A stretch of DNA of 64,000 nucleotides from Sphingobacterium spiritivorum ATCC 33861 (GTDB taxonomy: Bacteria > Bacteroidota > Bacteroidia > Sphingobacteriales > Sphingobacteriaceae). Location: NCBI RefSeq assembly GCF_000143765.1, contig NZ_GL379771.1:868001-932000 (forward strand), given 5' to 3'. Position 1 is the stretch's first letter. Each line of letters opens with the position of its first letter. The position numbers were made by a program, and so were the translations under genes. Positions 1-64,000 of this stretch are shown piece by piece. The notes below the pieces were generated by a model. It had not been told where the DNA came from, did not search any database, and saw nothing but the letters and a program-made list of their open reading frames with translations.

Positions 1-1380
1 AACTCTTTGTCCGGTGGAGAGTCTCAGCGCATCAATCTGGCTACTTCACTAGGAAGCTCATTAGTCGGATCAATCTATGTTTTGGATGAACCGTCAATAG
101 GACTACATCCCCGTGATACACAACGTCTTATAGGCGTCCTGAAATCACTTCGGGACATTGGCAATACCGTGATCGTAGTCGAACATGAACAGGAAATGAT
201 GGAAGCTGCGGATTACCTTATTGATATCGGTCCTGAAGCCGGTATCAACGGAGGAGAATTAGTATTTGCAGGCACTTACTCCCAGATTCTGAAGGATAAG
301 AAAAGCCTTACAGGCCAGTACCTCAGCGGAACACAACAAATTGATATTCCTGCAAAAAGAAGAAAATGGCATGATAGCATCAAGATTAAAGGTGCCCGAG
401 AAAATAACCTCAAAGGTATAGATGTTGCCTTCCCGCTAAATGTATTTACGGTTGTTTCAGGAGTTTCCGGTTCAGGAAAAACCTCTTTGGTGAAAAGAAT
501 TTTGTTCCCGGCTTTGCAAAAGGCTATAGGTAACTATTCCGGGGAACAGACAGGTATATTCGATGGAATTGAAGGAGATATCAACAGTATTGAGCAAGTA
601 GAAATGGTAGATCAGAATCCGATAGGCCGTTCTTCCAGATCCAACCCGGTGACGTATGTAAAGGCATGGGATGAAATCCGTGCGCTATACGCCAATCTTC
701 CGGTTGCGAAAGCCGGAGGCTTAAAGCCTGCTGCATTCTCATTTAACGTAGAAGGCGGACGCTGTGATGTCTGCCAGGGTGAGGGAGAAGTAAAAATCGA
801 AATGCAATTTATGGCGGATATTGTGTTGCCATGTGAAGCATGCGGAGGCAAACGATTCAAACCACATGTCCTGGATGTACAGTTTAAGGACAAAAATGTA
901 TCCGATATATTGAGCCTGAGCGTGGATGAAGCTCTTGAGTTTTTCAAGGATCAGGCTAAAATCATTTCCAAACTGCAGCCCCTGCAGGATGTAGGTCTGG
1001 GTTATGTAAAACTGGGGCAGTCTTCCAGTACCTTGTCCGGAGGAGAAGCACAGCGAATCAAACTTGCCTCCTTCCTGATCAAAGGGAACAACAGTAAAAA
1101 GACCCTTTTTATTTTTGACGAACCGACTACAGGTCTGCATTTTCATGATATCAAAAAATTGCTGAAATCTTTCGATGCTTTGATCGCATTAGGTAACAGT
1201 ATTCTGGTGATCGAACACAATATGGAGATGATCAAATCTGCTGACTGGGTCATTGACATCGGTCCTGAGGGTGGAAATAAAGGCGGTCAGCTGGTTTTTG
1301 AAGGAACTCCGGATGAACTCGCCAAATGCAAGGAATCTTATACAGGACAATACCTAAAGAATCATTTAAACAACAATTAA
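1..1380 (+). CDS. uvrA: UvrA excinuclease subunit A, C-terminal part (5' truncated by window)
   Basis: ATP-dependent damage-recognition subunit of the UvrABC nucleotide excision repair system. The frame is already open at base 1 (it reads NSLSGGES), so the N-terminal half lies outside the window. Seen in order: ABC signature LSGGESQR, Walker B LDEPSIGLHP, the second Walker A GVSGSGKTS (about 152-160 counted from base 7), a zinc module with CDVC and CEAC cysteine pairs, the second signature LSGGEAQR, and Walker B FDEPTTGLH. The segment DQNPIGRSSRSNP differs from the commoner DQSPIGRTPRSNP form, so this may be a second UvrA paralogue (UvrA2-like); that is inference. The gene ends 7 bases before the phosphatase gene, so the two may be cotranscribed. 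Confidence 0.93.
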   Translation, partial: NSLSGGESQRINLATSLGSSLVGSIYVLDEPSIGLHPRDTQRLIGVLKSLRDIGNTVIVVEHEQEMMEAADYLIDIGPEAGINGGELVFAGTYSQILKDKKSLTGQYLSGTQQIDIPAKRRKWHDSIKIKGARENNLKGIDVAFPLNVFTVVSGVSGSGKTSLVKRILFPALQKAIGNYSGEQTGIFDGIEGDINSIEQVEMVDQNPIGRSSRSNPVTYVKAWDEIRALYANLPVAKAGGLKPAAFSFNVEGGRCDVCQGEGEVKIEMQFMADIVLPCEACGGKRFKPHVLDVQFKDKNVSDILSLSVDEALEFFKDQAKIISKLQPLQDVGLGYVKLGQSSSTLSGGEAQRIKLASFLIKGNNSKKTLFIFDEPTTGLHFHDIKKLLKSFDALIALGNSILVIEHNMEMIKSADWVIDIGPEGGNKGGQLVFEGTPDELAKCKESYTGQYLKNHLNNN

Positions 1381-1387
1381 TATTACT

Positions 1388-3034
1388 ATGAAGCTAAAAA
1401 AAGTACTAATATTAGCCACTGTCGGAATACTGGGATTGACTGCCCAGGCACAAAATCAACCTGAACGGCCAAAACTCGTTGTCGGATTAATGGTAGACCA
1501 GATGCGCTGGGATTACCTTTACCGATTTGCTGACCGCTACGGCAAAGGAGGTTTCAAAAGACTGTTAAATGACGGCTTTACCTGCCAGAATACGTACATT
1601 AATTATATACCTACTTACACTGCTATCGGACACAGTTCGGTCTACACCGGAAGTGTACCCTCTATTCACGGTATTGCAGGAAATGACTGGATCATGGAAC
1701 AGACCGGAGAATCTATGTACTGTACACAAGATACAAGCGTTACAGGTGTAGGAACGACTGAAAAAGAAGGGAAACAGTCTCCACGCAATCTGTTAACATC
1801 TACGGTGACAGATCAATTGCGCCTGGCAACTAATTTCAAATCAAAAGTAATCGGTATTGCTCTCAAAGATAGAGGGGGAATTTTGCCTGCAGGTCATTTT
1901 GCAAATGCCGCTTATTGGTTCGAAAGCAAATCAGGGAACTGGATCAGCAGTAATTTCTATATGGATCAACTGCCGAAATGGGTACAGGATTTTAACAGCA
2001 GGAAACTGGCCGACAAATACCTGAAACAAGACTGGAATACGCTATATGATATTTCAACCTATACATCCAGTATTGCTGATGACAATGTATATGAAGGAAA
2101 ATGGGCTGGCGAGGACAAACCAACTTTCCCTCACCTTACTTCCAAGCTGATGAAGGATGAAGGTTATGAGCTGATCAAAACAACTCCATATGGTAATCAG
2201 TTGACTCTGGATCTGGCAAAAGCAGCTATTGAAAATGAAAAAATGGGAAATAATCCGACCAAAAACACGGATTTCCTTTGTGTAAGCCTTTCATCCACGG
2301 ATTATGTAGGTCACCGTTATTCTTTATCTGCTATTGAAATTGAAGATACTTATCTGCGTCTGGATCAACAGCTGGAAGAGTTTTTCAACTATCTGGATAA
2401 AACAGTGGGACAGGGTAATTATACTTTATTCCTGACCGCAGATCATGGAGCTTCTTATAACTCCCGCTATTTTATGGACATGAAAGGAAATGGAGGTTAT
2501 TTCTTTTCCCGTCAGGTAATGAAAGATCTGGATGCAGCATTGAACGCAAAATTCGGCGTTACGAAGCTGGTCAAAAGCCTGATGAACTATCAGGTTCACC
2601 TGAATTACCCGCTGATCGAAAAATCTAATCTGGATGTCGATAAGGTAAAAGAAGAGATTATCAAAGTATTGAAAAAAGAAGAAGGAATAGCCTATGTTGT
2701 GGATGTAGAGAAAGGGGACAATATGGCGATCCCGCAACCTATTCGTGAACGTATCATCAACGGATACAACATGAAAAGAAGCGGAGTGATCCAGATTGTA
2801 CTGGAACCACAATGGTATGACGGATCTCCGCGCTCTACCGGTACTACACACGGTACGTGGACACCTTATGACTCACATATTCCACTTATATTTATGGGAT
2901 GGGGAATCAAACCGGGAGCTTCAAACAGAGTGGTTAATATGACAGATATTGCGCCGACGATTTCTTCTTTACTGCATATTACTGAACCGAATGGCAATAT
3001 TGGTAAGCCGATACTGGAAGTATTAGGTCAATAA
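1388..3034 (+). CDS. pafA: PafA-type periplasmic alkaline phosphatase
   Basis: Phosphate monoesterase of the alkaline phosphatase superfamily, exported by an N-terminal signal peptide (about residues 1-22, ending AQAQ). The layout matches the PafA family: metal ligand Asp37 in LMVDQM, nucleophile Thr near 78 in PTYTAIGHSS, Asn99 in AGNDW, Lys160 and Arg162 in ALKDRGG (the monoesterase-type pair), STDYVGH (Asp305, His309), TADHGA (Asp352, His353) and a final metal His in TTHGT (about 488). Length 548 is normal for the family. PafA enzymes release phosphate from organic esters and are typically not repressed by phosphate. The gene follows uvrA by 7 bases. Confidence 0.9.
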   Translation: MKLKKVLILATVGILGLTAQAQNQPERPKLVVGLMVDQMRWDYLYRFADRYGKGGFKRLLNDGFTCQNTYINYIPTYTAIGHSSVYTGSVPSIHGIAGNDWIMEQTGESMYCTQDTSVTGVGTTEKEGKQSPRNLLTSTVTDQLRLATNFKSKVIGIALKDRGGILPAGHFANAAYWFESKSGNWISSNFYMDQLPKWVQDFNSRKLADKYLKQDWNTLYDISTYTSSIADDNVYEGKWAGEDKPTFPHLTSKLMKDEGYELIKTTPYGNQLTLDLAKAAIENEKMGNNPTKNTDFLCVSLSSTDYVGHRYSLSAIEIEDTYLRLDQQLEEFFNYLDKTVGQGNYTLFLTADHGASYNSRYFMDMKGNGGYFFSRQVMKDLDAALNAKFGVTKLVKSLMNYQVHLNYPLIEKSNLDVDKVKEEIIKVLKKEEGIAYVVDVEKGDNMAIPQPIRERIINGYNMKRSGVIQIVLEPQWYDGSPRSTGTTHGTWTPYDSHIPLIFMGWGIKPGASNRVVNMTDIAPTISSLLHITEPNGNIGKPILEVLGQ

Positions 3035-3066
3035 AACCATCCTATGAAAATCGCAATTAATTTGCT

Positions 3067-3074
3067 TATTTTTG
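3067..3074 (+). promoter_or_regulatory. -7 box TATTTTTG for the Rrf2 regulator
   Basis: TATTTTTG fits the Bacteroidota -7 consensus TANNTTTG and lies 23 bases before the ATG of the Rrf2 gene. A GGAG stretch at 3087-3090 could serve as ribosome binding site. No clear TTTG -33 box is visible at the expected spacing. Confidence 0.4.
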
Positions 3075-3097
3075 TGGATTATCAATGGAGTTAAACT

Positions 3098-3541
3098 ATG
3101 CTTTCTAAGAAAACAAAATACGCAATCAAGGCTTTGATGGTTTTGGGACGAAATTACGGAAAAGAGCCTATGCAAATTGTTAAAATAGCTGATGAAGAAA
3201 ACATTCCGAAAAAATTTTTGGAACAGATCTTATTAGAAATGCGAAATGCAGGTATCCTCTACAGCAAAAAAGGTGCTGGCGGCGGATACAGCCTTAACAA
3301 AGCTCCGGAAGATGTTTTTCTTTCACAGGTCATGCGCCTTATCGATGGGCCTATTGCATTATTACCCTGTGTGAGTCTTAACTTTTATCGTTCCTGTGAT
3401 GAATGTACGGAAGAACATGTATGTGGTATACGCGATACATTTATCGACGTCCGCAATGCAATGCTGCAGATCCTCAATGATACGAGTATAGCACATCTTA
3501 TCAATAAAGAAAAAGAACTAAATCTGGACATCAGATCTTAA
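3098..3541 (+). CDS. Rrf2 family transcriptional regulator
   Basis: Small winged-helix regulator of the Rrf2/IscR/NsrR family (147 aa, usual length). It starts MLSKKTKYAIKAL, the standard family opening, and carries the wing motif GAGGGYSL (about 59-66). It has cysteines at 91, 100, 103 and 109, a spacing compatible with an iron-sulfur cluster, so it may sense redox or iron-sulfur status. The target is not known: the neighbours (phosphatase, outer-membrane barrel) are not typical Isc genes. A strong hairpin follows the stop, so it is probably transcribed alone. Confidence 0.88.
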   Translation: MLSKKTKYAIKALMVLGRNYGKEPMQIVKIADEENIPKKFLEQILLEMRNAGILYSKKGAGGGYSLNKAPEDVFLSQVMRLIDGPIALLPCVSLNFYRSCDECTEEHVCGIRDTFIDVRNAMLQILNDTSIAHLINKEKELNLDIRS

Positions 3542-3563
3542 GCCCTATCAGAAAGCAAAATAT

Positions 3564-3600
3564 AAAAAAGCATGTAGCGCAAGCGCTATGTGCTTTTTTT
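3564..3600 (+). terminator. Rho-independent terminator after Rrf2 gene
   Basis: Hairpin with arms 3565-3580 and 3583-3598 (near-perfect, two-base AA turn), ending in a run of seven T. It lies 24 bases past the Rrf2 stop. Confidence 0.8.
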
Positions 3601-3689
3601 GTAACTATTTTAACATTTGTTAACCTTATTTAACAACCTGCTAATAAACAATATCCTATTTTTACTGTACAGATTTAAACCTATTTATC

Positions 3690-6080
3690 ATGAAAAATCT
3701 CTACCGGTTAATGTTAATAATCCCCTTAGCTATAGGTATTTCGCAACACACATTTGCACAGATTAATATCTCCGGTAAAATCCGGAATTCAAATGATTCT
3801 CCTGTTTCATCGGCTGTAGTAACGTTGTATCAAGGCAAAGGCGCAGGTAAAATGATCACAGCAGGAGCTACAGATGAAAACGGAGAATTCCAGCTTACAT
3901 CAGATAAGGGATCTTATTTGCTGAAAGTTACTTTTTTACAAGAGCTCCTTTATCAAAAAGAAATAACAGTCGAAAAACAACTTGATCTGGGGCTTATCAC
4001 AGTTGAAAAAGATGGTAAATCCAAAGAGCTGGCTGAAATAGAGATCAGAAAGTACAAACCAACGGTCGCTTTCAGAAACGGGAAATTAGAATTCAGTCCC
4101 AGTGTAGTTGAAACCGGATCTGTACTGGAAATCATGAAGATCGCCCCGACAGTGCAGATACAGGAAGAACAGATCAATCTGCTCGGAAAGACCGGAACGG
4201 AGATCCGAATAAACGGCAGAAAAATACATATGACCGGAGAACAACTGACTTCTTATCTAGCTACTCTTTCAGCTAACATGCTCGAAAAACTCGAGATAGT
4301 ACACAACCCGGGAGCAGAATATGATGCCGATGCCAAAGGAGGAGTCATCAATATTGTATTGAAAGAATTAAAAGAAAAGGGAGTAAATGCCTCTACGTAT
4401 GTGACCCAGACAAAATCCAAATATGCAAATACTTCATTAGGAGGTAATTTTAATATGTTAGCCGGGAAATGGCAGACATGGGGGTCTGCAGGTGTAGATA
4501 AAGGAAAAAACTGGACCTACGGCACCAATGACATTTTTTATACTTCAGGACTATGGCAGGATAAAAATGAACAGGTAACCAACCAAAAAAGCCTGTCCGC
4601 AACTGCCGGAATTGAGTTTGTACCCTATTCTAATAATGCAATCAATGCCTCTTTTTCTTATTATAAAGGCCCTTCGACAGGAGAAGAGTATAATCAATCA
4701 TTTATCTACAATATCCAGAAGATACTGGATTCTACACTGCGAACGACAGGCATCAACCCTCAGGATTACAGCAATTTTTCCTACAATGTGAATTACGTAC
4801 ATACATTCGGAAAGAGCAAAAGAAAACTGACATTTGACTATGCACAGGTATCTACACTGTTTGACAGGGAGCAGGATTTTACAAATTCAGTCATCAAAGA
4901 TGGAAACGCTACACAAACGCAACGCTTCTTTTCCGGAAACAATCAAAATGTAGCAGTTCAGACAGCCAATCTTGCTCTGGATCTACCTAACAAAATTGTG
5001 AATATGAATGTCGGAGGGAAACTTATCTTCAACAAAAATCAGAATGAGACTTCGTTTTATGAGTTTGTAAATAACGACTGGGATGCCAGTGAAGATAAGT
5101 TTGACAATTTCAAGTATAAAGAACGTATTCAGGCGCTATACGTTCAGGGAAATAAAACTATAGGCAAGTGGGAGCTGCAGGGAGGACTTCGCATGGAAGC
5201 GACCCAGACAGAAGGCAGCAGCCTTACTAACGGACAGATCACAAAAAGGAATTATACAAAATTCTTTCCCTCCTTCAGTGCATCATTTAATAAGGATGAG
5301 AACAATACGTTCAACCTGTCCTATGGTAAAAAGATCCAGCGGCCAGAGTTTTCATGGGTCAACCCGTTTGCCTGGTATACCAATGCATACGAGTACTCAC
5401 ATGGAAATCCTTCTCTGCAACCTTATTTCAGCAATGACCTGACCTTTATGTATGTACTCAGGCAAAAGTGGACATTTTATGCCAGCTATTATTCTACACG
5501 TAATGTCTATGCTGAATATATGAAAATCGATACTACAACCGGACAGCGCGAAAGCAGAGTAGATAATTTTGTCAATCAGGATATTCTCAGTCTGTATGCA
5601 AGTACTGATTTCAACCTTTGGAAAAGATGGAAAATGTCCCCTGAGTTAGCTTTTCAGGCACATAAAAGAGGTTCGGATCTGGCATTGATTGATGATACGA
5701 GCGGCTTTAACGTAACCGCCGGTCTGTACCAACAGATTCAGGTATTGCCAGACAACAAACTGGTACTGACTTTAAATTCATCTTACAGCTCGCCCAGCAA
5801 TGCCAGTGTACTGGAGACCAAAGCCAGATTTGTGCAGCATGCAGGCATTACCTATCAGGCTGTCAAAGATACCCTGCAGATTTCACTCAACGGGAATGAT
5901 TTGTTCAAATCCGCAGCTTTCCAGTATGATGCCTACGTGAATGATATTCGCCGTACACGGTACAAATATTCCAATAGCCAGCAGGTCAGCATGACTGTCC
6001 GCTATAATTTCAAAAAAGGTAAAAAGCGGGAAATAAACAGATCCAATGCAAACGATGATGAAATGCGTCGGGCAGGATAA
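3690..6080 (+). CDS. Outer-membrane beta-barrel protein, TonB-receptor-like
   Basis: 796-residue outer-membrane protein of the Bacteroidota family built from a signal peptide (about 1-24, ending TFAQ), a carboxypeptidase-regulatory-like beta-sandwich (about 25-110), a plug-like segment (about 120-230, with IRINGRKIHMTGEQL and GAEYDADAKGGVINIVL) and a long barrel. The C-terminus is a basic tail after the final aromatic strand (MTVRYNFKKGKKR), so the last strand is not the terminus. The substrate cannot be told from sequence; no SusD partner lies beside it. It is of the same type as 9108-11528. A bidirectional terminator follows directly. Confidence 0.82.
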   Translation: MKNLYRLMLIIPLAIGISQHTFAQINISGKIRNSNDSPVSSAVVTLYQGKGAGKMITAGATDENGEFQLTSDKGSYLLKVTFLQELLYQKEITVEKQLDLGLITVEKDGKSKELAEIEIRKYKPTVAFRNGKLEFSPSVVETGSVLEIMKIAPTVQIQEEQINLLGKTGTEIRINGRKIHMTGEQLTSYLATLSANMLEKLEIVHNPGAEYDADAKGGVINIVLKELKEKGVNASTYVTQTKSKYANTSLGGNFNMLAGKWQTWGSAGVDKGKNWTYGTNDIFYTSGLWQDKNEQVTNQKSLSATAGIEFVPYSNNAINASFSYYKGPSTGEEYNQSFIYNIQKILDSTLRTTGINPQDYSNFSYNVNYVHTFGKSKRKLTFDYAQVSTLFDREQDFTNSVIKDGNATQTQRFFSGNNQNVAVQTANLALDLPNKIVNMNVGGKLIFNKNQNETSFYEFVNNDWDASEDKFDNFKYKERIQALYVQGNKTIGKWELQGGLRMEATQTEGSSLTNGQITKRNYTKFFPSFSASFNKDENNTFNLSYGKKIQRPEFSWVNPFAWYTNAYEYSHGNPSLQPYFSNDLTFMYVLRQKWTFYASYYSTRNVYAEYMKIDTTTGQRESRVDNFVNQDILSLYASTDFNLWKRWKMSPELAFQAHKRGSDLALIDDTSGFNVTAGLYQQIQVLPDNKLVLTLNSSYSSPSNASVLETKARFVQHAGITYQAVKDTLQISLNGNDLFKSAAFQYDAYVNDIRRTRYKYSNSQQVSMTVRYNFKKGKKREINRSNANDDEMRRAG

Positions 6081-6120
6081 AACAAAAACGGCCGGAAATA
6101 TTTCCGGCCGTTTTTGTTTT
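6081..6120. terminator. Bidirectional terminator between convergent genes
   Basis: Perfect self-complementary stretch centred on ta at 6099-6100, with 18-base arms (core CGGCCGGAAA) flanked by A and T tracts on the two sides. It serves the barrel gene on + and murF on -. The murF stop codon (6119-6121) overlaps its end. Confidence 0.88.
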
Positions 6121-7420
6121 ATAATACATCCATCAAATGTTCAAATGCCATTCCTCTGGACGCTTTTAACAGTATTGTACTATTGATTACCGGCCGGTCA
6201 ATCAACGCCTGCTTTGCCTCTTCGGAGGTTTCATAAAACTCCGCTTCAAGATACGCTTGTTTTTTGAATGCCTTTCCGACAAAAATTAAACGATCTGCTC
6301 CAATAGATTTTGCCCGTTGCACCACCTTTTCATGTTCTGCATCAGACTCATCCCCCATCTCAAACATATCTCCCAATATGATCACTTTGCGGGAAGCATC
6401 AATCACTTCAATATTATCCAGAGCTGCAGCCATACTGCTGGCATTTGCATTATAATAATCTGCTATAATGGTATTATGCTCTGTCTTTGTAACCTGTGAA
6501 CGGTTATTTTTAGGAGTGTAACGCTCAATTCCGGTATTGATTTGCTCCGCACTGACACCAAAGTATAGTCCTACAGCTATTGCTGCTAAAAAATTTTCTG
6601 TATTATAGGATCCCGTTAATTGTGTGTGGACAGTATAAGAGTCGGGCTTATCTTTTTCCTTCCATTCGATCTGCAGAAGCGGGTCCGCTTTTAGCAATTT
6701 GCCGATTACATCATTTGTTTCGGCAAATCCATAAGTCACCACTTCGCTTATTTTACGCGTCGCAGCCATCTCATTCAGATGTGGATTATCTGCCTGCAGA
6801 AACAACGTACCATTATGGTTCTGCAAATAGTCATACAATTCGCCTTTTGTTTTCTTTACCCCCTCGAACGAACCAAAACCTTCCAGATGCGCTTTTCCTA
6901 CATTGGAGATCAGACCATGTGTCGGCTCTGCAATATCACATAAGAAAGCTATTTCTTTGAGGTGATTTGCTCCCATCTCTATTACTGCAATTTGTATAGT
7001 CGAATCAACAGATAATAAAGTCAGCGGAACACCGATATGGTTATTCAGATTGCCTTTTGTCGCATACGTCTTGAATTTCTGCGATAATGTAGCATGCAAC
7101 AGCTCTTTGGTGGTCGTCTTACCATTTGTTCCTGTCACACCTATAACCGGAATACTCAACGTCTTACGATGATGATTAGCAAGCTTCTGGAGACTTTCCA
7201 AAACATTATCTACCAAAATATAACGGCCATCTTTGGCATATGAAGCCTCATCAATAATCACATAACTCGCTCCGGTTTGTAAGGCCTGATCGGCAAAGCT
7301 GTTTCCATTGAAATTAGCTCCTTTAAGCGCAAAAAACAGACTGCCAGGCAAAATATTACGGGTATCTGTAGATACGTATGGATGTTGTAAATATAAATCG
7401 TATAGCGCTTCAATAGTCAT
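6119..7420 (-). CDS. murF: UDP-MurNAc-tripeptide--D-Ala-D-Ala ligase MurF
   Basis: Cytoplasmic ATP-dependent ligase that adds D-Ala-D-Ala to UDP-MurNAc-tripeptide, the last soluble step of the peptidoglycan precursor. Seen: N-terminal substrate domain with STDTRNI and SLFFALKG, P-loop VTGTNGKTTTKE (about residues 96-107), AVIEMGANH, and the C-terminal ligase domain with ADYYNANASSM and ILGDMFEMG. Length 433 is normal. The frame can be read from a TTG at 7426, but the ATG at 7420 is the better start. Unlike many genomes, it is not inside a division-cell-wall cluster here. Confidence 0.95.
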   Translation of the reverse strand: MTIEALYDLYLQHPYVSTDTRNILPGSLFFALKGANFNGNSFADQALQTGASYVIIDEASYAKDGRYILVDNVLESLQKLANHHRKTLSIPVIGVTGTNGKTTTKELLHATLSQKFKTYATKGNLNNHIGVPLTLLSVDSTIQIAVIEMGANHLKEIAFLCDIAEPTHGLISNVGKAHLEGFGSFEGVKKTKGELYDYLQNHNGTLFLQADNPHLNEMAATRKISEVVTYGFAETNDVIGKLLKADPLLQIEWKEKDKPDSYTVHTQLTGSYNTENFLAAIAVGLYFGVSAEQINTGIERYTPKNNRSQVTKTEHNTIIADYYNANASSMAAALDNIEVIDASRKVIILGDMFEMGDESDAEHEKVVQRAKSIGADRLIFVGKAFKKQAYLEAEFYETSEEAKQALIDRPVINSTILLKASRGMAFEHLMDVL

Positions 7421-7550
7421 GATCAAGAATTTGTTTCACAAACTTAGATAAACTTGTAACTATATGCAAGAGTCTGTCAACGGTTAACAAATAAGAGCAT
7501 AATTCTTCCTTATAAAATCAAATTGTATAATCCGTCTGATTTGGAAAATA

Positions 7551-8375
7551 TTAGTCTAATTGATAGGCAATCACGCTATTGCCATTAAAAGTAGGTATAT
7601 ACACGATTTTTTTTCTGGCGTCATAGCCCAGATCAGCTGTATTGAACTCTCCTTCTACGTCCAGTAATTTCTCAAAATTTCCGTCTGCCTTCACATAATA
7701 TACCACTCCCGGCCAACAGGTAACAATATAATCCCCGTTACCTACAGCTTCTATTCCGTCCCCGCCATGCTCAAATCCTTCTGCGATAATCTGCTTTTCT
7801 TTAGTCTTTGTATTTACACTCCACAATTCCGGGCCGGCGAGTACCAAAAGGTTGTCCCCGACAACCAAAAGTCCGTTTGCACTTTGTACTACTTCCAGAA
7901 AAACCTCAGGTTTGTGGTTCGTCAGTTTGAATACTTTTCCTAAACGCGTGTCAGAGACATATACTGTTCCTTTAGCATCAATTGCGATATCATTTAGAAA
8001 AGTGGCATCAGGAACTGGAATTTTTTCTAATAATTTACCGCTTTTAGCATCCACCACCACCACATGATCAATATCCGCTACATAGAGTTTATTATTATGC
8101 AGTCCTAATCCTTTGGGTGCGTTCATTCCGGTTGCCCAATCTTTATCTTTTACTGTCCCATCCGTATGCAACAGGGCAACACCTCCTTTTCCGTCTCTTT
8201 CTGATCCGCCTCCGTCTATCAATGACACATACAATTGTTTGTCAGGTACTGCAAGAACAGATTCCGGAACAGGCATTTCTTCCTGTGTACGCCAGATTTC
8301 TTTTAATTGATGTTGTGCCTCTGCCATTGTAACGCACAGAAAGGAAAGGGAAAGACTTAGAATTGTGTTTTTCAT
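7551..8375 (-). CDS. SMP-30/gluconolactonase-like beta-propeller, secreted
   Basis: 274-residue exported protein with a signal peptide (about 1-20, ending AEAQ) followed by repeated beta-propeller blades, for example ATFLNDIAIDAKGTVYVSDT and GYDARKKIVYIPTFNGNSVI. The NDIAID and YVSDT blades resemble the SMP-30/Gluconolactonase/LRE family, which usually binds a divalent metal and opens sugar lactones. The catalytic assignment is not certain: such propellers are also plain binding proteins. It starts 39 bases after the LOG-family gene on the same strand, so the two may form an operon. Confidence 0.72.
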   Translation of the reverse strand: MKNTILSLSLSFLCVTMAEAQHQLKEIWRTQEEMPVPESVLAVPDKQLYVSLIDGGGSERDGKGGVALLHTDGTVKDKDWATGMNAPKGLGLHNNKLYVADIDHVVVVDAKSGKLLEKIPVPDATFLNDIAIDAKGTVYVSDTRLGKVFKLTNHKPEVFLEVVQSANGLLVVGDNLLVLAGPELWSVNTKTKEKQIIAEGFEHGGDGIEAVGNGDYIVTCWPGVVYYVKADGNFEKLLDVEGEFNTADLGYDARKKIVYIPTFNGNSVIAYQLD

Positions 8376-8414
8376 AATATAAAGAGCTTATAATCTTAAA
8401 GATACGAAAAAAAA

Positions 8415-8996
8415 TTAATTGCCGTCCTTCGTCAGCCATTTCGGTCGTAGAGGGGCCTGATAGTTTTTCATCTTTTCCAACAGATCTTCGATAGTATCAC
8501 TAACCAATAACATATCCCGATTTTCGGCAGATAAGAGACCTGATTCTACCATATGATTTACAAAAAGAATAAGATGATCATAAAATCCATTAACATTTAA
8601 CAATCCTATAGGTTTGGAATGCAGTCCCAATTGTCCCCAGGTAATCATCTCGAAGAGTTCCTCCATTGTTCCAAAACCTCCGGGCAGCGTAATCACACCA
8701 TCACTAAGGTCATTCATCATCTGCTTGCGTTCGTGCATACTTTCCACGACATGCAGCTGCGTCACTCCTTTATGTCCGATCTCTTTGCTATTGAGAAAAT
8801 CAGGAATCACGCCGATCACTTCACCTCCCTGAGCCAAAGCACCATTTGCAACAGCTCCCATTAATCCTACATGCCCCCCTCCATACACAATACGCAAACC
8901 TTCATCCGCAAGTTTTTGTCCTGCAAAATAAGCACTGTTCATATAAACCTCATCAAATCCCGGACTTGACGCACAAAATATAGCTACACTTTTCAT
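8415..8996 (-). CDS. LOG family protein (nucleoside 5'-monophosphate phosphoribohydrolase)
   Basis: 193-residue Rossmann-fold protein of the TIGR00730/LOG (YvdD/RSc1807) family. Family hallmarks are visible: GGGHVGLMG (39-47), MHERKQMM (87-94) and the signature PGGFGTMEEL (105-114). LOG enzymes cleave ribose 5-phosphate from nucleotides; in plants and some bacteria this activates cytokinins, while in most bacteria the true substrate is unclear. It is likely first in a two-gene unit with the propeller gene downstream. Confidence 0.9.
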   Translation of the reverse strand: MKSVAIFCASSPGFDEVYMNSAYFAGQKLADEGLRIVYGGGHVGLMGAVANGALAQGGEVIGVIPDFLNSKEIGHKGVTQLHVVESMHERKQMMNDLSDGVITLPGGFGTMEELFEMITWGQLGLHSKPIGLLNVNGFYDHLILFVNHMVESGLLSAENRDMLLVSDTIEDLLEKMKNYQAPLRPKWLTKDGN

Positions 8997-9044
8997 CGTT
9001 TTAAAGTTAATGATAATCGTAAAACATTCAGAAGTTGTATCTAT

Positions 9045-9078
9045 AAAAAAAACCGTAAGTGCCTCGCGCGCTTACGGT
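9045..9078 (-). terminator. Terminator of the 9108-11528 barrel gene
   Basis: Hairpin with arms 9052-9062 and 9068-9078 (one wobble), followed on the minus strand by a U tract (poly-A on + at 9045-9052). Confidence 0.8.
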
Positions 9079-9107
9079 CATAACTAACTAAACATTGAAA
9101 CAATCTT

Positions 9108-11528
9108 TTATTGTGCACGGCTTTTCTCTTCGTTGCCTGTGTCTTTTTTATTGAAATTATTTTTCAGGTTTCCAAATTTATAGGTGTATGTCAATCTCAC
9201 CACACGACGGTCATGTGTCTGACGGATTCTGGTATTGAATTCACCAAAGTTTGTTGACAGATTATGATTACCCGTATTGAATATATCGTTTACGGCCAGT
9301 TTGATCAGGCTTCTTTGATTCTTAAAGGTCTTGGTAACTCCCAGATCCAGATTCCAGCGAGACTCCAGTTTGTAAATATTATAGGAGAACGGTGACATAT
9401 AATTCACATTTGCCTCTGCAGACAACAAAGAAGAAATCTTAAATGTACTCATGGAATTTCCCTGAAAAAGTACCGTCTGCCGGTTTAATGCATTATTGGC
9501 AACCTCTCCCTCAAACTTCATGTAAACAGCTGTCATGTTATTATACATCGACCAGAATTTTGTCACGGTTACCGGAACGTTCAGATTGATGTAAGCCTCT
9601 TTATTTCTTCCCAGATTTTCGCGTGTTACCCAGGTTGTATTTGTTGTTGCATCCTGCCCCATACTCTCCACGATCGCATCTTTCTTGACTGTGTAGCCCA
9701 TAGCGATGTTATATTTCTGCAATAAGGTATAGTTAAACTTATATTCATCTGCATATTGCGGATTCAGATACGGATTTCCTCTCTCTGATGTAAACTTATC
9801 AATGAAATAATCGAACGGATTCAGATACTTATAGTTTGGACGATTGATTCTTCTGGCATATCCTACAGACACAATATGATTAGGGCTGGCCGTGTAGGTA
9901 AGTGTACCGGTAGGGAACAGATCCAGGTAATCGCGCTTTGAGCGTTTACCCATTGTAATGGAATTACCATCAGACTGCGTATACTCCGCTCTTAGTCCGG
10001 TTTTTAATCCCCACTTGCCAAACTGACCCGAATAATCCACATAGCCTGCAGCGATTTGCTCTTTATAGATAAAGTGGTTTGTTCGGGTCGTATCATTTAC
10101 CCAATTATTCCCTTCAAACTGCTCAAATAAAAGGTCGTTATCGGATTTCACATTCGAATATTTCGCTCCCAGATCTATTGTGTGATTTTTATTCAAGGGA
10201 TGAGAATAATCTAATTTTGCAACGTAAATATCAATCCCGACCGGCATATCACTTTGCAGCAATTCTGCTGTACCTATCAGCTGGTTATCAGGACGAAAAG
10301 TTCTGTTATCATAATCCGCTCCTTTGCTGTTTCGGAATCTGCTCCAGTCCAGATCCAGTACCAGCTTACGTCCGGTAGAATCAATCTTAAATTCATTGTT
10401 AAAATTGACAGAATAGTTATTGAAACGCTCTTTATAATCTGAAACTGACCTTACGATCGAATCAACAGGATTATTCACAATCCGCACTTCCGTTGTACTC
10501 CCATTATCATTCAGTTCATTATTGTTACGACCGATGAATTGCAGTACCATTGTATTCTTTGCTGATGTTTTCTGCTCTACACCAAATTTGTAACTATGTG
10601 TCCTGTCCCGTGCATCAATCTGACTAATCTGAGAAAAATTAGTGTTTATTCCATTATTTGCAATAGTTCTGTCAACATTGATATCGTTGATATAGCGCTC
10701 ATTGAAGTAAGAATATGATGTAAACACATTTGTATTGTTCTTTTTGTAATTTACAGACAGGGAAGTGTTGCCTCTGAATCTGCGTGCCTGAGCGGCAGAT
10801 ACATTGAAATTTCCGTTGAAGCCTTCAATTTTATTCTTCTTCAGCACGATGTTGATCGTACCCGTAGATCCTTCTGCATCGTCTTTACCTGAAGTAGCCG
10901 TAATAACTTCCACAGACTTCACCTGATTACCGTCGGTGCTCTTTAATAAAGTAGCCAACTGATCTCCGGTCATATAAGTCTGACGGCCATCTATCGTCAC
11001 ATTGATACCACTCTGCCCCATCAACTGAATATTGTCATTCTGATCTACACTTACACCGGGAGCTCTTTTGATAATTTCCAGTGCATTATTACCCGCAGCC
11101 AATGGTGAGTCTTCTACATTCAGAATTAACTTTCCCTGTTTATTCTCGATCAAAGGCTTCTTTCCCTGTATCTGCACTTCTGCAAGTACGGTTGAAGAAT
11201 TTTTGAGAACAAGGTCAGCTACTCTTCTGTTCTGACCATTTATATCCGTGACTGCTGATTTTTCCTTTGCATATCCTACACTGTTTGCTTCAATAATATA
11301 TTTGCCCTCCGGAACATTTACAAATTCATACTCTCCCTTTTCATTGGATACTGTCGACTTCAGAAGCACTTGTTTTTCCGCAACATACAGATACATAGTC
11401 GCTGCCGCAACGGGCTGTTGCTTTTCATCCACAATCCTTCCTTTCAGGTTATTATCCTGCGCCAACACATTCAGTTTCCCAACATAGAATACGGCTGTAA
11501 TAATTAATAATTGTATTAGTCTTTTCAT
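9108..11528 (-). CDS. Outer-membrane beta-barrel protein, TonB-receptor-like
   Basis: 806-residue outer-membrane protein with signal peptide (about 1-24, ending VLAQ), an N-terminal carboxypeptidase-regulatory-like domain (VAAATMYLYV, GKYIIEANSVGY), a plug-like region with INVTIDGRQTYMTGDQL and DDAEGSTGTINIVLKK, then a long barrel with repeated aromatic strands. It is of the same architecture as 3690-6080 and probably a distant paralogue. The ligand is unknown. It is monocistronic, with its own terminator. Confidence 0.82.
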   Translation of the reverse strand: MKRLIQLLIITAVFYVGKLNVLAQDNNLKGRIVDEKQQPVAAATMYLYVAEKQVLLKSTVSNEKGEYEFVNVPEGKYIIEANSVGYAKEKSAVTDINGQNRRVADLVLKNSSTVLAEVQIQGKKPLIENKQGKLILNVEDSPLAAGNNALEIIKRAPGVSVDQNDNIQLMGQSGINVTIDGRQTYMTGDQLATLLKSTDGNQVKSVEVITATSGKDDAEGSTGTINIVLKKNKIEGFNGNFNVSAAQARRFRGNTSLSVNYKKNNTNVFTSYSYFNERYINDINVDRTIANNGINTNFSQISQIDARDRTHSYKFGVEQKTSAKNTMVLQFIGRNNNELNDNGSTTEVRIVNNPVDSIVRSVSDYKERFNNYSVNFNNEFKIDSTGRKLVLDLDWSRFRNSKGADYDNRTFRPDNQLIGTAELLQSDMPVGIDIYVAKLDYSHPLNKNHTIDLGAKYSNVKSDNDLLFEQFEGNNWVNDTTRTNHFIYKEQIAAGYVDYSGQFGKWGLKTGLRAEYTQSDGNSITMGKRSKRDYLDLFPTGTLTYTASPNHIVSVGYARRINRPNYKYLNPFDYFIDKFTSERGNPYLNPQYADEYKFNYTLLQKYNIAMGYTVKKDAIVESMGQDATTNTTWVTRENLGRNKEAYINLNVPVTVTKFWSMYNNMTAVYMKFEGEVANNALNRQTVLFQGNSMSTFKISSLLSAEANVNYMSPFSYNIYKLESRWNLDLGVTKTFKNQRSLIKLAVNDIFNTGNHNLSTNFGEFNTRIRQTHDRRVVRLTYTYKFGNLKNNFNKKDTGNEEKSRAQ

Positions 11529-11659
11529 AGATTTTAAAAATAAGGCTTCCCTGTTCCGGAAAATTCTCTCCGAAATAAGCTGTCACTCCGATATATTGAT
11601 GATCAGTTTGTGGCGGTTGGCCTGTTGCTGTTTACTGTTTTATATAGGTTAGACGCTAA

Positions 11660-11689
11660 CGGGAAAGAAAAGGTTGCATTCCTTTCCCG
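11660..11689. other. Hairpin-forming inverted repeat downstream of PspC gene
   Basis: Arms CGGGAAAG (11660-11667) and CTTTCCCG (11682-11689). T-rich sequence follows it only on the + strand, while the nearby gene ending here (11700) is on the minus strand, so a role as that gene's terminator is weakly supported. Confidence 0.35.
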
Positions 11690-11699
11690 CTTTCGCTTT

Positions 11700-13436
11700 T
11701 TATTTTTTATCCTTCTGTTTGGTATCTATCCTCACCCCATCTTTCCCGATATTCACCAATGTGTCTTTTGAGTTTTTCGTTGTGATCTTGATACCATCTT
11801 TAGAGATATTTACATTTGTCTCATCATCATTGTGATTAATGGTATCCTGCTCAATAGTAACTTCCTGATTTTCCGGAGTTTCTTCTTTAGGTTCGATAGC
11901 ACATTTCAATCCCAGATCTGTCACGTTCCACTCTGTCTCTTTTACATCCTCTTCATATCTTACTTTACAATCGTAGTAAGAGATGTCTCTTAATTTATAT
12001 TCCAAAGAGCGGTCAATGATTACCTTAGATCCGACAGGCAGGTAGAGTGTCACTGTTACTTCCTGGTCTCGGTACAATTCTTTCTCTCTTAATTTAAAAT
12101 GACTGTCGAAATGTATGCCCAGACTATCCTGAGTCACCTGATATCTGATCTGCGAGGCACGATTGGTAGCCAGCTGATAATTTTTACCTCTTGATGAATA
12201 TTCATATTTGATATACGGAGCTTTCAGAGAGTCTATTTTTTCAACTCTCACCCTGATATTATTTTTCAGAAAATCGCTAAGATCTCTGTCGTCTATCTTG
12301 ATTATTCTTTTGGTATTGCTTTCCTCTACTTTGATCACTCTTACATCACGCTCACTAAGATGATATACCGCCTGTCTCTGAAGTGGTTTTTCCTCAACGA
12401 TTGTACTTTCTTCTTTAAAGTCTTTCATCGTATTGACACCATAGGAAATACTCACTCCTGTAGCCAGCAACCATACAATGAATAGGGAAATGGATACATA
12501 TTTATTCATAGAACCTTTATTGAAAAGCGCCCGTATAATGCTGTAAAAAATAGCTATCATCGGTATTGCGATCGCAAAAGCAGCTGCAATAAGTGCTATA
12601 TAAGCCTGATTAGGTTCCATGAAATTGACAGGATACATTATCCCGTTATCGCTGAATCCTGAAATTCCGAAGGCGAAGAAAATTACAGCAATCAAGAGTC
12701 CCAGCAAACTCAGCCCTATTGAAAAAGCGATCACCAGTCCTATTGCTTTTACAAACACAGTCAAGATCTTGACGATAACATCGCCGGCCGAACGAACTCC
12801 TTGACTAAGAGAATCGCCGGCCCCCGAAAAATTTTCGCGAAACCCACTCATTTCTTCTTCAAAATTTTTCTTAAAATTCTGCAGATTCGGAGCTTCTCCT
12901 CTCATTTCCATTTTATCTGCGCGGGTGATTGCTACCGGCATAATAATCCAGAGAATCACATAAGCCAATATACCCGAACCTCCCAGAAGGACAAACAAAA
13001 CAAACAGGAGACGTACCCAACGAGCTTCAAGTCCTACATAATGTCCGATACCGCTACATACACCACTGATAACCGTATCATCAGGGTCACGCATCAGTTT
13101 TTTACCAAAACTAAAAGATTGGTTATTCGTATAATCCTGTTGTGTATATCCTTCGCCATAAGATTCATCCGCAGTATCAAAGTCACTCACTCTCCCCATC
13201 TGAGCGATCACATCATTTACATCCTCGTTATTAATGACTTCTTTACGTCCGCTCTCAATACGCTCGCTGAACATCTCTGCAATCCGGTTTTCGATATCTT
13301 CCAGAATTTCTTTGCTGTCCTCCGATTTACCAAAATGGCGTTTGATGTCGATCATATAAGATCGGAGTGTCTCGTAAGCATCCTCTTCTATGTGGAAGAC
13401 GATCCCGTTAATATTGATAATTATTGTCTTATTCAT
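11700..13436 (-). CDS. PspC-domain membrane protein with C-terminal extracytoplasmic domain
   Basis: 578-residue membrane protein. Residues 1-85 form an acidic helical cytoplasmic region; the PspC domain spans about 111-170 (MRDPDDTVISGVCSGIGHYV, then a membrane helix ending ILWIIMPV). Further helices lie near 225-260, 278-300 and 315-335, followed by a large beta-rich C-terminal domain (about 350-578) ending in repeats of the type DGIKITTKNSKDTLVNIGKDG. PspC proteins take part in phage-shock-type envelope stress sensing. It is encoded 25 bases after a PadR regulator on the same strand, the usual PadR-PspC pairing, so PadR probably controls it. Confidence 0.85.
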   Translation of the reverse strand: MNKTIIININGIVFHIEEDAYETLRSYMIDIKRHFGKSEDSKEILEDIENRIAEMFSERIESGRKEVINNEDVNDVIAQMGRVSDFDTADESYGEGYTQQDYTNNQSFSFGKKLMRDPDDTVISGVCSGIGHYVGLEARWVRLLFVLFVLLGGSGILAYVILWIIMPVAITRADKMEMRGEAPNLQNFKKNFEEEMSGFRENFSGAGDSLSQGVRSAGDVIVKILTVFVKAIGLVIAFSIGLSLLGLLIAVIFFAFGISGFSDNGIMYPVNFMEPNQAYIALIAAAFAIAIPMIAIFYSIIRALFNKGSMNKYVSISLFIVWLLATGVSISYGVNTMKDFKEESTIVEEKPLQRQAVYHLSERDVRVIKVEESNTKRIIKIDDRDLSDFLKNNIRVRVEKIDSLKAPYIKYEYSSRGKNYQLATNRASQIRYQVTQDSLGIHFDSHFKLREKELYRDQEVTVTLYLPVGSKVIIDRSLEYKLRDISYYDCKVRYEEDVKETEWNVTDLGLKCAIEPKEETPENQEVTIEQDTINHNDDETNVNISKDGIKITTKNSKDTLVNIGKDGVRIDTKQKDKK

Positions 13437-13461
13437 GATATATGTTTCTAATTGTTAGCCT

Positions 13462-13797
13462 TTAGTTTGTTCTTCCTTCAATTGATGTAGATACTGCAAA
13501 TACCAGTTCTTTCCAGGTAACATCTAATTTTTCGAGGACCTGAAGACCTTCTGCAGTGATCTCATAATATTTTCTTGGAGGACCTGAAGTCGATTCCTTC
13601 CAAATATAACTCAGCAAACCATTGTTCTTAAGTCGAGTAAGTAATGGATATAGGGTACCTTCTACTACCAGTAACTGCGCCTTTTTTAGTTCGCTGATAA
13701 TATCTGAGGCATATATCTCCCCTCGGGAAATAATAGAAAGGATACAGTATTCCAGAATCCCTTTCCTCATTTGTGTTTGTGTATTTTCAGCTATCAT
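13462..13797 (-). CDS. PadR family transcriptional regulator
   Basis: 111-residue winged-helix repressor. Features of PadR: MRKGILEYCILSII opening, EGTLYPLLTRLKNNGLL recognition region and GPPRKYYEITAEG wing. It lies 25 bases upstream of the PspC gene on the same strand and most likely regulates this two-gene unit, itself included. A -7 box ends 7 bases before its ATG. Confidence 0.9.
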   Translation of the reverse strand: MIAENTQTQMRKGILEYCILSIISRGEIYASDIISELKKAQLLVVEGTLYPLLTRLKNNGLLSYIWKESTSGPPRKYYEITAEGLQVLEKLDVTWKELVFAVSTSIEGRTN

Positions 13798-13804
13798 AAC
13801 AATA

Positions 13805-13836
13805 CAAAGATATATGCTTTATCCTGTACTTTGCAA
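13805..13836 (-). promoter_or_regulatory. Promoter of padR-pspC operon
   Basis: Minus-strand TATCTTTG (13812-13805) fits the TANNTTTG -7 box, with TTGC at 13836-13833 about 20 bases upstream as the -33 element. Only 7 bases separate the box from the ATG, so the transcript should start at or right beside the start codon. Confidence 0.6.
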
Positions 13837-14017
13837 TACATAGTACTATAATTTTTAAATATTCGAACATAATCGCCTTATAATCAGGTAAATATTTTTT
13901 TTGTATTTTTTTTGATTGCTCTTCAAAAAGTTAAAAAAATTATTATCCGGTTATTTTTCCCTATTTTTAAAACATGGAAGGCAATCTTAGCCTTCCTTAA
14001 AATGAAAGAATATTTTA

Positions 14018-14398
14018 ATGAGATTTTTAATAAACTATTCATGGACGATTTTGTGGTCCATAATCGTTCTTATATTGATCAGCCTTCCGTCCAATGATTT
14101 TGATGGCGTCAGTACATTTCAGGGATTTGATAAGCTTGTACACACAGGTTTCTTTTTTGTATTTACAGTCCTGTCTTACTTCGGGTCGGTTTTACAGTCC
14201 AAAAGAAGGGCAACCAAGCTGAAGACAAGCATTATAATCATACTAATAGCAGTATCCTTTGCCTTTCTTACGGAAGGGATACAGCTGTATCTTACAACGA
14301 CAAGAAGTGCAGACTGGTGGGATATCTTTGCAGACACCGTAGGTATAGGAATGGGTGTGTTTGCGTATTCATTACTCTATCACAAAAGAACAATATGA
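14018..14398 (+). CDS. VanZ-like family membrane protein
   Basis: 126-residue protein with four predicted membrane helices. The VanZ-like pattern is seen in FDKLVHTGFFFVFTVL and in TEGIQLYLTTTRSADWWDIF followed by ADTVGIGMG. VanZ of enterococci gives low-level teicoplanin resistance; the function of the widespread short relatives is unsettled, so only the family is claimed. The TGA stop overlaps the start of the next small gene (ATGA), pointing to coupled translation. A short GGAAGGC/GCCTTCC hairpin lies about 22 bases before the start (13976-13996). Confidence 0.75.
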   Translation: MRFLINYSWTILWSIIVLILISLPSNDFDGVSTFQGFDKLVHTGFFFVFTVLSYFGSVLQSKRRATKLKTSIIIILIAVSFAFLTEGIQLYLTTTRSADWWDIFADTVGIGMGVFAYSLLYHKRTI

Positions 14399-14517
14399 AA
14401 AGAAAATACTGGATTTTTACACTTATGATTGCCCTCACGACGGTATGTCTTAGCTCCTGCTCCATCTTTAAAAAAGACTGTGGTTGTCCTTCTGTGAACT
14501 CAGGCAAGCGAAAATAA
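14395..14517 (+). CDS. 40-residue lipoprotein
   Basis: Short gene overlapping the VanZ-like gene by four bases (ATGA). The product starts MKRKYWIFTLM, has a hydrophobic stretch and the lipobox LSSC (acylated Cys about residue 22), then only about 18 residues, rich in Lys and Cys (FKKDCGCPSVNSGKRK). The overlap and intact signal peptide support it as a real gene. Its function is unknown; small lipoproteins of this kind may act as membrane-anchored partners of the upstream protein. Confidence 0.65.
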   Translation: MKRKYWIFTLMIALTTVCLSSCSIFKKDCGCPSVNSGKRK

Positions 14518-14519
14518 AG

Positions 14520-15212
14520 TCAGGCTCTTGCAAGGGTCGCAATGGACACCCGGACTCCGCTGATGCCTGTTAGTGTACGGGCAGCAGAAGCCAGGGTAGC
14601 TCCTGTTGTCAATACATCATCGACAAGGAGTATATGTTTATCCGTCAATGCTTCTTTATTTAAAATGTCAAATATGCCCTCTACATTGTCATACCGATCC
14701 AGTCTGGCATGCATAGTCTGGCTCGAAGTCTCTACAGTCCGAACCATACTGACACTATCCAACGGTATCCTCATTGACGCTGCGAGTCCCTGCGCGAAAT
14801 ACTCCGCCTGATTATAGCCTCTTTTTCATTGACGCTTACGGTGTAAAGGAACTGGAACAACGAGATCCACATCAGCATATTCTCTGGTTCTCCTGAGTAC
14901 TTCACCATATTTCATACCCAGAAAATAACCGATTTCAGGATGACCGTTATATTTGAGTTGATAAAGAATACGCTCTACGAGTGTTCCTTTGGACAGAAAC
15001 AACATCGCCGTTGCATTCTGAAAATCACATTTTCCTCTTAACTGGCGTGTAGGTTCATTGTTGTTGTCCAGGTGAAAACAGGTCAGCGGCAAATGGTACA
15101 GGCATGTGGTACACAGAAATTTTTCCTGATAGAGCAACCCTGCTCCACAGCCAAAACAACATTCCGGAAAAAATAAGGATAGAAAATCTTTCCAATAGAA
15201 CGCCAGCTTCAT
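14520..15212 (-). pseudogene. comF: comF-like phosphoribosyltransferase gene with one in-frame TGA
   Basis: Amidophosphoribosyltransferase-like ComF protein, tied to DNA uptake in competent bacteria. Read through as one frame it gives a normal 230-codon ComF: N-terminal zinc module (CCFGCG, CTTC), VVPVPLHRKRQ, then a TGA at 14828-14826, then KRGYNQAEYFAQGLAAS in the same frame, and the PRPP-binding loop LLVDDVLTTGATL. There is no frameshift or deletion, only one stop codon in the normally conserved PLHxxRxxxRGYNQ stretch. It is either a recent nonsense mutation, a sequencing error, or a gene split into two pieces (the second could start at Met in SMRIPL, 14774). It follows rlmN by 58 bases. 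Confidence 0.82.
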
Positions 15213-15270
15213 ACATTCAAGTCATTGGTTCCCTTAAAGTTAACCAATGAAAATGAAAACTAAAAACCGG

Positions 15271-16329
15271 CTATACAGCTTCTTCTTCTTTGATCGCTAA
15301 CTGTCCGCAGGCAGCATCTATATCTTTACCTCTGCTACGGCGTACATTTGTGATGATGCCCTGACTACGCAGATATTCTGCGAAAACATCTATTTTATCA
15401 GCATCAGCATTCGTAAAATCTGCTAATGATATGGGATTATACTCAATCAGATTGACTTTGCTGGGGACATGTTTACAAAAACGGGCCAGCTCCTTCGCAT
15501 CTTCAAGCTCATCATTAAAATTATTAAAGACTATATACTCGAAGGTGATCGGGCTTTTGGTTTTCAGGTAGAAGTATTTCAGTGCCTCAGCAAGTGCTTT
15601 CAGTGTATTTTGCTCATTGATAGGCATGATTTCATTACGCTTCTGATCATTAGCTGCATGTAAAGAAAGTGCCAGATTAAACTTCACCCCATCATCGCCC
15701 AGTTTTTTGATCATTTTGGCGATACCTGCAGTAGATACGGTGATCCGTTTAGCGGCCATATTCAAACCATCCGGAGAGGTGATCCGTTCTACAGACTTCA
15801 TCATATTGGCATAGTTAAGCAAAGGCTCGCCCATACCCATATATACAATATTTGTCAGCGGTTGTCCGTATTTTTCTTCAGCCTGTTTGCTGATCAATAC
15901 AACCTGATCGTATATTTCATCCGCATTCAGGTTACGTTTGCGATCCATATATCCGGTTGCGCAAAACTTGCAGGTAAGACTACATCCCACCTGGGAACTG
16001 ACACATGCAGTCATACGATCGGTAGTCGGAATAAGTACTCCTTCGATAACATTGTTGTCGTACAGCCAGAAAGAACTTTTTATAGTTCTGTCCGAACTGA
16101 CCTGTGATTCTTTGACAGTCACGGCATTAATAGCAAAATTTGCCTTTAATGTGTCTCTCAATGCTTTACTCAGGTTGCTCATCTCATCAAAATCTGTACA
16201 GGATTTCTGCCACAGCCATTCATATATCTGCTTGGCGCGGAATCCCTGCTCACCCATTTCAACCAGCTTTTGTTTCAGCTGATCGAGTGTTAAACTTCTG
16301 ATGTCGATGATGTTACTTTTTACTGCCAC
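15271..16329 (-). CDS. rlmN: Dual-specificity RNA methyltransferase RlmN
   Basis: Radical SAM enzyme that methylates C2 of A2503 in 23S rRNA and A37 in some tRNAs. The cluster motif CSLTCKFC gives Cys116, 120 and 123; the catalytic Cys near the C-terminus is in DAACGQL (about 341); GMGEPLLNY is the SAM-binding GGE-type motif. Length 352 is normal. The start codon is GTG and sits only 4 bases after a TAACTTTG -7 box, with no other in-frame start nearby. Confidence 0.95.
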   Translation of the reverse strand: MAVKSNIIDIRSLTLDQLKQKLVEMGEQGFRAKQIYEWLWQKSCTDFDEMSNLSKALRDTLKANFAINAVTVKESQVSSDRTIKSSFWLYDNNVIEGVLIPTTDRMTACVSSQVGCSLTCKFCATGYMDRKRNLNADEIYDQVVLISKQAEEKYGQPLTNIVYMGMGEPLLNYANMMKSVERITSPDGLNMAAKRITVSTAGIAKMIKKLGDDGVKFNLALSLHAANDQKRNEIMPINEQNTLKALAEALKYFYLKTKSPITFEYIVFNNFNDELEDAKELARFCKHVPSKVNLIEYNPISLADFTNADADKIDVFAEYLRSQGIITNVRRSRGKDIDAACGQLAIKEEEAV

Positions 16330-16333
16330 GGCG

Positions 16334-16341
16334 CAAAGTTA
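16334..16341 (-). promoter_or_regulatory. -7 box TAACTTTG before rlmN
   Basis: Minus-strand TAACTTTG followed by CGCC and the GTG start. The usual distance from this box to the transcription start puts the 5' end at or next to the start codon, implying a leaderless transcript. Confidence 0.55.
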
Positions 16342-16386
16342 CGGTTAATTTTGGAAATCCGTCTTTTCTAATGCCACGGCAATATC

Positions 16387-16417
16387 AAAAAAGGCTGCTC
16401 CGTCTCCGAAGCAGCCT
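16387..16417 (-). terminator. Terminator of the metalloprotease gene
   Basis: Arms AGGCTGCT (16392-16399) and AGCAGCCT (16410-16417), with a U tract on the minus strand (poly-A at 16387-16392), 24 bases past the stop of the minus-strand gene. Confidence 0.75.
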
Positions 16418-16440
16418 GCTATCAATCACCTGTTTCATTA

Positions 16441-18132
16441 TTAATTCACATATTCTATAAGCACGGAAGATGCCTTATCATTAAATGATGTAATACAACT
16501 GTTTGAGGCATTTAATACATAACTGCTGCCTTTAAAGTAGTCCTGATCATACAGTGTCACCCGTATATTCGGAGACAATAACGCTCCTGAAATATCATTA
16601 TCGGAGATTCCTTTAGCGATTAATTCGGCTGTTGTATATCCTCCGACCGGTAATTCGACCTCATATCCTCCATAACTGCAATGTTTATAAAATTTGGCTG
16701 AACCCCCGCCACCATAGGGCTCAACAATGACAGAGCTGGTCTTATCATTAAAACCATAACTTCCGGCCAGACAGTCTGCACTTGTGGTCATCAGAAGCGG
16801 AGTTCCGGCAAAGTTGTCCTGATCGTACAATCTTACCCTGACGCCTGTCATCGGTACTTTTATGCCGGAAACATCATTGTTTGCGACTCCTAATGCGGAC
16901 AACTCTGCTGTGGTATAAGAGCCATATGGAAGTGTAATGTTATATCCTCCGTAAGAACAGTTTTGCGTTACGGTAGTTGTATTTCCTGCAAATTTTGGAA
17001 TTCCGTTTACAAAACTGAAAGTATATCCTTTAGAGCTGATATTACCGTTTTCAGCAAGGAGTCGCAGGGTAAAATTATAAGATGTATTACCCAGAGAATG
17101 TAAATCACCGACAGGCATTTCTATATGAAATGTATTTCCGGAAGGAGCATTTACCCACATGGGAGAGTCATGATCTGTATTCGTCGGACTACTGACCGGA
17201 TCAAAGTAGTAAAGGACGTTTGCCAATATCTGATTACTGGTAAATGTTCCAGAAATAACCATTTTTGATGTTGCCGTATTGTAATAGGCTTCTGTAAGAG
17301 ATACATTTGTAGTCAGACTTCCATATTGTCCCGCAACGACTGCCGGCTGAAACAGTTCATTGCGAAATAATATCGCACAATCGCCTTCAGAAAGAAAGGT
17401 CTTTTTGCCCGTCTTACCATAAGTAGAATTTCCACTCCCCATTAATGAGGTTCCTAATATCGGAGCTTCTGAAACTTTCTCCTTGTTGTGAGGCAGGTTT
17501 AGACCATGTCCCAACTCGTGAAACAGTCCACCGATATAAGCAGATGTAGTAGTTGGCATAGCTGCCAGGCTGATATTAGGATTGTCGAGAGCAAAACAAT
17601 TTCTTCCAAGGCCGAAGAAAGGCTGCCCTCCGCCGTCCGTACGCTGAGGCAAAATAATCAGATTATGATATGTTGTAGAAAATTCCTGCGGATGCGTGGA
17701 TCTATACGCATTTATTTCACTTATAATGGCATTCGCAGCTGTCGTACTGTACGGATAACTTGCCTGAGGCTGTGAACCTTGTATCGTAATAATTTTTACA
17801 CGATTGGTTGTACTGTCCAGTGGAAGTCCCAAAGTTTTGCCCCCATATCCGTTACGCGTCATCTCAGAAGTGATGAATCCCTGAAAATGAATAAGCAAAT
17901 CGCTCAGCCGCTCTTTATAACCACTTACTGCCGGATTGTCGGAAGGAACAAAATAAATAATATTCAGGTTCCTCGCATTTGATACAAATCCACCTGCATT
18001 CACCGGGAGACTGGCAACAGTATTTGTATTGGAAAGTTTGGAATCGGATAGTGTATCCGTTGTATTGGGTTTCTGACAAGCGTACATCATGCCCAACATC
18101 CCCACCAGGATTAGTGTTTTTAGATTGTTCAT
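16441..18132 (-). CDS. Lipoprotein zinc metalloprotease with two beta/gamma-crystallin domains
   Basis: 563-residue exported protein. A lipoprotein signal (MMYAC, Cys19) anchors it in the envelope. The zinc-protease motif HELGHGLNLPH (205-215) has the HExxHxxxxxH form of metzincin-like enzymes, with a possible Met turn in TSLMGSG (about 228-234). The C-terminus holds two tandem beta/gamma-crystallin-like domains (about 386-471 and 480-561), each with CSYGGY, a YTTAEL segment, RVxLYDQDxF and a calcium-type motif FNDKxSS (461-467, 550-556); NNDVSG and DNDISG may be the partner sites. The likely role is proteolysis of extracellular or surface targets, with the crystallin units as calcium-stabilised binding modules (inference). 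The exact peptidase family is not settled. Confidence 0.82.
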   Translation of the reverse strand: MNNLKTLILVGMLGMMYACQKPNTTDTLSDSKLSNTNTVASLPVNAGGFVSNARNLNIIYFVPSDNPAVSGYKERLSDLLIHFQGFITSEMTRNGYGGKTLGLPLDSTTNRVKIITIQGSQPQASYPYSTTAANAIISEINAYRSTHPQEFSTTYHNLIILPQRTDGGGQPFFGLGRNCFALDNPNISLAAMPTTTSAYIGGLFHELGHGLNLPHNKEKVSEAPILGTSLMGSGNSTYGKTGKKTFLSEGDCAILFRNELFQPAVVAGQYGSLTTNVSLTEAYYNTATSKMVISGTFTSNQILANVLYYFDPVSSPTNTDHDSPMWVNAPSGNTFHIEMPVGDLHSLGNTSYNFTLRLLAENGNISSKGYTFSFVNGIPKFAGNTTTVTQNCSYGGYNITLPYGSYTTAELSALGVANNDVSGIKVPMTGVRVRLYDQDNFAGTPLLMTTSADCLAGSYGFNDKTSSVIVEPYGGGGSAKFYKHCSYGGYEVELPVGGYTTAELIAKGISDNDISGALLSPNIRVTLYDQDYFKGSSYVLNASNSCITSFNDKASSVLIEYVN

Positions 18133-18258
18133 AAGTAGTTTATTTGATTGGTATCAACCAAATATAATGATCTATACGCCTAATATTTTTGCGTTTACAA
18201 CGAAAAAATTACGAAAACGTTTACGTGTATAAGATACATTTTGCCGCTATTTATTTAT

Positions 18259-18292
18259 CAAAAAATGCCGCTATTTCCAGATATAGCGGCAT
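18259..18292 (-). terminator. Terminator of the DUF4349 lipoprotein gene
   Basis: Arms ATGCCGCTAT (18265-18274) and ATAGCGGCAT (18283-18292), with a U tract on the minus strand. A second copy of the left arm, TGCCGCTATTT, stands at 18242-18252, making an 11-base direct repeat. Confidence 0.7.
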
Positions 18293-18320
18293 CATTTCTA
18301 ACACAAGACAACCGTAAATT

Positions 18321-19172
18321 TTATTGTTTCCTGCGCTTTTTATATTTGCGGATAACTACAAATCCCAATACTCCGATCAGTAAAAACGGCCAGATGCGAA
18401 TCAGGATAATAAAGAAGGTTTCTAATGCAGTCCACCCGAAACGAACCGCATCCACCAGCTTGGTGCCAAAGCTGTCTGCCCCGATGGAAATATTAGACTG
18501 TTCCTGATAGAGATAAACAGAAAGCGTACTGTATGCGACCTGTTCATTTAAAGATTTGAGAGAAGCAGCGGTCGCATCTATTTCTTCCTGAATTACCCGT
18601 ATCTGCTCTTCGATCTCTAATATTTCTTTGACATTCCGGGCTTTGCTAAGCAGTTCTGTATACCGCTGGAGATAGGCTTTTTTGCTTTTCAATCTGGAAT
18701 CCAGATCATAGTACTGACCCGTCATGTCCTGAGACTGAATACTCTTACTGGTAATATTGTCCTTTCCGCTTTCCAGTTCTGCAATGAATGCTTCATAGCT
18801 TTGTACAGGAATCCGGATATTAAGATTATACGAGGCTATTGAATTTCCTTTTGAAAGTGTCTCTTCTTCATAAAACCCTTTATGTTTGCTGACCAGCGCA
18901 TCGAGATCTTTTTTACTTTTCGCCACATCCCGCGATTCTACGGAAACAGATCCTGTCTTGATGATTTTCTTCTGAGGCACAATCAGACGCTCATTTGCCG
19001 CGGCATCAACGGCAGCATCCGGCTCACTCTGATCCTCCAGACTCAGCGCCATAGGCTCTGCTGCTGCATCGGGTTCGGACAAAGCGACCTTAGAAGTGTC
19101 TGAAGCCCTATTACACGAAAATAGGATCAGTACTGCTGATCCTATTAACAAGATTCGTTGTACATTTTTCAT
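18321..19172 (-). CDS. DUF4349 lipoprotein with C-terminal membrane helix
   Basis: 283-residue protein starting with a lipoprotein signal (lipobox ILFSC, Cys20). The DUF4349 domain is seen in KIIKTGSVSVESRDV and GFYEEETLSKGN, followed by a long coiled coil (about 165-215, SRLKSKKAYLQRY to EEIDATAASLKSL), VAYSTLSVYLYQ, and a C-terminal membrane helix ending in KKRRKQ. It is widely found in Bacteroidota; its function is unknown, with a structural role in the envelope most likely. Confidence 0.85.
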   Translation of the reverse strand: MKNVQRILLIGSAVLILFSCNRASDTSKVALSEPDAAAEPMALSLEDQSEPDAAVDAAANERLIVPQKKIIKTGSVSVESRDVAKSKKDLDALVSKHKGFYEEETLSKGNSIASYNLNIRIPVQSYEAFIAELESGKDNITSKSIQSQDMTGQYYDLDSRLKSKKAYLQRYTELLSKARNVKEILEIEEQIRVIQEEIDATAASLKSLNEQVAYSTLSVYLYQEQSNISIGADSFGTKLVDAVRFGWTALETFFIILIRIWPFLLIGVLGFVVIRKYKKRRKQ

Positions 19173-19238
19173 TTCTTTTGAATTTTAGACATGATGCAGC
19201 ATCAGATCAAATTCCATAAAAGAAAAATGTATACTTAT

Positions 19239-20279
19239 TTATTCGGCTTTGGTTAATGCTTTTTTAACAGCCGGAGCTATTTTTGTACCGAATATTTCAA
19301 TAGATTTCATCATCATATCGTGATCCGGACTACCGACATCCATATGCGCTGAAAAACGCGTCAATCCAAACATTTCCTGGACATGAAGGATTTTTTCTAT
19401 GGCTTCATTTTCACTTCCTATGATCAAATGTCCATGGATAGAACGACCAAAATCATATTGTGATCTTTGGTAAGGAGGCCAGTTGCGACTCTTACCGATT
19501 CTGTTCATCTGAGCAGCATATACAGGATAGTAGTATTCCGATACTTTTCTGCTGTCTTCACCAAAGAAGGCATGCATGTGTACCCCTACCTGAAATTTAC
19601 TCATATCATGTCCATTATCTTCGTATGCCTGGCGGTACATTTCGAACAAAGGCTGAAACTGTTCTGCAGCTCCTCCGATTATCGCAAACATAACAGGAAG
19701 TCCTAATTTACCGGCACGGATAACAGAAGAAGTCGTACCTCCGACTGCGATCCAGATCGGAAGTTCATTGTGCACAGCTCTCGGAAAAATTTCCTGATTA
19801 ATGAGAGATGGCCTGAACTTACCGGTCCAGTTAACCGTTTGTTGTTTATTGATACGAAGCAATAAGTCTAATTTCTCTTCAAAAAGCTCACTGTAATCTT
19901 CTAATTTAAACCCGAATAATGGAAATGATTCAATAAAAGAACCTCTTCCGGCCATGATTTCAGCACGACCGTTGGAAAGTAAATCTACGGTAGCAAAATC
20001 CTGATATAACTTAACCGGATCTGCAGAACTTAATACAGAAACTGCACTTCCCAATTTGATATTTTTAGTAACGGATGCTGCCGCCGCTAAAATAATCTCC
20101 GGAGCAGCTACAGCATAATCTGAACGGTGGTGCTCTCCCATTCCGAAGAAATCCAGACCGACTTCATCCATCAGCTTGACCTCTTCAATAATTTGATGTA
20201 AACGCTCCTGTGGAGCCTGTATCTTGCCGGTAGCAGGATCTATTTGAAGATCCCCAAACATTCCTATTCCTAATTCCAT
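19239..20279 (-). CDS. LLM-class flavin-dependent oxidoreductase
   Basis: Bacterial-luciferase-like TIM-barrel flavoprotein (346 aa) using FMN or F420-type flavin. Typical segments: MELGIGMFGDL, DFFGMGEHHRSDYAV, SSADPVKLYQDFAT, GRAEIMAGRGSF and LPIWIAVGGT. The substrate is unknown. The frame also allows an ATG 12 bases upstream (20291), but the ATG at 20279 has a GGAG about 7 bases ahead of it and matches where the family normally begins. The gene stands alone with its own -7 box. Confidence 0.88.
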   Translation of the reverse strand: MELGIGMFGDLQIDPATGKIQAPQERLHQIIEEVKLMDEVGLDFFGMGEHHRSDYAVAAPEIILAAAASVTKNIKLGSAVSVLSSADPVKLYQDFATVDLLSNGRAEIMAGRGSFIESFPLFGFKLEDYSELFEEKLDLLLRINKQQTVNWTGKFRPSLINQEIFPRAVHNELPIWIAVGGTTSSVIRAGKLGLPVMFAIIGGAAEQFQPLFEMYRQAYEDNGHDMSKFQVGVHMHAFFGEDSRKVSEYYYPVYAAQMNRIGKSRNWPPYQRSQYDFGRSIHGHLIIGSENEAIEKILHVQEMFGLTRFSAHMDVGSPDHDMMMKSIEIFGTKIAPAVKKALTKAE

Positions 20280-20301
20280 AATATTCTCCATTTTATATCA
20301 A

Positions 20302-20309
20302 CAAAATTA
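20302..20309 (-). promoter_or_regulatory. -7 box TAATTTTG before the LLM oxidoreductase
   Basis: Minus-strand TAATTTTG, 10 bases before the upstream ATG (20291) and 22 before the preferred one (20279). No clear -33 TTTG is seen. Confidence 0.4.
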
Positions 20310-20377
20310 GATAAGATTGGTTGTTCCTGCATTGATGTATGATAAGAAACGTTTGTTATGAAAATATCTAGTGTAGC

Positions 20378-20959
20378 TTATCCGTGAATAAGCTCTTTGT
20401 TACCGTAACTCTGAATCAATTCTCCTTCAAATGTAAGCCACTCCTTCCAACGTTTATCAACATCTACATCTGTAGAATATTTTCTGGCAAAATTCAGAAA
20501 TGTAGTATAATGATTCGCCTCAGAGACCATCAGATCATGGTAGAATCTGGCAAGATCCTGATCCTTGATATTTTGAGATAATACTCTGAACCGTTCACAG
20601 CTTCGGGCTTCTATCATCGCGGCAAAAAGAAGGCGATCAATAAAAGCCATATTACGGCTTCCGTCTTTCTTTGAAAACTTCATCAGCTGGCCTACGTAGT
20701 CATCCTTACGCTCTCTTCCCAACGTATACCCTCTTTCCCGGATAATCTCAATAACCATCTGAAAATGTTGCATTTCTTCAATGGCAATAGCCGTCAATTC
20801 ATGCACAAGATCTTCATGTTCAGAGTTATACGTAATCAGTGAAATAGCATTTGTTGCTGCTTTTTGTTCACACCAGGCGTGATCTGTAAGAATCTCCTCT
20901 AAATTAGATTCTGCAATATTTGCCCAACGGGGATCCGTTAATAATTTCAATCCTAACAT
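20378..20959 (-). CDS. miaE: tRNA-(ms2io6A)-hydroxylase MiaE
   Basis: Ferritin-like di-iron monooxygenase that hydroxylates the isopentenyl group of ms2i6A37 in tRNA. Seen: MLGLKLLTDPRWANIAE opening, DHAWCEQKAA, the iron-binding helices EEMQHFQMV and IEARSCERFR, and SEANHYTTFLNFA. Length 193 is typical. The frame extends to a TTG at 20965, but the ATG at 20959 fits the family start. The substrate requires MiaA and MiaB, which are not in this window. Confidence 0.92.
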   Translation of the reverse strand: MLGLKLLTDPRWANIAESNLEEILTDHAWCEQKAATNAISLITYNSEHEDLVHELTAIAIEEMQHFQMVIEIIRERGYTLGRERKDDYVGQLMKFSKKDGSRNMAFIDRLLFAAMIEARSCERFRVLSQNIKDQDLARFYHDLMVSEANHYTTFLNFARKYSTDVDVDKRWKEWLTFEGELIQSYGNKELIHG

Positions 20960-21085
20960 ATACAAAGTAAAAAGAGTAAATAGTAGAAGCTGTTTAATAA
21001 TCTGCAGATATCAACCTCTTCTTTTCAAAATATAAAAATAAGGATATTATGCCGCTTTTAAGTACCGGCATTGTCAAATTGATTG

Positions 21086-21766
21086 TTAATGATGCGATGT
21101 TAGTTCGCTGATCACAGCATTCGCCACTTCGTCTTCATGTCCGTCAAAATGATGATCTCCTTTCAGTACCTGAATACGTAAGTGTTTTGTGATGAGTTGT
21201 GAGGAAGGAAAATCCCGGGTATCGTTTCCCATCAACAGAAGGGTTTGTGTGTTTTCTATTTTATTTATTTCAGCAATGACATCCAGGCTTCTTTTGACAC
21301 GACTCCGGCCTACCATATCTGCCAGATGGATTTCCAGATCTGTAGAGGTTGAAGGCTCTATCATTATAGCCCGATACAATTTATTTTTGAGATCTGCCGG
21401 AAGTCTGTTTACAAGAAAAGGAACTGCATCTGCACCAAAAGAGAATCCCGCAATGACAAACTGTGTATTAGGTCTTTTGTCCAGAATCTTATGGAGATAT
21501 ACGGCCATATCATTAGCAAGTTGCTGGGGGCTCTTCTTATTCCAGAAGTATTTTTTGGAATCTACAGCGGAAATGCCATAGCCCTTATTTGCCAATGTAC
21601 TGCAAAGGTTGCTCGAAAAAGTATTCAATCCGCCATCCCCACTAAAAAATAAGATAAACGGAACTTTTGTGTTTCCCTGCCATTCTTTCATAGGAACCGT
21701 ATTTTGCTGAGCCTGCACAACCATTAAGATCATCAATGCTGCCAATAAACCCCAATTTTTTTTCAT
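21086..21766 (-). CDS. VirJ/AcvB-like serine hydrolase, exported
   Basis: 226-residue alpha/beta hydrolase with a signal peptide (about 1-20). Nucleophile Ser109 in GFSFGADAVP, an acid in GNDTRDF and a His-rich end GDHHFDGH (205-210) match the VirJ domain. In Agrobacterium the relative AcvB hydrolyses lysyl-phosphatidylglycerol and is encoded next to the synthase LpiA. Here the gene starts 13 bases after an mprF-type synthase on the same strand, so the same synthesis-and-removal pairing is likely. It is preceded by a strong GGAGGGG ribosome binding site, unusual in this window. Confidence 0.82.
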   Translation of the reverse strand: MKKNWGLLAALMILMVVQAQQNTVPMKEWQGNTKVPFILFFSGDGGLNTFSSNLCSTLANKGYGISAVDSKKYFWNKKSPQQLANDMAVYLHKILDKRPNTQFVIAGFSFGADAVPFLVNRLPADLKNKLYRAIMIEPSTSTDLEIHLADMVGRSRVKRSLDVIAEINKIENTQTLLLMGNDTRDFPSSQLITKHLRIQVLKGDHHFDGHEDEVANAVISELTSHH

Positions 21767-21773
21767 ATGTAGA

Positions 21774-21780
21774 CCCCTCC
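21774..21780 (-). promoter_or_regulatory. Strong Shine-Dalgarno GGAGGGG before virJ-like gene
   Basis: GGAGGGG on the minus strand, 7 bases upstream of the ATG at 21766 and abutting the mprF stop. Most genes here lack such a site, so it stands out and suggests deliberate translation of the second gene. Confidence 0.6.
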
Positions 21781-24377
21781 TACTTTCCAGGCTTCATTAC
21801 CTTTGTCAGTGCTACAGGTAATTGTAGTAAATCAAAATCATTACTGAATACAAGGTACTTATTTTCCCATATAGTTGCATACTTCTCCTTGAAACTCCGC
21901 AAGGTCTGATAATGCTTAAAACTGCCCACTTTCTCGGAAGCAAACTTCATAATCTGCTCTGCCGGATTGTCGGGATTACTGAGTCCGCTCATAGGAATCA
22001 TCCCCAGATTAAGATAGTTGAGATCTTTTTGCTGTGCGTACCCTATTAATTCAACGATAAGTGCATCCATGCATCCCCCCGGAGCTTCGGCACGTTTACG
22101 GATCAGATCATAGGTACATTCTTCAGGAGCATAATCGGGAATGATATTTAAAAAAGCCTGTATTTTTTTTTCTTCATCTCTCACGACAATTACATCCTGA
22201 TATTGTATGGTTTCGGCTTCAAACATGCCCTGTGAGAAGATCATCTCTCTTTTGCCAAACGATTCTAACCATTCATGCGAGACAGCTTGTAGTTCCTCTA
22301 CCAGATCAGAGCCGTGGGGAGCATACAGCACCTCAGCACTATACCCTTTCTTTGTGAGCGCATTAAGCCCGTTTCGTAAGGACTTCCGGTCTTTCCCGCT
22401 AAGGGAAAAAGAGCGTGTTTCCATGATAGCTTCCTGACCGATTACGATCTTCTGCTTTTTCATATCCATGAAATACACCAGACTGCTTTCATCTACCCTG
22501 TAATATGCCGTCTTCAGACCGAGCCCATGACAGTACTCTTCAAATTCGGCAATTACTTCTTCCTTATCTTCTTCTTCACAAACAGGCTCGTCCAGTACTA
22601 TGGCAAACTCACTGGCTGTTGCATAGGACACAAATCCATCTGTCAGTGTTGAAAAATAGATCTGCTTATCGGCAGATACCTTGAAATAATCCATTGGGGA
22701 ATGTCCGTAGAGCTGCAACAGATTTTTTGCTCTCTCCAACTCGTGACCTTCCTGAATCTTTTCGGGGTGCACGATCTTGGGACGAAGAATAGTATATAAT
22801 AATAACAACCAGGAACACAGGCCCAGTAATCTGGTGATATTGAGAAAATCGCGGCCGAAGTTTGTGCGCGGATCTAATTCATCATCCGAAAACAACAGAA
22901 AACTGCGGATCGTATGGTATAGCGATTCCTGCCAGGAAAAGTCTTCACCAAAGTGCTTTTTATCGATAAAATAGAAGCTCAGAAATTCGAACAGACCCAC
23001 TGCGGCCAGAACCGTAAAGAATGTTATAAAGCCAATCCGGATCCAATTCAGATTTGTCTTGATATTATACTGTCTTCTGTTACTCATTAACAGGAAAAGA
23101 ATGAGCAAGGCAACGATGGATTCTTCATAGTCAAAGGCTTTTCCAAGATGGCCGAACAACGAAAGTACAGTAAAGATAATAGCCGCAACCCAGGCTAACC
23201 GAAGACCCTTCAAGAGATAGGCTGATGTCACCATAAGCGCTATTCCCATGACCAGTACCATTAGCTTTGAAGCATGCATCGCTTCTGCTGGCAAATAAAA
23301 TTTCTCCAGTCGCATCCGTTCAGCGAGAGGTGGCGTGGCCACCGAAATCAGGTTGACGAGCCCCAAGAAGAAAATAGATACCGCCGGAAGTATCCGTACA
23401 ATAAGCTGTTTTCCCCGCCACAAAAACGAAACAATTCCGGCAAACAAAGGCAGCCAGAATTCAAATACCCGATACAGCAATGTAATTCCTAAAGCCTGAT
23501 CATGCGCGTATCCATAGGCTGTAAAAATGTACAGCATCGTAAATTCCACAGCTCCCAGTCCTCTTAGAAAAGGAGAAATTATCATCAGCACTACCGAAAT
23601 CGTATAGCCTACCGCAGCCGCTTCGAAAGAGATGTGTACACCTAAGGCATACATACTCACAAAAGCATGCAGAATACCACAGCATTCGATCAGGGTAGAG
23701 ATAAAAACGGTGTACAACAGATGCTTACGGTCCAGACTACCTGAAAAGACTTCGTCTATCTGATGGATTACTTTTGGAAACCGCCGTTCTACGAGGCCGT
23801 AAAGTTTACCTTTGGTTCTAAAGGACCAGAAAACAGCAAAAGCAATACCCAGAAGCAGACCTAATGCCAGCAAGGCCAACCAGGCATCATTAAAATTTCG
23901 ATGATCCCACACTGTGTAGATAATAACCGGAACTCCGATAATAAATACCGTCAAAAGGCCCACATAGCCGTAAATCGCGCCAGCCTGATGGATTTGTGTA
24001 GCTTTGAGCTTGCGCCGGCGCAGCTGTGCCGTGGTATAGGCGAGCGAGCTGATTCCTCCTGCCGGAAGAAATACACTTAAAAAATTACGCTTTAAAAAAA
24101 GTTCTATAGCATCTGAAAGATGAAGAGATGCTCCTATAGTACGGAAACTCTGGATGTACATCCAGCCCTGAAGAAGAATATACAGTATGGTTATACAGAC
24201 TCCGCCAATAAGCCAGGCGGGATCAGCCTGCTGCAATTGCGGAAGAATGGACGCCAGTTCCTTACGTTCACTACGGAAAAAGAAAAAAGCCAAAAGGATA
24301 ACGAAGATGGCTACGATCTCTTTCCAATATGTCTTTGGTGAAAAACTCCTTATTTTTTCTTTGAGCAATGCGTTCAT
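21780..24377 (-). CDS. mprF: MprF-like aminoacyl-phosphatidylglycerol synthase/flippase
   Basis: 865-residue membrane enzyme. The N-terminal part has the UPF0104-type flippase fold with many helices (SVFLPAGGISSLAYT, FLRGLGAVEFTML), more helices continue to about 510, and residues about 550-850 form the cytosolic DUF2156 GNAT-type transferase (LSGKDRKSLRNGLNAL, PGGCMDALIVELIGYA, LNLGMIPMSGLSN, KVGSFKHYQTLRSFKEKY). MprF moves an amino acid from aminoacyl-tRNA onto phosphatidylglycerol and flips the product outward, lowering surface negative charge. Which amino acid is used cannot be read here. It is the first gene of an operon with the virJ-like hydrolase. Confidence 0.88.
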   Translation of the reverse strand: MNALLKEKIRSFSPKTYWKEIVAIFVILLAFFFFRSERKELASILPQLQQADPAWLIGGVCITILYILLQGWMYIQSFRTIGASLHLSDAIELFLKRNFLSVFLPAGGISSLAYTTAQLRRRKLKATQIHQAGAIYGYVGLLTVFIIGVPVIIYTVWDHRNFNDAWLALLALGLLLGIAFAVFWSFRTKGKLYGLVERRFPKVIHQIDEVFSGSLDRKHLLYTVFISTLIECCGILHAFVSMYALGVHISFEAAAVGYTISVVLMIISPFLRGLGAVEFTMLYIFTAYGYAHDQALGITLLYRVFEFWLPLFAGIVSFLWRGKQLIVRILPAVSIFFLGLVNLISVATPPLAERMRLEKFYLPAEAMHASKLMVLVMGIALMVTSAYLLKGLRLAWVAAIIFTVLSLFGHLGKAFDYEESIVALLILFLLMSNRRQYNIKTNLNWIRIGFITFFTVLAAVGLFEFLSFYFIDKKHFGEDFSWQESLYHTIRSFLLFSDDELDPRTNFGRDFLNITRLLGLCSWLLLLYTILRPKIVHPEKIQEGHELERAKNLLQLYGHSPMDYFKVSADKQIYFSTLTDGFVSYATASEFAIVLDEPVCEEEDKEEVIAEFEEYCHGLGLKTAYYRVDESSLVYFMDMKKQKIVIGQEAIMETRSFSLSGKDRKSLRNGLNALTKKGYSAEVLYAPHGSDLVEELQAVSHEWLESFGKREMIFSQGMFEAETIQYQDVIVVRDEEKKIQAFLNIIPDYAPEECTYDLIRKRAEAPGGCMDALIVELIGYAQQKDLNYLNLGMIPMSGLSNPDNPAEQIMKFASEKVGSFKHYQTLRSFKEKYATIWENKYLVFSNDFDLLQLPVALTKVMKPGK

Positions 24378-24462
24378 TATAACCTCATTGATGAAACGAA
24401 TGTAGTATTATTTCTCAATAAAGCAATGTTAAAAAAAATTAACCATCGTCTTAAAATTGGCT

Positions 24463-24470
24463 TAACTTTG
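24463..24470 (+). promoter_or_regulatory. -7 box TAACTTTG before the glycosyltransferase
   Basis: TAACTTTG six bases before the ATG at 24477. It lies inside the longer open frame that begins at 24426, which argues for the downstream start and a near-leaderless transcript. No -33 box is seen. Confidence 0.5.
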
Positions 24471-24476
24471 GACTTC

Positions 24477-25700
24477 ATGCAACAGCAAAACGTATTAATT
24501 ATTGGCCTTGTGTGGCCGGAACCGACATCCTCAGCGGCAGGATTCCGGATGCGGCAATTGATAGAACTTTTCCTTCAACATGATTTACAGGTCGTCTTTG
24601 CCTGTGCTGCTCAAAAGTCTGCATACAGCCTTGATCTTGCTGCGATGGGAGTAGAAGAAGCCCCGATACTGCTGAATGATCCTTCTTTTGATACTTTTAT
24701 TCAAGAACTGAATCCTGCTATGGTGGTATTTGACCGCTTTATGATCGAAGAGCAGTATGGATGGAGAGTAACACAGCACTGCCAGGATGCGCTAAAGATC
24801 CTAGACACCGAAGATCTTCATTTTCTCCGCCACGCACGTCAGCAGAATACGACAGATGCTGCTCCCGACCTTTACAACGATGTCACCAAACGTGAACTCG
24901 CTGCTATCCTGCGATCTGACATCAGTCTGATTATCTCCGAGACAGAGATGGATCTCCTGACTTCCACATTCCGTATAGACCCGGATATACTATATTATCT
25001 TCCTTTTTTGGAACAGGAAATTGATCATGAAAGAGCTGCATCCTGGAAGACATTTGAAGAGAGAAAAGATATGATGTTTATAGGCAATTTTCTGCATGAA
25101 CCCAACTGGCATACGGTGCTGAATCTTAAGAAAAACATCTGGCCGCTACTTCGTAAAAAAATGCCTGAAGCCTCACTTTATATTTATGGTGCCTACCCTT
25201 CTCAAAAAGTCTTACAACTTCATAACCCTAAAGAGCGTTTTTTTATAGCCGGCCGGGCAGAAGATGCCAGAGAAACAATGGCGAAACACAGACTGCTGAT
25301 CGCACCTATCCCTTTCGGAGCGGGTATAAAAGGTAAGTTTATAGATGCCATGCAAACCGGGACACCCTCCGTTACCTCTTCGCTAGGAGCCGAATCAATG
25401 GCTGACCGGGTTAACTGGCCTGGCGCAGTGGAAGACGATGTAAACCTGTTTACAGAACAGGCCACTATCCTTTATCGGGACAGGGAGATCTGGAATGAGG
25501 CGCAGAAAAAAGGTATTTCCATTATCAATAACCGGTATTCCCGCAGGAAGTTTGCGGAAACATTTATACAAAGGTTATTTGAGTTACAGCGCGCCATTGC
25601 CTTACACCGGCAAACTCATTTTGTAGGGCAGATCCTGCAACATCACACGTTGCAAAGCACTAAATATATGTCTCTTTGGATAACAGAAAAGAACAAATAA
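24477..25700 (+). CDS. Glycosyltransferase family 1/4-like
   Basis: 407-residue GT-B-fold glycosyltransferase. It opens with a Rossmann strand and the acceptor-side loop (NVLIIGLVWPEPTSSAAGFR), contains MMFIGNFLHEPNW at the domain junction, and ends with the donor-site pattern APIPFGAGIKGKFIDAMQTG plus PSVTSSLGAESM. No membrane segments. The sugar and acceptor are unknown. An open frame starts 51 bases earlier (24426), but the -7 promoter box within it favours the ATG at 24477. It is divergent from mprF and has no polysaccharide gene cluster around it. Confidence 0.78.
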   Translation: MQQQNVLIIGLVWPEPTSSAAGFRMRQLIELFLQHDLQVVFACAAQKSAYSLDLAAMGVEEAPILLNDPSFDTFIQELNPAMVVFDRFMIEEQYGWRVTQHCQDALKILDTEDLHFLRHARQQNTTDAAPDLYNDVTKRELAAILRSDISLIISETEMDLLTSTFRIDPDILYYLPFLEQEIDHERAASWKTFEERKDMMFIGNFLHEPNWHTVLNLKKNIWPLLRKKMPEASLYIYGAYPSQKVLQLHNPKERFFIAGRAEDARETMAKHRLLIAPIPFGAGIKGKFIDAMQTGTPSVTSSLGAESMADRVNWPGAVEDDVNLFTEQATILYRDREIWNEAQKKGISIINNRYSRRKFAETFIQRLFELQRAIALHRQTHFVGQILQHHTLQSTKYMSLWITEKNK

Positions 25701-25732
25701 GAAAAGCGTCTTCAAAGAGACAGCTTTCTTAT
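25696..25732. terminator. Hairpin between convergent glycosyltransferase and GH2 genes
   Basis: Imperfect hairpin with arms AATAAGAAAAGCGTCT (25696-25711) and AGACAGCTTTCTTATT (about 25717-25732). A and T tracts on both sides fit a two-way terminator. Confidence 0.6.
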
Positions 25733-25759
25733 TACAAAACAACATGTGCTGTAAATCAA

Positions 25760-27658
25760 TTATTTATTATAAAGTTTGCTGTGAATCTTTTTTAATTCGT
25801 CTACAGGAATCTTTATTACTTTTCTGTCATACGTCATAAGCCCGTTGGTCTCAATCTCCACATCTGTAGTCTGGGTATATACCGCTGCAGAGAGTCCGGC
25901 GCGGATCAATTCCGGAAGACGCCCTATAAGCTTAGCATACTCAACCAGCAGTTTCTCTTTGTCATCATAGGACTTATATCCCCAGTTGCCCTTATCCAGC
26001 CATACATGATCTTTGACAGGAAGTCCCAATCCTCCGAATTCGCCTAATACGAGGATCTGTTTGCTGCCATATACAGCCGGATCCGGCATAGCAGGTCCTG
26101 TATAATAATGCAGATCAAGTATTGGACTCAAGCCCACGAAAAAATTACCTCCGCTTGCAGCATTTATCAGTCTGCTGCTATCATATTTCATCGTCCACTC
26201 CACGATATCTTTCGTTTTGAATTGCCCCCAGGCCTCATTAAACGGAACCCAGACAACGATAGACGGATAATTATGGAATTTGTCCATGATTGCCTTCCAC
26301 TCTTTACGGAATATCCTTTCTGATTCTGCAGAACGCTCCTTATCAAATTTGAGATCTGGTGCCTGCGCTATCAGATCGTGATCAGCATCGACTTTCTCTC
26401 CGGCAGGCATCTTGACCCGAAGGTGCTGAGACCACTTATTATCTCCTCTGTCTCCGCTGGGCATATCCTGCCATACCAGCATTCCCAGCTTATCACAGTG
26501 ATAATACCATCTTGCGGGTTCTACTTTAATATGTTTACGGATCATATTAAATCCCATTTCTCTGGTTTTCAGAATATCAAATACCAGTGCCTCATCTGTT
26601 GGAGCAGTATATAATCCATCCGGCCACCAGCCCTGATCCAATGGTCCGTACTGGAATACAAACTCATTATTCAACATCATACGCTGTATTCCATTCTGAT
26701 CTTTAGACATGGATATTTTACGCATTCCAAAGTAGCTTCCAACTTCATCTATTATTTTCCCTTTGCGTAGTATCGTTATTTTCAGATCATATAAAAAAGG
26801 ATTTTCAGGAGACCATAGTTTTGCATTTGGAATAGATAAAGTCGTCTCTCCGTCTGTCAGCAACTGCTCTGTAACTTTTACTGATCCGTCCAGTGCGGTT
26901 ACTTTTATCTGATCACCCGTCTGAAGATTACTTGTCTCTACTGTCAGCTGCAGCTGAGATTTGTCAATATCAGGAGTTTGACGGGTTGACAGGATATACG
27001 TTTCAGGAACAGCCTCCACCCATACGGTCTGCCAGATCCCTGTGACTGGTGTATACCAGATAGACTCCGGTTTGTTGACTTGTTTCCCGGCAGGCTGTGG
27101 CCCTTCGTCTGTCGGATCCCAGACCCGAACAGCAATCTTTTGTTTTGTGCCTTTATTCAGTGCAGAGCTGATGTCAAACGAAAACGGATCATATCCTCCT
27201 TCATGTGCTCCGACTTTTGTCCCGTTTACATAGACCTGTGCTGCCCAATCTACCGCTCCAAAATGTAATAACACTTTCCCTTTCCGCAGAGAAGAAGGAA
27301 TTTCAATCTCCCTGTAGTACCATAGTACGCTCTCTTTCCCGACAGCTCTGCCCACTCCGCTTAATGCGGATTCTACGGCAAAAGGAACCAGAATATCTCC
27401 GTCAAAAGATTCCGGAATCTGCGCATCAGCAGCATCAGGCAAAATCGTGTATCGCCAAAGGCCATTAAGATTTTTCCAGTTATTATTACGTGTTAATTGC
27501 GGTCGTGGATACTCAGCATGGGGAGAAGATGCATTTACTTTTGCAGCCCATTCTGTGGTAATTTTTCCGGGCACTATTTTCCATTCCTTCTGTGCAAAGA
27601 CCTGAGCAACAGCCAGCCACCCCACCAGTATCAGCAATATTACTTTTTTCATAATCAT
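25760..27658 (-). CDS. Secreted glycoside hydrolase family 2
   Basis: 632-residue exported GH2 enzyme (signal peptide ending VFAQ, about residue 22). Visible domains: sugar-binding jelly roll (LVPFAVESALSGV, WYYREIEIP, VNGTKVGAHEGGYDPFSFD), Ig-like linker (TRQTPDIDKSQLQ), and a TIM barrel with NMIRKHIKVEP, the acid/base Glu in VPFNEAWGQF and the nucleophile Glu in VLGEFGGLG. GH2 members act as beta-galactosidase, glucuronidase or mannosidase; which one cannot be decided. It follows the aldose epimerase gene by 33 bases and likely forms a sugar-use operon with it. Confidence 0.9.
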   Translation of the reverse strand: MIMKKVILLILVGWLAVAQVFAQKEWKIVPGKITTEWAAKVNASSPHAEYPRPQLTRNNNWKNLNGLWRYTILPDAADAQIPESFDGDILVPFAVESALSGVGRAVGKESVLWYYREIEIPSSLRKGKVLLHFGAVDWAAQVYVNGTKVGAHEGGYDPFSFDISSALNKGTKQKIAVRVWDPTDEGPQPAGKQVNKPESIWYTPVTGIWQTVWVEAVPETYILSTRQTPDIDKSQLQLTVETSNLQTGDQIKVTALDGSVKVTEQLLTDGETTLSIPNAKLWSPENPFLYDLKITILRKGKIIDEVGSYFGMRKISMSKDQNGIQRMMLNNEFVFQYGPLDQGWWPDGLYTAPTDEALVFDILKTREMGFNMIRKHIKVEPARWYYHCDKLGMLVWQDMPSGDRGDNKWSQHLRVKMPAGEKVDADHDLIAQAPDLKFDKERSAESERIFRKEWKAIMDKFHNYPSIVVWVPFNEAWGQFKTKDIVEWTMKYDSSRLINAASGGNFFVGLSPILDLHYYTGPAMPDPAVYGSKQILVLGEFGGLGLPVKDHVWLDKGNWGYKSYDDKEKLLVEYAKLIGRLPELIRAGLSAAVYTQTTDVEIETNGLMTYDRKVIKIPVDELKKIHSKLYNK

Positions 27659-27691
27659 TAGTTTGTTTCTTTTTTTCCAAACGTTTTTCAG

Positions 27692-28792
27692 TTATTTAAC
27701 GGTTGAAAAAGCATAGGTTGATTTTGTATGATATACCTCATCCGGCCGAAGCACAGTTGAAGGAAAGTTTGCATGGTTGGGGCTGTCCGGAAAATGTTGT
27801 GTTTCTAAACAAAATGCGGATCTGTAAACATCCTTACCGTTTCTGAGCATGTTTTTTTCCTGCATGAAATTGCCGGAATAAAACTGCAATCCGGGTTCAC
27901 TGGTATAGATTTGCATTTGTATTCCGGAATCTGTACTTTTTATGGTTGCCACCGGCCCGTCAGTTTTTTTACTAAGAACGAAGTTATGGTCATATCCTTT
28001 GCCGAAGCTCAACTGTTCGTTTTTTTTGTCTATGTCAGCTCCTATTTTTTTCTGCTTTCTGAAATCAAAAGCTGTTCCTCCCACATATGACAGCTCTCCG
28101 GTAGGAATTAATGAGCTGTCCACAGGCGTATACTGATCCGCATCTATCTGAAGGACATGATTCAGAATACTACCGGATCCGTTCAGATTGAAGAAAGCAT
28201 GATTGGTGAGATTCACGACTGTGGTTTTATCAGTTGTCGCTTCATACTCCATCGTCAGCTCATTATGATTCGTAAGGGTATATATCACTTTGACCGTCAG
28301 ATTTCCGGGAAAGCCATTATCCAGATCCTGTGAAACCAGTGTACAGATAAGTGTGCTGTCACCAACTTTTTCGAGGTTCCATTTCTTATATTGAAATCCT
28401 GTTTTTCCACCGTGCAATGTATTCAGACCATTATTGATCGTCAATTGGTAGTCTTTACCCTCAAGTGAAAATTTACCTTTATTAATCCGGTTTCCATACC
28501 GGCCTATTGTTGCTCCGAAATAAGGTTCAGTAGCTGTGTCATAATCTGCAGGATCTTCGAATCCAATCACGACATCTACAGGATTTCCATCTTTATCAGG
28601 TACCAGCAGACTCATAATTCTTGCACCGTTTTCGCAGAATTTGGCCGTCATCCCTTTATTATTTGCCAGCGTAAACACCTGATATAATGAATCCTGCACA
28701 TTCACCTGCTCTTTTGTGCGTTTATCTGTTGTGGATTGACAACTTAACAAAGTTCCGATAGTAAGTACAAACAATGTGATGGTGATTTTCAT
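27692..28792 (-). CDS. galM: Aldose 1-epimerase (galactose mutarotase), lipoprotein
   Basis: 366-residue epimerase that interconverts alpha and beta sugar anomers. It carries a lipoprotein signal (LLSC, Cys18), so it acts in the periplasm or at the membrane, not in the cytosol. Motifs: GATIGRYGNRI, NTLHGG, TNHAFFNLNG (catalytic His), GYDHNFVL and the catalytic Glu in CLETQHFPDSPNH. It is the first gene of an operon with the GH2 hydrolase. A 12-base inverted repeat stands just upstream. Confidence 0.9.
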   Translation of the reverse strand: MKITITLFVLTIGTLLSCQSTTDKRTKEQVNVQDSLYQVFTLANNKGMTAKFCENGARIMSLLVPDKDGNPVDVVIGFEDPADYDTATEPYFGATIGRYGNRINKGKFSLEGKDYQLTINNGLNTLHGGKTGFQYKKWNLEKVGDSTLICTLVSQDLDNGFPGNLTVKVIYTLTNHNELTMEYEATTDKTTVVNLTNHAFFNLNGSGSILNHVLQIDADQYTPVDSSLIPTGELSYVGGTAFDFRKQKKIGADIDKKNEQLSFGKGYDHNFVLSKKTDGPVATIKSTDSGIQMQIYTSEPGLQFYSGNFMQEKNMLRNGKDVYRSAFCLETQHFPDSPNHANFPSTVLRPDEVYHTKSTYAFSTVK

Positions 28793-28818
28793 GGGTTAGC
28801 CGTTTGTATTATCATAAT

Positions 28819-28849
28819 AATATGTATGTCGGTTCCTGACATACATATT
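28819..28849. promoter_or_regulatory. Perfect 12-base inverted repeat upstream of galM-GH2
   Basis: AATATGTATGTC (28819-28830) and GACATACATATT (28838-28849) separated by GGTTCCT, 27 bases before the galM start. It may be an operator for a dimeric regulator of the sugar operon, or a hairpin in the leader. No standard -7 box is visible close to it. Confidence 0.5.
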
Positions 28850-28924
28850 GTTTTTCAAAGGTATCTGTATATAAAAATAGTTCTAAAATTTCTATATACA
28901 CACATATAGCGTATATCTATTCTG

Positions 28925-28980
28925 TGACAAATAATCAACTCCCCAACGGAGAAGTCAGTAGAGTTGATTATTTTTTGTCA
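28925..28980 (-). terminator. Hairpin downstream of the YiaA-like gene
   Basis: Arms TGACAAATAATCAACTC (28925-28941) and a matching right arm at 28961-28980, with a small bulge of extra T. It lies 64 bases past the stop of the minus-strand gene. The rest of 28793-29043 is AT-rich and holds only this and the inverted repeat at 28819. Confidence 0.5.
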
Positions 28981-29043
28981 GGAAGCATGTTTCAAAATCT
29001 ATTCTTTCTCACACGATATATAAGTAAGAATAGGTAGTAATTA

Positions 29044-29463
29044 TTAGAAATTCGGATCCTGATTATCCTGTTTCTTCGCCAGTTGCTGACTGTCTCTTGT
29101 ATTTTTTTGTACAGCAATAGCACCAAATAGAGCTAATAAAAAGGAGAAGGCATAAAATCCTTTTTCACTCGGAAGCAGGGTTGCATTCCAAAGCCCGATG
29201 GTCAGTAATACAATGGCGAGAATAGTCGAAAACCAGCTAAGTCCGTAATAAATATCTGTAACCGGAATATTTTCCAGTCTGTCCCGTACACTCTTCTGAA
29301 CGGAGATAACAGCAAAAAGTCCGAACATTAAAACAGTGAAATAATAGCCTTTTTCATTTAACAGCATTTCAGCTCTCCATAGTCCGATAAGAAAGCCGGC
29401 AATTCCTGCTGCCAGAGCAATCCAGGAAGCAGCAATAAATGCACTTGATGGTTTTTGATTCAT
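29044..29463 (-). CDS. YiaA/YiaB-type inner-membrane protein
   Basis: 139-residue protein with four membrane helices arranged as two copies of the YiaAB two-helix unit: the first around [20 protein letters not shown], with [20 protein letters not shown], and the second around [20 protein letters not shown], with [20 protein letters not shown]. Each repeat is followed by a conserved QKxxRD loop. Function unknown. It stands alone. Confidence 0.82.
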
Positions 29464-29594
29464 ATAGTTGTATAATTGATTTGTAGTAAATTTCTAAACA
29501 AAGGGTTTCTTCTTAATTATAAATGGCTGATATATAAACGTCCAATATAAAGAATTTATTTTCTCCCTGCTATTCCTTAAATTCAAATTATAAA

Positions 29595-30173
29595 CTATTT
29601 TGCTCTTTTATTTTCAGTGGCTAAAGAGATTGTTTCTTCGATTCGCCTTTGTCTGGTTTCCGGTCTTTTCGCATTATAGATCCATTTCAAAATTTCTTTT
29701 TTTGAAGTTCGCGAAAAGCTTTCCCAATTTTTATATGCTTCTTTATTGATAAGAAAAGCATGCTCCAAATCCGGAGGGATCAACAGGTTCTCCGCATTAT
29801 CTGATGCATCCCACATACCATTTTTCCTGGCCATATCAACCACTTCCAAACCAGCATCCGTCATCAGATTCTGCTCAATCAGCAATGCAATTTTCTTCTT
29901 ATTTACAGCGCTCCAGTTGCTCTTCGCTTTCCTTTTGGAAAAAAACTGAAAGCATCCATCCGGTTCCCGTTTTTTCTTGAGACTGTCAATCCACCCATAA
30001 CAAAGTGCCTCTTCCACTGCTTCAGAGTACAGCACACTTCGTACAGCAGACTCTTTTCTGAAAACCACAAGCCACACCGAATCAGCGGCCTGATGATTAT
30101 CCGCGAGCCACTGGCGCCATTCTGCCCTCGATTTAGCATATATCACCTTAACTCCATTTCTGATTTCTTCCAT
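29595..30173 (-). CDS. YdeI/OmpD-associated family protein
   Basis: 192-residue soluble protein of the YdeI family: WLVVFRKES, the SEAVEEALCYGWIDS segment, FQFFSKRKAKSNWSAVNKKK, and a C-terminal helical pair (EAYKNWESFSRTSKKEI, AKRPETRQRRIEETI). In some bacteria YdeI-type proteins are linked to peptide resistance through OmpD, but the biochemical role is unknown. The frame extends to 30209; the ATG at 30173 (MEEIRNG) is the likely start. Confidence 0.8.
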   Translation of the reverse strand: MEEIRNGVKVIYAKSRAEWRQWLADNHQAADSVWLVVFRKESAVRSVLYSEAVEEALCYGWIDSLKKKREPDGCFQFFSKRKAKSNWSAVNKKKIALLIEQNLMTDAGLEVVDMARKNGMWDASDNAENLLIPPDLEHAFLINKEAYKNWESFSRTSKKEILKWIYNAKRPETRQRRIEETISLATENKRAK

Positions 30174-30291
30174 AGCATAGCATCGTTTATTTAGAACTCC
30201 CGAAAGCAAACCACCTTCATTTACAAGATCTTACCAACTAAACTTACACAAAAAACCGGCTCCGAACAATCTTTATTCATAAATGTGACTG

Positions 30292-32688
30292 TTACAGAAG
30301 CACTTTGACACCCAAAGAGATATTCCGACCCGGAAGAGGTGCAAGATATTTTAAAAAGGAATTCTGGGGTCTGGCTTCTACGTTCAGCAGATTATTACCA
30401 TTCGCATAGCATTCTACTGTCTGTCCCATAAACTTCAATCTATATCCGACTCGTCCCGCAAGCAGAGAATAAGCTGGCATTGGAGGCTCCGGATTTATAT
30501 TTTTCCCTAAATAACGTTGTTTCAGATAGCGGTCAAAGGATGCATGAAAAAAGATCTTATCTAACTGCAGCGATCCTGCAAGACCGTATCGGCTTGTAGG
30601 AAGATTTGGCATATAATCCCCTTCAGCCCATTTACGCATATTATCATCTGCTGTATTTTCATTTTTGACCAGATCAAAGAAAGAGGATATCTCCCACGTT
30701 CTGTCCTTAGTCCAGGAATCTTTGTAGCTTAACTCAGCTTCCCAACCTGAAATTTTCGTATCGGAAGATCTCCATTCCTTGACCAGAAAACCTCCGGACC
30801 GGGATATTCCGGTATGTGCCAGATAAAGGTAATTGTCAAACGTTGTTTCATAATATGTTGCACTCACCTGAAAACCGTACCCCTGCCAACCGGCTCCGAA
30901 TTCATAGGTTTTAGCAACCTCTTTTGGTAATCTGTCGTCTCCGTTTTCTTCAATCATAATTGCGAAATGATCATTGCCTGCGTAAAGTTCATTTACGTCA
31001 GGTGCCCGTTCAGCATGATTGTAGGATAATTTAAGAAAAGCTGTTTTCAAAATATTCCAGCGCAGATCAGCAGAAAAATGATTCAGATCAAAATTCCGGT
31101 CGGAAAGCTTTCCTCCTGCCATCCCGCGACTCGTTTTATATCCGGCATCATGTTCTGCCCGCCGTACGACCCAATCATGTCTGTACCCCAGATTCAACAG
31201 TACGGGTTGGAAAGTAAATTGCTGCAGGGTAAATGCGCCAACCTCCCGGCTCCAATTATTGGGTAAATATCTTTGTGCCCCCGTTCCATCAATTTTTAAA
31301 AAGGAAAAATCTATTCCACTGGTTCCTTTCCAGAATTTTTTAATCTGATGTTCCATATCTGTTCGGAAAGCGTGTCTGGTGCTGTTGAATTTATTGACCT
31401 GGTATATTCCCACCAATTCTCTGTCATCAGATCGCTGCATCATATAATTGAGTTTCCAGGCGGATATAATAGAAGAATCAGCCCGATAAGCTGTTTCAAA
31501 AAGTGCACTGTGAGCCAGAGCCCTTGTATTGATCGGTGCATAGTCTGGCATTGGCACCACCACATCGTGTGAATGCTTCGGTTTACTTGTCATCGCAAAT
31601 CCCGGAATTCCATAATATCCCTCCAATGCACGGTAGCCTAAGCCTATCCGCCACCGATCCTGAATATAACTCGTTCCGATATTTATCGCCCGGCTCTCCG
31701 CATGGCTGTTGGGCATGATCCCTCTGGTCACGGGTGCATAATCCGAAATCCCATGTACTAAAGTCGTCGAAAGAGGAGTATTGGGATCTTGTCCAGGTAT
31801 ATATTTGTCGTTTGAGGGGTTAGGCATGCGTTCGGTACCGATTACAGAATGGGATTCAAAAGTATAGAGATCTGCTTCCGAAAGCCCCCATTTGGGGTCA
31901 TTCATATGATCCAGCACAAACTGGCTGAGGTAAGGATAGAGACTCAAGTTGCGAATAGTCTCTCTGTCTACATGAACCTGTGCCATTGTTTCGGTCAGGT
32001 GGTCAATCCGCGGATCATACGCTATCGGAGCTTTAGTATTTCCCGGAATTTTAAGATTATTATGATGTTGATTCATTCCCCCCAAATGCCAGGCCCATTT
32101 TTTTCCGAGATTACCGTTGATATCGACTGCTTGTCTGTTTCCGCTATTTGTACCCGCTTCCACCGTGACCCGCCCTCCAAAAGGCTGTGCAAATAATGTC
32201 GCAGGAATTGTGTTATCATGCATGTCCACAGCTCCTCCGATTGCCTTGCCTCCATAGAGCACGCTCGCACTGCCTTTGTACACGTCTATTCCCAGTAAAT
32301 TATCCATGTCAACATTGCTGTTCAGATTGGGACTTATACCGGACAGATCATTGTAAGATAATCCGTTAGTAAGGATTTTGACACGATTTCCACTCAGACT
32401 TCTGATCATTGGCGCTCCAGAATTCGGGCCGAAGTTCGCATTCTGTACTCCGGGAACACGGCTTAAGGTTTCACCCAGCGTCTTTGCCTGTAATATATCC
32501 AGATCTTTACGCCCGAGTTCAGACACATTTCCCTTTGAGGATTTACTTCCTGTTACAATAGCTGTGGGTAGATTGATCTTTTTCAGACTATCAGGAGTGA
32601 CTTTTCCCTGCGCCTGGAGACAGGGAACATAAAATATACCTGTGCATAGAATAAGTACTAACGGAATGCGATAGTGAAGCGATTTCAT
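30292..32688 (-). CDS. TonB-dependent receptor, ZnuD-like
   Basis: 798-residue outer-membrane receptor: signal peptide (about 1-27), plug domain (LGETLSRVPGVQNANFGP, APMIRSLSGNRVKIL, VLYGGKAIGGAVD) and a 22-strand-type barrel ending in LGVKVLL. Segments of the order seen in Neisseria zinc receptor ZnuD are present: YYGIPGFA followed by a His-rich stretch (KPKHSHD), then YNHAERAPDVNELYAGND and LPKEVAKTYEFGAGW. Other His-rich pieces (NQHHNN) also suit metal uptake. Zinc is inferred, not shown. The promoter overlaps a palindrome at 32743-32763, and a lipoprotein gene diverges from it. Confidence 0.82.
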   Translation of the reverse strand: MKSLHYRIPLVLILCTGIFYVPCLQAQGKVTPDSLKKINLPTAIVTGSKSSKGNVSELGRKDLDILQAKTLGETLSRVPGVQNANFGPNSGAPMIRSLSGNRVKILTNGLSYNDLSGISPNLNSNVDMDNLLGIDVYKGSASVLYGGKAIGGAVDMHDNTIPATLFAQPFGGRVTVEAGTNSGNRQAVDINGNLGKKWAWHLGGMNQHHNNLKIPGNTKAPIAYDPRIDHLTETMAQVHVDRETIRNLSLYPYLSQFVLDHMNDPKWGLSEADLYTFESHSVIGTERMPNPSNDKYIPGQDPNTPLSTTLVHGISDYAPVTRGIMPNSHAESRAINIGTSYIQDRWRIGLGYRALEGYYGIPGFAMTSKPKHSHDVVVPMPDYAPINTRALAHSALFETAYRADSSIISAWKLNYMMQRSDDRELVGIYQVNKFNSTRHAFRTDMEHQIKKFWKGTSGIDFSFLKIDGTGAQRYLPNNWSREVGAFTLQQFTFQPVLLNLGYRHDWVVRRAEHDAGYKTSRGMAGGKLSDRNFDLNHFSADLRWNILKTAFLKLSYNHAERAPDVNELYAGNDHFAIMIEENGDDRLPKEVAKTYEFGAGWQGYGFQVSATYYETTFDNYLYLAHTGISRSGGFLVKEWRSSDTKISGWEAELSYKDSWTKDRTWEISSFFDLVKNENTADDNMRKWAEGDYMPNLPTSRYGLAGSLQLDKIFFHASFDRYLKQRYLGKNINPEPPMPAYSLLAGRVGYRLKFMGQTVECYANGNNLLNVEARPQNSFLKYLAPLPGRNISLGVKVLL

Positions 32689-32720
32689 ATTATGTTGAGA
32701 AGTATGTTTAAATGATCATG

Positions 32721-32750
32721 CAAAAATATAAAAACAAATTTTAAATGCAA
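32721..32750 (-). promoter_or_regulatory. Promoter of the ZnuD-like receptor
   Basis: Minus-strand TATTTTTG (32728-32721) as -7 box and TTGC (32750-32747) as -33 box, 18-19 bases apart. The -33 element lies inside the palindrome, so a bound regulator would block this promoter. Confidence 0.6.
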
Positions 32751-32763
32751 CAATGTTGCTTTT
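32743..32763. promoter_or_regulatory. Palindromic operator GCAACA-A-TGTTGC
   Basis: Perfect 6-base arms GCAACA (32747-32752) and TGTTGC (32754-32759) around one A, extended to 10-base arms with a single mismatch by flanking AAA and TTT. It sits between divergent genes and overlaps the receptor's -33 box; a second small palindrome ATTGCAAT follows at 32765-32772. The form suits a Fur/Zur-type dimer site. The regulator is inferred. Confidence 0.6.
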
Positions 32764-32803
32764 TATTGCAATATATTCCTACCTTCGTCAAAAAATACAT
32801 TTT

Positions 32804-33910
32804 ATGAAACGCTACAATTACTCTAAATCCTTACTTTTTGCTTGCGCCACAGCCTTATTGCTGTCTACGTTTTCGGCCTGCAAAAAAGATGAAAAAACAC
32901 CTGATCCTCAGATTGAACTTCAATTACCTTCACAACTTTCCCTGCTTTATGGCGAAGAGAAAGATCTGACGTTGCCCGGCTCCTTAGCAGAACACGGGGA
33001 TGTCTCGCTGCGACTGGAATACGCTGAAACGGAGAATATTACGATTTCGGGAACAACCAAACTGCACGATAAACTAAGTCAGGCCTTCACCATCCAGAAG
33101 AATCAAAACAAGATTCACATTAACAGTAATGTTCTATACCCGAATGGAGTCGTTTCTATTAAGAACGGCATCAAAATTCCGGATACTTACAAAGTTACAG
33201 TGGTAGCTACTGCGGCTAACGGTACTCTAGTGGGCAGACAAACGGTGGGAATCAAGGTTTCTCCTGCCAAAGTGAGCATCAAAGGAGTCCAAAACAACGG
33301 CGAGACTCCCTTTTCCTATGTCTTATACAATGATAAAGGAGCTAGTTTTGAGTTGGATGCATTGAAAATACCCACTACCGGTACTTCCTGGTTCTTGCCA
33401 AAGCAGGAGAATGGAGATACGGCAGTCAGCATAGACGGCAATCATATCAAATTTGCCGTCACTGCCGGAGACCCTCACAAACAAGCTGAAAAAAAATATG
33501 ATCTTGCACCCGCTTTGCTAAAAGATGGATTTCCAGTTGCCTCAACTCCTTTCCAGGTTATATTTATTCCGCAAATCAAATTCTTCTTTGGGATGTATTA
33601 TCCGGAACACAACCTGACAATCAGGCTCAATCTGATTCATATTGGCTTATCTAACGGCTATGTGTCTACTGCTCCTACTTTATATCCGGATAAATACAAA
33701 TCTTCATTCAGTCTTGTTTCTGTAGAGAAGGATGGCAAAGCTTTTACGGATAGCAACAACACTTTTGCCGTTAATGCCTCTACCGGAGTAGTAACTGTCA
33801 AAAAAGATGATGCGTTGAAAGCGGGAAGTTATAAGTTTATAATCAAAGCGGTTACCACTACAGGCCTGACTTTTGAAACAGATCTGACATTAGCCATGTC
33901 TGGTGAATAA
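32804..33910 (+). CDS. Cell-surface lipoprotein divergent from ZnuD-like receptor
   Basis: 368-residue lipoprotein (lipobox FSAC, about Cys24) followed by an acidic/basic KKDEK linker and a beta-rich body with repeated Ig-like segments (GVVSIKNGIKIPDTYKVTV, AGSYKFIIKAVTTTGLTF). I do not recognise a named family. Divergence from a TonB receptor across a shared operator suggests a partner that captures the same ligand at the cell surface. The frame begins at 32753 inside the operator, but the ATG at 32804 with its signal peptide is the real start. A near-consensus -7 box TACCTTCG stands at 32780-32787. Confidence 0.72.
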   Translation: MKRYNYSKSLLFACATALLLSTFSACKKDEKTPDPQIELQLPSQLSLLYGEEKDLTLPGSLAEHGDVSLRLEYAETENITISGTTKLHDKLSQAFTIQKNQNKIHINSNVLYPNGVVSIKNGIKIPDTYKVTVVATAANGTLVGRQTVGIKVSPAKVSIKGVQNNGETPFSYVLYNDKGASFELDALKIPTTGTSWFLPKQENGDTAVSIDGNHIKFAVTAGDPHKQAEKKYDLAPALLKDGFPVASTPFQVIFIPQIKFFFGMYYPEHNLTIRLNLIHIGLSNGYVSTAPTLYPDKYKSSFSLVSVEKDGKAFTDSNNTFAVNASTGVVTVKKDDALKAGSYKFIIKAVTTTGLTFETDLTLAMSGE

Positions 33911-34068
33911 TAGTTAAGAATTGGTTTTGGTTAATTAATAGAAGATGGCGGTTTGTGCTTAGTGTCTTGATTACGGACATTAGGTACATCGTCATTTTCA
34001 GACCATTGGATACACACTGATTTTGAAAAGCAACCATATTCCGGCAATGATCTTTTAGAGATAAATTA

Positions 34069-34758
34069 TCACAAGGGTAAAGTGTCAAAGATGTAAAAAC
34101 CTGCAGATACGGCAAACGGGATCGTGACATTATCATACCCCTCACGGCTCAATGCCTCTGTCAGAGCTGTGATAATGGAAAGCAGTGCTAATACCAGCAG
34201 CTCCTGTCCCTGCAAAGGATACCGGAATATAAGGCAGGAAACCAACATAATCAAATAGGCACTGATAAAAAAGAAAAGGGAACCGACCATTGTCTTGTGT
34301 GCTCCCCTGATCTGATAAGCACCCAATGGCCATCGCTTTCCGCTCAATGCGGCAAGCGGATCACTAATCGCTAATATCAGAACCGGAAGATAGTAGTATA
34401 TCAACTGATTGTTCAGGAAGGTATAACTCAGATAGCAGCCATATACCGCAACCGGATACGCCAGACTGCCAACAGATCTCCGGTCAATAGCATGAATCGA
34501 CCGGAGTAAACGAAAATGCACAGAACATATCAGCAGAATGGTAAAAGAAGTACATAAAACTAAAACCCACCAATGATTATCCAGCATCAGTGGAAAAAGC
34601 AATGCCAATAGCCCGGTGCCTGCATGTACGATTTTACGGGTGAATTCAGCCCTTACTTTACAGCAGTGATATAACAGTTCTGCAACAGCAAACAGTGATA
34701 AAAAAAGTCCTGAAAGTATCAGTGCATTAACTATTCCTGTTTCCATATCTGTTAACAT
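34069..34758 (-). CDS. Dolichol/phytol kinase-like CTP-dependent kinase
   Basis: 229-residue protein with about seven membrane helices. The family of eukaryotic dolichol kinase, plant phytol kinase (VTE5) and yeast DAG kinase Dgk1 is seen in AEFTRKIVHAGTGLLALLFP, ISDPLAALSGKRWP, GAHKTMVGS and SREGYDNVTIPF. These enzymes phosphorylate a lipid alcohol, often with CTP. The acceptor here could be a polyprenol, phytol-like alcohol or diacylglycerol. It is the last gene of a four-gene operon and overlaps the CdsA-like gene by 7 bases; an internal ATG at 34746 would remove the overlap. Confidence 0.8.
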   Translation of the reverse strand: MLTDMETGIVNALILSGLFLSLFAVAELLYHCCKVRAEFTRKIVHAGTGLLALLFPLMLDNHWWVLVLCTSFTILLICSVHFRLLRSIHAIDRRSVGSLAYPVAVYGCYLSYTFLNNQLIYYYLPVLILAISDPLAALSGKRWPLGAYQIRGAHKTMVGSLFFFISAYLIMLVSCLIFRYPLQGQELLVLALLSIITALTEALSREGYDNVTIPFAVSAGFYIFDTLPL

Positions 34759-35480
34759 ATTATTCGCCCGAAATGAACTAAACCGAAAATCGACCCGGTG
34801 AAAATAAAACTGTCATAGCGGTCCAGTATCCCTCCATGTCCCGGAATCAGCCTGCTGTAATCTTTCGTTGCACAAAGTCGCTTATACCAGGACGCCAGTG
34901 CATCTCCGGCAAATGCACAGATACAAATCAATAAAGGTAAAATCAGGCTAAACCCATCAACAGTTTGCGCATGAGCAATAATAAGCAGGCCTGTTGCATA
35001 GCCTGCAATGCTCCCTCCGACTGTTCCCGCAGCAGTTTTATTCGGGCTGATCTTTGGCAATATCCTTCTTTTACCAAATAACTGTCCGAAGAGTTGCGAA
35101 AAGCCGTCAAACGTAAAAATAATGGTATAGATATACAGCAATTCTTCAGGAGTACTGCTGACAATAAACCTATAGAAACCAATAGCAATACCGATATAAA
35201 TAAGGATTGATCCTATACTGAAAATTACACCCCGGTTAGAACGCATGCCCACCAGAAGAAGCTCCACAAATCCAGCAAAGATGAGCCCCGATGCCAAAAA
35301 AATCATCAGCCCGGCCTGAATGCACCCGGCTGTAATAAGGATGATCAGTAAATAAAGAATATACTTAATCCACCGGGATCTTTTTTGCTCCGGATTGCTG
35401 CTTTTATTTAGTATTACAGTAAGCAGAGCACCAATTCCGAAAAATAAAACAACAATATAGATCAGGTTTAAAAACATCAT
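34752..35480 (-). CDS. Phosphatidate cytidylyltransferase-like (CdsA family)
   Basis: 242-residue integral membrane enzyme that makes CDP-diacylglycerol (or another CDP-lipid) from CTP. The CdsA signature is clear near the C-terminus: SWYKRLCATKDYSRLIPGHG followed by GILDRYDS. Upstream it has LFGKRRILPKISPNKTAAG. The open frame runs on to 35741, but the ATG at 35480 gives the four-base ATGA overlap with the preceding CDP-alcohol transferase and the first membrane helix, so it is chosen. Whether this is the housekeeping CdsA or a dedicated paralogue cannot be told; the odd neighbours favour a paralogue. Confidence 0.85.
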   Translation of the reverse strand: MMFLNLIYIVVLFFGIGALLTVILNKSSNPEQKRSRWIKYILYLLIILITAGCIQAGLMIFLASGLIFAGFVELLLVGMRSNRGVIFSIGSILIYIGIAIGFYRFIVSSTPEELLYIYTIIFTFDGFSQLFGQLFGKRRILPKISPNKTAAGTVGGSIAGYATGLLIIAHAQTVDGFSLILPLLICICAFAGDALASWYKRLCATKDYSRLIPGHGGILDRYDSFIFTGSIFGLVHFGRIIC

Positions 35481-36058
35481 TCCTTTGATTTGTTCCACAC
35501 GAATAAACTGCTTTTCACATTGGAGCGGAGTTTGGGCAGAATTGATACTAAAAGTAACTCTTCCATATAGGCCAGTAGACTGATGACCAGCATAATATAA
35601 AAGTAAATCGTACTTACTCCGAATATGAAAAATGTGAATATAAAAATACCCTGCACATATCCCGTCACTTTGTAGGACCAGAGGTGAAAACTCGGAAATC
35701 TGCGGAAACGGATCAAACTTACTAACTGAGGAAGCAGCCACATCCCGATAAGCAGACTGAATTCTATCCTATGCTCCATAACAAAAGATTTCTCCAGCAT
35801 TATCATTCCCGCAAAAGCCATAATGTAGGTACCGATATCGGCCAGAGAATCGAGTCTTGCACCGAATTCCGTTTGCAAACGAAATACACGGGCAATAAGG
35901 CCATCCAGAATATCCGTTATCAGATTGATGGACAGAAGTGTGATAAAAAGCGGTTTGTCTCCTACATATATTGCATAAATAATAAAAGGCAAAGCCAGTA
36001 TACGGTATATGGATAAGGCATTGGGCACATTCCATATGTTTTCTTTTTTAGTGTCCAT
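35477..36058 (-). CDS. CDP-alcohol phosphatidyltransferase
   Basis: 193-residue membrane enzyme that moves a phosphatidyl group from a CDP-lipid onto an alcohol. The full signature D-x2-DG-x2-AR-x8-G-x3-D-x3-D is present in DILDGLIARVFRLQTEFG followed by ARLDSLAD (about residues 49-74), and about five or six helices follow. It is probably of the PgsA/PssA type; the acceptor cannot be assigned. It starts 2 bases after the HMG-CoA reductase stop and overlaps the CdsA-like gene by 4 bases, so these genes are translated together. Confidence 0.88.
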   Translation of the reverse strand: MDTKKENIWNVPNALSIYRILALPFIIYAIYVGDKPLFITLLSINLITDILDGLIARVFRLQTEFGARLDSLADIGTYIMAFAGMIMLEKSFVMEHRIEFSLLIGMWLLPQLVSLIRFRRFPSFHLWSYKVTGYVQGIFIFTFFIFGVSTIYFYIMLVISLLAYMEELLLVSILPKLRSNVKSSLFVWNKSKE

Positions 36059-36060
36059 CG

Positions 36061-37338
36061 TTATATCGATTTTTTACGTCCGAATTTCTGGTGAGCACTT
36101 GTAAAATGCCCTGCAGATAACGCTGCTGCGATAGAGAGTTCACCAGCCAGTACAAGACCTCCACATATTTCAGCAAATTTTCTGGCCTGGCCTGCACCAT
36201 AGCAATCCATTATTTCAAGACATTCCCGTTGTGTGGACAGATGAGTCCCTCCACCCACTGTTCCGACCATCAGATTGGGTAAGGTTACACTTGCGTACAA
36301 GGACCCATCCTTATTAAGCTCCATACGTGTTATACCAGTCGCCGCCTCTGCCACGCAGGCGACATCCTGACCGGTAGCGAGAAATAAAGCCGCCAATCCG
36401 TTTGCATAGTGCCCGTGAGCTCCGATAGCACCACTTTGGATAATGCCCATTGTTGAAGAGCGCCAGTATTCTGCCATGAGTTCCGGTGTCGTTTTTAATA
36501 CTTGCTGTACAATAGTCTCCGGAAGCACAATTTCCGCAGTTACCTTTTTGCCGCGGACATTTGTAAAAGATAGAGCCGTTGCTTTTTTATCACCGGAATA
36601 ATTACCTTCTACAAACCACAGTTTAGGTTTAACAGGGCTATGGGCTATCAGATACTGACATATAGTATCTGTACATATGGTGACCATATTTTGCCCTGCC
36701 GCATCCCCAGTCTGGTACTCAAAAGTGACAATGAGATGGTTTCCTTCGATCTGAATCTGGATACAGGTTAACCGGGCAAAACGGCTGGTTTGTTTTGTAA
36801 TTTCCTTTAGTTTTTCTTCCTGCGGTAGTAGCCAGCTCACAAACAGACCCAGTTCGCCTACATTTTCAAATTTGAACAAGGGACTACGCTGTACGCCCTC
36901 TATCAGACATATTGAAGTAATGCCTCCGGCCACAAAACAGGCTCTTGCACCCCGATGATAAGATGCCAGCAAAGCGCCTTCACTCGTTGCCAGAGGGACA
37001 TAAAAATCGGCATTCGCCGCAGAACCGATAATCCGCAGCGGACCGATCACTCCTGTTGGCACACATGACATCCCGATGTAATTTTCTATATTTCCATTCA
37101 GCCGATCCGGCTCTCCGATCTCTTCTCCCGACAGAAAGGGAAATTGTTTCCCTGTAATCTTTTGCAAAAAAGAGTGTCGCTGCAGCATCCCTTCCCTGTT
37201 TACTTCTGCAGATAACGGAAGTGTGCAATCAACCGTTAATTCTGCAGGTCTGCGATTTTTTATACTATGTATTATATTTCCGATTTCTGTCTCTATCCTG
37301 TGCAACGCTTTGTTTGCTTTTTCAATTGATGAGGCCAT
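36061..37338 (-). CDS. Class I 3-hydroxy-3-methylglutaryl-CoA reductase
   Basis: 425-residue soluble enzyme making mevalonate from HMG-CoA. The class I layout and all catalytic residues are visible (numbered from the chosen start): Glu120 in ATSEGALLAS, Lys251 in SGDKKATAL, Asp325 in ATGQDVA and His416 in AGHFTSAHQKFGR, along with ENYIGMSCVPTGVIGP and MVGTVGGGTHL. There is no membrane anchor. The frame extends to 37440, but upstream codons lie over a regulatory region and a TATGTTTG -7 box at 37359-37366, so the ATG at 37338 is chosen. First gene of a lipid-type operon. No other mevalonate gene is in the window. Confidence 0.9.
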   Translation of the reverse strand: MASSIEKANKALHRIETEIGNIIHSIKNRRPAELTVDCTLPLSAEVNREGMLQRHSFLQKITGKQFPFLSGEEIGEPDRLNGNIENYIGMSCVPTGVIGPLRIIGSAANADFYVPLATSEGALLASYHRGARACFVAGGITSICLIEGVQRSPLFKFENVGELGLFVSWLLPQEEKLKEITKQTSRFARLTCIQIQIEGNHLIVTFEYQTGDAAGQNMVTICTDTICQYLIAHSPVKPKLWFVEGNYSGDKKATALSFTNVRGKKVTAEIVLPETIVQQVLKTTPELMAEYWRSSTMGIIQSGAIGAHGHYANGLAALFLATGQDVACVAEAATGITRMELNKDGSLYASVTLPNLMVGTVGGGTHLSTQRECLEIMDCYGAGQARKFAEICGGLVLAGELSIAAALSAGHFTSAHQKFGRKKSI

Positions 37339-37358
37339 ATAATTGATATTAGTAAACA

Positions 37359-37366
37359 CAAACATA
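37359..37366 (-). promoter_or_regulatory. -7 box TATGTTTG of the HMG-CoA reductase operon
   Basis: Minus-strand TATGTTTG 20 bases before the ATG at 37338. It supports the shorter start. The operator-like repeat at 37387-37399 is just upstream. Confidence 0.45.
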
Positions 37367-37386
37367 TTGCGATTTTCGTTATTAAA

Positions 37387-37399
37387 TTTGTGACAATCA
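37387..37399. promoter_or_regulatory. Operator-like site TTTGTGA-CAA-TCA
   Basis: Partial copy of the palindrome at 37418-37434 (full left arm TTTGTGA, three-base spacer, TCA of the right arm). The two sites are 31 bases apart, about three helical turns. Confidence 0.5.
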
Positions 37400-37417
37400 A
37401 TAATAATATTTTGCATT

Positions 37418-37434
37418 TTTGTGAAAATCACAAA
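37418..37434. promoter_or_regulatory. Operator-like palindrome TTTGTGA-AAA-TCACAAA
   Basis: Perfect 7-base arms with a 3-base spacer, 8 bases before the regulator's ATG, overlapping a near -7 box (CATTTTTG, 37414-37421). The position suits autoregulation and control of the divergent operon. Confidence 0.65.
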
Positions 37435-37441
37435 TAACACG

Positions 37442-38398
37442 ATGTATCAGGAACTGTTAATCCGCGAAATCCAGAAAAAAACAGGCAGGCATCAGTCGCT
37501 GATCGGAGAAGTATCTACTGCTCTGGACATCAGCTATGATGCTGCACACCGGCGCATATCAATGAAAAGTAAGTTTTCTATTGAAGAGACCGTTCTGCTG
37601 GCAAATTACTTTGGTTTTTCAATGGATCAGATTTTTCAGCGGGGTGAGCATGTATTGGTCAAAAGAACAAAAGAGATTCAGACGTTAAATGACTTCAGCA
37701 GTTATCTGGATAACTCTCTCAAATCGTTGATGGATTACCTTCCCGATACAAAGACCAGTCTCTATTATTCGGCTAAAGACATTCCGATATTCTATACGAT
37801 AAATACAGATCTCTTATCTACATTCAAGCGTTATGTCTGGCTGAATATGTTGAATATGGAAGGTTTGGATATTTCTTTTGAAACCTTTGAAAAAAATGCC
37901 CGGATTATGGATAACAGCAGAAAACTAAATCACTTCTATTCTGCCATAAGTGCTCATGAAATCTGGAATGATACAACGATAAACAGTACTCTGCAGCAAA
38001 TCATGTATTTCTTTCATGCGGGTCTTCTAACTGCAGATAACGGAAAATCCCTCTGTGAAAATCTTAAAGAACTGATATTTTCCCTGGAAAAAAAATGTAC
38101 CGCACAAAATGAACAATACCGTCTCTATTATCACGATCTGCTGATCCTGAATAACAATGTTCTCGTGGCAGACAAACAACGTAAATCTTTGTTTGTGCCC
38201 TATACCATGCTGGGATATTTTATCACCAGTGATACAGATACTTGCAAGCATGTTTCTAATTTTTTTCAGCATCAGCTCAAAAACTCCAAACTTCTGAATA
38301 CTGCCGGCACCCGAGATAAAAAGATGTTTTTTAACAGGGCTTATCAAAAAATAGATCTGTACAAAAACCAGATTACTTCTTTTAATGATATTGGTTAA
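37442..38398 (+). CDS. Helix-turn-helix regulator divergent from HMG-CoA reductase operon
   Basis: 318-residue protein. An N-terminal helix-turn-helix (IGEVSTALDISYDAAHRRIS) is followed by a long helical domain without recognised ligand motif; this architecture is common among orphan regulators of Bacteroidota. A GTG at 37421 opens the same frame, but that codon lies inside the palindrome, so the ATG at 37442 is the start. The gene is divergent from the HMG-CoA reductase operon across about 100 bases holding two operator-like repeats, and is its likely regulator. Confidence 0.75.
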   Translation: MYQELLIREIQKKTGRHQSLIGEVSTALDISYDAAHRRISMKSKFSIEETVLLANYFGFSMDQIFQRGEHVLVKRTKEIQTLNDFSSYLDNSLKSLMDYLPDTKTSLYYSAKDIPIFYTINTDLLSTFKRYVWLNMLNMEGLDISFETFEKNARIMDNSRKLNHFYSAISAHEIWNDTTINSTLQQIMYFFHAGLLTADNGKSLCENLKELIFSLEKKCTAQNEQYRLYYHDLLILNNNVLVADKQRKSLFVPYTMLGYFITSDTDTCKHVSNFFQHQLKNSKLLNTAGTRDKKMFFNRAYQKIDLYKNQITSFNDIG

Positions 38399-38439
38399 AG
38401 GGAGATTATATTTACACATTCTGATAATTACGTTGCTTT

Positions 38440-38982
38440 ATGAAATCTCAAAATTTTGACCTTAAACTCTCAGGAACTCCGACAGCGTTTGGGGATACAC
38501 AATTACTGGAAACCTATAGATTCCCAAATGGTAAAGGGTTTCCGGATTCTTACAAAAATTTTGTGCTGACCTATGGATATGGCGTGGCTCTGGGAGAATT
38601 TCTTATTTACATACCTATGGGAGACTACGGTGATTCCCTGTTTGTGCGATCGGAAGAAATCAAAAACACGTATATCGAAGATGTTTATAACAATGATATC
38701 TGGTTTGAACTGGAACCGGATGGTTCCCCTGAATTGTTAAAACGATTGTTTCCTTTTGCCAGCAGCGAAAATGGACTCTACCTGTTCTGGGATTATGAGT
38801 CAAACCCTGAACCACACGAATTTGACATCTATCTTACCGATTTCCGGGGTACAGGTTTTAAGAAAGTGGGCGGATCACTTTACAGTGTCATCGATAATCT
38901 GACACACAATGGATCTGAGCATACACCTGTTTTCAATAATCCGAAGGAACGGATTTTTAAGTGTCTGCAGAGACGGGGTTAG
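38440..38982 (+). CDS. SMI1/KNR4 (SUKH) family protein
   Basis: 180-residue soluble protein with the SUKH pattern: LPxSYKNFVLTYGYG-type opening (here FPDSYKNFVLTYGYG), GEFLIYIPMG, and later FPFASSENGLYLFWDY. SUKH proteins are often immunity factors for secreted polymorphic toxins. It lies 41 bases after the HTH regulator and faces the gene trail downstream of the Rhs system, about 1.8 kb past the Rhs tip, so an immunity role is plausible but not tied to a specific toxin. Confidence 0.72.
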   Translation: MKSQNFDLKLSGTPTAFGDTQLLETYRFPNGKGFPDSYKNFVLTYGYGVALGEFLIYIPMGDYGDSLFVRSEEIKNTYIEDVYNNDIWFELEPDGSPELLKRLFPFASSENGLYLFWDYESNPEPHEFDIYLTDFRGTGFKKVGGSLYSVIDNLTHNGSEHTPVFNNPKERIFKCLQRRG

Positions 38983-39014
38983 CAAAGAGAGGCTAATTCT
39001 TTAGGAATTATTCC

Positions 39015-39626
39015 TTAATAGCTTGCTTCAGGTCGTAATATAATCTTAGAGAACCAGGTTGGAGGCTTACTTTTATCTTCATCAGGAGACTGGTACACAT
39101 ATTTTATATATTTGCGAAATTTGTGAAACTCTTTAAAATCTGTTAACTCGTCAGAAGTTAAAATATTGTAATGTCCTATAGTATTGCGAATCAGGTAAGC
39201 CAGACTATCATTCTGAAATCCCTGCTTCTTTGATAGGGAATAAAAATTATTATCAATATTTAGCACAATACTATCTTTTTTAATTCCTCTAAGCAGAATA
39301 TAAATTTTGAAATCACCTGAATATCTCATGCTTTCTTCCGTAGATTTATTGTACGGCCCATTATCTACATTGTTGTACAGATATTCAAAAGAAGCTGCAT
39401 CGAGATATTTTTGACCTAGATCTCTAAATAAATAACTGTACTTTTTTTGTTCCTCTTCAAAGTCTGGAAACTTATAGCCACTGTCATCTACATCTCCATT
39501 CTCATAGTAGATCTCCATTACTGTCGAATCTTCTTTCTGCGATTGACTATTATCAATTTTAGACTCATTACAGGCCAGCAATATTATAAATAAGCTTAAC
39601 CAGAATGCATTAAAAATAATCTTCAT
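39015..39626 (-). CDS. Lipoprotein of unknown function
   Basis: 203-residue lipoprotein (MKIIFNAFWLSLFIILLAC; lipobox LLAC, Cys19) followed by an acidic linker and a mixed alpha/beta body (YKFPDFEEEQKKYSYLF, FKIYILLRGIKKDSIV, NTIGHYNILTSDEL). No family recognised. It is AT-rich like its neighbours and stands third in the string of small genes behind the Rhs gene, so a part in the same locus is possible. The open frame begins at 39683 but the signal peptide fixes the start at 39626. Confidence 0.6.
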   Translation of the reverse strand: MKIIFNAFWLSLFIILLACNESKIDNSQSQKEDSTVMEIYYENGDVDDSGYKFPDFEEEQKKYSYLFRDLGQKYLDAASFEYLYNNVDNGPYNKSTEESMRYSGDFKIYILLRGIKKDSIVLNIDNNFYSLSKKQGFQNDSLAYLIRNTIGHYNILTSDELTDFKEFHKFRKYIKYVYQSPDEDKSKPPTWFSKIILRPEASY

Positions 39627-39751
39627 AATTTTTAAATATTGTTCCCCAACGACATTTGGTCTTTTACCAGTTTGCCTTATCACATAAAAATCTCCTGACT
39701 TTTTTGATTATGCGACTGTACTTTTTTTAAAAAAATAAGATTACAGAAGAT

Positions 39752-40021
39752 TTAAAAAATAATGCGGATAAGGTTTTTACCAACAAAAAGAAAAAACCAT
39801 ATAAATACCGTCGAAATAAATACAACAATAGGTAAGCTGATTAAAGGAATAATAAATCCTATTATTCCATCATAATAAACATTGTTTACTGCCACTGGTT
39901 TTATTCCAAATGAGGCTATAGCTGCCACTAGTATAAAAGGCAGACCTCCAAAAAATAAGTTCCAATACAATATTCCAAAAGATAAATCAGCATTGCCGAT
40001 TTTCTTAAAATAAGCTTTCAT
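39752..40021 (-). CDS. Small membrane protein
   Basis: 89-residue protein with two hydrophobic segments (LYWNLFFGGLPFILVAAIAS and IIGFIIPLISLPIVVFISTV with further hydrophobic residues) and a basic end. Not recognised. It is in the AT-rich trail behind the Rhs gene and could be an immunity protein or a remnant of one. Confidence 0.5.
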   Translation of the reverse strand: MKAYFKKIGNADLSFGILYWNLFFGGLPFILVAAIASFGIKPVAVNNVYYDGIIGFIIPLISLPIVVFISTVFIWFFLFVGKNLIRIIF

Positions 40022-40327
40022 CGTATACTATTTAACAAAGAAATCAAAACCCTGAAAATTCTTCACTCATAAATTTCTTAAAATATGTCCATAATTTACT
40101 TCTTACCTATTACATTTTTTCAGAAAGTTTATCCCAAACATCTACAATCGTCTAAACGATAGACTTTAAAGTTCTACTATTTCTATTATCAACTACTCTA
40201 TAGTTTAGTTCAGGATTTTACTGTATGGATTCGAAAATTCCCTTAGTTAACGATTTCTCCGACTAATACACAATAAATAACGCAGTCATATTTTTTAGGT
40301 TATGTAGTTTATACTTATCATCCGATA
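40022..40327. other. AT-rich gap without genes
   Basis: 306 bases between two small minus-strand genes. I see no open frame, RNA or clear terminator; only a weak repeat (ATCGT-CTAA-ACGAT near 40146). It may hold remains of an older toxin or immunity gene, which could not be checked. Confidence 0.5.
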
Positions 40328-40801
40328 TCAAAGTATCAGACAAAGATAAAAAGACAACAGAACAAACAGTACTGACCCCACGGTCAACCAGCCATATTTA
40401 CGCTTTTCCTGCTTAGACCACTTTTCATATCTGTCAAAGTATTTTATATATTTATCCTGCCTGAAAACAAACACATAACAGATCAGGCCAGAGCCAACCA
40501 CACAGCCTATTATAAGCAATGTGGATATGCTTACTTTCAACATCATCAGAACAGAAAAAAAGAAGAGAGCCAAACCACCCCAAAGGAAACCGCCCGCAGC
40601 GACAGTACTAAGACCAAACCGCTTGTCTCCCCATGCCTTGTTGATTTCCTGATGAATGTCAATTCCAAGCTCTTCATAGCGCTTTCTCTGAAAAGGCAAT
40701 TTATGTATAAGATTTGCAGGGTTAATTCTTTCGGTAAACAAATGTACCTTATGAAAAGCTCTGTAAATACAAAAATGTAGCGTATTAAAATATTTCTCCA
40801 T
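40328..40801 (-). CDS. Membrane protein, candidate immunity protein of the Rhs effector
   Basis: 157-residue protein with three hydrophobic segments (GGFLWGGLALFFFSVLMML, ISTLLIIGCVVGSGLICYVF, WLTVGSVLFVLLSFYLCLIL) and basic loops (FQRKRYEELGID, KWSKQEKRKYG). Not a recognised family. It starts 2 bases after the stop of the Rhs gene on the same strand, the classical place of the cognate immunity gene. A membrane-embedded protein would suit protection against a membrane-acting tip. Function is inferred from position only. Confidence 0.62.
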   Translation of the reverse strand: MEKYFNTLHFCIYRAFHKVHLFTERINPANLIHKLPFQRKRYEELGIDIHQEINKAWGDKRFGLSTVAAGGFLWGGLALFFFSVLMMLKVSISTLLIIGCVVGSGLICYVFVFRQDKYIKYFDRYEKWSKQEKRKYGWLTVGSVLFVLLSFYLCLIL

Positions 40802-40803
40802 AA

Positions 40804-43800
40804 CTACCTCTCATAATAATAATTAACGGACTGCTCTCCCGCACTGCTACCCATATATCCTCCGGCTAAACTTCCAATAAAACCACCAATCAATGCCCCA
40901 GGAACTGCACCTACACCACCAAACCAAACACCAATAGCAGCACCAGCAGATGCTCCAATTTTGGCTCCAGCCAATCCTCCAACTATTCCTCCAGCACTGC
41001 TTGCTGCTGCTTTTTGAGCATTGTAACCAAATTGTTCACCATCCATCTGGTACCCTCTGTATGTTTCTATACCTCCAACGAGTACAGAAGCAATGACGGT
41101 TCCTCTACCTGCCCATTTATACATCCCGGCTATTTTGTATGCTCCTGAGCGACTTCCCGCATATTGATTGCCACCCCAAGAGCTATTATAGTATTTCCCA
41201 TTCTTACCGAGCCATTTGTTGCCAGGAGCAACCAATATTTCCGATGCACCTAATAGTTCCCCTGTCATATCTAAGGCTGACTTAGTGCCTTCAAATCCAA
41301 AGTTTGCAGTTGAAACAGATTTAATATTTCCCATTATACCAACAGCATTACTAACCTGCCCCTGTACATTACTTAGCCATCTCCCACTCTCAAAAGAGGA
41401 TGTTCCCGTTACATTAACAGCATCCAATTCCCAACTAAAACCATTTCCAGCACTGATAACATGATTAGAAATATCATTTATAGAAGCTCCACTGGTATTG
41501 TTCAGATAATTGAAGAACGAAGAAATTTCATCACTATCATCTATGGTTATATTACCGTTTGCATCCACACGGTACATGCCATTCGGATCATGAAACAGAA
41601 TAGGATCGTTTCCTACATAGGCATAAGGAGAATAAGAAGAATACATTTCTGACATAGGATCCATCACATTCCATCTTCCCATCACAGGATCATAGAATCT
41701 GGCTCCGTATTCCAGCTGGCCACCTAACTCCTCCTGTTTCTCTTTGCCATTATAAAGATACTTATTATTTCCATATACAGGATTTGGGGATTTCTGTAAA
41801 CCAAACGGATAGTAGTCATCTCTTTGCAGTACTTCCACTGCATTTGTATTCGGGTTCCGGTAGATGGTGGCTCTGACATTGCCCAGATGATCTGTCAGGT
41901 TGTATCGGTAGCTGTATGTGCCGTTTGCATTCCGGTAGGCTACCCCTTCTGCGGTATGGATCAGTTCAATTACTCCGTTCTGGTATTCTATTCCGCCTGC
42001 ATAATCCCGCTGTCCTGTGGTGCTGGCTGTTTTTCGAAGTTTATTACCCCCTGCATCATACAGGTAGGTAATCGTGTTCCCTGCTCCTGTCACCTGCTGT
42101 GGTAGATTCAGGTGATTGTAGCTCAGATTCATACCCATACGGTCGGTCTTTGCATTGCCGTTTTCATCATAGCTGTAGCTGCCATTGATAACACCGGATA
42201 CGGTATGCAGTCTGTTGCCGGTATAGCTGTAGCTGATCCCGGATCCGTCACGGGTCAGATGGGTGATATTACCCATATCATCGTAGTTCAGGATTTCGGA
42301 CATGCCGGATGTGGGACTGTTTCCGTTTGTCAACCGGTTCAGTTTGTCATAACTGTACACAAAGTGTTGGTTGAGGCTTGTCGTCGGACCCCATTGTTGT
42401 TCGGAGATATTACCGTTCCATTGTGCTGCTGCTCCTTTGACCGGATCCTGATAACTGAGTTGCTGGCTGAAGTGGGGTGAGGTCGTGCTTGTCATCCAGC
42501 CCCGCTCATTGTACCGATAGTCTGTCGTATTCACCGGGTTATTCCCCTGCTGGTCTGCGCCTACTGTCTTTGTTTTGAGCTGACCGATTTCATTGTAACT
42601 ATTGGTCAATAAAGTGACTTCCGGTTGACTGTTGATCTGTTGCCTGCTGTTGACCAGACGGCCGACATGGTCGTATTCATTGGTGGTGGTGATAGTGGTG
42701 GTTTGTCCGTTAACGGTATGTCTGCGGGTGCTGCTTTCCAGTTCTCCCGTGAAGCTGTAACTGTTGTCGGTGATATCTGTACCGCCGATATGGTTCTGAC
42801 TCTTACTCTGGATTATTCTGCCATAGTCGTCATAATAGTGGGTGGTCAGCAGCATAGTACCTGTGCCCAGTGTGGTGGTTTTGGTGCCGGTCAGTAAGGT
42901 CTTGACCCGTGCTCCGGAAGCCTGATTTCCTGTCGGAGCGCCAAAGCTGTTCTCCGGAAAGTCATACCGGTCGTAGTAGTTGATCGTATGGTAATACGCA
43001 ATATTCGTCGGAAAGACAGCATTGGTATACCCCTGGTCTGTGGTTGCAGGGTTTTCCCAGAGCCGGCCTATTGTCTGGCCATTGCTGTTGATCTGGGCAG
43101 TCAGCGCAACTGCACTCTCTGTACTGGTATAGATACCGGTCATAATCACCCGGCCGAATGCATCGTATTTGCTGAACAGCCATTCTCCGGCTGCTCTGCG
43201 GTTGGCATCACGGCTCAGTACTACCTGGTCATTGTTATTATACACCAGTTCTTCTTTTCCTTTGCCGGGGATCTTTTTCTCTGTTAACCGTCTGCGTCCG
43301 TCATATTTATAGCCATAGATGTATGCATCGTAGCTGGGGTCTGCAGGATCTTCACTGAATGTGTTAACAGTTACTGCAGGGGGGATCACATAGCGAAGGT
43401 CGCCGAAGTCATCGTAGACATAATGGGTCTCCAGTTTTTTGCTCTCTGTTTCCCAGACACGTTTCAGGACTACTCTTCCATCAAAGTCTTTGTATTCTTC
43501 TACGGTGCCGCTTTTGCCACTGCTCCAGTTCTCATCCTTGATGGTGGTTTTGTACAGCCTGCCCGGTTGGTAATAAGTGGCTGTAGCGCCGTTTTCGGAT
43601 GCATTGAGCTGCCAGAGTTTCACATCATTAGTTTCATTGGTGCCATAGTCTGTGCGGACGGTATGGCCTGAGTTCAGCTGCCAGGATTCGCCGGGTGAGC
43701 CCTGAGCCTGTACCCGGTTCAGCGGACTGTTCTCAAACCGGGTCTCTGCATAGGGATAGCCTGTTTTCTTTACGGCTGCATCCCAGCCCACAGTGGGACT

Positions 43801-44322
43801 GTAGTAATTCATCACATCCACTCCGGCTGTGGGTTTATAGCTGCCATCCATACTCCCCGAAGTGGCATAGGGAAGATATTTTTTGCTCTCCCTGCCAAAG
43901 CCGTCATACTCTACATGCTGTACAATGTCTTTGTGGGTAGGGGAAGCCATGACCTGTATACTTTGCAGGGGCCGGCCCAGGCCGTCAAAGTACTGGATGC
44001 TCTGGTTTTCTTCTTCTACGGTGCGGGACTGGGATAGGTTGGCGAGTGTCACTCCTGCCTTGCGAAAGGTGCGTGTCAGGATGTAGTTCTGGTTTCCACT
44101 CGGCTGGGTTTGTAAAACGGGATGTGTCTGCAGGCTGCTGCTGGTGTAGATCCGAACTGTACTGCCTGAAGGGATATGGAAGCCCGGTTTCAGCGTAACA
44201 CTGCCCTGAGCTTTGATCTGACTCTGGCCGCTGTAGCTGGTCAGGATCAGATCTGTATTTTGTGCACTAACCGTTGATAAGGTTAATAGGGTTAATATCG
44301 TGGATATAAGAGGTCTTTTCAT
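40804..44322 (-). CDS. Secreted Rhs-repeat protein with variable glycine-rich C-terminal tip
   Basis: 1172-residue protein: signal peptide (about 1-20, ending VSAQ), an N-terminal DUF6443-type region (EEENQSIQYFDGLGRPLQSI), many YD/Rhs repeats, and the Rhs core end (YRYNLTDHLGNVRATIYRN, DPVMGRWNVMDPMSEMYSSY, GNDPILFHDPNG). After the core comes a distinct tip (about residues 917-1172, bases 40804-41574) ending in a long Gly/Ala-rich hydrophobic stretch (about 1109-1161, GGIVGGLAGAKIG to SLAGGYMGSSAGE). Rhs shells carry a toxin tip released inside or onto a target. The glycine-zipper character suggests membrane insertion, and a membrane protein gene follows by 2 bases. Second gene of the Rhs operon. 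Confidence 0.85.
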   Translation of the reverse strand: MKRPLISTILTLLTLSTVSAQNTDLILTSYSGQSQIKAQGSVTLKPGFHIPSGSTVRIYTSSSLQTHPVLQTQPSGNQNYILTRTFRKAGVTLANLSQSRTVEEENQSIQYFDGLGRPLQSIQVMASPTHKDIVQHVEYDGFGRESKKYLPYATSGSMDGSYKPTAGVDVMNYYSPTVGWDAAVKKTGYPYAETRFENSPLNRVQAQGSPGESWQLNSGHTVRTDYGTNETNDVKLWQLNASENGATATYYQPGRLYKTTIKDENWSSGKSGTVEEYKDFDGRVVLKRVWETESKKLETHYVYDDFGDLRYVIPPAVTVNTFSEDPADPSYDAYIYGYKYDGRRRLTEKKIPGKGKEELVYNNNDQVVLSRDANRRAAGEWLFSKYDAFGRVIMTGIYTSTESAVALTAQINSNGQTIGRLWENPATTDQGYTNAVFPTNIAYYHTINYYDRYDFPENSFGAPTGNQASGARVKTLLTGTKTTTLGTGTMLLTTHYYDDYGRIIQSKSQNHIGGTDITDNSYSFTGELESSTRRHTVNGQTTTITTTNEYDHVGRLVNSRQQINSQPEVTLLTNSYNEIGQLKTKTVGADQQGNNPVNTTDYRYNERGWMTSTTSPHFSQQLSYQDPVKGAAAQWNGNISEQQWGPTTSLNQHFVYSYDKLNRLTNGNSPTSGMSEILNYDDMGNITHLTRDGSGISYSYTGNRLHTVSGVINGSYSYDENGNAKTDRMGMNLSYNHLNLPQQVTGAGNTITYLYDAGGNKLRKTASTTGQRDYAGGIEYQNGVIELIHTAEGVAYRNANGTYSYRYNLTDHLGNVRATIYRNPNTNAVEVLQRDDYYPFGLQKSPNPVYGNNKYLYNGKEKQEELGGQLEYGARFYDPVMGRWNVMDPMSEMYSSYSPYAYVGNDPILFHDPNGMYRVDANGNITIDDSDEISSFFNYLNNTSGASINDISNHVISAGNGFSWELDAVNVTGTSSFESGRWLSNVQGQVSNAVGIMGNIKSVSTANFGFEGTKSALDMTGELLGASEILVAPGNKWLGKNGKYYNSSWGGNQYAGSRSGAYKIAGMYKWAGRGTVIASVLVGGIETYRGYQMDGEQFGYNAQKAAASSAGGIVGGLAGAKIGASAGAAIGVWFGGVGAVPGALIGGFIGSLAGGYMGSSAGEQSVNYYYER

Positions 44323-44330
44323 AATCGGAC

Positions 44331-47300
44331 TTATTGGGGGCGGTAATGGTAATGGTAGCTTTGTCTGAGCTGCTGAAACTGATCCAGGACATGTTGCAAG
44401 CGTTGCAGACCATCGTATTGATAATACTCTGTCTGCCCTCTGGCATCGGTCTTACTTGTCATGCCGACTAGGGGTTTGTAGGTATAGGAAGTAACCTGAG
44501 AACCGGGAAGGTTGGAGCGTAAAATCTCCATCTTCTGACGGATATAATCCGCTGTGACGGTTCCGCTGTTCAGTGCATCGACTACACTTTGTCCACCAAT
44601 GGCTGAAACGACATCATTATAATGTGCATTGACAATTTCGGCAACTGGATACTGGCCGTTGTAACCCCAGAGGTAACTGGTCGAAAGGCTTCCGTTTTCA
44701 AGAACCTCCGACAGATTATTGAAATTATCATAAAGGATACATTCAAGTCGTTTTTCATATTGTTCATCGGGCAGGAAGGCTGTTTGCTCACCCTCCGGAA
44801 AAATAACGCCTTTTATTCGATTACTAAATTTAAAATCATTTGAAACAATGCCATTAGAATTGATCCGGAGTTCATAAATCGAATGTAAACGATTAAAGTT
44901 ATCATACGTAAAGTGCTTACCTCCCAAAATTCGTTTACTTCCTCCATTTTCGACAAGCGTCACACTTTCAATTGGATTTGCAATTACATTTTTTTCAAGA
45001 AGTTTAGCTAAAAATGGAGTACTGTCAATATAATCATAGGGATAAATGAAATAATTACGTTTAACTTTTCCATCACTTGTTTGTATTTTATTCGTCCTTA
45101 GCTGACCAAAAACATCATCATATGTGGACTCCGTACTATTTGTGGTGGATATAGTAGTGCCGTTAGCATCATATTCTGAGATCGTCTCTCTTGAAAGTCT
45201 GTAAACAGGGATATACAACATGAATGGAGTTTGACCAAACAAATCAGAATCAATAGATACCTGAGATGCCGCACAAGTTGGATTGACATATATCTTTGTT
45301 CTGAAAAACTTCATTACACGTAATGGATTACTGATAAGATCATACTTACGTTCAACCATCCGCTGGAGAATAAATTTCCCGGAAACATTATCCCATTTAT
45401 AATAAGACTCCGATGGTGCATTTCCGATAAATACCATATTGTTTACAAACTCTTTCTGATAAGGAGAATTAGGAGAATGGAAACTATATGGAACAGCTAA
45501 GCTCAGATTTTTGCTGTAACCTATTTTACCGGTTATTTCTCTTTTATTATTATACTGTATTTTTTGTACAGATTCATAATAAATATGTCTTCCGAAAATA
45601 TTGGGACCAAGAATATTTGCCTGTCCTGTATACACCAGATAATTACGGTCATAGAAACAGGCACAAGGGATCATTTCTGCGCATTGATAATCAATCTTTA
45701 ATTTTTGAAAATAATGATTATCATCAACCTCTTTAAGCTCTCTAAGAACTTTTCCTTCCGAATAATTAAATTTATCCATATTAACAAGAACACCTGTATG
45801 ATCAAAATTTTCAATAGTTTGAATACGTACGCCATCAGCAAAAATATTACGATTTGCAGTAGCGTGATATTTACCACTAACAGAGGCCTCAACATAGGAA
45901 GCGTTAAATAAATTATCGGAAGGTTCATCAACAACTGTAGTTATAAGACGATAAATACGACCGTTTATCAGCGAAACCTGTAAGTTATGAGATTCTGACT
46001 GTGTATAATTAGTACTTCTATTCTTTATTATAACATTTTGATTAGTTGTCAAATCAATCAATCTAACAACCTGCATATCGGGTGGAGAGTAATATGGTCC
46101 AGGAGGTTTTAATGGTGAAAAGTAAATCTTTAAATAGCCTGTGTTATTCAGGACGTTCTCATTCACAACAAAATCTACTGTATCATGAACCGGGATCCTT
46201 TTGGATTTACCCGTTACTTTTAAATTTCCGTAAACTTTATTTAATTCTGTATTACTTTGCCCGCTATAAAAATTCGGTTCAAATGTAAATATTGTTTTTC
46301 CTCCAGTCGGATAGACAATCTCTTTCAGAATACCGGATTGTATTAAAGATGTATCTACACTTCTGTCCGATCCTCCGACATAGCGGTCTGTATCGATTCC
46401 CGGTAAAGCAAGAGGTTTTATTTTTGGTAAAAAGTCAGATATCCGTCCATTATAATATCCCCAGTAATCCTGTGCGGTTGAATTGGTTGCCGGCAAAGGG
46501 TGAGACATGTCATATCTGAATCCGTATCTTTGATCATTAGACACTCCGATAGATAAAGAATTTAATTTCAATCGATAGTCAAATTGCGTAACCGGGTTAT
46601 TTCCCACAAAGTAGTCGTATGAAAAGACTACCTTATTAATAATCTGCTGGTCTGCGTAAATATCAATAGAATTGAGTTGATGACCGGGGAAATCATAACG
46701 GGGTACAGTATAGTTAAAAAGGACTTTGCCTGATTTCATTGTAATTTCCTTAATGCGTGGCTCAACCTGAGTATAATAGCTCAAATTTTGCTCATAAACC
46801 TCTCTTGGCATACCATAATCTCTACTATCAGCCTGATACAGAAATTTCTTCACAAATGATTTTTGAACCAGCCATTCCGGTTTTACCGAAGAACCCGAAG
46901 GAAGTGAGGCATATGCAGAAACCGTTTCATATTGGTAAGCAATCGATTCACCCTTAATATTCTCAATCCGGGACAAAAACCAGGATTGAGTATAAGACTT
47001 TAATATTAATGGTATTTCCCAGGCGGAATCATCAAAAGTAACCTGAGTCGTTTCAAAAAAGTATCGGTTGCCATTAGTCGTTGTAAGCACAAATGAACTT
47101 GACTGATAAGAAGATTTGTTTATCCAATCGATTTTAATTCCGGGATCAAAATCATTGATAAATTTTCTTTTTGAGACATCATAAATAAATTTTCCACCTT
47201 CACCTGTAGGAAGTCTGAAACTAAAGACATCAGGCTCTCCATCATAGAATAAGTCCGCATACACTTGCTTTTGTTGGTTTGTCGTATAGCTGTATTTTTC

Positions 47301-47708
47301 TTCATAACTAACATTCAAATCAATATATCCCCGTTGTGCATACTCATCAGGCAAAGCTCTTACTGACCGGCTAATAACTCCTCCAGAATTTAATGACCAA
47401 CCCAGCCCTACCGAAGAGGCGACCTGAGAAACTTTTATCCCGGAGGCATTGTAGTCCACATCTACGTCATAAGAAAGAGATCCGGACTGTACTTTAAACA
47501 ACGGAATTTTTATATCCGGAACTCCGGTATTTACACCAACATTATATTCTCCATACATGAGAAAAGCTGCGACATCAGGGGAAGCTATCTGCGGCTTGAT
47601 TTTATATTGGTCCGTCTGACCAAACAGATTAAAACTAAAAGAGAAAAAAGAATAAATTAAAATAAGACATTTAATTTTCGAAAACAGTTGCTTCAGATAT
47701 AAATTCAC
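44331..47708 (-). CDS. Large secreted YD-repeat (Rhs-type) partner protein
   Basis: 1125-residue exported protein, start codon GTG, signal peptide near residues 10-30 (SFFSFSFNLFGQ). The N-terminal region (AAFLMYGEYNVGVNTGVPDI, VGLGWSLNSGGVISRSV) is the type found at the head of Bacteroidota Rhs-like proteins. Its C-terminus has YD repeats (MTSKTDARGQTEYYQYDGLQ) but no core terminus or toxin. It precedes the effector gene by 8 bases. The pair resembles two-part shells in which one protein builds the cage and the next carries the tip; that division of labour is inference. Confidence 0.8.
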   Translation of the reverse strand: MNLYLKQLFSKIKCLILIYSFFSFSFNLFGQTDQYKIKPQIASPDVAAFLMYGEYNVGVNTGVPDIKIPLFKVQSGSLSYDVDVDYNASGIKVSQVASSVGLGWSLNSGGVISRSVRALPDEYAQRGYIDLNVSYEEKYSYTTNQQKQVYADLFYDGEPDVFSFRLPTGEGGKFIYDVSKRKFINDFDPGIKIDWINKSSYQSSSFVLTTTNGNRYFFETTQVTFDDSAWEIPLILKSYTQSWFLSRIENIKGESIAYQYETVSAYASLPSGSSVKPEWLVQKSFVKKFLYQADSRDYGMPREVYEQNLSYYTQVEPRIKEITMKSGKVLFNYTVPRYDFPGHQLNSIDIYADQQIINKVVFSYDYFVGNNPVTQFDYRLKLNSLSIGVSNDQRYGFRYDMSHPLPATNSTAQDYWGYYNGRISDFLPKIKPLALPGIDTDRYVGGSDRSVDTSLIQSGILKEIVYPTGGKTIFTFEPNFYSGQSNTELNKVYGNLKVTGKSKRIPVHDTVDFVVNENVLNNTGYLKIYFSPLKPPGPYYSPPDMQVVRLIDLTTNQNVIIKNRSTNYTQSESHNLQVSLINGRIYRLITTVVDEPSDNLFNASYVEASVSGKYHATANRNIFADGVRIQTIENFDHTGVLVNMDKFNYSEGKVLRELKEVDDNHYFQKLKIDYQCAEMIPCACFYDRNYLVYTGQANILGPNIFGRHIYYESVQKIQYNNKREITGKIGYSKNLSLAVPYSFHSPNSPYQKEFVNNMVFIGNAPSESYYKWDNVSGKFILQRMVERKYDLISNPLRVMKFFRTKIYVNPTCAASQVSIDSDLFGQTPFMLYIPVYRLSRETISEYDANGTTISTTNSTESTYDDVFGQLRTNKIQTSDGKVKRNYFIYPYDYIDSTPFLAKLLEKNVIANPIESVTLVENGGSKRILGGKHFTYDNFNRLHSIYELRINSNGIVSNDFKFSNRIKGVIFPEGEQTAFLPDEQYEKRLECILYDNFNNLSEVLENGSLSTSYLWGYNGQYPVAEIVNAHYNDVVSAIGGQSVVDALNSGTVTADYIRQKMEILRSNLPGSQVTSYTYKPLVGMTSKTDARGQTEYYQYDGLQRLQHVLDQFQQLRQSYHYHYRPQ

Positions 47709-47750
47709 GACCTTTAATAATATTTAGTTTAATAAACCAGTTATTCATTG

Positions 47751-47779
47751 CAAAATTATATCGTGAAAAAAAACAACAA
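47751..47779 (-). promoter_or_regulatory. Promoter of the Rhs operon
   Basis: Minus-strand TAATTTTG (47758-47751) with TTG at 47779-47777 about 18 bases upstream. The expected transcript start lies roughly 35 bases before the GTG start, so this operon, unlike several others here, has a leader. Confidence 0.6.
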
Positions 47780-47954
47780 AAACGTTGTGATTACTTCACA
47801 ATAAATTCATTACATTTTCTTAACAGAAAACATACAATAATTAACAATGACTGCAATTATAACAACTTTCATTCAAAATTTAAAAATTAAATCACAGAAA
47901 TATGATTTAATTTAGAAAGGGGAATCAAATTCTCAGAAATAAATAAAAGCACAA

Positions 47955-47984
47955 AAAAAGAGACTTCATAAGAAGCCTCTTTTT
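47955..47984 (-). terminator. Terminator of the serine hydrolase gene
   Basis: Arms AAAAAGAGACTTC (47955-47967) and GAAGCCTCTTTTT (47972-47984), one mismatch, ATAA loop. It lies 20 bases past the stop at 48004 on the minus strand. Confidence 0.82.
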
Positions 47985-48003
47985 ACATAGTTGAACTAAT
48001 TAT

Positions 48004-49341
48004 TTACTCTTTAACCTGTTCTATTTTTAGGCGTTTGAAATTGACTTCATTCGAACGCTGGCGATAGAACATACTATCCTGAGCCGGGGAAAAATCCATA
48101 TAGATTTGAGCAGCCTCAAACATAAACTTGTCCTCTTTATAACAGGTTAACGGAAATGCGCCCTGACCGTCGGCCTGACCGTACAGCTCTCCATCTTCCT
48201 GGAAAATCTTTATTTTGAGTGGAAAATCTGCAGATGAATACAGTCCTTCATACTGCTTTAACTGTTCCGGAGAAAGTTTCAGAACATTAGTTTCAAATTC
48301 GGGTAATTTAAGTTCAGGGTCATAGATAGCACCCAAAATAGCAATATAGACAGCATTATGTTCATACCGCTGACCGTTAATTGTAATAGAAATAGCTATC
48401 TTATCCTGCACATTGTATCCCGCTAAGGTGTGCGTACCATAGGTATCTCCTCCATGTCCCAAAAAGACATTCTTCTTATAAGGAATATACATAAACCCTT
48501 TTCCAAAACCATTGTTATCTTTACCTGCCTTCATTTTTTCGAGCGTTTCCTTTTTCAGCAGCTTACCTGCGAACAGCCCTTCAAGGAAATTGTTCAGATC
48601 CCGTGGAGTAGCAAGAATATCCCCCACACCGATAATATTCTGAGGATAAAAATCCGGCACCTCAATCCACTCTTTAATAAATTTGTAAGACCGGAAATAG
48701 TTATTATTATAATTGTCAAAAGATCTGAAATCCTTCAATTTTAATGGTTTGACAATCTCCTTTTCAACGATCTTTGCATAAGGTTTTTTATAGCATTTTT
48801 CTATGATCTTCGTTAATAAATAGAATCCTGAATTTGAATACCGCATGTCGGTTCCGGGCTCAAAAAGAGGTTTTCCATGTCGTATAACACTCAATATGGT
48901 ATCCACAGATCTTTTCTCTATTAGCCAGGGTTCGCCCTCTCCAATACTTGTATAATCTCCCAAACCACTATTGTGACTGAGAATCTGACTTAAATGAATC
49001 TTATCTGCATTGGGGATATCAGGAAAATAGGTGCTCAGTTTTTCCTCTAAATTTAACTTACCTTGTTCAACCAATTTCCAGAGAAGTACAGACGTTACCA
49101 GTTTCGTCACAGAACCGATCTGGTAGCTTGTATGTTCATCAAAGGTTAGATCCCTGACTTTTGACTGTCCGAAACTTCGGTTATACACTTCCTTTCCGTC
49201 CTTATAGACAGATACATTTCCAAGGCTCTGATTGTACTGTTCAATATGGTTGAGTACTGAGTCTAATCTTTCTTTTCGGATAGTCTGTGCACAGCAAATA
49301 GATCCGGCCAGAATGAAGACCAGTAAGAGTAGTGATTTCAT
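48004..49341 (-). CDS. Exported serine hydrolase, class C beta-lactamase/DD-peptidase family
   Basis: 445-residue protein with a signal peptide (about 1-18, ending CCAQ) and the serine beta-lactamase fold: SVTK active-site motif (about 76-79), the Tyr motif YSNSG, and HGG in LGHGGDTYGTH replacing the usual KTG. A C-terminal lipocalin-like extension follows (LKQYEGLYSSADFPLKIKIF to KEDKFMFEAA). Such enzymes are mostly peptidases or esterases rather than true beta-lactamases. The gene is separate from its neighbours. Confidence 0.85.
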   Translation of the reverse strand: MKSLLLLVFILAGSICCAQTIRKERLDSVLNHIEQYNQSLGNVSVYKDGKEVYNRSFGQSKVRDLTFDEHTSYQIGSVTKLVTSVLLWKLVEQGKLNLEEKLSTYFPDIPNADKIHLSQILSHNSGLGDYTSIGEGEPWLIEKRSVDTILSVIRHGKPLFEPGTDMRYSNSGFYLLTKIIEKCYKKPYAKIVEKEIVKPLKLKDFRSFDNYNNNYFRSYKFIKEWIEVPDFYPQNIIGVGDILATPRDLNNFLEGLFAGKLLKKETLEKMKAGKDNNGFGKGFMYIPYKKNVFLGHGGDTYGTHTLAGYNVQDKIAISITINGQRYEHNAVYIAILGAIYDPELKLPEFETNVLKLSPEQLKQYEGLYSSADFPLKIKIFQEDGELYGQADGQGAFPLTCYKEDKFMFEAAQIYMDFSPAQDSMFYRQRSNEVNFKRLKIEQVKE

Positions 49342-49476
49342 ATTTCGATTATATTTTCCAGCTTAATAATTAGCCGCAATTTAATAATAAAATATAAGCA
49401 TCCTAATTCTCCGTATTTAAAAATTATCCGTTACTAAATAAAAATATTATGCCTTGTAAAAAAGGGAAGGAAGCAA

Positions 49477-49502
49477 AAAAGCGACTCTTTTGAAGTCGCT
49501 TT
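49477..49502 (-). terminator. Terminator of tRNA-Glu
   Basis: Hairpin with arms AAAGCGACT (49478-49486) and AGTCGCTTT (49494-49502), loop of seven, U-rich on the minus strand. It begins 2 bases after the tRNA 3' end. Confidence 0.75.
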
Positions 49503-49504
49503 CG

Positions 49505-49576
49505 TAGCCCGTAGGGGAATCGAACCCCTGTTTCAAGAATGAAAATCTTGCGTCCTAACCCCTAGACGAACGGGCC
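49505..49576 (-). tRNA. tRNA-Glu (anticodon UUC)
   Basis: 72-base tRNA with a full cloverleaf on the minus strand: acceptor GGCCCGT/ACGGGCT (first pair G-U) with discriminator A, D arm CGTCTAGGGGTTAGGACG, anticodon arm CAAGA-TTTTCAT-TCTTG with TTC at the anticodon, and T arm AGGGGTTCGATTCCCCT. CCA is not encoded. It has its own canonical promoter and terminator, so it is a single-gene unit. Confidence 0.97.
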
Positions 49577-49594
49577 ATTATTTTTTTGGTGATG

Positions 49595-49625
49595 CAAATA
49601 TAAGAGGATTTTCATTGCTTCCAAA
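49595..49625 (-). promoter_or_regulatory. Canonical promoter of tRNA-Glu
   Basis: Minus-strand TTTG (49625-49622), exactly 19 bases, then TATATTTG (49602-49595). This is the textbook Bacteroidota sigma-A promoter TTTG-N19-TANNTTTG and serves as a reference for the other boxes called in this window. Transcription should start near 49588. Confidence 0.85.
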
Positions 49626-49627
49626 AT

Positions 49628-49670
49628 ATTTTTCTCAGTCACAACGTAAGCTATTGAGACTGAGAAAAAT
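49628..49670 (-). terminator. Terminator of purD
   Basis: Perfect 13-base arms ATTTTTCTCAGTC (49628-49640) and GACTGAGAAAAAT (49658-49670), 11 bases past the purD stop, U-rich after it on the minus strand. Confidence 0.85.
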
Positions 49671-49680
49671 GTTTTTTAAA

Positions 49681-50955
49681 TCAGATCAGATCGAAGCCAA
49701 TATCACGGCGAAAATACTTACCATCGAAGTATATGCGGCCTGCATCAGCTGTCGCCTGCTGCAAAGCATCAAATAATGTATCCTGCAGAGTAGTCACTGC
49801 AATAACACGTCCTCCGGCACTTAACACCTCGCCATTCTGCTCCTTTGTACCTGCATGGAATACGATAGACTCTTTTACATTCTCTATGTTTGATATCACT
49901 TTCCCGGATTCGTAATCACCCGGATATCCACCAGAAACCAACATTACCGTAACAGCCGTTTTTGATGAAACAGTATACGAGCGGGTATCCAGATTTCCCT
50001 GTGCAACACCTTCAAGTAAATCAACCAGATCGGATTCAATACGAGGCAATACCGATTCTGTTTCCGGATCCCCCATGCGTACATTATATTCGATCACAAA
50101 AGGCTCTCCGCCTACATTCATCAAACCGATAAAAATAAATCCTTTGTAAGGAATATTATCCTTCTTCAGACCATCTACCGTAGGCTTAATAATCCGTTCT
50201 TCCACCTTGCTGAGAAAAATCTCATCTGCAAACGGAACAGGAGAAATAGAGCCCATACCACCTGTATTGAGTCCTGTATCGCCTTCACCGATGCGTTTGT
50301 AATCTTTTGCCGATGGCAACACCTTATATGAAGTCCCGTCTGTAAGAACAAATACAGACAGCTCTATTCCTTTCAAAAACTCCTCAACGACTACAACATC
50401 GCTGGCTGCGCCAAATTTCGCATCCGCAATCATCGCTTTCAACTCATCTTTTGCCTCCTGAAGACTTTCGCATATCAATACCCCTTTACCTGCAGCAAGA
50501 CCATCCGCCTTTAGTACAATCGGAAGATTCTGTGTTTCCAGATAAGCAAGTCCCTCTTCCAGATTAGACCGATCAAATGAACGGGAAGCCGCTGTAGGAA
50601 TCTGATGGCGTTGCATAAACTGTTTGGAGAAATCTTTTGACCCCTCCAATTGTGCTCCCTCCTGCTGAGGGCCGATAACAGGGATATGCTTTATATCTTC
50701 TCTGCTGAGAAAATAATCATGAATTCCTTTTACAAGAGGTTCTTCAGGTCCGACCAATATCAGATCAATCTTATTATCCAGCGCAAACTGCGCCTGTCCT
50801 TCAAAATCAGTTACTTTTAAAGGCACATTTTCTCCATAGGCCAATGTACCTGCATTTCCCGGAGCAATAAATAATTTGTCTAATTTTTTACTTTGAGCAA
50901 TTTTATATGCAAAGGCAGATTCCCGACCGCCTGAACCAATGATTAGGATATTCAT
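49681..50955 (-). CDS. purD: Phosphoribosylamine--glycine ligase PurD
   Basis: 424-residue ATP-grasp enzyme, second step of de novo purine synthesis (PRA + glycine + ATP to GAR). Seen: MNILIIGSGGRESAFAYKI opening, LILVGPEEPLVKGI, KADGLAAGKGVLIC, LNTGGMGSISPVP and VIEYNVRMGDPETE. The open frame runs 66 bases further upstream, but the ATG at 50955 is the family start. It sits 4 bases after a TATATTTG -7 box, implying a leaderless message. Confidence 0.96.
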   Translation of the reverse strand: MNILIIGSGGRESAFAYKIAQSKKLDKLFIAPGNAGTLAYGENVPLKVTDFEGQAQFALDNKIDLILVGPEEPLVKGIHDYFLSREDIKHIPVIGPQQEGAQLEGSKDFSKQFMQRHQIPTAASRSFDRSNLEEGLAYLETQNLPIVLKADGLAAGKGVLICESLQEAKDELKAMIADAKFGAASDVVVVEEFLKGIELSVFVLTDGTSYKVLPSAKDYKRIGEGDTGLNTGGMGSISPVPFADEIFLSKVEERIIKPTVDGLKKDNIPYKGFIFIGLMNVGGEPFVIEYNVRMGDPETESVLPRIESDLVDLLEGVAQGNLDTRSYTVSSKTAVTVMLVSGGYPGDYESGKVISNIENVKESIVFHAGTKEQNGEVLSAGGRVIAVTTLQDTLFDALQQATADAGRIYFDGKYFRRDIGFDLI

Positions 50956-50959
50956 ACCG

Positions 50960-50971
50960 CAAATATATTTG
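50960..50971. promoter_or_regulatory. -7 box of purD inside a perfect palindrome
   Basis: CAAATATATTTG is self-complementary over 12 bases, so a TATATTTG box reads on each strand. The minus-strand copy is 4 bases before the purD ATG. The plus-strand copy lies about 100 bases before the gene at 51073, so use in both directions is possible. No clear -33 box is seen. Confidence 0.5.
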
Positions 50972-51072
50972 TTTTGGCCGGAATGCGAGGATATTTTTGA
51001 GTCTAATCTGCTAATTATCAAATAACCTTTATACTTTCTGTATTTTTTCTTAATTTTCTAAAAAAACCGATC

Positions 51073-53754
51073 ATGAGTCTAAAATATTTCTACCTGTGTT
51101 TGTTTACATCGCTTTCAATCTCAGCGATGGCACAAACAGCAGTCATTGACAATGTCACCCAAAAACTCGACACCTATCTAAGCAACAATATTCAGGAAAA
51201 AATATATCTCCATCTTGATAAGCAACATTACAGTGCGGGGGAGACTATTTGGTTTAAGGCCTACACTACAGTCGGAATAGAAAACCTGCTGTCAAATATG
51301 AGTGGTGTGGGTTACGTCGAACTGATCGGTCCTGAAAAGAAAATCATTAAATCCCTGACCATTCCTATGACTGCAGGTCTTGGCATTGGTGACATTGAAC
51401 TCATCGATACCCTGACAGAAGGCTCTTACCGTATCCGCGCCTATACCAATTGGATGCGCAATAATGATGATGCTTACTTTTACGACCGGACCATACAAAT
51501 ATCAAACGGCCGAAGTGACAATGTTGTTTCGACCACCTCTTTTATCCCTGCCTCAGACCCTGCAGAAAAGAAAAACACCTATGTGATCAATCTGAAAAAT
51601 TTCGCAGGAGCCCCATTGATCAATACAAATGTACAGTACCGCATCTATATGGGGGACAAGACAGAAGACAAAGGCCGAGAAAAAACAGATGATAAAGGAG
51701 ATCTGACACTCAAAACAGATAAAAAACTCACTTCAGGGTACATTCTTCTGACTTTCGAATCTACAGACAAGCGCCCGGTAAAGAAGATTATTCCACTTCA
51801 GAAACCTTCCGACAACAGCCTGCAACTCTTACCTGAGGGCGGAATTCTACTGGATAATACATTATCAAAGATCGGTGTCAAAGCCCTGAAGCCAAACGGC
51901 ATGGGTATAAAGGTCAAAGGCAAGGTAATGGACAATAAAAAAGAAGTCGTCGCTGAATTTGAAACCAACGAACTCGGTATAGGCAGCTTCACTTTTAATC
52001 CGTTCAAAGATCAGCAATACATGGCCGAAGTCACTTTTGAAGACGGATCCGTCTCATCTGCAAAACTTCCCGAAACACAGAGCTCCGGTATCAGCGTTGC
52101 TGTAAACCCGTTTATGCAGGACCGTATTGCAGCACAGTACAGTTTTTCCCCCGATCGTGTAGATCAGAAAGAAGTCTATCTGCTGGTACAGCACTTAGGA
52201 GAACTCCTTTACGTGGCTAAGCAAAAAGTAAGTAAAAGCGAATTGCTTTTTATGATCCCGAAAAAAAATCTGCCAACCGGTATCTATCAGATCACATTAC
52301 TTTCTGAAGCTGGCCTGCCTCTTGTCGAAAGAATGGTCTTCAGCTCCAATCCGCAAAACATCCTTCCGCTAAAAATAAGTACGGACAAGACCGATTACAC
52401 AACACGCAGTAAAGTAAACGTTCGTCTGGATGACGCCATTCAGGAGGCATCCAATTTTGCCAGTCTTTCGGCATCCGTCATTAACCTTAACCGGAATGAG
52501 CCATACGATAAAGATGCTCCGAATATCTACTCCCAATTACTGCTATCTTCGGATATAAAAGGATATATTGAACGTCCGGGATACTATTTTGAAAATCCGG
52601 ACAGCATTAATATTACGGATCTCGACAATCTCATGATCACACAAGGCTGGAGAAAGATTGAATGGCAGAAAATAGACTCATTAGCAAATACTAAACCTGC
52701 ATTTGAACCCGAAAAAATGCTGTCTATCAAAGGTGTGGTAAGGAAATATGCCCGCAAAGCGACTGTCCCGAATGCCAAACTACAATTGATCTCCACGCGA
52801 AATTTTATGGATTTTATTGATACCACAGCGAATGCAGACGGAAGATTCAACTTCGATGACCTCGTATTTCCGGACAGCGTCAAATTCCTGATCTCTGCGA
52901 CAGATGAGAAAGGCAAAAAAAATGTGGAGATCGATATTGATCCTACCGTCGCTCCGTTTGTAAAAGAAAATAAAAATGCCCCTGAAGAATCGAGCAATGT
53001 AAACTTTACATTTCAAAAAACTATAAAAGAAAACCAGCGGATGTTTGCAGAAATGCAGCAAAAAGGGCTTTTGGAAAAGACTATTTTTCTGGAAGAAGTC
53101 GCTATTACACGACGTGTAGAGAAAAAAGCTGCCGAAAATTCCCGCAATCTCAACGGCTCCGGTCGTGCGGATCAGATTCTGACGGAAGAAGATCTGCAAA
53201 CCTGTCCGACTCTGGAAATGTGTCTTAACGGCCGGTTAATGGGTGTCTATTTTCAGGGAGGGATTCCATACAATACACGGGGAAATGTACCTATGCAGGT
53301 TGTATATGACGGCATGTACATTGAAGCTGATCAACTCAGTATGATTAATACATTCGATATTGAAAGTATTGAGGTACTCCGCAGTCCTATGTACACCGCT
53401 ATCTACGGCTCATACGGAGGCGGAGGTCTGATTGTTATCTCATCCAAAACCGGAAAAGCTTCCATGACCAGCAATTTTGATCCAAAAGGAATAGCGACAG
53501 CCACACCAAAAGGATTTCACCTTAACAAGACCTTTTTTAAGCCGGATTACGAAGTCAATGATCCTGAAAAAGCTTTTGCCCGAGATTACCGCTCAACAAT
53601 TCACTGGGAGCCTAATCTTCTTATTAAAGATGAGAAAGGAACAAATTTTTCATTCTTCACTTCAGATGAAAAAGGAACATACCAAATTACACTTGAAGGC
53701 GTTGATACAAAGGGACGCATTGGAAGAAAAGTCTTAAAATTTGATGTAAAATAA
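51073..53754 (+). CDS. Exported MG2-domain protein with C-terminal TonB-plug domain
   Basis: 893-residue exported protein (signal peptide about 1-20, ending AMAQ). The N-terminal part has macroglobulin-like MG2 features (EKIYLHLDKQHYSAGETIWF, GSYRIRAYTNWMRN), followed by several beta-sandwich domains, a carboxypeptidase-regulatory-like unit (about 555-630) and a plug domain (about 700-800: TEEDLQTCPTLEMCLNGRLM, VYDGMYIEADQLS, IEVLRSPMYTAIYGSYGGGG) without a barrel after it. Bacteroidota have many of these; the role is unknown but a surface scaffold or a plug partner for a TonB system is likely. It is followed 7 bases later by the enoyl-CoA isomerase gene. Confidence 0.78.
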   Translation: MSLKYFYLCLFTSLSISAMAQTAVIDNVTQKLDTYLSNNIQEKIYLHLDKQHYSAGETIWFKAYTTVGIENLLSNMSGVGYVELIGPEKKIIKSLTIPMTAGLGIGDIELIDTLTEGSYRIRAYTNWMRNNDDAYFYDRTIQISNGRSDNVVSTTSFIPASDPAEKKNTYVINLKNFAGAPLINTNVQYRIYMGDKTEDKGREKTDDKGDLTLKTDKKLTSGYILLTFESTDKRPVKKIIPLQKPSDNSLQLLPEGGILLDNTLSKIGVKALKPNGMGIKVKGKVMDNKKEVVAEFETNELGIGSFTFNPFKDQQYMAEVTFEDGSVSSAKLPETQSSGISVAVNPFMQDRIAAQYSFSPDRVDQKEVYLLVQHLGELLYVAKQKVSKSELLFMIPKKNLPTGIYQITLLSEAGLPLVERMVFSSNPQNILPLKISTDKTDYTTRSKVNVRLDDAIQEASNFASLSASVINLNRNEPYDKDAPNIYSQLLLSSDIKGYIERPGYYFENPDSINITDLDNLMITQGWRKIEWQKIDSLANTKPAFEPEKMLSIKGVVRKYARKATVPNAKLQLISTRNFMDFIDTTANADGRFNFDDLVFPDSVKFLISATDEKGKKNVEIDIDPTVAPFVKENKNAPEESSNVNFTFQKTIKENQRMFAEMQQKGLLEKTIFLEEVAITRRVEKKAAENSRNLNGSGRADQILTEEDLQTCPTLEMCLNGRLMGVYFQGGIPYNTRGNVPMQVVYDGMYIEADQLSMINTFDIESIEVLRSPMYTAIYGSYGGGGLIVISSKTGKASMTSNFDPKGIATATPKGFHLNKTFFKPDYEVNDPEKAFARDYRSTIHWEPNLLIKDEKGTNFSFFTSDEKGTYQITLEGVDTKGRIGRKVLKFDVK

Positions 53755-53761
53755 TTAGAAT

Positions 53762-54529
53762 ATGCAGTTTATCACTATCAGTACCGAAGAACGGATCACA
53801 CACATTACACTGGACAGAGGAAAGTCTAATGCCATGCACATGGAAATGATTGACGAGCTTACACAGGCTATCCTCGAAGCAGAGGAAGATCCCGCTATTG
53901 AAGGCATTATCTTACATGGAAAAGAGAATTTTTTCACCTCAGGACTCGATCTGATCACCCTGTATCAATACAATGAGGAGCAGATGAAGATCTTCTGGTC
54001 CAGGTTTATGACATTGATACATACACTCACCTCTTTTTCCAAACCTTCTGTAGCAGCGATATCCGGCCATAGCCCCGCAGGAGGATGCGTACTTGGGATC
54101 TGTTGCGACTACCGGGTAATGGCCCGTGGTGAATTTATTATCGGTCTTAATGAAGTACCGGTGGGCATTGTTGTTCCGCCAAGTATCTTTAAACTGTACA
54201 GTTTCTGGATCGGACAACGTCTGGCTTATCAATACCTCTTAGAAGGGAAATTACTTAATCCGGAAAAGGCGCTTGAAGTCGGCCTTATAGATGAAGTGGT
54301 CGACCCGGACCGTATTCGAACCGCAGCATTACGTAAGATAAAGTCAGTAACACAATTTGAAAAGAACTCCTGGAGAAGTACCAAACAGAATCTAAGAAAA
54401 GAATTACTCGAAAGTATCACTCAACAGCAGGAAGCTGCTATTGATCAGGTACTCAAGCAATGGTGGGCCCCCGCAACCCGGGCAGTACTCAAAACAATTA
54501 TTGAAAATTTAACCGCAAAAAAAGCATAA
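53762..54529 (+). CDS. Enoyl-CoA hydratase/isomerase family, delta3-delta2-enoyl-CoA isomerase-like
   Basis: 255-residue crotonase-fold enzyme. The oxyanion-hole loops are seen in NFFTSGLDL and ISGHSPAGGCVLGICCDYRV. The stretch IGLNEVPVGIVVPPSIFKLY resembles mitochondrial 3,2-trans-enoyl-CoA isomerase (ECI1), which shifts the double bond for oxidation of unsaturated fatty acids. The neighbouring gene, a 2,4-dienoyl-CoA reductase-like SDR, begins 1 base after its stop, so the two form an operon for unsaturated acyl-CoA breakdown. Confidence 0.82.
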   Translation: MQFITISTEERITHITLDRGKSNAMHMEMIDELTQAILEAEEDPAIEGIILHGKENFFTSGLDLITLYQYNEEQMKIFWSRFMTLIHTLTSFSKPSVAAISGHSPAGGCVLGICCDYRVMARGEFIIGLNEVPVGIVVPPSIFKLYSFWIGQRLAYQYLLEGKLLNPEKALEVGLIDEVVDPDRIRTAALRKIKSVTQFEKNSWRSTKQNLRKELLESITQQQEAAIDQVLKQWWAPATRAVLKTIIENLTAKKA

Positions 54530-54530
54530 T

Positions 54531-55412
54531 ATGGAACAGTCAAAAGTAGAAGGAGCCTTAAAAGAAAATGCGTTAAAAGGAAAAACAATCGTCGTCACCG
54601 GAGGAGGAACAGGACTTGGACGTAAAATGGCAACTTATTTCCTGGAATTGGGAGCCAATATCGTCATCACAAGCCGGAAAATAGATGTACTGGAAATCAC
54701 CGCAAAGGAGATGATGGCAGAAAAAGGAGGAATCGTTCTACCAGTAGCTTGTGACATCCGGAATATAGAAGAAGTAGAACATCTGCTAGCAGCAACAGAA
54801 GAGCGGTTCGGACGTGTCGATGTGCTGTTAAATAACGCTGCCGGTAATTTTATTTCACCTACCGAACGTCTGTCTGCAAATGCCTTCTCCACGATTATTG
54901 ATATTGTACTCAAAGGAACCGTTAACTGTACGCTGACATTCGGAAAAAACTGGATTGCGAAAAAGCAGCAAGCTTCAGTTCTCAATATTATCACGACCTA
55001 TGCATTTACGGGTTCAGGATACGTGGTCCCGTCAGCTGTCGCAAAAGGCGGAGTGCTGACCCTCACCAAATCCCTTGCTGCAGAATGGGGAAAATATGGT
55101 ATCCGACATAATGCCATTGCTCCGGGACCCTTCCCGACCAAAGGAGCATGGGATCGCTTATTACCGGGAGATCTGGCGGAAAAATTTGATTTCAAAAACC
55201 GGGTACCGCTAAAACGTGTAGGAAACCATCAGGAATTGGCAAATCTGGCTGCATTTCTGGTTTCAGATTTTGCCAATTATATCAACGGAGAAATTATTAC
55301 CATTGATGGCGGAGAATGGCTGCAGGGAGCCGGGCAATTCAGCGGATTTGAAGCAATACCTGAAGAAATGTGGGATATGATCGAACAGAGCATCCGCAAA
55401 AACAATAAATAA
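54531..55412 (+). CDS. SDR family 2,4-dienoyl-CoA reductase-like oxidoreductase
   Basis: 293-residue Rossmann enzyme with TGGGTGLG cofactor loop (about residues 22-29) and DVLLNNAAGNFISPTERLS, a stretch strikingly like mitochondrial 2,4-dienoyl-CoA reductase (DECR1); GSGYVVPSAVAKGGVL and AAEWGKYGIRHNAIAPGP also match that group, in which Tyr of the usual YxxxK is replaced (here VAK, the Lys of the SAVAK segment). It reduces 2,4-dienoyl-CoA with NADPH so that polyunsaturated acyl chains can enter beta-oxidation. It is distinct from the flavin-iron-sulfur FadH type. It lies 1 base after the isomerase gene; the next gene starts directly at its stop. Confidence 0.84.
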   Translation: MEQSKVEGALKENALKGKTIVVTGGGTGLGRKMATYFLELGANIVITSRKIDVLEITAKEMMAEKGGIVLPVACDIRNIEEVEHLLAATEERFGRVDVLLNNAAGNFISPTERLSANAFSTIIDIVLKGTVNCTLTFGKNWIAKKQQASVLNIITTYAFTGSGYVVPSAVAKGGVLTLTKSLAAEWGKYGIRHNAIAPGPFPTKGAWDRLLPGDLAEKFDFKNRVPLKRVGNHQELANLAAFLVSDFANYINGEIITIDGGEWLQGAGQFSGFEAIPEEMWDMIEQSIRKNNK

Positions 55413-56057
55413 ATGAGGAGAAGACCCCTAATGCTGGCCATAATGCTTTTGCTACTGGCCGGCTGTAACTCTAAGACAAAAAAAGAAACACAGCAAGTTT
55501 CAGAACAAGCAGATTCGGGAAAGACAACATCTGACCAACCGGATCAGAAAGTGGAAATTCAGGAAATTGCCACCCGCTTTGTCCGTGCTTATTTAAGTCA
55601 GGATTCAGCAAAGGTCAATGCGTTGATACATCCCGAGCTCGGATTGACCATCATTCTTAGAATCGGGGCAGGAGATCGCTTTCAACAGATATCAACATTA
55701 GATTTTGCAAATCCTTTACCAGGGTTTTATCCCTATCCTACATTCCAGAATGATTACGGAATCACATTCGCCAGCCTTCCGACCTATAGTTGCGAACATG
55801 AGAAGTGGAGTAAGGATGGTTGGTTTATAGATACGACCACTCACCCTAATACGCTCTCCTCATTAGCCGCTTTTCTCGACCGCGTAGAAGAACAGGAGAT
55901 TCCGGCAGAAGAAATCCAAAAGATGAAAACATTGGAGCAGACGAGCTACAGAGTTATTCTAACCGGACAGGAATCTGTAATATTTCACATTACCAGGTAT
56001 CAGAATGCCTGGTATGTCACACTATTAGATCGCGCATACAGCAGCTGTGATGCTTAA
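55413..56057 (+). CDS. Lipoprotein of unknown function
   Basis: 214-residue lipoprotein (MRRRPLMLAIMLLLLAGC, Cys18) with a Gln/Lys-rich linker and a soluble domain (IATRFVRAYLSQDSAKVN, PGFYPYPTFQNDYGI, YRVILTGQESVIFHITRYQN). The opening IATRFVRAYLSQDS suggests an NTF2-like fold (inference). The ATG follows the previous stop with no gap, so it is cotranscribed. The stop lies in a 20-base tandem duplication (ATGCTTAAAATTAT at 56050-56063 and 56070-56083). Confidence 0.68.
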   Translation: MRRRPLMLAIMLLLLAGCNSKTKKETQQVSEQADSGKTTSDQPDQKVEIQEIATRFVRAYLSQDSAKVNALIHPELGLTIILRIGAGDRFQQISTLDFANPLPGFYPYPTFQNDYGITFASLPTYSCEHEKWSKDGWFIDTTTHPNTLSSLAAFLDRVEEQEIPAEEIQKMKTLEQTSYRVILTGQESVIFHITRYQNAWYVTLLDRAYSSCDA

Positions 56058-56083
56058 AATTATGTTGTAATGCTTAAAATTAT
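56050..56083. repeat. 14-base direct repeat across a stop codon
   Basis: ATGCTTAAAATTAT occurs at 56050-56063 and 56070-56083, a 20-base period. The first copy contains the TAA stop of the lipoprotein gene. It looks like a short slippage duplication with no evident function. Confidence 0.7.
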
Positions 56084-56136
56084 TTAGCAATCTCATTATT
56101 GATTGACTATATTTACTACCAATTAGAGTTTAGCAT

Positions 56137-57870
56137 ATGAGTACTATTGATACAAATACACAGGCCAAAATCAATCAATGGCTGGGATCTGAATATGATC
56201 AGGAAACAGTAGATCAGGTCCGGAGACTAATAGATCAAAATGAAGAAACAGAATTAATTGACAGTTTCTACCGGGACCTAGAGTTTGGTACAGGAGGCCT
56301 TCGGGGTATTATGGGCGTAGGATCTAACCGAATGAACAAATATACCATCGGAAAAGCCACACAAGGTCTGGCAAATTACCTCAAAAAACAGTTCCCCGGT
56401 CAGGAGATCAAAGTTGCTGTATCATACGATAGTCGCAACAATTCACAATCCTTCGGCAGATTGGTAGCTGATGTTTTCGCTGCAAACGGTATTAAAGTTT
56501 ACCTGTTCTCCGAATTACGTCCGACACCAGTGTTATCCTTTGCAATACGTCATTTTGGTTGTCAGAGTGGTGTGATGCTGACCGCATCCCACAATCCTAA
56601 AGAATATAACGGATATAAAGCCTATTGGAATGACGGCTGCCAGCTCACAGCTCCACATGATAAAAATGTGATTGATGAAGTCAATGCTATTGCTTCTGTC
56701 AATGACATTAAATTTGAAGCTATCGCAGAAAACATTATTCCGGTCGGAACAGAAATAGACGAAGCTTATATCAAAGCCAATGTGGCTCTCAGTATCAATC
56801 CTGAGGTTGTAAAAGCACAAAAAGATCTGAAAATAGTCTTCTCTCCTATTCACGGTACAGGTATTACCATCGTTCCGCAGCTCCTCAGAGCATGGGGATT
56901 TGACGATTTAATACTTGTGGAAGAACAGGCAACTCCAAATGGAAATTTTCCGACAGTAATTTACCCCAATCCGGAAGAAGAAGATGCTATGGCAATGGCC
57001 AAAGCGAAAGGTGAAGCCACAGATGCAGATTTAGTATTGGCAACGGATCCGGACGCAGATCGCGTAGGTGTAGCTGTAAAAAATAATGCAGGTAAATTTG
57101 AATTGCTCAACGGCAATCAGATCGGAAGTCTATTGATTTATTATGTATTAAGTGCTAAAAAAGAGCAAAATAAACTATCAGAAACTGCCTACATTGTCAA
57201 AACGATAGTTACCACTAATCTTCAGGCCGATATTGCTGCACATTCTGGTGTAAAGCACTATGAAACGCTTACAGGATTTAAATACATTGGTGAGCTGATG
57301 ACAAAGTTACTTGGAAAAGAGGAATATCTTGCCGGAGGAGAAGAAAGTTATGGGTACCTGGTTGGCGACCTTGTCAGAGATAAAGATGCACCAAATGCCT
57401 GTGCTTTTCTAGCAGAGATGACCGCTTACTTTAAGAATAAGGGTAAATCAGTTTACGATGTACTGATGGACATCTATCAGGAATTCGGATGCTATCGTGA
57501 AAAACTGGTGTCACTGACTAAAAAAGGAAAAGCAGGAGCTGAAGAAATTGCAGCAATGATGGTAAGACTCCGCGAAAATATGCCAAACACATTGGGAGGT
57601 ATTACTGTAAAAGAAGTCCGGGATTATCAGAACAGTGTGTCCATCCTATTAGCTACGGGAGAAAAAAAGGCTATTGATCTTCCTAAATCTGATGTACTGC
57701 AGTTTATCACCGTAGAGGGAGATGTAATCTCTGCACGCCCGTCTGGAACAGAACCTAAGATCAAATTTTACTGTTCAGTAAAAGAACCTCTAAACTCAGT
57801 TGCAGAATACCAAACGGTATCGCAGCGTCTGGAAGATAAGGTTGAAAAAATGATGGCCGATATTATATAA
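56137..57870 (+). CDS. Phosphoglucomutase/phosphomannomutase family
   Basis: 577-residue alpha-D-phosphohexomutase that moves phosphate between C1 and C6 of a hexose phosphate. Motifs: substrate-phosphorylated Ser in TASHNPKEYNGYK (about 148-160), metal loop DPDADRVGV, sugar loop GGEESYGYLVGD and the phosphate-binding loop SARPSGTEPKIKFY. Length and FGTGGLRGIMGVG fit the longer type used for glucose 1-phosphate/glucose 6-phosphate in Bacteroidota. The gene is followed 9 bases later by NUDIX, likely the same transcript. Confidence 0.92.
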   Translation: MSTIDTNTQAKINQWLGSEYDQETVDQVRRLIDQNEETELIDSFYRDLEFGTGGLRGIMGVGSNRMNKYTIGKATQGLANYLKKQFPGQEIKVAVSYDSRNNSQSFGRLVADVFAANGIKVYLFSELRPTPVLSFAIRHFGCQSGVMLTASHNPKEYNGYKAYWNDGCQLTAPHDKNVIDEVNAIASVNDIKFEAIAENIIPVGTEIDEAYIKANVALSINPEVVKAQKDLKIVFSPIHGTGITIVPQLLRAWGFDDLILVEEQATPNGNFPTVIYPNPEEEDAMAMAKAKGEATDADLVLATDPDADRVGVAVKNNAGKFELLNGNQIGSLLIYYVLSAKKEQNKLSETAYIVKTIVTTNLQADIAAHSGVKHYETLTGFKYIGELMTKLLGKEEYLAGGEESYGYLVGDLVRDKDAPNACAFLAEMTAYFKNKGKSVYDVLMDIYQEFGCYREKLVSLTKKGKAGAEEIAAMMVRLRENMPNTLGGITVKEVRDYQNSVSILLATGEKKAIDLPKSDVLQFITVEGDVISARPSGTEPKIKFYCSVKEPLNSVAEYQTVSQRLEDKVEKMMADII

Positions 57871-57879
57871 ACTGATAAT

Positions 57880-58422
57880 ATGGAAAAATGGAAATTACTC
57901 GCTTCGGAGTACATTATCAAGCGTCCCTGGGCTACACTCAGAGTAGACAAAATGGAGCTTCCGAACGGTAATATAAAAGAAGAATACTATGTGCTGGAAT
58001 ATCCGACATGGGTCAACATGATCGGCATCACTAAAGATCAAAAAATCCTGTTTGTACGGCAGTACCGTCATGGTGCAGATCAGATTATGGTCGAATTGCC
58101 TGCTGGTGTTGTGGAAGAAGGAGAAGATCCCCGGGATGCGGCAAAAAGAGAACTATTAGAGGAAACGGGATTTGCGTTCGAGGGAATAGAAGAGATCTGT
58201 AAGCTCTACGCCAATCCGGCTACCAGTGGCAATCTCACCTATACCTACATCTTACAAGGAGGCGTAAAAGTGCAGGAGCAGGAACTCGACAACTCAGAAG
58301 ATATTGAAGTTGTGGAAATGACCATTGAAGAAGCTAAAACTTTTTTGTTTGAAAATAAATTAGGGCAGGCTCTGCATACCGCAGCCCTGTTCTATGCCTT
58401 CCGTAAACTAGGCCTGCTCTAA
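57880..58422 (+). CDS. NUDIX hydrolase, ADP-ribose pyrophosphatase type
   Basis: 180-residue enzyme with the Nudix box in the segment GVVEEGEDPRDAAKRELLEE with TGF (about 77-99), an upstream substrate strand (ILFVRQYRHGADQIMVELPA) and a proline-loop type NPATSGNLTYTY downstream. The order of these elements matches ADP-ribose/sugar-nucleotide hydrolases. The sugar-phosphate mutase gene next to it suggests a sugar-nucleotide context. Substrate not proved. Confidence 0.87.
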   Translation: MEKWKLLASEYIIKRPWATLRVDKMELPNGNIKEEYYVLEYPTWVNMIGITKDQKILFVRQYRHGADQIMVELPAGVVEEGEDPRDAAKRELLEETGFAFEGIEEICKLYANPATSGNLTYTYILQGGVKVQEQELDNSEDIEVVEMTIEEAKTFLFENKLGQALHTAALFYAFRKLGLL

Positions 58423-58541
58423 AGCAAGCCTGGTTTTTATTGCTTTTCAGAAATATCTTTTGTATAAGCTTAGTTTGGAAGAAGCAAACACTGAATAAAC
58501 CTTCTCTCTACGAATGTTGTTATCTCTAAACATCATTTCAC

Positions 58542-58572
58542 TTTAGAAGCCGTAGGCTTTTTTGTACCTTTG
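58542..58572 (+). promoter_or_regulatory. Promoter before the conserved unknown gene
   Basis: TTTA (58542-58545), 19 bases, TACCTTTG (58565-58572), then CCGC and ATG. The spacing is canonical. The 4-base gap between the box and the ATG predicts a leaderless transcript. Confidence 0.65.
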
Positions 58573-58576
58573 CCGC

Positions 58577-59887
58577 ATGGCGAGAGAAATTATTGAAACC
58601 AAGAGAAAAGCACTTCAAATAAATCTGAACCCCGATATTTACGGCACATTCGCCGAGATCGGAGGAGGACAGGAAGTCGCCCGAAACTTCTTTGGTGCCG
58701 GAGCTGCTTCGGGCACTATTGCAAAAACCATTTCAGCATATGACATGGCCTTCAGTGATGCCATATACGGAGCCGAAGAGTCCGGCAGATACGTCAGCAG
58801 ACCTCGCCTCAACAAAATGCTCCACCACGAATTTGAACTTTTGACAGAGCGTCTTCACGGAGAAAAATACGCTACCAAAAAGTTCTTCTCATTTGCAAAT
58901 ACCGTTACTACCCTCAATTTTACAAAGACAAATGAACCCCATGGCTGGATTGGTATCCGTTTTCAGACGGTCACAAACGGCCCTATTAATCAGATCATCA
59001 TTCACACCCGGTTATTGGACAATGACAACCAGCAGCAGCAAAAAGTTCTGGGAACGATCGGTGTAAATCTGGTATATGCCGCATATTATTATACCAACGA
59101 TATCCAGTCCATGATTGAATCTTTCGTAGATAATGTCTCTGCAGGATCTGTGGAAATAGATCTGGTAAAAGTAGAAGGTCCGGTTTTTGAACGTGTCAAT
59201 GAACGTTTGATCAACCTTTACCTTGTAGCTAAGGGATTTTCAAAAGCAGCGATCTTCAAACCGGATGGCAAAGCGGCACAAAGTAAAGATTACCTGTATA
59301 AAAAAGATATCATTATTCTCCGCACAAAATACCGTCAGAAATCCCTTCCAAACTTTGACCTGTTCAACCTCGCTGTAGAACAATTCAAACGCAATACAAA
59401 TGCAAATCCGGAAAATGTGGTCGTTATGATAGAGGTTTTGATGGGAAATGTACTGGATGAAGATTCAAATATTTCCAATGAGGATTTAAAATATTTCGCT
59501 GAACGTGCAGAATACCTTTGCTCAACCGGTAACAATATTCTGGTATCCAATTTCCGCAGAAATAATCACCTGGCAGAATATGTCACGCAGTTCAAACCGG
59601 GTAATATTGGAATTGCGTCCAATATCTCCAACCTGAGAAATATCTTCAATTCGGATCAGTATAATAAAGATCATTATACAAACGAATTACTGGGTTATAT
59701 CAGTGGAATGTTTAGCAAAAATGTAAAGCTGTATGTCTATCCTTACATGGATAAAAATGAAAATATCATCACAACACAGAATCTTAAAGTTTCGCCGGAA
59801 GCGAAGCCACTGTTCGACTTTCTGATACAGAACAGATATATTATTGATATCGAGAATTACGATCCGAAATTTGTGAAAACAATATAA
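58577..59887 (+). CDS. Conserved protein of unknown function
   Basis: 436-residue cytosolic protein. I recall related sequences in Bacteroidota and cyanobacteria but no proven function. Conserved-looking parts: ALQINLNPDIYGTFAEIGGG, ASGTIAKTISAYDMAFSDAI, YVSRPRLNKMLHHE, VEGPVFERVNERLINLYLV and YAERAEYL-like (here FAERAEYLCSTGNNILVSNF). No signal peptide, membrane helix or textbook active-site motif is visible. The frame can be extended to a TTG at 58562, but that codon lies before the -7 box; the ATG at 58577 is chosen. A strong terminator follows. Confidence 0.75.
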   Translation: MAREIIETKRKALQINLNPDIYGTFAEIGGGQEVARNFFGAGAASGTIAKTISAYDMAFSDAIYGAEESGRYVSRPRLNKMLHHEFELLTERLHGEKYATKKFFSFANTVTTLNFTKTNEPHGWIGIRFQTVTNGPINQIIIHTRLLDNDNQQQQKVLGTIGVNLVYAAYYYTNDIQSMIESFVDNVSAGSVEIDLVKVEGPVFERVNERLINLYLVAKGFSKAAIFKPDGKAAQSKDYLYKKDIIILRTKYRQKSLPNFDLFNLAVEQFKRNTNANPENVVVMIEVLMGNVLDEDSNISNEDLKYFAERAEYLCSTGNNILVSNFRRNNHLAEYVTQFKPGNIGIASNISNLRNIFNSDQYNKDHYTNELLGYISGMFSKNVKLYVYPYMDKNENIITTQNLKVSPEAKPLFDFLIQNRYIIDIENYDPKFVKTI

Positions 59888-59888
59888 A

Positions 59889-59920
59889 AAATAAGGCCTT
59901 ACGCAAGTAAGGCCTTATTT
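59889..59920. terminator. Bidirectional terminator with GCAA tetraloop
   Basis: Perfect 14-base arms AAATAAGGCCTTAC (59889-59902) and GTAAGGCCTTATTT (59907-59920) with a GCAA tetraloop, between convergent genes, with A and T tracts at both ends. Confidence 0.88.
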
Positions 59921-59937
59921 GTATAAGTTGGTATCCT

Positions 59938-60768
59938 TTACAAAAACTTCTTATAAATAGCATACATGATCTTACGGTCCTCATCCGTAAGAGTAGCCGT
60001 AGTAATGTCTCTTTGGATATAGTGTGTCTTAAATGCCTTGATAGCAGCATCCGGATTTTTGATATCATATCCTATAATACGTAAAGCCATTACCGGATTA
60101 AAATCCACAGGTGGCGTTTCTAAAAAATCATCATACCAGTAGCCAAATCCTTTGTCAGCCAATGCTTTCCATGGAAAACGGGTCGGATCATTCTTACGTG
60201 TAGGCGCCAGATCCATATGACCGATAAAATTAGCCTGTGGAATACCGTACTTCGTTTTCAGATAGGTCAGCAGTTCGATCAGGCTATTGATCTGTGATTC
60301 AGTCCACGGATCTGTAGTACCGTTATTGTCCAGCTCAATCCCTATAGATGAAGAATTGAGATCTGTATCGTTTCCCCATTTTCCAATTCCGGCATGATGT
60401 GCCCGGTAATAATCATTGACCATCTGCACCACCTTACCGTCACGACCTACCACATAATGTGAACTAACACCTGCTTTGGCAGAATGAAATGTTTTGATCG
60501 TCTGATCTGTAGAATTCTGTGCCGTGTGATGGATGACAACATAGTTGGGCTTACGCATACCAAAATTAATAGAAGCCACCCATTCTTTCTCCTTTACCGG
60601 ATACAATTTGGAAATAGCCTGATCTTTTGGAGGAACTTCTTTATATAGTTTGGCAAATTCTTTTGCTTTATTTTTGTACACTTTCTCAGTTGCGGCATAC
60701 TTTCCGCCAGAACAGGAGGCGATTACAAAAGAAGCCAGCATAATTCCCGTAGAAATTTTTATCTTCAT
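59938..60768 (-). CDS. N-acetylmuramoyl-L-alanine amidase, lipoprotein
   Basis: 276-residue amidase_2 (type 2/PGRP-like) enzyme that cuts the lactyl-peptide bond of peptidoglycan. It has a lipoprotein signal (IASC, Cys19). Zinc and catalytic segments: VVIHHTAQNS (His), SSHYVVGRDGKVVQMV, YRAHHAGIGKWG, SIGIELDN and FIGHMDLAPTRKNDP (His and downstream Lys). It likely acts in wall recycling or remodelling at the membrane. Confidence 0.9.
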   Translation of the reverse strand: MKIKISTGIMLASFVIASCSGGKYAATEKVYKNKAKEFAKLYKEVPPKDQAISKLYPVKEKEWVASINFGMRKPNYVVIHHTAQNSTDQTIKTFHSAKAGVSSHYVVGRDGKVVQMVNDYYRAHHAGIGKWGNDTDLNSSSIGIELDNNGTTDPWTESQINSLIELLTYLKTKYGIPQANFIGHMDLAPTRKNDPTRFPWKALADKGFGYWYDDFLETPPVDFNPVMALRIIGYDIKNPDAAIKAFKTHYIQRDITTATLTDEDRKIMYAIYKKFL

Positions 60769-60916
60769 AAATCATTATTTTAAAACAAATATACAACCTG
60801 CAGCCCAAATAAAAGACCGCACAAACCTCCTGGCACATAATTAGCATAGAAGCAACAGATACTCTTATTAAACGAAAGAAAACAATTAATAATACATTTA
60901 TTACAACACTACGATT

Positions 60917-61609
60917 ATGAGCGAATTTTCATTACAATCATTCATTGCAAAAACAAGGCAGGATGATTCAGAACATGATTATTTTGAGTTGGAAAAAGCA
61001 CAAATGCTGGAGATCAACCTGAATAATCAATCTGTATGGACCAAAAACGGAAGTATGGTCGGATATGTAGGTACTATCAAGTTTGAAAGGGAAGGCATGC
61101 TTTCCGGAGGTATTGGCAACTTCCTTAAGAAAACCCTTACCGGAGAAGGAGCCAAGCTGATGAAAGCTCAGGGTACAGGGCGACTGTATGTGGCAGATTC
61201 TGGTAAAAAGGTCCAGATCCTGCAACTCAATAATGAGTCTATCTGTGTAAATGGAAATGATATCCTTGCACACGATCAGAGTATCAAAAATGAAATTACA
61301 ATGCTGAAGAGTATTGCCGGAATGCTTTCCGGAGGATTATTTCAGGTTCGGCTCACGGGTAGTGGTTATGTCGCCATTACAACACACGGTGATCCGCTTA
61401 CACTGATGGTAACTCCTGGAAATCCTGTGTTTACAGATCCGAACGCGACTGTAGCCTGGGCAGGACACTTAAAGCCCGAATTGAAAAGCAATGTATCATT
61501 CAAAAGTATTCTGGGTCGTGGAAGTGGTGAAGAATTTCAAATGATGTTTCAGGGAGAAGGCTGGGTGCTGATCCAACCGTATGAAGAAGTGTATTTTCAA
61601 CAAAGCTAA
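60917..61609 (+). CDS. AIM24 family protein
   Basis: 230-residue protein of the TIGR00266/AIM24 beta-roll family: QSVWTKNGSMVGYVGTIKFE, GTGRLYVADSGKKV, GSGYVAITTHGDP and LGRGSGEEFQMMFQGEGWVL with a C-terminal IQPYEE. The family is named for a yeast mitochondrial protein; in bacteria its function is unknown. No signal peptide. A terminator follows. Confidence 0.88.
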   Translation: MSEFSLQSFIAKTRQDDSEHDYFELEKAQMLEINLNNQSVWTKNGSMVGYVGTIKFEREGMLSGGIGNFLKKTLTGEGAKLMKAQGTGRLYVADSGKKVQILQLNNESICVNGNDILAHDQSIKNEITMLKSIAGMLSGGLFQVRLTGSGYVAITTHGDPLTLMVTPGNPVFTDPNATVAWAGHLKPELKSNVSFKSILGRGSGEEFQMMFQGEGWVLIQPYEEVYFQQS

Positions 61610-61650
61610 ATAAAAGAGGGGCAGTGCACAGTTAGCCCCTCTTTTTATTT
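61608..61650. terminator. Terminator between convergent AIM24 and lipoprotein genes
   Basis: Hairpin with arms around AAAGAGGGGC (ending 61622) and GCCCCTCTTT (from 61635), extended by A/T tracts on both sides; it serves both genes. Confidence 0.82.
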
Positions 61651-61658
61651 ATATTTTT

Positions 61659-62321
61659 TTATTTTAAAGCAGCATAATTCAGCTTATCCATTGCTTTCTG
61701 TAATTCAGCCAGAGAAAAATGCTGGCCTCTTAATTCAACATTATATCTGTCTTTTTCTAAAAAGCTTACCGAAGAAACAAAGTAATCTGCTGTTCCGTCA
61801 TTTTCTTTGCTTTCTTCCGTCTTACCACGTTTTCCATTAAATTCACCGGTTTTCTCTACACGGTTTCCGTTTTCACTTTCACTTTCCACCTGGTAACCGA
61901 GCACAAGCAAAGAAACAACGCCCGATCCCAGCTCCCCTGCACCATCCATCAATTTTACGGTGATTTCTTTACCCGCTTCATCTGAATATGTTGCATTACC
62001 GGTAGCGATATTTCCATACATTTCACCATTCCCTACCGAAATACTGGTTCTCTTCAATCCTTCCAATGTTTCCGGAAAGAAAGATTTCAGTTCCTCATTA
62101 GATAACGGAGTCAGTCCTTTCAATTTATTCTGTACTTCCTCCATTTTTGCCGCACCATCAGTTAGATTATTCAGATTTTTGACTCCAGAAACTACGTCTG
62201 TGATACCTCCTTTTTCTTCTGTAGAGGTATCACCGTCTTCACTTTTTTTATTTCCGCCACAGGCAGATAGTAAAACTGCAGACAAAGTAAGAGTTGAAAT
62301 AATTTTGAAATAGCTTTTCAT
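61659..62321 (-). CDS. Lipoprotein of unknown function
   Basis: 220-residue lipoprotein (MKSYFKIISTLTLSAVLLSAC, Cys21) with an acidic Ser/Glu linker and a soluble domain (LTPLSNEELKSFFPETLEGL, YGNIATGNATYSDEAGKEIT, ELRGQHFSLAELQKAMDKLN). It looks like a family common in Bacteroidota without a known role. A TATATTTG box at 62431-62438 on its strand, beside the palindrome ATTTGTTTAACAAAT (62421-62435), would give a leader of about 100 bases. Confidence 0.7.
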   Translation of the reverse strand: MKSYFKIISTLTLSAVLLSACGGNKKSEDGDTSTEEKGGITDVVSGVKNLNNLTDGAAKMEEVQNKLKGLTPLSNEELKSFFPETLEGLKRTSISVGNGEMYGNIATGNATYSDEAGKEITVKLMDGAGELGSGVVSLLVLGYQVESESENGNRVEKTGEFNGKRGKTEESKENDGTADYFVSSVSFLEKDRYNVELRGQHFSLAELQKAMDKLNYAALK

Positions 62322-62547
62322 ATGTATAAAATTTGTTTTTTAAAGACCGACGGGCGGATTCTAAACTGTACTGATTCGTATTTGTGAGGCTTGTACCACA
62401 CAGATTTTCATATATAACTTATTTGTTTAACAAATATAAAAAATCCCGCCACATATACAACAATCTATTAAACAGCATTTTACTGATTCGAAAAAATTGA
62501 ATGCATCTGCTCTTCTAAGATATGTTTACTTCTGTAAAGCAATTAAC

Positions 62548-62582
62548 AAAAAAAGAGGCATCACTTAAAAGTAATGCCTCTT
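62548..62582 (-). terminator. Terminator of gcvP
   Basis: Arms AAGAGGCATCACTT (62553-62566) and AAGTAATGCCTCTT (62569-62582), one mismatch, two-base turn, with a U tract on the minus strand. Confidence 0.82.
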
Positions 62583-62602
62583 CCAGTATTATAATAAAAG
62601 GC

Positions 62603-64000
62603 TTATGCCTCCATGTATTCTTCAATAGAAGGACATGAGCAAATCAGTGTACGGTCTCCCTGAGACTCATTTACACGTCCTACAGATGGCCAGAATTTAT
62701 GTGCTTTCAGATAGTCTAACGGATATGCAGCAGTCTGACGGCTGTATGATCTTGTCCACTCATCTGCAGTCACCACAGCAGCTGTGTGTGGTGCATGTTT
62801 CAAGACATTCTCTGTCTGATCAATCTCTCCCGATTCTATTGCCGCAATTTCCTGACGGATAGCGATCAATGCATCACAGAAACGATCTAATTCTGCTTTA
62901 GATTCAGACTCTGTAGGTTCAACCATTAAGGTACCTGCCACAGGGAAAGAAACCGTTGGTGCGTGGAAACCGTAATCCATCAATCGTTTAGCGATATCAG
63001 CAACTTCCACTCCTACGTTCTTAAAGTTCCGGCAATCCAGGATCATTTCATGCGCACAGCGACCATTGATTCCGGAATATAAGACCGGATAATGGTTTTC
63101 TAATCTGGATTTGATATAGTTTGCATTCAGAATAGCTGTTTTAGTTGCATTTGTCAGACCATCTCCGCCCATCATAGCAATATAAGCATGTGAGATAACC
63201 AGAATAGATGCAGAACCAAAAGGAGCTGCTGAGACAGCATGAATACCTTCTTCACCTGAAGTTTCTACTACTTCATGGTTCGGTAAGAACGGAACCAGAT
63301 GTTTAGCGACACCTATAGGACCCATACCCGGGCCACCGCCACCATGCGGAATACAGAATGTCTTATGCAGATTCAGGTGACATACGTCAGCTCCGATATG
63401 ACCCGGACTTGTCAGGCCTACCTGTGCATTCATATTCGCCCCATCCATATATACCTGACCTCCGTTTGCGTGGATGATCTCACAGATCTCAATAATAGAT
63501 TCTTCGAATACACCGTGTGTAGATGGATAAGTAACCATCAATGAGTTCAGATTAGCCGCATGTTCCTCAGCTTTCGCTTTTAGATCAGCTACATCTATAT
63601 TACCGAAATCATCACATTTCACTACGACAACTTTCAATCCCGCCATTGATGCAGATGCTGGGTTGGTACCATGAGCAGATGCAGGAATCAAACAGATATT
63701 ACGGTTATGATCACCCCGGCTTTCATGATAAGCACGGATCACCATAAGACCGGCATATTCTCCCTGTGCTCCGGAGTTTGGTTGAAAACTCATTTTCGCA
63801 AATCCGGTTATCTCAGACAACCAGTCATTCAGTTCACCGATCAATTGCATATATCCCGAAGTCTGATCCAGCGGTGCAAACGGGTGAAGTCCGCCAAACT
63901 GTGCCCAGGTCACAGGAACCATTTCTGCTGTAGCATTCAGTTTCATGGTACATGATCCCAACGGAATCATAGAGTGACATAAGGAAAGATCCTTCGCTTC
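62603..64000 (-). CDS. gcvP: Glycine dehydrogenase (decarboxylating) GcvP, C-terminal part
   Basis: P-protein of the glycine cleavage system, a PLP enzyme that decarboxylates glycine onto the lipoyl arm of H-protein. The frame is open to the end of the window (it reads [19 protein letters not shown] across the first visible ATG at 63970), so the N-terminal half is outside. Seen: [41 protein letters not shown], the PLP lysine in [16 protein letters not shown], and [15 protein letters not shown] near the C-terminus. The terminator shows gcvP ends its transcript. Confidence 0.96.

Follow-up and report, generated by a model that had tools for sequence, protein, structure and literature searches.

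HMG-CoA reductase (HMGR) is among the best-studied enzymes, and annotation takes its substrate for granted. A stretch of 64,000 nucleotides from Sphingobacterium spiritivorum ATCC 33861 (contig NZ_GL379771.1, positions 868,001 to 932,000; termed the window) raises the question of what such a reductase makes when its gene is joined to genes for lipid-type membrane enzymes. The gene in question (window positions 36061-37338, minus strand) encodes a class I HMGR-like protein of 425 aa, as judged from a PF00368 match, an alignment with solved HMGRs and residue mapping. On the same strand it is followed, after a 2-base gap, by a CDP-alcohol phosphatidyltransferase gene (35477-36058, 193 aa), which overlaps by 4 bases a gene for a CdsA-family CTP:lipid-phosphate cytidylyltransferase (34752-35480). 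The latter overlaps by 7 bases the gene for a dolichol/phytol-kinase-like membrane protein (34069-34758, 229 aa), presumed to be a CTP-dependent alcohol kinase. The tight coupling of four genes that had been noticed in an earlier, sequence-only reading of this DNA is therefore borne out.

A divergent gene on the plus strand (37442-38398, with 37442 as its likelier start) encodes a protein of 318 aa that is probably a DNA-binding regulator. The 103-base region between it and the HMGR-like gene (37339-37441) is the presumed site of both promoters; in a scan of positions 33850-38500 as a whole, neither promoter-like nor terminator-like matches exceeded those in shuffled sequence. Among the best 80 loci from 222 relatives, the divergent gene lies beside the HMGR gene in 12, and all 12 of these carry the phosphatidyltransferase gene. 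The protein is 96% identical in the nearest genome (G001). Its helix-turn-helix assignment was made by eye, and a search of Pfam and NCBIfam with the protein gave no match.

Linkage of the four genes is beyond chance, because in G001 the same five genes are contiguous (90-96% identity) and because the genes co-occur across relatives (p = 2.5e-13). Specifically, among 59 relatives an orthologue of the kinase-like protein (E<1e-50) is present in every one of the 13 genomes that carry this HMGR subfamily and in none of the 46 that lack it; for the phosphatidyltransferase the corresponding counts are 12 of 13 and 0 of 46.

The PF00368 match of the HMGR-like protein (377 bits) lies above the Pfam cut-off. 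Its score against the equivalog_domain model TIGR00533 (338.5 bits) is below the cut-off of 441.8, and that against TIGR00532 is 34.3 bits; by these scores the protein resembles the NADPH type and not the degradative type. We compared the substrate pocket, in human numbering, with solved HMGRs including 1dq8, 6hr7 and 8ecg, which we take to be the human, archaeal and plant enzymes, respectively; 6hr7 is the closest solved HMGR. The operon protein shares with these the fold family and the catalytic residues E120, K251, D325 and H416 (human E559, K691, D767 and H866), confirming all four catalytic residues that had been recognized by eye. Among 92 aligned HMGRs of the subfamily, a set that includes near-copies (L013 and L075 are identical), the Glu, Lys and Asp are present in every sequence and the His in 91, with one gap. 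D653 and N658, which presumably belong to the NADPH site, are also kept in the alignment.

In contrast, the contacts for the terminal carboxylate of HMG are lost in all aligned members of the subfamily. E244 (codon 36607-36609) occupies the place of human Ser684, a Glu is found at this position in 92 of 92 sequences, and the column of human Lys735 is a gap in all of them. Lys735 forms a salt bridge with the terminal carboxylate of HMG, according to PMC9500038. Further pocket changes are a Gln in place of Met657 and the appearance of aromatic residues at positions 681, 731 and 732. Arg590, Asp690 and Lys692, likewise close to HMG, are retained by all 92 sequences, and 64 of the 92 have a basic residue no more than two columns from the missing Lys735, so that HMG-CoA may still bind. 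Nevertheless, the pocket looks changed, and the true substrate may be another acyl-CoA; with the carboxylate contacts gone, even the production of mevalonate is in doubt.

Both CDP-lipid enzymes appear intact. The phosphatidyltransferase matches PF01066 above the Pfam cut-off (66 bits), and D49, D52, G53, A56, R57, G66, D70 and D74 are invariant in 18 aligned sequences, the window's included. The signature of this family is DGxxAR(8x)GxxxDxxxD, and its full presence agrees with the sequence-only reading. No PDB sequence match was obtained for this protein at E 0.01. For the cytidylyltransferase, the PF01148 match of 117 bits is likewise above the Pfam cut-off, and S197, K200, R201, K206, D207, P213, G216, G217, D220, R221, D223 and S224 are invariant in 18 aligned sequences, again including the window's. 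These residues cover the C-terminal CdsA signature K-R...K-D...G-G...D-R-x-D, and the family assignment made earlier stands. As in CDP-DAG/CDP-alcohol phospholipid synthesis (CdsA with PgsA or PssA), a cytidylyltransferase is thus combined with a phosphatidyltransferase; the operon differs in that its CdsA is an extra one, encoded together with a reductase and a protein resembling dolichol kinase. G001 encodes a second CdsA that scores better than the operon copy; the lack of a second CdsA or PgsA, which would have counted against the sequence-only reading, is thus not observed. In the NCBIfam search, the PgsA, PssA and Cls models fell far under their cut-offs.

At E 0.01 neither Pfam nor NCBIfam, which may lack a model of its family, matched the kinase-like protein; PDB sequences yielded nothing at E 1, and Foldseek nothing at E 0.001. 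On a second structural look its predicted fold was CdsA-like, with a designed protein and a transporter at ranks 3 and 4, just under CdsA. A DxxAxxxG...KxxxG pattern is invariant in 66 kinase-like sequences. One source names relatives ‘phytol kinase’ or ‘dolichol kinase’, and the NCBI name for many of the same relatives is ‘phosphatidate cytidylyltransferase’. Yeast DGK1 and SEC59 and plant VTE5 are CTP-dependent alcohol kinases. The pattern and the CdsA-like predicted fold would liken the operon protein to these enzymes, and the missing Pfam and NCBIfam matches set it apart. Its putative placement in the dolichol/phytol-kinase family draws on motif, predicted fold and some of the names.

A context beyond the view of a single-sequence reading emerged from the best 80 loci of 222 relatives, taken from a contig scan. 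Neighbor counts leave out 20 of these loci, keeping the 60 for which 9 kb or more of downstream sequence is available, and refer to script-picked open reading frames clustered by BLAST, so that missed or split genes count as absent. Across loci, the HMGR and kinase-like genes mostly lie within a larger cluster, whose further members encode a UbiA-like protein (49 of 60 loci), a PEP-synthase/PigC-like enzyme, a DUF3419 (BtaA-like) protein (47 of 60), a tandem GNAT protein and an OleC-like ligase. The most frequent partner of the HMGR gene is the kinase-like gene (56 of 60; L030 and L058 show none), which suggests that the kinase-like protein acts on the reductase product. No CdsA gene is found within the fetched stretch in 34 of 60 loci.

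All four operon genes occur together in 22 of the best 80 loci. Nine of the 80 have this four-gene set without the larger cluster, in more than one gene order, and these include L032, L089 and L093 from outside Sphingobacterium. A lack of conserved four-gene order in relatives, which would have counted against the sequence-only reading, is seen in part: the order persists in the short form in Sphingobacterium; elsewhere the content is kept while the order varies or genes are inserted. On a quick tree with long branches, the short-form label (13 rows; the sequences of L035 and L038 stop shortly beyond their genes, and no kinase-like gene is visible in L027) needs seven changes, gains or losses, at least four of them by starred branches. 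The operon appears to represent the short form of a gene cluster for lipid synthesis that many Bacteroidota carry. A search of G001 for UbiA-like and DUF3419 genes elsewhere in the genome gave no match, and the UbiA-like gene was also unmatched in G016 and G026. DUF3419, the family of the betaine-lipid enzyme BtaA, therefore seems not to belong to the pathway encoded in the window. No description of the cluster was found in the literature searched, most subscription papers and preprints lying outside its coverage. PMC12419801 mentions a different gene neighborhood, in which an HMGR accompanies a GHMP kinase; we take it for another system.

HMGR is among the usual enzymes of the mevalonate pathway, and the operon copy could in principle supply housekeeping isoprenoids. 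However, dxs was present in 17 of 17 genomes examined, HMG-CoA synthase was matched in one of 40 (G082), diphosphomevalonate decarboxylase exceeded the cut-off in none of 40, and just 11 of 36 same-genus genomes carry the HMGR subfamily. G001 has no HMG-CoA synthase match and neither mevalonate kinase nor decarboxylase over the cut-off; no complete mevalonate pathway accompanies the reductase there, and with dxs present the pathway was rejected for this genome. The sequence-only reading was thus correct to describe the reductase as standing apart from other mevalonate genes. Decarboxylases just below the cut-off in three other genomes with the subfamily (G082, G119 and G213), together with the HMG-CoA synthase of G082, make a mevalonate role possible in those genomes; for this operon a housekeeping pathway is hardly credible. 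Mevalonate-degrading HMGRs are known in bacteria, and an orphan reductase might by this precedent oxidize external mevalonate, its operon partners being unrelated. The NADPH-type score and the strict co-occurrence with lipid-type enzymes speak against this, and we hold it to be decidedly improbable. Unlikely, though worth serious attention, is a route in which HMG-CoA (e.g. from leucine breakdown) is reduced to mevalonate, which then becomes part of a lipid or is attached to one, perhaps as a head group on a CDP-lipid provided by the kinase-like enzyme and CdsA. The retained catalytic residues, Arg590, Asp690, Lys692, D653 and N658, the high PF00368 score and the missing downstream mevalonate enzymes in G001 agree with such a route, but the Glu at 684 and the loss of Lys735 remove or repel the carboxylate contacts, and HMG-CoA synthase is unmatched in 39 of 40 genomes.

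The reductase might instead supply isoprenoids for archaeal-type ether lipids, with CdsA/CarS and the phosphatidyltransferase finishing archaetidyl-type products. Archaeal lipid genes have been published for FCB bacteria (PMC7852524, in the main text of which the term ‘HMG-CoA reductase’ is absent), and the longer clusters resemble these in their UbiA-type and CarS/CdsA-type enzymes, CarS-like genes occurring in some loci; the archaeal 6hr7 as closest solved HMGR points the same way. The genus differs in that none of 32 same-genus genomes has a GGGP synthase match over the cut-off (overall, 2 of 34 genomes do); 24 of the 32 have weak sub-cut-off matches only and eight none, and ether lipids of this type were rejected for the genus. 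Given also dxs and the three genomes with no UbiA-like match, we regard this pathway as improbable. The second Asp-rich motif of the UbiA-like protein looks degenerate by eye. The proposal of an ‘isoprenoid-linked’ lipid is not supported, in view of the GGGP synthase result, the unmatched UbiA-like gene in G001 and the lost carboxylate contacts; the lipid-type nature of the unit is upheld. The absence of UbiA-like and DUF3419 matches from G001 would fit a decay of the larger cluster in which the four genes are remnants that no longer work together. This is highly improbable, as the catalytic signatures are intact, the genes still overlap and the four-gene set recurs outside Sphingobacterium.

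Our preferred reading, to which we give an even chance, is that the short-form operon makes a special phospholipid rather than isoprenoids. The HMGR-like enzyme would form a primary alcohol by NADPH-dependent reduction of a CoA thioester, its probable substrate being a 3-hydroxyacyl-CoA distinct from HMG-CoA; phosphorylation of this alcohol at the expense of CTP would fall to the dolichol-kinase-like enzyme; the CdsA homologue would convert the alcohol phosphate to a CDP-ester; and the phosphatidyltransferase would join the latter to a second alcohol, giving the finished lipid. The divergent protein would regulate the operon. We infer every reaction, the reaction order and the regulation from the protein families. 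In favor of this reading count the orphan reductase, the kinase-like and phosphatidyltransferase orthologues that co-occur with it, the changed pocket and the second CdsA of G001; against it count the retained residues near HMG, the loci with no CdsA or kinase-like gene in view and the absence of profile matches for the kinase-like protein. A lipid substrate, with a long-chain 3-hydroxyacyl-CoA reduced to a 1,3-diol, is slightly favored over a small polar one.

Somewhat short of evenly likely is the wider proposal that Bacteroidota make a class of membrane lipids not described before, built on an alcohol that comes from a neofunctionalized HMGR no longer using HMG-CoA. In its bold version, a long-chain 3-hydroxyacyl-CoA would yield an alkane-1,3-diol that replaces the glycerol backbone. 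In another version, the acidic, aromatic pocket would accept carnitinyl-CoA or another cationic 3-hydroxyacyl-CoA, and its reduction would yield a choline-like alcohol. As part of the same proposal, the short operon would give a phospho-form and the longer cluster a DUF3419-type (amino-carboxypropyl) form. If a changed-pocket subfamily does reside in lipid-type operons, the name ‘HMG-CoA reductase’ would be wrong for many bacterial proteins, and many Bacteroidota would produce a lipid so far undescribed.

Variant loci also count in favor of the preferred reading, with one reservation. The genome of L115 has no match to the kinase-like protein, and its divergent HMGR (about 40% identity) carries a fused APH-type kinase domain, with a CarS-like gene after it; the fusion was seen in this one genome. 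A kinase of the APH type points to a small polar substrate, in which it differs from the membrane kinase and CdsA, and this counts against the reading. In L035 and L038 a CarS-like gene is present and CdsA is not in view (CarS-like by PF01864 in L038 and by membership of the same cluster in L035); we take 5guf to be CarS. L068 and L115 have neighboring fatty-acid desaturase genes, and L115 also has one for a PlsC-type acyltransferase.

The HMG-CoA reductase gene (HMGR; 36061-37338) is followed on the minus strand by genes for a CDP-alcohol phosphatidyltransferase (35477-36058), a CdsA homologue (34752-35480) and a dolichol/phytol-kinase-like protein (34069-34758). The tight coupling of the four genes described in the sequence-only reading holds across 34069-37338, with a 2-base gap, a 4-base overlap and a 7-base overlap. 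The first three products score above their Pfam cut-offs. Searches of Pfam and NCBIfam gave no match for the kinase-like protein or for the product of the divergent gene (37442-38398, plus strand), which lies 103 bases upstream of HMGR. The kinase-like protein is 99% identical, across 97% of its length, to a protein named as that of Sphingobacterium spiritivorum, and all five genes are contiguous in the nearest genome, G001, at 90-96% identity.

The distribution of these genes among relatives indicates that the four operon genes belong together. HMGR matches occur in 15 of 59 relatives; two are distant (G037 and G047, 37-40% identity), leaving 13 genomes with the subfamily found in the window. 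All 13 carry a kinase-like orthologue (E<1e-50), and the remaining 46 lack one at that threshold (Fisher p 2.5e-13); among the latter, G023 gave a weak match to a fragment (E 1.5e-5). Likewise, twelve of these 13 genomes have a phosphatidyltransferase orthologue (62-95% identity), while the 46 have none and gave only weak paralogue matches (p 1.2e-11). In G024 the phosphatidyltransferase-CdsA pair and HMGR are on different contigs. A second CdsA, whose absence the earlier reading listed among its refuting results, is encoded elsewhere in G001 and scores better than that of the operon.

That reading also held that HMGR stands without other mevalonate genes, and G001 bears this out: HMG-CoA synthase has no match, and mevalonate kinase (52 bits versus a cut-off of 163) and diphosphomevalonate decarboxylase (20.5 bits) match only weakly, below cut-off. 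G001 thus shows no complete mevalonate pathway, and the verdict for the organism of the window rests on this nearest relative. More broadly, dxs is present in 17 of 17 genomes tested (including G001), mevalonate kinase exceeds its cut-off in none of 16 and the decarboxylase in none of 40, and HMG-CoA synthase is matched in one of 40, G082. The HMGR subfamily of the window is also found in this genome, G119 and G213, whose decarboxylase scores fall narrowly short (160-164 bits versus 171); in these three the reductase may have a mevalonate role. A degradative HMGR is disfavoured, as family scores speak against it. An archaeal ether-lipid route was rejected for the genus: among 34 genomes, GGGP synthase exceeded its cut-off only in G041 and G059, both outside the genus.

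The assignment of the catalytic residues was upheld when 92 HMGRs of the subfamily were aligned with the human enzyme and the archaeal 6hr7: Glu, Lys and Asp are invariant, and His is present in 91 (one gap). Arg590, Asp653, Asn658, Asp690 and Lys692 (human numbering) are also invariant. In contrast, Ser684 and Lys735, the two contacts for the terminal carboxylate of HMG, are kept in the enzymes of known structure (human, 6hr7 and the plant-type 8ecg), whereas all 92 subfamily members have Glu at the former position and no residue at the latter. Lys735 forms a salt bridge with this carboxylate (PMC9500038). Aromatic residues newly occupy positions 681 (Trp, 90/92), 731 (Tyr, 87/92) and 732 (Trp, 83/92). 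Judged by this alignment, the subfamily reductase is changed. We draw no strong conclusion from the change because 64 of the 92 have a basic residue no more than two columns from the position of the lost Lys735, because Lys692 is kept, and because the comparison set comprised human, 6hr7 and 8ecg enzymes rather than bacterial class I HMGRs of proven mevalonate pathways.

Among the best 80 of 222 relatives, the four genes occur together at 22 loci, nine of which have no UbiA-like or PEP-synthase-like genes in view. These short-form loci are six from Sphingobacterium plus L032, with the gene order of the window, L089 (HMGR, kinase, phosphatidyltransferase, CdsA) and L093 (phosphatidyltransferase, CdsA, HMGR, kinase). 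The short-form genomes G001, G016 and G026 have no match anywhere to the UbiA-like gene or DUF3419. On a quickly built HMGR tree with long branches, the label for a phospho-module without UbiA/PEP-synthase-like genes, which takes in two truncated loci and L027, requires seven changes (gains or losses), at least four of them by starred branches. The divergent gene occurs at 12 of the same 80 loci, always with the phosphatidyltransferase gene. Sphingobacteriaceae bacterium DW12 carries two HMGR copies (L021, L027), one per module: UbiA/DUF3419 beside one and phosphatidyltransferase/CdsA beside the other.

We infer all operon reactions from the enzyme families, which are already known; searches of part of the literature turned up no account of the cluster, of this gene combination or of the altered HMGR subfamily.

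Several neighbouring genes were also recorded. A TonB-dependent receptor gene and a divergent lipoprotein-like gene (30292-33910) adjoin the operon, and the pair is kept there in G001; the top NCBIfam scores of the receptor, ZnuD and hemin receptors, are below cut-off. Another phospholipid-modifying gene, for an MprF-type lysylphosphatidylglycerol synthase (21780-24377, minus strand), lies about 10 kb from the operon. A SUKH protein is encoded at 38440-38982, and two adjacent very long proteins at 40804-47708 (minus strand), one of 1172 aa with DUF6443 and Rhs-like by eye, the other of 1125 aa with no Pfam match.

A second, distant Bacteroidota HMGR subfamily (L107, L109, L110, L111, L114, L116, L117 and L118; 37-43% identity to that of the window), mostly of ORFs >500 aa, has Glu at the Ser684 position in seven of eight members. 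In the neighbourhood data inspected for these loci no lipid-cluster genes were recognised, and their genomes gave no match to HMG-CoA synthase or the decarboxylase. The kinase-like proteins of L101 and L103-L106 are of roughly double length (457-461 aa); Pfam gave no match for the L101 and L103 proteins, which leaves the second half without an assigned domain. At L115 (3188-5503) a C-terminal APH-type kinase domain is fused to HMGR.
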